Positions 1 through 30,914 of a DNA stretch of 30,914 bases are shown piece by piece. The notes under the pieces are model-generated. The model worked only from the letters and a program-made list of their open reading frames with translations. It was not told the origin of the DNA and searched no databases. This DNA is from Saccoglossus kowalevskii (lineage: Eukaryota; Hemichordata; Enteropneusta; Harrimaniidae). Made by a program: the position numbers and the translations under genes. How positions within the stretch are numbered: position 1 is the first letter of the stretch; each line of letters begins with the position of its first letter. The DNA lies in the NCBI RefSeq assembly GCF_000003605.2, contig NW_003122409.1:1102219-1133132 (forward strand), read 5' to 3'.

Positions 1-372
1 CATAAAACTCAAGGAGGGGAGGGGGAATTGCAGGGAATCTACAAATCAATAACACATTGTTATTGAATATCAAAGTCATGACAGGATATGACATTCTCTA
101 TGAACTATGTGATGATCTAACACGCAAAGAAGGTGGAGTCAAACAAGGCGGATGATAAGTCACTTAACGTTACTTATCACCCACTCACTATTAACTAAGT
201 AACTTCAAACAGGGGTCAATTGGGGTCAGTTCGACATGACATGACAGATAACAGTCCGCAGTGTCAAAGTAGATTCTGTCCCTACGTCAAAAAAGAAAGT
301 GTTTTGAGTGTCAAATATAACTAACAGCTATAAAAGGCACAGCATTTTAAATCTGTTACAGAGACATACTTA
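1..372. other. intergenic, no gene seen
   Basis: I find no supported coding exon here. A short imperfect palindrome lies near 152-178 (TGATAAGT facing ACTTATCA around a roughly 11-base spacer). The stretch ends at a TTA that is the left target duplication of the next element. Confidence 0.5.
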
Positions 373-816
373 GGGACAACGTCAAAAGATCGATGTCGGA
401 TAAAAAACTTATTTCCTTTAGTTTGGGGTGGGGGGTTTTTGACCTCTAAAAGTTTCCATCCTATAAAAACGATTTTATTTTTTAATGAAGTCAAAAAAAT
501 CTTGGAGTATTTGTAGTTCGTTTTTTTTCTATCCAATCATGGACAGAAATAACCCAAAAGGGGAAAAAACAGAAAAATGGTTTGGTTCAAGTCTGTGCGT
601 CAAATGAGGTGCATTTGTAAAATCTTTTTACACCCACCCGACAACCAACTGCTATGCAATACTACTGTCCGATTATCAATTTGTATTTAATGGTGAATGT
701 AGTCTGACGCCATGACCAATATTTATCAATTAAGTCTCAGTGGGGGGTAGGGGGGGTTGGAAAAAAACTAAAGGAATTAAGTTTTTTATCCGACATCGAT
801 CTTTTGACGTCGTCCC
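373..816 (+). mobile_element. PIF/Harbinger-type MITE, copy 1
   Basis: A 444-bp element with long terminal inverted repeats. The left end begins GGGACAACGTCAAAAGATCG and the right end, read in reverse complement, begins GGGACGACGTCAAAAGATCG. The match runs about 50 bp, through the stretch ending CCTTTAGTTT. A TTA trinucleotide directly precedes the left end and directly follows the right end. A 3-bp TTA/TAA target duplication is the hallmark of the PIF/Harbinger superfamily. There is no transposase inside and no convincing reading frame, so it is non-autonomous. A second copy lies at 14597-15043 in the opposite orientation. The superfamily is inferred from the target duplication alone. Confidence 0.8.
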
Positions 817-2904
817 TTATTACGGGTCACTGCGCCTGGCTCACTATGTGTACACAGAATTTCGGGGGACAGCTGCAACAAAATTGTGTATAACGGAAAC
901 TATGTCTGCTGTAATTTGTCTAACGTAACAATGTGGTTCGAAGTAAATGGAAAAGATATAAAATTGGTCTGAAATCGTGTAACAGGAGCAACATATTTCA
1001 AACCACTGATGATACTGTATACTTGTAATATGCAGAGGTCTTGCGAGACCTCATCGGGCCGCCATGTTGGATTTCAGGACATCGACCCTTCTCGTGATCC
1101 TGTTTACATTGCAAGACCACCGTTGAAACAGATAAACTAGAGTCTAAATATTCGTGCAGTCAACGATCTTTTAGTTTTGTAGACTGACTACATCAGGCGA
1201 TGTCATTAAATAAACTGCGGTAGTATTGTAAACCAAGATTGTTTATGACGCAACCCATCTACACATTCAAACTTTGAATAAGCATGTTGCTTCAACGTTA
1301 GACCAGTGGGAAAGAAGCAACAGTGCATCTGCAAAATGTGATCAGAGATGAGGACTAAATGACTGTTCCTGAACAAAGTGGACACTTACCTTCTAATTGC
1401 CACTGAAGTAAAATCCGCTATTAATTATCATCAATGTGAAACAACACCCGACAGAATGAGTGGTGACAGTCAGAATGAAACTCTGTGCTCAAAGTCTACA
1501 CTCAGCTGCTTGTTTGCCGTTACGACAACCTCCCCCTGTGAAACGGTTAACCAAACTGCAAATGGTTGTAAAAAATGCATAATCGTAATGACAATCAAAA
1601 TTTGTTGTGGATATTGAAATAATACAATTTTCAATACTGTAGTACAATTAATTTAGGACATCTGTGGAGTTTTGATGTAACGAACTTGAGCAATACCTCA
1701 TATATACCGGGGGTGCCAATGCCATTCAACAAAGCCGAATTGTTTGCATACTAAAGTACTGCGTCACGTGACCACAGGTGCGGCGACTGGACCAATCGCA
1801 AAGTGCATAATACTGATAGAGCGAGTCATCGTTCATTGACTATTAATACAATTGTTATTAATTAATTAATTATTGGTACTATGTCGATTTTTAAACAAAC
1901 CTCTGTCATATATGTCACATATGGCGAAAAAATAATATGTAGTTATATGATGGATGGAGTCCAGAATTATTGGGAAATTCTGACGAATACTATACTGTTC
2001 ACAAAGAAATTACTTACGTAACCAAAATCATTGAATCATTTAATTTCAATGTCTGTAAACAGATAACAAAAATGTATCTAATCTTGTATGCCTGGGCGAA
2101 TTATGCTCTTTCCTTTTTTCATCATTATCTTTAAGTTAGCAGTGAATCTTTAATTAAGACTGGAAATCATATCAATGGAAATGATATGAAGCAAAAGTTT
2201 TGTTTATGTTATTTAGTCAATTTTAGTTCATAAAATAAGTGATGTTTAATACAAAAACAAAAAACAAATTTGAAAACGATAATACAAACTTGAATGATTT
2301 CGATGGAACGTAATGAAACAACAAGTGTGTTATTTTTTCTTATTTGCCCAATAATCTTTTTACAAGGAGGCAGTGTATGTGTATTGTATGAGTTAGCACA
2401 AAATTCATATCGGATTTACAGTATATCCTGTCAGAATTTTGTTGATTACAAATTATTATCACCTTGTCTCAAGTCACCTTGTTTCAAGTTCATAAAATAA
2501 ATTTGTGATACTGACAACAAATAAATTAATGAAATTAAAAAAAAGGTTTTTCAAATGAGTTTTCAATTGCTTTTATTATTTCCAATAAAAAAAACGCTTT
2601 AAAACGAATTCTTATGCAAAACAGGCCAATTTCAGACAAATTTTCTCCAAAATATATTTAGTATAAGTAAGTACAAAAATCCCCAAAGTTGATATTGTTT
2701 CTAAATCAGCAACTATGTAAACAGATTGAAAAAAACGATAATTATTAATCCGGAAGAATTACAGCCAACTAAAGTCAAAACACTCAGAGGGATTTCTATA
2801 ACCGCTAGATGCTGTTCTCTCTCGGCGACATATGTCTTTGATCTAAAAGTACAACTTTCTCCTCAATTTTATAAGAGGTTTTATTAGTAGCAAACCCGGA
2901 AAGT
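817..2904. other. intergenic, no supported gene
   Basis: I see no supported exon. Near 1063 an ATG in good context (gccgccATGt) opens only a 20-codon frame. The sequence is increasingly AT-rich to the right, with (TTAA) runs near 1857-1875. One perfect TCACGTGA octamer lies at 1764-1771. An untranslated or very small coding exon cannot be excluded. Confidence 0.4.
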
Positions 2905-3265
2905 ACGGCGCGCCAAGTGTTGCAAAAATATTCTATCATACAGAATAATAAAAAAAAAAAACAGAATTTCATAGCCATTTTTTTCCAAAATCAAAATAAT
3001 ATATATGTATCTAGAAATAACAATTAAAAACTAAAATATAAAAAAGAATATTTAAAGAATATGAGAATTGAAAATGCGGGAAATAAAAAAAAAAGGCAGA
3101 AGCAACCGTGACGACAAAATAAATCTGAAAAAAAACTTACAAATGAAAAACTACGACGCGCCAAGTGTTGCAAACATATTCTATCATACATAATAATAAT
3201 AAAAAACAGAATTTCAAAGCCTTCCCAAAATCAAAATAATATATATATCTAGAAATAACCTCTAC
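2905..3265 (+). repeat. imperfect direct repeat, about 248-bp offset
   Basis: Two copies of about 115 bp lie head to tail. The first (about 2905-3020) and the second (about 3153-3265) both contain cgCGCCAAGTGTTGCAAA, then TATTCTATCATACA, then an A-rich run, CAGAATTTCA, and TCAAAATAATATATAT followed by TCTAGAAATAAC. They differ mainly in homopolymer length. About 130 bp of unrelated A-rich sequence separates them. This is probably a local duplication or two copies of one short element. Confidence 0.75.
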
Positions 3266-3843
3266 GTGGCATCGTCTAATTCCGTTATCAATTTTTTTTA
3301 GATATCTCAGCCGATTAAGGTGACCCACTAGATACGATATGAAAAGTTAGCAAGTAAATCCACGAATAGTCATAATAAACAAAAAATAACAATAACAAAT
3401 AAAAATTACATTGGTGATTGTGGTTGAATTCCTGAAAACGATCTTAATGACAGACTACTAGTATATGTACGGTAAACGCACACCTATTGTTGTCATGAGT
3501 CAGATACTGGCTATAACATGTTGTCATCTGGCATATCGTAATTTGTTACCAACATTAGTATGAGGGCCTTTACCGGGAACGAGCTTGTAACCCGAATAAC
3601 TTTATTGGTTGGAAGATGATTGTTAACTTTATTAATTCACTACATTGGTAGAAATGTTATCAATCTGAACCACGCCTATGGTATTATAATATTTTATATT
3701 GGCTGGAATATCCCCGGTAAGTCTAGTAGCTTTAAACGGTGATTTGAACTGAATTGTCTGCACCAGACTGTCAATTCTGGGTTGAGTGGGTGGATGGCGG
3801 TGAATGTAAACATAAGGAAGAACTTTGAACTTATTGTTATTGT

Positions 3844-3915
3844 TACGGACATACGCCCATATTTTAGAATTCATGCTCACTTTTGCAAAACCACGCCTAG
3901 TATTTAACAGTCATG
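3844..3915 (+). repeat. dispersed short repeat, copy A
   Basis: Contains ACGCCCATATTTTAGAAT, then a spaced CATGxxCACTTTTGCAAAACCACGCC pattern. The same order of motifs appears at 4350-4470 and 10456-10555 in the same orientation. No terminal inverted repeats or target duplications are obvious. It could be a SINE or MITE fragment, and the family is unknown. Confidence 0.5.
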
Positions 3916-4349
3916 TAGAGTAGCACTCACTTTTGGTGTTCGATGACAGAATATAAAATGAGTCAAAATGTAGATGCGAAAACTCGGCATGGTTTAATGC
4001 TTAACCAACTGATATAGTAAAAGCTTACTGATGAAAAAAGAATCCTCGAATCTCTTGAATTAGCAGTTTTTATGGGTGTTTTGTGAACAAGAGAGAAAAC
4101 ATGGCTCATTGGCTGAAATTTAATTGTTCTCATTGGTCGAAAGTTATTTAGAAGAATATTTTATAGGAATAGATGAACGAATTAACTACTATAGCGGAAT
4201 GAAATGCAAATTAAAACAGTAAAATCGATTAAACTTGTTCAAACAAGTTCTTACGTATATTGAGGACTGTGTCATTTAAGTGACAATGGAAAATCACAGC
4301 GTAAGTATTTCATGTAGAGATGCTTAATTCAGTTGTAAAAACATCAAGT

Positions 4350-4470
4350 TACGATTTTAAAATGACCATGCCCATATTTTAGAGACAACACCCACTTTTT
4401 GAATATAATGTCCATTTATAAATTATAACTCGATGTTTAATTATCTGTTCATTGAAATGTTAAGTTTTCA
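4350..4470 (+). repeat. dispersed short repeat, copy B
   Basis: Shares ATGCCCATATTTTA, a following CACTTTTTG-like block and AATTATAACTCGATGTTTAATTA with copy C (AATTATAACTCAGTGTTCAATTA at about 10520). This is the most complete of the three copies by eye. Confidence 0.5.
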
Positions 4471-7446
4471 AGTTCAAAAGTCGCATGGCTACGAAAACCA
4501 TGAATCAATTGAACAACCTAGAATACGGGACAGTGTGTGGAATATATGGAATATTCTCTAAATTAATTTAAAATTCATACCCAACCTGAATAAAAAAAAT
4601 GATCTTCAGACGCATCCGAGTCATTACAGAGAATTCCAATGTAATTTTGGCGGGGAGAATATTTGAAGCATCGAGCTTGAATCTATTAATACCACACTTC
4701 GTTTGTGATATGAAATGACGGTTTTGAGTCAAGGATTTGTAACTTTCTTTAGAATTTTCTTTTCTTTTGAAATGTCCAAATTGGATTCTACCACAATCTC
4801 CCCACGAGTCAATAAACACCATGATTATGATTTCTATTGAATATTTTTTTTTTCAAATGAAGAAAAAGATGTTGAAAGTATGGCTGTATTTTTTTTATTT
4901 TATAAAAATATATTATTTAAGCTTATCGGTCCTATGATTCTCCTGTGCGATTTGTTTATTTGACTATAAAAGCCTGGCGTCAATACGGACAAACTTATTA
5001 CGTTTTACTGAACTACTAGTACTCTATGCAAGAACGAAATATATTTATATATGGCCGCAGTCACGTAGGGAAATAACGTCCAACTATCTAACATATGATT
5101 GTATTTAAATAGAGCAATGACGTGTCTAGTAATATTGTAACAATATAAAAATAATACGGCGACAAAGCGTTGGTCGTCACAGAGATCGAATATACTAAAT
5201 GGAAGGCCGTGACGGAAGGGCGGGTATCCAATGTATATCAAAATAATTATAGAAAACACTGCGTTCAGCACTGTTGTATTGCGCCCTCACAGTAAATTAG
5301 TGAAACAAAATTTACTAGTAAAAATATAACTGTCACGTGCTTACTGCCCCCTCCCCAACTACAGCCGTTCCGAAAAACAAAACAATGGTTGGTCATTTGG
5401 CCTGTAATATTTTACCTGGAACCGGATATGTCGGACCTCTTTGTGTATATATTAAAAGTCTATCGGGTCCCAAAATCACTTTCTTAAATTTGAATTCAAC
5501 AAATGAAATTCAGGTTTGCGCCTATAACCATATATTAGTTAATTTGTCACATACTGTGGTAAGCTCTTGTTTATGTTCCTAATCAAATCATGAAATATCG
5601 TTTTATGTAGTAGTACTGCAGCTGATGTATTATTTCAGAATTCAAGTTTTATTGCACTCTTTTAAAATATGATTAAAATACTCCCTTCTGGTGTTATTTG
5701 CACACGCCTCGTGCGTAAAAGCAAAAACGTTAACATAGAGGGCGGCATATGCAGTAATTGAATTACAATTTACTGTCAGTCACGTGTGTTATAACACTTG
5801 GTTCGTGTCAACTTGGTACGTGCTTCTCGATTGGGTGTTCTCTTTGCAATCAGACAATACACCGTCATATATTAATTTTGTGAGTTTTCTGTGATCTTTG
5901 ATGAATCTAGTCTTCCATCTGACATTTTGTGAAAACGCTCATTCATTGTTATCGTCAAATAATCACCTGCCACTGAGCGATAAATACGATTCCAGCCCCT
6001 TACTATGACTCAGCCAGGATAGCATTTCTAAGCCGGTATAGTGTATTGATAGTATAAACGAAATGCGTCACGTGATCCTCGTTTCCATGGAGTCACATTT
6101 TCACACCGAACATATCAACACTTGCTGCATAATACCCCCGACAATATAAAAGTTCCTAAAATTATACTGTAAAAGTGTTTCCTTTCACTCATCTGGGGTT
6201 TAGAATTCATCGAAAAACGAGCTCTGTTGTAATCGCGCGAATTTAATTTGACGGATTTCATGTTATCACCGAGAATAGCGAAATTAGTCAGGGTTAGTAA
6301 TATACCTCCATGGTAGTAGTAACAGTTAATTCTCGTATTACTTACTACACATTCACAGCGTCCTATGTTTGTTACGGGCCGCGACATGACATTTCGAGTC
6401 ATAGCAATTCATTCCATCACCCAAGCTGAGTCTCCTGCGAAACACATATTATTCAGCATTTAGTATTTTAAATTGGAGTACCACTATATCTAACTTTGAA
6501 TTTGAGACAATACTAGTAAGCCCGGGCGACCGCCACGCATGAAGGCTGTGACCTCCCAAACAAATTGTACCATGAGTGTATTCTGGAAGTGTTGTTTTTG
6601 TGAGGACTTACACGGGCATAACAATTTGACTTTCAAGGAGACAAATCACAAATATCATCTCGCGGAGAACAATGTAACACAATTGTCTGGCGTTTTTATG
6701 AGTATCACAACAACCCTCAAAGCTACTGAAACTGTACAGTGTTATCAAGGACACCATCAATGGCAAGATAAACTTGTTTTAATGACTTTAGTTAAGATAC
6801 ATCGTCAATATTTGGAAGTAATAACAATACAGTGATCCAAAGTCATACACAAAATGAACTGTAGGATATCAATCTAATCTTCTAGGCGATGTAGGTTTGC
6901 AAACAAGCCACACACCACAACTTGGACTATTTTGAATGCTAAGTAAAACAGAGATTTATAGTTATGTGTGGGAGATACGAATGTCATGTATTGTTTTGCC
7001 AACAAACGCCAGTCAGTATCCAAGTGATAAGTCTGAACTTGATGTGAACGTATTTGACATGGGATCATGAATAAGCGCCCACTGTTTGTCGATTTTCGCC
7101 GAATAAGATGACTCGGAAATATTAGCACGTTCATAACGTAAATATTGACGTGTTTCGTTTCAATTTTCTACTCCGAAAACAAAAGTTTCTTCCCGGTTTA
7201 AGCGGCGAATACTCGTTGCTGTTCACAGTTATGTAAACAAAACAATCGTGACACTAAGAGTCTTAACCGATATCTGTCCGAGGCCTGTCTAAAAGTGGCT
7301 TTCGCTAAATGACATCAATCGGAAACGTTTGTCAAATCGAACAGAACAAAATATAAATTTCCATAATTTATCATGATAAAAAAACAGAAACACAATAAGC
7401 AATTTCATAATCTTCAAAAATGATTTAAGCTAAATTTGAATATAAT

Positions 7447-8550
7447 TTACCACTCCGAAAACACAGTGGAAAAACTGTCCTGTCGCTCACGCGTCAGCGG
7501 TGTTCCGGACTCGATGATTGGATGCAACCGTAAATATCGACATAATTTCAACTGCTCCCATTCCTCGTCAGTAACTGTGTTTTCCAGTTTATTTCTGTCT
7601 ATATGATGCCATGATGTTGGTCTTGGTTTTCTTGGGACGCACTCGTGGATTGGAGGCAGTGTCAGAGGCGGCAGCACTAACTTGTTTTCGCGGGGGAATT
7701 CCACGTCGCTGCTAGATATGGAGTGTCGTGGTGTGTTGACATCAACAAGTTTTGTCTGCACCGGTTTCTCGGGTCTATAAACTCGACTGAATCGTCGCTG
7801 CATTTCCTCCTTGCGTGAGAGTGACACAACTCGTTTCGTACTTTCCATGCTGGCTCGATCAAGAAACTCCTGTAGTTTGCGCTGAGTTCCTGTTGTTACT
7901 TCGTGTTCGACAACAGGGACGTGAGACTTGAGAGGGGTGATTATTAAAGCACTTAAAAGTTCAGCTTCACGGTCTTTGCTGATCAATCCTTGACTGTAGG
8001 CAGCTTTCTGTGACGATGCAATCGTACTGGCCGTCACCCCACCAGACCGCTCTTTTACGATTTGGGGAGTGACGATATTGAATGGGCCACTAAAATCTCG
8101 AGTATCCTTTTGTTGTGCCTCTGTTCTGAGGGCATTCATACGGACGTCGAGATGATGGCTACGACAAGCGATGCCTTCAGCTTTTATGTTGCATGTGGAT
8201 GATTTTCCATCGATAGAAGTTATATTCGAAATATTCGAAAGCGGTCTTTTCCCATCTACATTATGCACGACAAATTTTATGTTATGGTTGTTCGCATTGA
8301 ACCCCTTTCTGAAAATCCCTGTCTGTCGCCTCTGCTCCAAAAGTTCTAAGTTTCTTCTCGTGAAGTTGTGTTGAAGTTTCTCCAGATAGTGTTCTTGTGA
8401 CCGCAGTTCCTTCTCTAGGTAATTAGAAATTCTCCGATGCCGCATTCGTTCGACTGAATTGCTGATGTTCATTTCACGGGTGGCACATTTCGACATCAGC
8501 TCTTCCCTGGGATGTTGAATGCGTCGTGATAAAGTTAGCGACGCTGGCAT
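7447..8550 (-). CDS. unrecognised protein, paralogue of the gene at 13312-14187
   Basis: I do not recognise this 367-residue protein. The start is taken at the ATG at 8548-8550 (protein MPASLTL...). The open frame extends 12 codons upstream only to a GTG, and the ATG aligns with the start of the paralogue. Three blocks match the paralogue. Residues 27-75 begin MNISNSVERMRHRR and are a highly charged, probably coiled helical stretch. Residues 193-264 contain LQEFLDRASMES and RRFSRVYRPEKP. Residues 291-345 contain LVLPPL, PTSWHH, EEWEQL and CRYLRL. The linker between blocks 1 and 2 is low in conservation and rich in S, N and T. No signal peptide or membrane segment is seen. RRFS fits a basophilic kinase site. 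The stop overlaps a donor-like GAGTG/GTAAAT, so a further 3' exon is possible. That it is a real gene rests on the paralogue conservation; the function is unknown. Confidence 0.72.
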   Translation of the reverse strand: MPASLTLSRRIQHPREELMSKCATREMNISNSVERMRHRRISNYLEKELRSQEHYLEKLQHNFTRRNLELLEQRRQTGIFRKGFNANNHNIKFVVHNVDGKRPLSNISNITSIDGKSSTCNIKAEGIACRSHHLDVRMNALRTEAQQKDTRDFSGPFNIVTPQIVKERSGGVTASTIASSQKAAYSQGLISKDREAELLSALIITPLKSHVPVVEHEVTTGTQRKLQEFLDRASMESTKRVVSLSRKEEMQRRFSRVYRPEKPVQTKLVDVNTPRHSISSSDVEFPRENKLVLPPLTLPPIHECVPRKPRPTSWHHIDRNKLENTVTDEEWEQLKLCRYLRLHPIIESGTPLTRERQDSFSTVFSEW

Positions 8551-8867
8551 TTTCACAGTGATATAAAAAAATCTTCTTAACCACACGCGGAAATTAACAG
8601 AAATGTCAGTGTGTATTCACTTACGAGGTGATATAGTATTTGGTATATCGTTTCTTTCACCAATTCTTCAAATACGTGAAAACAACCAAGGATGACACGA
8701 TATTGTCCCGGATGCTGTCTTGGAGGAAATTTACTGGAACCTCGGCGAGGCCCCGGCGCGTCACGCGAAGAAGTTGATAACATTTGGATTCCACGATTAT
8801 GTTCATAGGGGTGTAAGTGGGTGATTACCGTCAACAAAAATAAAGCATTAAGAACAGTATTTTCCAT
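8551..8867 (-). other. 5' region of the 367-residue gene with a candidate leader exon
   Basis: On the minus strand an ATG at 8865-8867 opens a 96-codon frame. It begins MENTVLNALFLLTVITHL, which resembles a signal peptide, and continues through a basic, proline-rich stretch (RDAPGPRRGSS). Inside it lies a textbook donor, CTC/GTAAGT, after 8625. A first exon ending there would need an acceptor. The nearest candidate would leave an intron of only about 50 bases, and no equivalent is seen at the paralogue. It may be 5' UTR of the downstream gene, a separate small exon, or chance. The GC- and CpG-richer stretch near 8740-8770 would suit a promoter-proximal region. Confidence 0.2.
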
Positions 8868-9021
8868 CGAGATTATTATGCCATGAATAATTCATTTTAC
8901 CAGCAGAACATGCAAAGATATTCAAAACGAAGATTTTGACTACAAAAATACTAAAATATCCAAATGACGACACAATACTGACATAACTGCATATTATTAT
9001 TTTTCTGTCAATGAGCCTACA

Positions 9022-9225
9022 CAGGCATAATATTCTTCTTCCTCGTTCCTGTGAAAATTCGGGGATAATGGTATCGCCCATGTTAGTCAGACCACTGGAG
9101 ATAATATTAATCTTTTTATTTTCTTGGGACAAATCAGAAATAATATGACCTCTCATTCTCTTGGACAACTCGGGGATAATATCATCTTTCGCGTTCTTTG
9201 GATCGCTCAGGGATAATATTACCCC
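9022..9225. repeat. degenerate 36-39 bp minisatellite (GGGATAATAT core)
   Basis: Six degenerate units each begin with a GGGATAATAT-like core. The six-base cores lie near 9026, 9064, 9100, 9139, 9175 and 9212, so spacings are 38, 36, 39, 36 and 37. The four central units keep a reading frame on the minus strand. There they encode 12-13 residue repeats of the form IIPELSKRMRGH, IISDLSQENKKIN, IISSGLTNMGDT, IIPEFSQERGRR. The outer units fall out of frame. It could be a noncoding minisatellite or a decaying coding repeat. Confidence 0.65.
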
Positions 9226-9235
9226 ATGGGCTTTA

Positions 9236-9239
9236 TTAA

Positions 9240-9331
<92 letters not shown>

Positions 9332-9425
9332 GAATGAATGAATGAATGAATGAATGAATAAATAAATAAATAAATAAATTAATTAATTAACTGATTAATT
9401 AACTAATTTATTTATTTATTTATTT
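9236..9425. repeat. (AAAT)n / (TGAA)n microsatellite
   Basis: A near-perfect AAAT tetranucleotide run to about 9330 is followed by a (TGAA) block to about 9358, more AAAT, a TTAATTAA-rich spacer, and then TTTA repeats to about 9425. The closing TTTA run can pair with the AAAT runs. On the minus strand it directly follows the LINE remnant, so it probably grew from that element's simple-sequence tail. Confidence 0.9.
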
Positions 9426-10100
9426 GTTCAATGAACGTTTTAACAGGGGCTCACGAATCTACCAAGAATAGATAGAAGCTTTATAAAACTTTTATACAAA
9501 TACAAAGCCTTGTAAATAACAATACATATCTTGACGAATAAATTACATAAATTCAAGTCTAAGACTGATGTTAATAATAATACCGGTAGTTAAGATGAAA
9601 TTTTGTATTTGGTAGTATAGGTTCAGTAACAATTTCATACAAATAATTACTGGGTTAGAAAAATCTGTCTGCAATCTATAGACTCAACTAAAAACATTTT
9701 GAGCTCTTTATCAATATCCTCACAAATCATACTGCTCTAATAGATCTCGTAAGAGAATGAACATTCTTTCTTCATGGATTTGTTTCATTTTCCTCATGAG
9801 AATTTCTCTTACTATGACTCCACGCATGATAATGTTTCTCTGAGTATCAAAAAAAACTATATTTAAACATGAAATGTTCTAATGTATCCTCTTCCTCTTT
9901 GCAACATGGACAAATTGTCCCCCATTTTCCTTTTTCATAGGCAAATCCAAGAGTGTACGATCTTGCTTTTAATTTGCTCCCTTAAAATCGGCTATAGAAT
10001 GTAGATATTTTTCTGGACGTTTGAAGTTGGTTTTAAACTTCCTATAATGGATTAGACTTGTTTTGTTGTGCATATTTTCTTTCCATTCGGTTTCAGTTAT
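9426..10100 (-). mobile_element. LINE (non-LTR retrotransposon) 3' end, decayed
   Basis: Minus-strand translation gives pieces of a reverse-transcriptase ORF C-terminus in different frames. First comes YRKFKTNFKRPEKYLHSIADF (about 9980-10065). Next is YTLGFAYEKGKWGTICPCCK followed by EEEDTLEHFMFK (about 9866-9960). The third is a frame ending EQYDL* with its stop at 9720-9722. The CPxC...E-D-LEHF pattern is the terminal zinc-knuckle region found after RT domains in several LINE clades. At least two frame changes and a stop separate the pieces, so it is dead. The 3' end abuts the AAAT/TTTA microsatellite. The clade (CR1, L2 or other) is not resolved. Confidence 0.6.
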
Positions 10101-10455
10101 TTCTACAACCAGAATTCAGTTTATGTTTATATTTTTCATTGTAGCATCTAAATTTTCTTGTCAGTTCCAGTATAGTCCATCTTATTAGCATGTGTAAAAC
10201 TAATTTGTGCCCACCTGGAATCATCCATTTCATCATGATATACTCGTTTGTAATATCAGTTTTAATTGAAAATTATAAATATTTATGAAGACGAAGGGAA
10301 ATGCTTTTTGTTGCGCTGATGTACGAAATAATTCGACCATAGCCGGGTGATCGGTGTTACCTCACCACGTGTCGAAAGCGTAATAGAATCAAACTGTCAG
10401 CATTGTAGCATGTATGAATGCTCAATTGTTTGAGTTATGATGACATGTTTGTAGA

Positions 10456-10555
10456 GTTACGAAAATGAGCACGCCCATATTTTATAATCCATGTCAACAT
10501 TTACAAAACCGCGCCCAAATTATAACTCAGTGTTCAATTAACAGTTAACCGAACT
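10456..10555 (+). repeat. dispersed short repeat, copy C
   Basis: Contains GCACGCCCATATTTTATAAT, ACAAAACCGCGCCCAAATTA and TAACTCAGTGTTCAATTA. It matches copy A in the first half and copy B in the second half. All three copies have the same orientation. Confidence 0.55.
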
Positions 10556-11205
10556 TCACAGTTAATCATATTGTGGATCATCGTCGTACGCCACGGCCTA
10601 GTCGGCCTCTTTTACGGCAAGCCTACACATAGTCTCGTTGAGTCTCGAAGCGGAAATAAACTCTGGCGGCGAGAATGATTGTGGGTAAACATACCATGCG
10701 ATAAGCTTGTTTTGTTAAACATTTGGCCTTAGTCGCTAGGCGCATTTGTCAATCTAGGTACCTGTAATCGTTTTTCGAGATCAGACGGGATTTTGCGGCC
10801 ACACTAAAACCTGACGAAACTAACTAAACACATATATGTATCGACCCTGTCAGTATAGCGAGTTTTCAAAACACTGTTTCCCAATTTTAAAAATATAAAC
10901 AAGTTTCTGAAATACTAGTATGGCAAGTGAAAATAATTTAAAATGATTGGCAGGTAACCCGTCGTCTTTGGCTGGCGAAGATGCAGGTAACCTGATTGAA
11001 ACCTCCGCTATCCGTCACGGTTCTGTCAGACGTCTGGGGTTAATCCAGCACAAAGAGCGCCATCTGTGGTAACAAAAATGAACCTTCCACTCTTCTGTGA
11101 AATTGCAGTTGTCCTTAAGATGTAGACGTCGAGAGATTCACTGTACATTTGAACTATGATGTAGGACCGAGATAAAATAGTATAAAACCGTAACATGTCT
11201 AACGA
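10556..11205. other. intergenic, no supported gene
   Basis: No coding exon is supported. The stretch 10570-10700 is somewhat richer in CpG than its surroundings. A TATAAAA lies at about 11181, roughly 35 bases before the zinc-finger-like remnant, which may be coincidence. Confidence 0.35.
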
Positions 11206-11430
11206 GCAAGTATATCTTTCTGAAGTATGTGATAAGTGTTCTACTGTGTAAGAAGTGTTTTAGGGCAGATCATATGAAATCGTAGGGGTGGCGGGAAGAA
11301 ATGCAAGCAAGACAAGAAAACAATGCATGTAAAGTTTTGGTAAGCAGCCGTGTATTTTCCAATGTAAAGCATGTGACAAGCGTTTTTTTTATGAGGGCAA
11401 CCTGAAACACACACATGATGACATTACATA
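11206..11430 (+). pseudogene. possible C2H2 zinc-finger relic
   Basis: Plus-strand reading shows zinc-finger-like pieces in separate frames: EVCDKC, LCKKCFRADHMKS, and FQCKACDKRFFYEGNLKHTH. The last has the C-x2-C and F...NLKxH pattern of a C2H2 finger, but the C-to-H spacing is 11, not 12, and the second histidine is misplaced. Stops lie between the pieces. It reads as an eroded finger array or a chance resemblance. No neighbouring intact zinc-finger gene is present. Confidence 0.3.
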
Positions 11431-13311
11431 CTATGGTATTTGGAATTTGGAAAAACTACAGTTCACGGTTGTCGTGTAGTATATGAATTCAGCGTAATTC
11501 ATGTAGTATATCCATGGTAACTTCAAAGATTTCTTGGCCGAGTGTATACATGTTTTTTTAGGAAATCGTAAATTTGTTTATGTCTTCTTGACTTCGTACT
11601 TGAACCTGGGTAGCTGACCAATTAGTATGATAGGTTCGTGTGGCAACCAAAACTTAGTATTCTTGTAGAAAATGTTTTGTGTCCTGACGCCAAAGACCAG
11701 TGTCACCGGCACAGAATTTCTGAATTCAATCTTGATACAAATGAAACGTTTTGACGTTAGCTAACCAAGGAAAAATGAACAAGGTATGAGAACTTGATTG
11801 ACCAATGCTGTTACATTACTAGTTACCGACCTCTTGGTGTGACATGATATAATTCTTGTAGGATTGACTGATTATCGCCCTTGGTGGCGTGCTTGTGCAA
11901 TCGCTTTCTGAGCTGGTGACATTTTACACAAAAATCTATGAGATTACGCATTTTTTCAAATGTGCTATATTATTCACTGTTTGGCATTTTATATATGTAT
12001 AAGTGCAGTATTCATGAAAATGAAGAGTTATTGTTGTATATCACGTGACTTGGGGAATGGAACGTGGTACACACTGTGATGTCGAACTCGAGTGACAAAC
12101 GAGCAATGAAGGGCACAAAGTTGGGGACTTTGCTTATAAATGTATTTATAACAATTTGTATAGATGCCGATCATTCAAATTCAAATATTTAATAGTGATT
12201 GGCTCAAAAGGTAAACATTTTCTACCTATAATGCGCACACGTGAGATGCTTCCTGATTCGATAATGTTGAACCATGGAAATGTGGTTTATAGTTCCATGG
12301 TTCAACCATGGAAGGTACTAACTGACAAAATCACACGATAATACAAATAGGAATTAAGGTCACAAGTATCAGTTTATAAAAGTGAAATACGGTTGTGTTT
12401 TCATGAAAAATAATAAACTGTCATATAACAATGGCGTAACATACCATGTAAATTACAATGTCATTCGCGCAATTCGATATACTAAGTACATTATGTAATG
12501 GTGCACCCAATCGTGTGGAAAACAGCAATGCTATCATTAAGCATCACTATATTGTATATTTAATATGATGAATGTTTCAATAAAATCACCAAAACCAAAT
12601 TTAGTATGATACAATGAATTAAAAATGTCATGAACTTGGTCGAAATGTACACACACAACCCACTAAAATACAAATATAACATTGATGAACCATCGTATAA
12701 CGGTACCAACTGATAGTTGTCTATGTTAGGGTATGGTAAATTTGAACATACGGATACAAATAATTTTTCTTGTTTTGTACGTTTTTGGTGAGCGTCACTG
12801 GCCCAATTATGTCAGTATATACTTGCTCATTCTGTCGTACAATTCAACCTTTTAACAAGCTACTAAATTTTTTGTTTAGGAATTTACAGTTTCGCGAAAT
12901 TATAAAACGCTTTGTAGCAGGTGTCACGACTAAGATGTAAAATGCACAAAATGGCGGTTTTCTGAAGACGTGCTCGGATACTGAGGGCGCAATTTCCGTC
13001 AAAACAAGATGCCACCGCCCCCCGTGTTCAAGTTGAGGGAAGGTGATGATGATTATATGCATTATAGCAGTTGTCGTGGTGGATTACTTATGAGTGTATT
13101 CAAAATGAATAAATTCAAACACTTTTTTTGTACTATGGTGCCAACAAGATATATTTGATTTCAGAAGAATCGTTGAATTAAAAAACTTCGACCAGGATGA
13201 AAAAACAAAAACACAGAAGTTCTGTTATGAAACATCGCCATATAATGAAACAATAGCCGGTACAGCCAAGTTGAACATCCTACACTGTTCTGAACGGCAT
13301 TCGTGAGTAAC
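11431..13311. other. intergenic, no supported gene
   Basis: No exon is supported. It contains one TCACGTGA (12041-12048), the perfect hairpin at 12267-12305, and otherwise unremarkable AT-rich sequence. The minus-strand frame at 12844-13062 has no support beyond being open. For the gene to the right this stretch would be the 3' flank. I found no convincing AATAAA close to its stop. Confidence 0.4.
12267..12305. repeat. perfect 13-bp inverted repeat (hairpin)
   Basis: TTGAACCATGGAA and TTCCATGGTTCAA are exact reverse complements separated by 13 bases. A third CCATGGAA copy follows immediately (to about 12313). No poly-T run or gene end is adjacent, so I assign no terminator or RNA role. Confidence 0.75.
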
Positions 13312-14187
13312 TCACTGTTTACTAGTGTCTGGCGGGATTCGAAGATATCTACAACCTCGTATCTGTTGCCATTCTGCTTCGTCCGTATCCGAATCTAACT
13401 GTAGCGATGGGCACCTGATGGCGTGGTGCCAAGACGATCGCCTCGTCAGTTGAATTGGCTGGGTCTTGTATAAAGGTGGTAACATCATGCTCGTTTGTGG
13501 CACTAACGATGCATACATCGTTGCTGAATGTTTACTACGATGAAAATTAGGAAAAGGTTCCGAATGTCGGCGGAGTGAGTTTTCTGGTTTCTCGGGGCCA
13601 TATACACGACTGAATCGTCGTTGCTTTAGTTGTTTCTTTGTTGGGGGTTCTTCTGTCTGTGCAGACTCCATGCTTATTTGTTGCATAAACGCCTGCAATT
13701 TACCATCTATGTCGTCATTAACAGTTACACGTGCTTCAAAATTAGAAGTTGGCATAAATGAAGCCAATAGCTGTTCGTCGTCAGCGGCTAGTACACCCAT
13801 GGGTACACTCTCTTTCTTCGTTTTGGAACCACGTGCTCGGTTCTGGCTCGTTACTTTCGAGGATTCATTAAAATTCAAATCAATAAATGTTGGTTCATCG
13901 CTCTTTTGTCGTTGTGTAGTGACCGTTGTCCCGTCAAGAAAATTGGTACGACGTTTGTTAAACTTTTCCATGTTCCTTTTCGTTGAGTTTAATAGTCGAT
14001 CCATGTACAGTTCCCGTGATTTTCGCTCTTTTTCGATTTGCCTTTGAAATCGACGGTATCGCACCGTTTCAACGGAATTGTGCACATCCATTTCCTTATT
14101 ACCGCAACTGGAAATAGTAGTTTGGCGCAATCGCTCTCTCTTAGCGTTCACCGATCGTGGTGGGTTGGCGGATCCTGCCGTTGGCAT
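13312..14187 (-). CDS. unrecognised protein, paralogue of the gene at 7447-8550
   Basis: A 291-residue protein starting at an ATG (14185-14187) with a single long open exon. It is clearly related to the 367-residue protein about 4.8 kb away on the same strand. Block 1 (residues 33-82) begins MDVHNSVETVRYRR and is charged and probably helical. Block 2 (136-203) has ADDEQLLASF, LQAFMQQISMES and RRFSRVYGPEKP. Block 3 (234-286) has MMLPPL, RRSSWHH, EAEWQQI and CRYLRI. It is shorter than its partner mainly in the linker between blocks 1 and 2 and at the C-terminus. RRFS and RRSS fit basophilic kinase sites. No signal peptide or membrane span is seen. The stop overlaps a strong donor-like ACA/GTGAGT, in the same phase as the donor-like site in the paralogue. 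I know no family that matches, and the function is unknown. Confidence 0.72.
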   Translation of the reverse strand: MPTAGSANPPRSVNAKRERLRQTTISSCGNKEMDVHNSVETVRYRRFQRQIEKERKSRELYMDRLLNSTKRNMEKFNKRRTNFLDGTTVTTQRQKSDEPTFIDLNFNESSKVTSQNRARGSKTKKESVPMGVLAADDEQLLASFMPTSNFEARVTVNDDIDGKLQAFMQQISMESAQTEEPPTKKQLKQRRFSRVYGPEKPENSLRRHSEPFPNFHRSKHSATMYASLVPQTSMMLPPLYKTQPIQLTRRSSWHHAIRCPSLQLDSDTDEAEWQQIRGCRYLRIPPDTSKQ

Positions 14188-14596
14188 GGTGACACGCTCC
14201 GAAGCGGAGAACTACGTGGAGTAAGATGTCAAAATTGTAATCCAAACCACTGAGCTGCCAAACAAACTGGTTGCCGCTCGATACTTTAGAAGAAATGACA
14301 GGTAGTTGTGAATTGGCCGGCTAATTTGCAGGTCCGGGTTATACTACTGTATATGCCTAGAAAGGGGTGTCACTACATCCATTATTTGTTTAGCTCCATA
14401 CTATAAATCTAACCACCAATGATGTTTGAACAGTGCGTAGCAAAGTGGGTGGTTTTACTCTTCATTACAATGACGCAATCATAGTTTACGTTATCTATTA
14501 GTCAATAACATTTACATATTTTACACCTCAGCGTGACATGCAGTTCACCCCTCATCGAATACGCTGACCTTACATGTTAGAACATCATCGGTAGTT
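14188..14596. other. 5' flank of the 291-residue gene
   Basis: No gene is seen. On the minus strand this is the likely promoter and 5' UTR. I see no clear TATA box at a useful distance. The stretch ends at the second MITE. Confidence 0.35.
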
Positions 14597-15043
14597 GGGA
14601 CGACGTCAAAAGATCGATGTCGGATAAAAAACTTAATTCCTTTAGTTTTTTTCCAAACCCCCCTACCCCCCACTGAAACTTAATTGATAAATATTGGTCA
14701 TGGCGTCAGACTACATTCACCATTATATACAAATTGATAATCAGACAGTAGTATTGCATAGCAGTTGGTTGTCGGGTGGGTGTAAAAAGATTTTACAAAT
14801 GCACCTCATTTGACGCACAGATTTACACTCGAACCAAACCATTTTTCTGTTTTTTTCCCCTTTTCGGTTATTTCTGTCCATGATTGGATAGGAAAAAACG
14901 AACTACAAATACTCCAAGATTTTTTTGACTTCATTAAAAAATAAAATCGTTTTTGTAGGGTGGAAACTTTTTGAGGTCAAAACCCCCCATCCCCAAACTA
15001 AAGGAAATAAGTTTTTCATCCGACATCGATCTTTTGACGTCGT
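14597..15043 (-). mobile_element. PIF/Harbinger-type MITE, copy 2 (inverted)
   Basis: Nearly the full reverse complement of the element at 373-816. Its left end, GGGACGACGTCAAAAGATCG, corresponds to the right end of copy 1. Its right end reads CGATCTTTTGACGTCGT and then diverges before the final CCC, so the last bases and the target duplication are not recovered on that side. The internal sequence matches copy 1 closely, differing mainly by small changes in homopolymers, which suggests fairly recent activity of the family. Confidence 0.8.
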
Positions 15044-16480
15044 AACACCCTGGTCTTTACTTCTTTGTTGAAAAAACACAATTAAGTTGTTCAATTACTT
15101 GAAATTGTATTGCCCTTGAACATTTTGTTCTCGCTTTTTTTCCTCTCGAAAACACCACGTTATGTGTTCAAATTACATTATTATTGGTCTTGGTGGCCCA
15201 AACTTTAACAATAATTTGACTGCAAAAGTGTGAGCTTTGCGTAATTATGACAAATACGCCGTAAAAAGGTATCATTGAGTTCATAATAGTATCATGATTT
15301 ATATTTCAGTCAGTTTGACAGTGGTTGCCATGACATATACTGATAAAGGTTAATGACAAGACCAGATGGCGAGCTGGTCGAAATCAACCAAAAACATCTT
15401 ATGACTCTGCAGTTTTTAAGATACACGACAGTAGCTGTAATTCTAAACCAATGTTGTTTGCGATTTTAACTAAGGTGGTATCTTTGTGGAATGTTAGTGC
15501 AAGACTATTACCCCATCAATATTAGTTGGCGTTGACAATGTATAGAAATGTTTTCTCTAGACAGCTTGACGAGTAATTAATTGATTATGATGTGTAAAAC
15601 TTTCATGTGATTGGTTGTTTGTTGAAAGGCAAGGCCTTGGAGTCTCTTATACTGATTGTAATTGGTTAAGGGGTGACAAGAAATAAAGATTGATTTAATG
15701 CTGTCTCGGGTAAAAACCAGGGACTTGGCAGAGAATCGTTTTGGGAACATGAACGAAGCTTGTGTGTGTCTTTTGTCAGCCTAGCGTGGAAACGACCGAA
15801 TCCCGGTTACCTAAGTGAAAGGTTTTTAACCATCAAAAATACCTATCACAATAGCCCAATAACATCTGTTACATCTTGTCTTTTCGATAACCATCGTGAC
15901 TTGAATATAGCGGGGACTAAAACTGATATTCTGCCATTGCCGTTCTTTTAACTGTTAATTAAACGAACACGCCCATCTGATTCGACGATGGGAAGCGTGT
16001 AACCACTGCAATATTCGGTTTGTTGTCAACCATTTTGGTCGACGTTTCTCGGAATCTATATGTTTATAACAAATATAAAGAAAAATGTATATTCGGACAT
16101 CTGTGTACTCGCAGTGTCTTCTAATAATGCGAATCTCCGTGATAATATAGCACATAGAACAGTCGGGTAGAACCATTGACATACTATAGATAAGTGTGAG
16201 TCCATGGATACGTCGAATTGTGAGCAATGTATAGATGAATGTGAAGACTCGATAAAGGAGTGTGAATTGGAAACTCAAGGTTTCTGTAGCAGCTAAAAAT
16301 AAACCAAGGAGGTTGAACTATTTTAACTCATGGTCAAACTTATATGTAGTAAAATACACTTTTCTACATTCAGATTTAGTGAATTGTGCAAGGAACGTCG
16401 CGACGTGTTATCAGATGCACATCACAATTGGAATTGTTATCAGGACAAATGTCTTTTATTTACAATTTGCAAAGAATGAC
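15044..16480. other. intergenic, no supported gene
   Basis: I see no supported exon. Two ATTGG boxes (about 15611 and 15661) and a short TTAATTAATTGATTA stretch occur near 15575-15665, but no start of a recognisable gene follows. Open frames in 15760-15951 and 15955-16278 begin at non-ATG codons and resemble nothing I know. Confidence 0.4.
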
Positions 16481-17961
16481 CAGGGCCGTAGCTAGCTTTT
16501 TTCACTAGGGGGGGGGGGGCAGCAAATGTATTTTTTTTAAGTTGCGTATAAATGTATAAAGGCGTAGAGGTGTGCAGTTGCGCCATAAGTCTATGGGGGG
16601 TATATCTATCTACTTTTAACAATAAAATCATCTTGATATATTTTATGAATATATACAAAACACGGGATATTACAGTATAAACTTTAATACCTGAAAAACT
16701 CTTGTTCTACCTTCATATATAAGCAACATTAATGTACAGGACTGATTAATACAATTGATAGTTGTACAATACACAGTTTATGTTTACAACTTTGGCGATA
16801 GCATATTAATTTATCTCCAATTACCTTTCCTTGAATAAATCACTTTTGGGGAAGGAATGATGCCTCGGTGTACTAGTAACATTGCAAGAGCACTGAGTCT
16901 GTCTTGAGCCATGCTAGATCGTGTCCATAACTTTACCCGCCGAAGTGCAGAAAAATAACTTTCACATTATACGCTTCCGACAGATTGTGAGAATTCTGTG
17001 GATGGCTGGGAAATAGTTGACACCACAAACAACAAGAGATGAAGCAGAATCATTGGGCTTTTGCTCAATTGGTGTATCACTGAACTTTGTTATCCACTTC
17101 TCAATTTCAATATTCAAAAATTCAGCCCTTTGCAAAAATTTCCCTTAGTAATTTTTAATTGAGGTCACATGGGTTGATGTGAGCTGACCAATGTTGCATT
17201 GTAAAGGTGCTTGTGCAGCTATCAGACCACAGTGATGATCAGCAAATCNNNNNNNNNNNNNNNNNNNNNNNNNNNNNNNNNNNNNNNNNNNNNNNNNNGC
17301 GTCTCAAGATCTTGGATGACATGATCCGAGAAAAGACATGTACATTCAATATTTTTGAATATATTCCGCATCGTTTACGAAATTCTGTCAATTGCTTCCG
17401 CCGCCGCGAGGCATTGCAGACCCTGTATAATCTCGACCACCAAGAAGATCATAATGAAGTGACCGAGCTTGATTAGTGGCTTCATGTCAACCAAACTAAA
17501 CGGCTCTTTTCAGGGTCACCACATATTCCAAAAAGAGAGAAGCCGTAATTTTAAATGATTAATATCATCAGATTGTGGCGAGTGTGATCGAATTTTCGTT
17601 TATTTGAATTTACTGCTATACATACTGTCAGGGCGACGTCATACATCAATCATACTGATATTCCTCACATCACTGCTTGTACTATAAAAATTCAACATTG
17701 ACAGTTGTGTGCAACGTTTCTTCGAAGCTGCCATGGCTGACGTGTCAATCTGAAATACGTTTGACCCGCTGTGTATCAAAGTGTCAACGCGCTCAGTAAT
17801 AAATATAAACAAAGTACACGCCACTGGCTTACCATGTTTGATTTCAAATCGTGTACAAACCGAATACGTTGTTGCTCGAAGCTTTTCTATTTTAGGTTTT
17901 AAAAAAAACTCCCAAACTCAGGGGGCAACTTCCCCCCTTGCCCCCGCTAGCTACGGCCTTG
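16481..17961 (-). mobile_element. hAT-type DNA transposon, internally decayed
   Basis: The left end is CAGGGCCGTAGCTAGC and the right end is its near reverse complement, GCTAGCTACGGCCTTG. The pentamer ATGAC directly flanks both ends (16476-16480 and 17962-17966), a 5-bp target duplication. G- and C-runs lie just inside both ends. Minus-strand translation of about 16851-17130 gives hAT dimerisation-region pieces. VCGVNYFPAIHRIL lies about 60 bases before degraded SxxxFSALRR-like sequence, then MAQDRLSALAMLLVHRG. These match the FP.I..ll..lp.s...ER.FS.LR...RLs.LAl..ihr pattern of hAT transposases. Frame breaks and stops interrupt it, the catalytic N-terminal half is not visible, and a 50-base gap lies inside. 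hAT elements usually make 8-bp duplications, though 5-bp groups are known. Confidence 0.72.
17249..17298. other. assembly gap (50 N)
   Basis: Fifty undetermined bases lie inside the hAT element. The round number suggests a placeholder, so the element's true length is uncertain. The open frame spanning the gap on the plus strand should not be taken as a protein. Confidence 0.98.
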
Positions 17962-17966
17962 ATGAC

Positions 17967-19717
17967 ATACGTGTATTTCAAACTGTTCTTGTTTAATAAG
18001 TTAATAAAAAAAAACTTAGTTTGGGGAGCGAAACAAAATGGCGGACTGGTATATAAGAAAGGAGTTTAAGAACTCAGCCGTGTCATCTTGCCTAATAATG
18101 CCAGCCTGAGTACCAGGATGACCAATCAGGCCAATTTAAATCGGCATCGGTTTTGATACTTTCAATTCTAGGTAAGATGGTACTTTATTGTTTCATGAAA
18201 ACAATTTGAATAGGAAAGACGCTCAATGATGTAAAGCAGCCCTTGTCGTCTGCAGACAGTAATGACAGCACGAGACATGAGAGCAGACAATGTAATACTG
18301 GTAACTTTATTGACAATCGCACATTCTACCATAGCCCCTCAACAAAGGACTATGATTTCACAGAAGAATAATGATTACAATGGTTACAAAGCCCCGCCAA
18401 AAGAGAAGGGAAGATGCATAAAAAATGTGTATAACATTTTAGTGAAAAATAACTTATTGAAATCGAAGAAACAAAACGAAACGGGATAACACACATAATG
18501 AAAATTAAACTGTAATCAGTGAAAATGGGTTTTATACGCACAATATTTGCAAAACATTTGCCTAAAATAACAATATTTAATAAGTATATGGTTCATTTCG
18601 CGAATTACAGATAATCAAAAATCTGTGATCAGCGAAACAGGGGTCTTACACGTACAATATTCACAACTGTCGGTCGAAATTTGACCAATATATTCACCTT
18701 TCAGTAGTATACATTGTATATAACGACATAAAACATTTGACGGCAAAGTCAACTTCCTTAGATGTAGGTTTGAAGCCTTCATTCGAGCCCAAAAATAAGT
18801 CTTACGTTAACAGGTGTTTTTTCAACCTCATTTTTCTTAATAAAATGAAATTTTCATCTTCCACAAGTCATATACTGTGTGATTAGTCTATTAATAATCT
18901 TTGTTTAAAGAAAAAAACATTTACATTTCTTTGCAAATTTTAGCTTCATATACTTTGAGAAATCTGTTCGTATTTTAACTAAACTTGAAATTGCAAATAA
19001 CCACCACAGCAGTAATTTGTAAATAACTGAAACAAATTGCATTTGATGCCGACTTTTGGTATGCCAGAGTGCGATCAGCCAATCACCGGCTACAGTCGTT
19101 GGCACGATCACGTGATTACCAAGGATGGGTTCTCACAGTTAAAGCATTGCAAAGTTGTCACTACTATGACTAAATACGATTAGTAAACAAACTATTTATA
19201 AAATACCTCTAATCACCGTCCCTATATGTTATTGTCTACCCTAAACATGCAAGTTGTTATTTCTAAACAATAATGCAACGGCGTGTGAACCAAATGTGCG
19301 TATGGAATGTGATTATGGTAACATAACGCAACATTTAAAGCGTTAATATTTTAAGTATTTTACTGGTCCGTTCTCACTCCAATGAAAATACCATACCATT
19401 ATTCAAACATTTCGCATAATAAATCTAAGTCAGCAAAAATGTAACTAAGTATCAAACATCAAATGTAGTGGCAGGATTGGCCAGTTAAGCCACGAGTGTC
19501 ATATGTCAATTCCAGAAAGCCACGAGCATAGTTGTCCATTTCAGTTACTTACTTCCATAGCCACGTTTTCTTGCTTTGTTTACATTCTATTATAATTGTC
19601 TCTTCACATATGTTTATCCATGGAGGTAGAAAAAGTCCATCTCCATGGTTTATCTAATCACTGGTACTGAAGGATAAATTTAATAGTATCAAAGTAGTGG
19701 GGGTCTGCGAATTAGTA
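17967..19717. other. intergenic, no firm gene
   Basis: A short frame with good start context (acaaaATGg at 18038, 23 codons to 18109, beginning MADWYIRKEFKNSAV) could be a first exon but has no other support. Two loosely similar blocks (about 18513-18560 and 18627-18670) share ATCAGYGAAA...TACGYACAATATT. A TCACGTGA lies at 19108-19115. Nothing else is supported. Confidence 0.35.
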
Positions 19718-20023
19718 TTCAGGGATTTTTTTTTAAACAAGGTAACAGGGGTGCAGCGCCCTCATGCCATGGCCATGCACACCTTACCCTGGGGAGCAGA
19801 TCCTCTGGCAACTATAAAATTCTGATTGACCAGAGATCACATGTGGCCAGTCTTCAACTGTGACCTGTCTGATAGTAATTTTGCCCCTAAGGAAGCCATG
19901 AAATGCTCCATTTTAACTTAGAATTATCAAAAACTCCACACACTGGTAGGGAGAATCCTATGTCCCCCACTTAGTGGCGCCGCTAAATTGCAGTGCTCCA
20001 TTATTCCAGAAAAAAACCCTGGT
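19718..20023. mobile_element. short hAT-like non-autonomous element
   Basis: About 306 bp with ends TTCAGGGATTTTTTTTT (left) and, in reverse complement, ACCAGGGTTTTTTTCTGG (right). ATTAGTA flanks it on both sides (19711-19717 and 20024-20030), a 7-bp target-site match. The CAGGG start and the 7-8 bp duplication suggest hAT. The interior is richer in GC than the flanks (GGTGCAGCGCCCTCATGCC near 19750) and carries no reading frame. Confidence 0.6.
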
Positions 20024-20860
20024 ATTAGTAGAGAATTTCACCAACAATGACAAAAAAAATTAGAGAATTCAAAATGTCATCGCGAAATGTTCAATTCTAA
20101 TTGATATCCACCTAAGGTGAAAGTATACCAAGTATTGAAGAAATTGAAATATTTTTTTTTACCAAGTCAGAAATTGTTGACGAATGGGGGATGAACTAAC
20201 AATGGACAATCACCTACATGATGAACAGGTACACTTGTCATCTAAACTGACACCAAAGCTAAAAATTGCAGGCCAATATTTTCACCAATTACACCACAGC
20301 ACATTGTCTTATGTTGATGCATTGCTTAAACCTCTAAAACTTGTGTATCAATTATTTTAGCGGGGAAAAAAACTACAGAGGTTTGGGTACTGGCATTTCA
20401 AGAAATATCAGTATAAGTATAAGTATAAAATGCCCAAAATGTCAGACTTGTGATTAGAGAAAAAGGCAATGGGTGGGAGTAAATGATTCCTTAAGCAAAA
20501 TCTATTTCAGACACTTCATAATTTGAAGGAGAGTTTCATATTTATTATGACAATGTGTGTTCTCTTTTTCATAGCATTTTAAAACTTTTACGAGAGTGAG
20601 ACATTACATTTATACAACAAGTCTGGTACATGTGATTTTCAATACATACACACTGGTATTAAGTGACAATACCGATACAATGATCGAATAGTGATGACGA
20701 ACATGCTAACAGATATATTGAACTAAGTTTCAATTCGAACAAGTAAAAAAATACTATTGATACAAAAAGTAGTGTCATTGTGATCAAAATAACAAAAGCT
20801 TGAAATTTAACCAAATAATTAAATTTGATTTCCATGGTTTACTTTCACAACATTATTTTG
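20024..20860 (-). other. NUP107 3' UTR and downstream flank
   Basis: Minus-strand transcription past the NUP107 stop enters this stretch. The first clear AATAAA hexamer on that strand is at 20541-20546 (tttatt on plus), which would give a 3' UTR of about 330 bases. No other gene is visible. Confidence 0.35.
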
Positions 20861-23800
20861 TCAGTAACCGAGTGGGTCTTTGTTGTCATCCAATAACTGG
20901 AGTGAAGATTCTCGCATCATTTGCAGGAGTCTCTGAAGTTCCTCCTTACGGAACACCTGTAACAACAAATGAACAAACTATTAAAATTGAAAAAATACTC
21001 AATAAATATTTATTCGAGTCAAATTCAAATGGTGTACTACTCACCACGATATTGCACACAGATATGCAATGCATTATGGGATATATCCTCATATATAATG
21101 GACAACTATTATCACATTCAAATGCACAAAATTAAATGTAAAAATATAAATTTTTTTAGGATTAGGATTCATATCAATAACAAAACATGATTATTTCATT
21201 CTGTTTCAACAAGCAACATATTGAGATATGAAAAAATAATTTAACCATAGCAACTAATGCAAAAATAGAAAATTTGAGTATTTTCCATGTTCCTCGAAAA
21301 ATTGTCCAGAATTTTATTTTCCTTTTCCTGGTTGTACCAAAAAATATGACCAGCAATAATATATTTTTACCAGGGTCTATTGACTGTCGACAGTCGGTCA
21401 TACCTAATAATAATCTGTTATTATTAATAAATATTGTGTATAAACATAATAGGCGTGAATAAATTGCAAACGCCAGGACAGGAAGTATGGAATGCAGTTA
21501 GGTAAGATTTCTTACCAGATATGGGTACTTTCATATGCAAATGTAGTCGCACAGATGACTATCATTTTATCGTGGCCAATCTACTACTAGGCTACTAGGA
21601 TCGCCCAGGACTAAGGTGAAGTTTCATTTGACTGTACTATACACGATCGCGAAAATTCTTGACTAATGCATTATAAAAGTGTTGGAACGTTTAGACTACC
21701 ATGATATTTCTTGCAAAGAATACCAGCGAGACACTAACACAAACTACACAGACATTCATCTTGTCAAAAAGAAGTCGTTTCGAAACCCATCTTCAGTTTC
21801 AGTTTTCTTGGAGGAAAATGTCTGCGACCTATCCAATAACTCTCTCTTAGTTTGTTGAAATTTCTCCCTGAACTCGATCATATTTTTATGCAGAGTCGAC
21901 GCTCTCATTCCACATTTTCTACAGGCATACAAACTGGCAAAATTTAGATCGATCGTCTCTGCCACAACAAATACGATTACTTTGTTGATGCCGCGAAACA
22001 GTCACCTCTGGTTTGACTGCCTATTTGATTTGCTATTTTGGTTGTAGTGACTGTACTCATTGTGTTCATAACGTGAACAACCAATGCATTTAGGGTGTCA
22101 TTTAGAATAAATTTGCACACATTATGTTAATATATTTATTTCATGACGTCAGCATCAACTATGAATTATTCATATCAACTAGAAACCTGCAGACGGGGAC
22201 TGTCTCTCGGGACTAAAGTTCCTCACGTGAAATGGGTCACATTTCCCATCAAACACCTTTGACAATCGAATATCAAGGAAACACAATAATTAGGCCTGAG
22301 GACTGTCGACAGTCTACTGAGTCGAGTGCTACATTGTCATAATGTGTGTAAACAAGGTATTCAAAAGCAGTGTAAATGTGGTGCACATACCAAAAAACAC
22401 AAAGGTTTTTGTTTTCAGATGAATAATAAAAACAATGTATTATTCAATCTACCTTGTATAGTTGGTGTTCTTCACTGGCTATGACATCAGCTAGTTGTAT
22501 ACATCTCGTATACTGTTTGGTATTATGGAGTACAGAATGCAGTAAGGAACACATACTGGGAATACATAGTTGCCGTAGTAACATCATCTGATGTGTCCTG
22601 CCACTATCTCCCATATCATCTTCCTCCTGTAAAAACAGCAGCACAATATTAACAAAAGCACCACTGTCCACATGCAGAACAAGCTTGAATTTTTTGAACA
22701 AGCACACAGACCAATATATAAAACTATAATTTGAAATGGACGCTATTCAAATACTGTTTTTATACGTGATCTCTCTGACATTTTGCAAGGTTACTCTCAA
22801 TAAATCATTGGAAAAATTTGAATTTTGTCAACATTAAAAGAAGCTAAGATAAATCATATTTTAATCAATTTTGTCATCTTCCTGATGTACCCTAATGCTC
22901 ATAAGATAATATGTAGAATCATTTTATTTTTATTCTCACTGTTTTCTACTGATTTACTGTACTGACAGCTGCTCAAAATCTACCAAATAATTGTTGACTT
23001 TTAGTAATTTCTTTTTATTTAAAATGACTATCATTCATTCAAACAAGTTGTTATTCTTTTTCATCACTTTCAGTGGGTACGATTCAGGGGTTAATGAAAT
23101 AAAATTGGCATATGTTAGTTGAATGATATATTTTATAATGTAGAACACAAATGATATATGTGAGGTAGATGCTATACATAGTGATACCAAGTATTTGTTG
23201 GTAAATTTGTTATGAAGTGCCGCAATTGAAATAAGCTCAAGCAAAAATAATATATTGAAAAAATATTGTTGTTCATGCCATGAGTACAGAATTTCCTAGG
23301 CAGACAAGGAATAATGCAAATTGAGGCAGTTTGACCCCTTTCAAATTTTACTTTACTGAGCTTGTCACTACACCTATATGCATTATAGGAATGAACCTTC
23401 CATTTTATATTATGCAAAACACAATAACAATAAACATTTTTGAGATATGAAGAAATAATTCCACCATAAAACCAGTGTAAAAAACGACAATTTTGACCAT
23501 TGTCCATGATATTTGGGACTCTTGTATCTCGAAAAATTGTCTGGTGACTATAATTCTTGTTTTCTTATTGTCAGTATCTTGATAGTTCAAACTCATAATG
23601 ATGAAAGTATGGATGAACTTGACAAATAATTTACATGGCAGCTTGAACCTATTTAAGATATCCCACCAATAAATTGTAAAATTTATCATTGTTCATTCTT
23701 ACCTCTCGTTGATCAACCATCCATCCCCCGTCTGGAAACAATAACACATTGTATATGCATTCCACAACAGTCTTACTTTGTAAAATTAATGAATACTGCC

Positions 23801-26800
23801 ATCTATCGACTTCTTGCTGAGGAAAGTAAGATACAGAAAACATTTTTAATATTAAAAATCAAAATCTTGTGAACAGTTTGTCAAATTTCATTCATTTATT
23901 CACTGATTGAGCAATATAAGTTTGACTTTCATTTTTTTAATATTTTCTAATACGAGAAGTAATAAATTTGATACTAGACAAATTTTCACAGTTTTGTGTG
24001 ATATCGTGGTCGCATGTCACCACACACACAGACACAACTTTGCTATCACACTCTTTTTATAAAGTTCATCACATGTCAATTACACTTGTTCTGACCAATA
24101 GCAGATAGATGTTGTTGGTTATCATTGAAATAGCAAATGTGAGAAGATAATTTAAAATAAGGACAAAAATGCGTCTGATTTCTGGAATTCATGGATACTG
24201 GTACTATATACTAAATAAAAAATGTCGCTGTGACTACCTGTCTAAAGAACATTGAAAAACTATAAGGAATTCACGTTACTTGGCTTACCTCGTATTGCTT
24301 AACTTCATGTTCGTGTTTAACACGTTCTTGGAATGTTGCGGATGGTGCTATTGTTGGCTTTGAGGGTGCAGCATTATGGTAATGTTCGAACCAATCATTG
24401 AATGCATCATGGGCATCCTGTAGGAAAAAATAAATAATTATTACCAGTAGTAGAGATGACTGTATGAAATGAAACTGTAGAAAACAATACATTTTAATAT
24501 CCAAAATTTTTTATAAAATTATCTAAAGGAACATGGATTGATCTCAATATATCCTGTTACACATTTAGTGATATCATGCTTGATTTTAAAGGGCAGTGGT
24601 TGCCACACTGCACATGTGCAACATTTGTTTTGACAAACATTGACTTTTCCACAATCCAATGCGTTCTTCTAATGGAAATAACAAGTATGAGGTTTTACCT
24701 TGGCACAAATTGCACTAATTACTGCCGGTGACTCCTTTGATACCTTCTAATCAACTAAAAAATGCCTAATTAAAGTACTCCTTGATCTGCTCAACAGTCA
24801 AAGTCGGCATCTTTGTTTATATGAGACCCATATATCTTGCGCATGTGTGGCACGACGAATATCGCACTTTAATATTCATCACACAGATTGGGGTGACAAT
24901 GCTTGATTGTGTTAATCATAAAGCAAACATGAGTGGCACCAATATTGAAAATAATATTTCACTGAAAGAAAAAACATTGCATAATGACAACACATAACAT
25001 GAGAGTGTACATACCAGATATGCTTTAACACATATGTATTCTCTGATAGCATTATCATCTTCTGGTAGCTGAGGTGCACTGCCAGCCTGTGACTGCCAAT
25101 TCTTAGTAATCACATCTATAGAATCACTTGGAATCTTATTAAATACTTCACGACATGCCTTGTACTTCCTAGTGGCTGCCAAGGATAAAAAATCAGAGTT
25201 GAATGCATATGCGACATATAACAAGTTTAGTATTACAAGAGTCATACACATCCCTTATATCTGGTAAACAGAAACACTGGATGTGTTCCAAATGAGAGTC
25301 AATTCAAATACTTTCCTTATATACATGTGTACTTTAACAAATTTTATTTTTGATATTTTCTGTGAAGAGATGCCAGAGTCTGGGGAAATACAAACTATCT
25401 AATATACGTTTTTTTCCAAATTTCACATTCATCTCATCAAAACTCAATGAAAATAAATTCCATACAAAACACCAAAAAAGTCTTCAGCGAAAATTAATTC
25501 CAGCTAAAATAAAGTATTTTGCAGTAGTGTGGGATGGAAATATAATTCTATCACTGAATGTATATGTCCATGCAGACAAGAATCTGATATTAAATGTTGT
25601 TTGCTGGCATTTTTTGGTCATTATCTATCTTTATGTTAAATTATTACTATAAAGAGGTAAAAGATGTACAACAATAAGGTTTTCATGGAAATACAGCAAA
25701 ATAGGGAGAACAGGACTGCATAAACCTTCCTATACATACATTTCAGTTGATACAAGTGCCATGCAGCTTTCATGCATACTCCGGGGTATTCTTGTAATAA
25801 TCTCATAACACCAGGAAGAAAAACAAAATGGCTTTATTTTCACTTTGTTATAATCGAAGTAAATCGGAAGGTTTCCAAGTTAATATCTACTTGTGAACAT
25901 TATGGCCTGCACATATACAACCTCTGCAACGTTGATTCACACACTACTGCATTAGAATGACTTACCTAAGAAGGTTCTCATGACAGCATTGCTTTGTTTT
26001 AATGCTTCTGCCCTCTGTGAGGGGTCAAATACCAACCAGTCAATGGCAGCTATCTTTTGTTTATCCTCCTAGTTTGGGAAAGATGAAATATTCAAACTGT
26101 TAACATTGATTACAAGCTAGGAAAATAAGGTGTTTTTAGTAAAACATGAGTACTTTGTGACAAATGTTGGTTATATACATGTCAGAAGTGACCTGCTTAC
26201 TTATATCCCATGAAAAAGACGTAGAACTAACATGCTCTATTGCCTTCTGTTTTTAACCTAGTACTTCAAAAAGAAGTAGAAGTTACAGGGACACTGTTTT
26301 CCTTAATCCTTGCCGGAAAAACCAACAATATTTATTAAAATACTATAAATGCTTTTGTTATTCATTTGGTTTTAATTTTTCTGATAAGTGAAATCTGCTA
26401 AATTAAATCCTATGTGAAAATGAAAAAAAAGAGTCTCACTGTAAAACTTTTAAATTTAAAATCTATAATTGTTGACTCTATATACCTCTGAGATGGCAGC
26501 TTCATTAGCTGATGTTGAATCTGTTTCCATGGTGATATCCCCAGCATCTCTTGTTCTGATGTTTTCCACTACAGTTTTCGTGATAGTTGGAATGTCAAGA
26601 CCTGAAGTGGGAAAATAAGAAAGTCCTTTTCAATAAATGCAATAAAATCATAGACATTATAGTGAGTCCTACTAAATTGCATATGATTAAGAGGGCATCT
26701 ATCTTGTTAACCAAAATATAACCACATGAGATGAGAAAGACAACATACCTGCTTCTTCAGCTAGTACAAGACATTGTTGTCTTTCTTCTTTCTCATGAAT

Positions 26801-29800
26801 TCCTAGAATAAACAGAGTAATAATGATGTCACTTGATGCACAAACAATATATTATAACTAGCCCATTGTAATAGCCTATTGTAAAAGTCAATACCATGTG
26901 ATGATCTGTTTCAATAGTCGCCAACAGTCAAACTTTCTGAACTGTCAATCACAGAACAAACCTGTACATTTTTTTTCTAATAGTTTTTCAAATGTTTTAC
27001 TCAAGAGTGTAGGCAATAGAAAATGTGTTCATTTGGTATGAAATTAAAGAAATTAGAGAAGGATTTAGTAAATGTTCCACCGAGACATATACCGGTAGGT
27101 TGAGTGACATTTTGAGTAAACTCACTAATGACATTGAACCTGATGGTAGTGCATCTTGAGAATTTCAAAATACTGTGTGTCTGTGTGCAGGGCACTCAGT
27201 GATGGTTATTTTACGTGTCAAATAAATCATATTAGATCATACTATTTTTTCAGTTGGGTGTAAACTTGTTCTTTATCCAGGGGATATCAATAATAATAAT
27301 AATAACTTTATTGCATCCTTAAATAATACAATGTTTCTATCAGTTAATAGCAATAAAGATTGGTTGTGATGACTACTACTATCATGCAGCAGTAGTGAAT
27401 TGCAAATTCCAAGAATGAGCATTAATGATACATACTGCACATCTTGCCACAAGAAATATACTGTAAATTGCTTATTTTTTGCTATTAGAGATTTTTGCAA
27501 TTTCATGATTTTATGGCATTTGTTAAAATAAAATTTAGTGAAAATAACTCAGTGAAAATAAAATTTTGTGTATCACAAAATTTAAGTGGTTTACAGAACT
27601 CCATAACAACATAACATTGGCTGTGTAAAAAGGCCAAATATGTTATATACCCTGCTATCCAAACCAAACCCAATATAAATAAAAATCAGGATACTAAAAT
27701 AAAAAAACACCACATAAAAATCAGTGTTATTGTTTCCTAACTCACCTTCTAGGAAATGAGCATAGCATGTAACTTGCATCGGTGGTGGCAGTGTAGATGT
27801 GTACGTGGCAACTAATAAAGTATTCTTATCCTCAATCAGATCCTATCAAACAAACCAGGATTTGATTACAAGCAAAGATTAAGATAAGGGTATGCAACTA
27901 AAAGATCTCAATATGAAGTTACATGTATAGGTGATTTTCCTTTTTATCACGTGATCTCACATATGCGTGAATGTTACATACCAAACTTTTGTGTTGAAAA
28001 ACAAATGATTTGGACTTTTCTGACTTCATCAAAATTTACTGTAAGAAATAACTCGAAAATACTTTAATTTGCATTTGTCTCACACGATGTTTGATATCAC
28101 TACAATGCTATGTATTTTTTGTCCTGTTTTTTTTTATGTTCAATTTCACACATAATGTAGGATCTTGCAGTAAACGAAAAATAGAAAGTGAGATGATCAC
28201 TAAATAATAAGAGTCTGTGAAAGACTTGGTTAGTGTTTATCACAAGTTGCTTTGTTAGTGTCTTTTGGATGATTTTTGATGAAGACAAGTAGAAGTAACC
28301 ATAGTAACCAGCAGGACTACTTTGATATAGATGACAAAACCTACCCTGACATAGGCTTCCAGAATTGCAGTACATAACTCTTCTTTTGTTTGCAACCCAA
28401 CGGCTCTAAAGAACAGTACAATATGCGCCATAAACCGAATTAGATGGGTCGATGACCTCAATGTAGGATTATGTAACCAGTCATTCATTTCTTCAATTAA
28501 ACCTGAAATAAAAAAAAAAATACACAAAATTGTACAAAAATGGATATTTAAAAGACTTCATATATTAAATCCTCTGCACGGGTTACTATCTGTGTTACTA
28601 TTAAACCATCATCACAGACAATCAATCAAGTTCACTGGCAAGGAAACATTGAATTGTTATTTTACATGTTCATGTGGATTTATTAAATTAGCATATTTTA
28701 TGTACTGGTGAAAACCAGTGGATAACTAAAGTATTTGCAGTAATTACTTTCATTCCCCAATTAAACAGTTCTATCATGCCATCTTTTTTTAAAGCCTTCC
28801 TTTAAGGATTTCCCTCTTGGGCTTCAGCAGTTTTATCATTTCTGTTCTGCTCAAATCCAATTCGTTGTTTCAAGTGAATGTTAAGTTATTCTGTCATTGT
28901 TTGTTATTTAAACAAGCAGCCTGTCGGCTGAGATAGCTCCGCTGTTAGCAATGCACATTTCAATTAAAGAACAGAAGATATCAAAAGAAAATGAACAATA
29001 TGTATAGTATCAAAGCAATGGGACTTGCTGTTTTCAACAAGAATTCAAAAATATCACTTTTCACTAAAAATTACAAAAACAATCATCAAAATTAGATAAT
29101 TGAAGATATCACCATGAAATTAACAAATCTGAAAGAGGTCCACATGTAGTACCTATACATGTAATATCAAAGCAATTGGACTTGTAGTTTTTAACAAGAA
29201 GTCAAAAATATCACTTTTTACTAAAAATGACAAAAATATTCACCAAAATTAGAGATTAAAGGTATCATTACAAAATGAAAAAATCTGAGAGAGATCCACA
29301 TGTAGTACCTATATATGTAATATCAAAGCAATTGGACTTGCAATTTTTAACAAGAAGTCAAAAATATCACTTTTTACTAAAAATGACAAAAATATTCACC
29401 AAAATTAGAGATTAAAGGTATCATTACAAAATGAAAAAATCTGAGAGAGATCCACATGTAGTACCTATATATGTAATATCAAAGCAATTGGACTTGCAAT
29501 TTTTAACGAGAAGTCAAAAATATCACTTTTTACCAAAAATGACAAAAACATTCACCAAAATTAGATAATTGAAGATATCACCATGAAATTAACAAATCTG
29601 AAAGAGGTCCACATGTAGTACCTATACATGTAATATCAAAGCAATTGGACTTGTAGTTTTTAACAAGAAGTCAAAAATATCACTTTTTACTAAAAATGAC
29701 AAAAATATTCACCAAAATTAGAGATTAAAGGTATCATTACAAAATGAAAAAATCTGAGAGAGATCCACATGTAGTACCTATATATGTAATATCAAAGCAA

Positions 29801-30395
29801 TTGGACTTGCAATTTTTAACAAGAAGTCAAAAATATCACTTTTTACCAAAAATGACAAAAACATTCACCAAAATTAGAGAATTGAAGATATCATCACAAA
29901 ATGAACAAATCTAAGAGAGGTCCACCCAAGGTACATATACACCAAGTATCAAAGCATTCAGGCTTGTAGTTTTGAAGAAGAAGTCGAAAAGGTAAAACAT
30001 TGACACAGACGACAGCGGACAATCACTCATATGATAGACTCCGCTCAACAAAGTCGACAGCGGAACTAAAAATGGTTGAATCTGTTCCCATGTATTTTGG
30101 TATTCTAGCATGTGTCCTTATGATATTTAGTACAGCCTCTTTTCTATTTTTGGTATCACACATGCTCTGGCATTACAATCTGACACTCTGACTGTCTGTC
30201 AAATAGTGATGTGCAGATCTCCCCAGTAGCAGTTTTTACAACTTAAACACAAAGTAATTATCGTGTCCTGATTCAGAACCTCAGAATTTCTTCTCAGTTT
30301 TCATAAAGAAAGCAAAACTGCCTACCATCTAGGTCATTCAGTATGATATATTTCTGTATAACATGATATGGTAACTTTGACTGGCCTTGAATAAC
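20861..30395 (-). CDS. NUP107: nuclear pore protein Nup107, C-terminal 423 codons (5' part outside window)
   Basis: Scaffold nucleoporin of the Y-shaped Nup107-160 complex at the nuclear pore; its C-terminal helical domain binds Nup133. Eleven minus-strand exons, 5' to 3': 30395-30326, 28502-28345, 27842-27746, 26802-26749, 26601-26486, 26068-25966, 25175-25015, 24417-24289, 23816-23703, 22626-22453, 20956-20861. All have GT-AG borders, every phase joins, and they total 1272 nt including TGA at 20861-20863. Diagnostic stretches, compared with human NUP107 from memory: [103 protein letters not shown]. The protein ends DPLGY, a few residues short of the vertebrate end. No exon is broken or missing. 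Residues upstream of [12 protein letters not shown] lie beyond the right edge or in an exon I could not find before 30914. Confidence 0.96.
21216..21335 (+). repeat. intronic dispersed repeat, copy 1
   Basis: Shares TTGAGATATGAAAAAATAAT, an ACCATA...GTAAAAA-like middle, CATTTTCCATG-like sequence and CTCGAAAAATTGTC with 23438-23560. It lies in the last NUP107 intron, in the same orientation as the other copy. It is a decayed interspersed element of unknown family. Confidence 0.6.
21382..22314. mobile_element. segment bounded by identical 14-bp palindromes
   Basis: GACTGTCGACAGTC, a perfect palindrome, occurs at 21382-21395 and again at 22301-22314. Just inside each, reading inwards, are similar sequences (CATACCTAATAATAAT at left; CAGGCCTAATTATT in reverse complement at right), so the ends act as imperfect inverted repeats of about 30 bp. 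No target duplication is clear. The segment lies in the last NUP107 intron and contains the small CxxC reading frame. It may be a DNA element that captured a gene piece, or only two copies of a short repeat. Confidence 0.35.
21753..21957 (-). CDS. possible exon with CxxC motif, nested in NUP107 intron
   Basis: On the minus strand an acceptor-like TTTGTTGTGGCAG precedes an open stretch encoding [20 protein letters not shown], then a charged helical run ([19 protein letters not shown]), and a TGA at about 21756. The open frame extends upstream only to a GTG and an upstream stop, so an earlier exon would be needed to supply a start. ACRKCG resembles the zinc-binding half of small N-terminal domains seen before zinc-finger arrays, but only one CxxC pair is present. 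It is perhaps the remnant of a different gene. I am not sure it is coding. Confidence 0.3.
23438..23570 (+). repeat. intronic dispersed repeat, copy 2
   Basis: The partner of 21216-21335, sharing TTGAGATATGAAGAAATAAT and TATCTCGAAAAATTGTC. On the minus strand the two give similar peptides ([10 protein letters not shown] versus [10 protein letters not shown]), which may be chance frame preservation or a relic of an ancestral coding element. Confidence 0.6.
27285..27400 (-). repeat. (AAT)n-tailed retroposon end, probable
   Basis: On the minus strand GCAATAAAGTTATTATTATT runs into a trinucleotide tail (about 27287-27305). This configuration, a short AATAAAG-like end followed by a TTA repeat, is common at the 3' ends of LINEs and their SINE partners in invertebrates. 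The body upstream is unrecognised. It lies in a NUP107 intron. Confidence 0.35.
28921..30066. mobile_element. repeat element with tandem core (Helentron/pearl-like architecture)
   Basis: A tandem core (29011-about 30000) is flanked by unique ends that share short motifs. The left end has GATAGCTCCGCTGTTA near 28934. The right end has GACGACAGCGGACAATC near 30008, GATAGACTCCGCT near 30035 and GACAGCGGAAC near 30056. Non-autonomous Helitron-like elements in molluscs and other invertebrates (pearl or HINE types) have a short left end, a core of about 160-bp tandem units and a right end. The architecture fits, but I cannot confirm terminal sequences. It lies in the NUP107 intron between the first two exons resolved here. 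Confidence 0.4.
29011..30000. repeat. 156/157-bp tandem repeat, about 6.3 copies
   Basis: Units begin CAAAGCAATTGGACTTG at 29011, 29168, 29324, 29480, 29637, 29793 and 29950 (partial). Spacings are 157, 156, 156, 157, 156 and 157. Two tail types alternate. Type A has ATTGAAGATATCACCATGAA (units 1 and 4) and type B has TTAAAGGTATCATTACAAAA (units 2, 3, 5). Unit 6 has its own tail. Head variants GTAGTTTTTAACAAG (units 2 and 5) and GCAATTTTTAAC (3, 4, 6) show that the block from the tail of unit 1 to unit 3 was copied as a whole. Confidence 0.95.
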
Positions 30396-30914
30396 CTGTA
30401 AGAAATTTGAATTAACATAGTACAATGGCAGAATTCAATGGCATCACCCTGATGATTGTGGATTTATTTTTATGTGTGACACAGTGCATCATGCAGCTGT
30501 ATTTTTAATGAGCAAAGCAAATGAAAATACAGCATAGATATAATTATTTTAAATACACAAACTACATGAACACCAAAATAAACAGACAGGATTATGTTGT
30601 TTTTTTCAAAGATGCAACAAAGCAAATTGTAGTAAGTACATAATAACATTTGGTACTCAGGCATATCGTCTGGTATCTAGTGTAAGAAATAGACAAGGGA
30701 TGAAGGCTCCAGCCAGCTCATATTTTTTAAACTGGAAAAAACAGACGAACAGAATGAAAAATAAAATCTAAAAAAAATACCAGGCTGAAGAATATTAGTT
30801 GCTCCTTCAAATTACGGTTACGAACCAGTTGAGCAAGGCTAACCGAGTCGTGACCTCGATGTGGGTTCGTAACTAGTCTTGTGATTGGTTGTTGACAAAC
30901 ACTGAACAGGCTGA
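30396..30914 (-). other. NUP107 intron, right edge of window
   Basis: No further NUP107 exon is recognised before the window ends. An exact 10-bp inverted repeat (GTTACGAACC at 30817-30826, GGTTCGTAAC at 30864-30873) with a 37-base spacer lies near the edge. It resembles neither a tRNA nor a known element. Confidence 0.45.

Follow-up and report, generated by a model that had tools for sequence, protein, structure and literature searches.

Two long frames in the window, the 30,914-nucleotide stretch of Saccoglossus kowalevskii DNA analysed here, are genuine protein-coding genes that arose from an old tandem, head-to-tail duplication and whose protein sequence is under selection. Both lie on the minus strand, 4761 bases (4.76 kb) apart, and the pair is located downstream of NUP107. 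Re-reading the frames and translations gave the coordinates, strand, lengths (367 and 291 residues), spacing of about 4.8 kb and MP start in both proteins that had been claimed in the original prediction. The two coding frames are:

7447..8550, minus strand: gene A, 367 residues from the ATG, pI 9.8
13312..14187, minus strand: gene B, 291 residues, pI 9.9, start context CACCATGC

The start codon of A has an A at position −3 and an in-frame stop 69 bases upstream, the closest upstream ATG in any frame being 233 bases off; for B, the in-frame stop and the closest upstream ATG are 27 and 191 bases off, respectively. If a GTG start were used, the A frame would be 379 residues long. The GC content of the A and B regions is 0.46 and 0.45, as compared with 0.355 in the flanking window sequence, and both proteins are hydrophilic (GRAVY −0.76 for A and −1.06 for B).

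The comparison of A with B by BLASTP gave 94 bits (E 2e-26), and the Smith-Waterman score was 262, as against a mean of 40 in 1000 shuffles, none of which scored above 67. The longest ATG-initiated frame was 171 residues in 60 simulated windows and 206 residues in 60 further windows simulated with the composition of both gene regions, compared with the 367 and 291 residues observed. When the DNA of the two genes was compared without regard to frame, the top two segments (scores 195 and 109; maximum of 89 in 50 codon-shuffled control sets) were both in frame, and mismatches at codon positions 1, 2 and 3 numbered 28/74, 20/74 and 41/73, an excess at position 3 over positions 1 and 2 (Fisher P 8e-4). 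Frame length, homology and codon-position pattern all back the earlier proposal that both are real genes. Differences between A and B affected 147.3 of 181.5 synonymous sites (pS 0.81, saturated) and 285.7 of 634.5 nonsynonymous sites (pN 0.45; 0.34 within the blocks described below), while 10 of 33 fourfold sites were identical (chance 0.27). Since synonymous sites are saturated and nonsynonymous sites are not, the protein sequence has been kept by selection since an ancient duplication; a dN/dS near 1 is ruled out, and the lower level of nonsynonymous change is that of purifying selection, in line with the earlier claim of selection on the protein sequence.

A genome-wide search with A as the query returned three matches, A itself and two pieces of B, and no third copy was found in the window; with this query, A and B are the only two family members found in the genome. 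Their earlier description as tandem paralogues holds, the genes being adjoining, homologous and on the same strand with no further copies seen. A transposon origin was not favoured, as A matches nothing but B elsewhere in the genome and the long inverted repeats seen in the window belong to two distinct elements that flank the pair, one on each side. The other window frames at 8848-9168, 15955-16278, 17642-17917 and 9972-10115 had no Pfam match up to E 1.

The alignment of A with B recovered the predicted blocks in the same order, namely NSVE..R.RR with a charged helix, KLQ.F....SMES, QRRFSRVY.PEKP, LPP, SWHH and EW.Q...CRYLR, at the following positions:

8326..8508, minus strand: block 1 of A, residues 15-75, predicted to form a charged, amphipathic helix that includes NSVE..R.RR (from alignment, translation and low-confidence model)
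13948..14127, minus strand: block 1 of B, residues 21-80, the corresponding helix, modelled with a pLDDT of 70-91 as ten-residue means (from alignment, translation and model)
7759..7884, minus strand: blocks 2 and 3 of A, residues 223-264, KLQEFLDRASMES and QRRFSRVYRPEKP, PKA-type RRFS at 252-255
13582..13707, minus strand: blocks 2 and 3 of B, residues 161-202, KLQAFMQQISMES and QRRFSRVYGPEKP, RRFS at 190-193
7519..7674, minus strand: blocks 4 to 6 of A, residues 293-344, LPPL/LPPI, SWHH and EEWEQLKLCRYLR
13327..13482, minus strand: blocks 4 to 6 of B, residues 236-287, LPPL, SWHH and AEWQQIRGCRYLR

Two details of the original prediction required adjustment. The LPPL block is common to both proteins, but A carries LPPL followed by LPPI, and it is the LPPI that aligns with the LPPL of B. 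Of the two suggested phosphorylation sites, RRFS stands at the same place in A and B and fits the consensus, whereas RRSS occurs in B only (RPTS in A). R-R-x-S is the established PKA consensus, and in RRFS it is conserved between the two sequences compared; as a consensus match, phosphorylation at this site is compatible with the sequence. Altogether, A has 8 and B has 6 R..S/T matches. Kinase consensus sites are frequent in Arg/Ser-rich proteins, which counts against reading RRFS as a switch. The partner motifs RVxF, KEN and LxxLL were absent from both proteins.

AlphaFold2 models, built on two sequences and of low confidence, had a mean pLDDT of 44.5 for A, with a helix at residues 4-76, and of 54.9 for B, with a helix at residues 11-84. 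In the model of B, ten-residue means reached 86-91 across residues 41-80, with little confident structure C-terminal of the helix. The highest helical moment fell at residues 38-51 of A and 63-76 of B, inside the long N-terminal helix in each case. A and B are strongly basic, hydrophilic proteins, for which these low-confidence models suggest one long, charged, amphipathic N-terminal helix and little other structure.

The reading that we prefer, tentatively and at a little short of an even chance, is that A and B, a genuine pair from a family without a name in the searched libraries, act as adaptors that dock through the helix and the short motifs, with RRFSRVYxPEKP as a kinase switch. The helix would pair with itself or with a partner as a docking surface, the short motifs would bind further proteins or a polymer, for example a filament or nucleic acid, and PKA or another basophilic kinase would switch RRFSRVYxPEKP at its serine. 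The free divergence of the linkers fits proteins built of motifs and linkers rather than an enzyme.

The claimed absence of a named family was borne out, as no credible relative was found in Pfam, PDB, NCBIfam, PHROGs, viral, prokaryotic, phage or plasmid searches. Whole proteins remained below the curated Pfam-A cut-offs (best 13.5 bits against 27 for A, 16.2 against 21.1 for B), and the PDB sequence search, which found the NUP107 exon used as a positive control at E 9.8e-18, gave no significant match (best E 0.013 for A, 0.41 for B and 0.044 for the two-sequence profile). The best E values were 0.67 (A) and 0.056 (B) in PHROGs and 0.061 (A) in NCBIfam, where B had no match at all. Alignment scans yielded 22 stretches in viral contigs and 73 in prokaryotic genome contigs that fitted the pattern, none of them confirmed; the motif pattern had no match in viral contigs, and tblastn found none for B in phages or for A in plasmids, collections that are not expected to hold animal genes, so that these negatives oppose an origin there only. 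A lineage-restricted family, as suggested earlier, is a possible reading, the searches having covered viral, prokaryotic, phage and plasmid collections, PDB sequences, profile libraries and the animal's own genome. The best matches were rejected. PF08823 (PG_binding_2), the best Pfam match of B, is weak and local (residues 129-168, E 0.013) and was taken as chance, as it scored below its cut-off, covers mostly the linker before block 2 and was not listed for A. Ribosomal protein uS4, the best PDB match of A, covers the charged helix (residues 34-92) and was likewise taken as chance, B not being listed and the profile giving E 0.3; the best PDB match of the profile was a different protein, ybaW, not a credible relative either.

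A rather less probable reading, which we nevertheless take seriously, is that A and B belong, in divergent form, to a family that already has a name in other animals; a vertebrate open-reading-frame or coiled-coil gene would be one example. The pair is old because its synonymous sites are saturated, and other animals may well carry the family; moreover, Pfam recognised just two of four short NUP107 exon peptides, indicating that the library overlooks short pieces even of a known family. Against this, A and B were searched as whole proteins and still reached no cut-off, and RRFSRVY and overlapping motif strings were not found in the literature searched. To our knowledge, the motifs have no likeness to a few human proteins that we considered, a comparison to which no weight is given.

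The C-terminal ends of both proteins are uncertain, since the stop codons overlap possible splice donors and the C-termini may be incomplete, running on past a splice site:

7445..7453, minus strand: possible splice donor GTG/GTAAAT, spanning the stop codon of A and agreeing with the consensus at 6 of 9 letters, suggestive only
13310..13318, minus strand: possible splice donor ACA/GTGAGT, spanning the stop codon of B and agreeing with the consensus at 7 of 9 letters, suggestive only

It is unlikely, in our judgement, that each frame is one coding exon, first or internal, of a larger spliced gene and each protein read here a fragment, in which case additional domains would decide the function. 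Donor-like sites do occur at both stops, with a joint chance of about 0.35%, judged post hoc, against a background in which 98 of the 1056 stops in the window reach 6 letters and 40 reach 7. However, a G before the stop is enough to produce the in-phase match, and the two downstream regions share no convincing homologous second exon: comparing them gave nothing beyond a stretch rich in T and one short repeat.

More doubtful again is a structural role for A and B in cilia, sperm tails or the cytoskeleton, in which their short W/Y/P/H motifs would bind along a filament with the helix packing against it, the kinase site being incidental. Their basic character, little predicted structure, scattered short motifs and long helix resemble what is generally known of microtubule inner proteins, but neither the single sequences nor the profile had a credible match among PDB chains, which include solved axonemes. 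Finally, it is barely conceivable that A and B are chance frames or decayed remnants, for although AATAAA is absent from the 1500 bases downstream of either frame (weaker variants are present, such as ATTAAA at 664 and 1200 for A and at 748 and 1119 for B), frame length, homology and codon-position pattern oppose it, as the substitution pattern already does.

Returning to the preferred reading of A and B as kinase-switched adaptors, a bolder version, which we consider improbable, is that they represent an undescribed old animal family in which the N-terminal amphipathic helix and RRFSRVYxPEKP form a new kinase-switched docking module, the copies being specialised for different partners. Taken together, A and B belong to a real gene family that matched no named one, a solid but fairly ordinary result, as such families are common. 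Newly read animal genomes often contain unnamed families, and those of invertebrates commonly hold unnamed, mostly unstructured ones. If the family is widespread, it adds an unannotated animal gene family with a clear motif, RRFSRVYxPEKP, and the old pair provides an internal comparison of the residues that are important. A family restricted to a single clade would be a further example of the unnamed, mostly unstructured ones of invertebrates.

Among known systems, A and B share with disordered phospho-regulated adaptors a basic character, little predicted structure, a single helix, short motifs and a conserved R-R-x-S, a likeness of functional class only. Tandem pairs of unnamed paralogues are generally known from animal genomes, and A and B are likewise head to tail, the sole copies found with A as the query and without a named domain, but they stand out as an old pair with saturated synonymous sites.

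The original prediction placed two genes on the minus strand. We confirmed both frames, which run head to tail, in position, strand and length:

7447-8550, minus strand: frame of gene A, 367 aa from its ATG
13312-14187, minus strand: frame of gene B, 291 aa

Among 60 simulated windows no ATG frame exceeded 171 aa, and the maximum was 206 aa in a second set of 60 that had the composition of the two gene regions. Both frames open at the first ATG past an in-frame stop, which lies 69 (A) or 27 (B) bases upstream, with an adenine at −3 in each case (CACCATGC in B), while, counting all frames, the closest ATG upstream lies 233 bases (A) and 191 bases (B) away. The frames also form bumps in GC content (0.46 for A and 0.45 for B, as compared with 0.355 in the window's flanking sequence). 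Antisense to B, an open frame of 125 aa on the plus strand (13670-14047) is no longer than the composition would permit and was not counted as a gene. Soon after the stop codons of A and B, a T-rich stretch, TGTGTTTyTGTTTTTT..ATC.TG, was observed at 7372-7394 and 13193-13215 (20/23 alike), which may be an element of the 3' UTR or a chance likeness.

The two proteins aligned by BLASTP with 94 bits (E 2e-26, identity 90/341), and their Smith-Waterman score was 262, whereas 1000 shuffles of B averaged 40 and reached at most 67. Both present, in the same order, a charged helix with NSVE..R.RR, KLQ.F....SMES, QRRFSRVY.PEKP, LPP, SWHH and EW.Q...CRYLR. A frame-blind comparison of the DNA, made with no guide from the protein alignment, recovered the same regions, its top two segments scoring 195 and 109, while the maximum among 50 codon-shuffled controls was 89.

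Over 272 aligned codons, synonymous differences amounted to 147.3 at 181.5 sites (pS 0.81), which is beyond saturation, and dS has no finite estimate; nonsynonymous differences amounted to 285.7 at 634.5 sites (pN 0.45, dN 0.69). For the 132 codons of the six selected blocks, pS was 0.82 and pN 0.335. Identity at fourfold-degenerate sites (10/33) was close to the chance value of 0.27. Because the first alignment had been built on the protein, the test was redone by codon position on the two frame-blind segments, where mismatches at positions 1, 2 and 3 were 28/74, 20/74 and 41/73 (position 3 versus the rest, Fisher P 8e-4); with three segments P was 7e-4, but the score of the third, 77, lay inside the control range. 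Synonymous saturation together with unsaturated nonsynonymous change puts dN/dS well below 1, in agreement with the predicted selection on the protein, and shows the duplication to be old. Taken together, frame length, homology and substitution pattern bear out the original prediction that A and B are genes.

The surroundings contained the following features:

373-822 and 14597-15043, opposite orientations: two copies of an element of ~450 bases that bears the inverted ends ACGTCAAAAGATCGATGTCGG, its arms being 95-98% alike
3853-3908, 4368-4456 and 10471-10553, same orientation, downstream of A and B: short element CCCATATTTTA..., at best 82% alike over 45 bases
9238-9387, between A and B: long (AATA)n array
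16481-17961: region between CAGGGCCGTAGCTAGC and its near-inverse (15/16)
~20861-30395, minus strand: NUP107 exons, part of the gene, two of them verified in PDB and Pfam searches
28998-30079: ~6 tandem copies of a unit of 156 bases (313 also seen)
L005:1654-2067 (L005 being sequence beyond the window on the NUP107 side), minus strand: further NUP107 exon, Pfam E 7.6e-19
L005:8377-9309, plus strand: BRCT-domain exon matching DNA polymerase lambda, PDB E 2.9e-15

NUP107 lies upstream of B and ends ~6.7 kb from it; its remaining exons, including the last, are presumed from position, strand and sequence, Pfam being negative for the two tested. The upstream NUP107 exon and the polymerase lambda BRCT exon stand head to head on opposite strands. 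These genes and their introns point to an animal genome. Adjoining the window, the sequence reads N over most of its left flank and a large part of its right flank. The ~450-base element is probably a young non-autonomous DNA transposon, and on visual inspection 16481-17961 resembles the decayed remains of a hAT-like transposon. The single frame checked there had no Pfam match, and the region includes a run of 50 N (17249-17298), probably an assembly gap. By eye, ~9650-10170 resembles the end of a LINE, and the frame checked within it had no Pfam match. The CCCATATTTTA element may be a repeat dispersed in the genome or may be left over from the duplication. The 156-base array sits in what we read as a NUP107 intron, and short pieces related to its unit occur at 20036-20140.

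The genome holds 572,110,611 bases in 4830 contigs, and the window lies at C1491:1102219-1133132. A protein search of this genome with A (E up to 10), from which intron-split distant copies may escape and in which N stretches are invisible, returned three matches, A itself and two pieces of B (E 5.7e-14 and 1.2e-6). Searches of Pfam-A with both whole proteins (E up to 10) gave sub-threshold matches only; PDB, queried with A, B and a two-sequence profile, and NCBIfam and PHROGs, queried with A and B, gave nothing above threshold. As a positive control, a 55-aa exon of the neighbouring NUP107 matched PDB at E 9.8e-18, and Pfam recognised 2 of 4 NUP107 exon peptides from the window. No relatives were found in viral, prokaryotic, phage (B only) or plasmid (A only) collections. 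That A and B belong to a family named elsewhere is conceivable and somewhat doubtful.

The frames may also be incomplete at their C-terminal ends, a reading we hold as less likely than not. In its favour, donor-like letters cover both stop codons (GTG|GTAAAT in A, ACA|GTGAGT in B); no convincing homologous exon was found downstream of either gene. Among the 1056 window stops closing frames of at least 20 aa, 231 were preceded by G, and 98 and 40 scored at least 6/9 and 7/9 donor letters, respectively; the chance of donor-like stops in both genes is ~0.35%, for a likeness spotted post hoc and with the shared phase automatic.

A and B are two selected, old, basic proteins (pI 9.8 and 9.9; GRAVY −0.76 and −1.06) with conserved short motifs. 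AlphaFold2 models from two sequences predicted a long helix in each (residues 4-76 in A, whole-model mean pLDDT 44.5; 11-84 in B, whole-model mean 54.9) and little else with confidence; in B the ten-residue mean was 86-91 over residues 41-80. The helical hydrophobic moment peaked inside this predicted helix (A 0.71, B 0.70; means 0.27 and 0.23), was second highest in A at the RRFSRVY region (0.67), and was 0.23 (A) and 0.25 (B) in the C-terminal EW...CRYLR block, which is not amphipathic by this measure. RRFS is conserved in both proteins; RRSS occurs in B only, with RPTS as its counterpart in A, and B has an additional RRHS at 206. That these are filament or axoneme proteins seems quite improbable. 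A and B could quite possibly be adaptors, a role we propose tentatively from sequence, in which partners would dock through the short motifs and a kinase might act as a switch at RRFS. The adaptor, filament or axoneme, named-family and incomplete-frame readings are mutually compatible, and the likelihoods given to them are not exclusive. With the animal comparison confined to their own genome, A and B may plausibly form an undescribed lineage-restricted family, as first suggested; conserved families without a name, such as this one, are nothing unusual in animal genomes.
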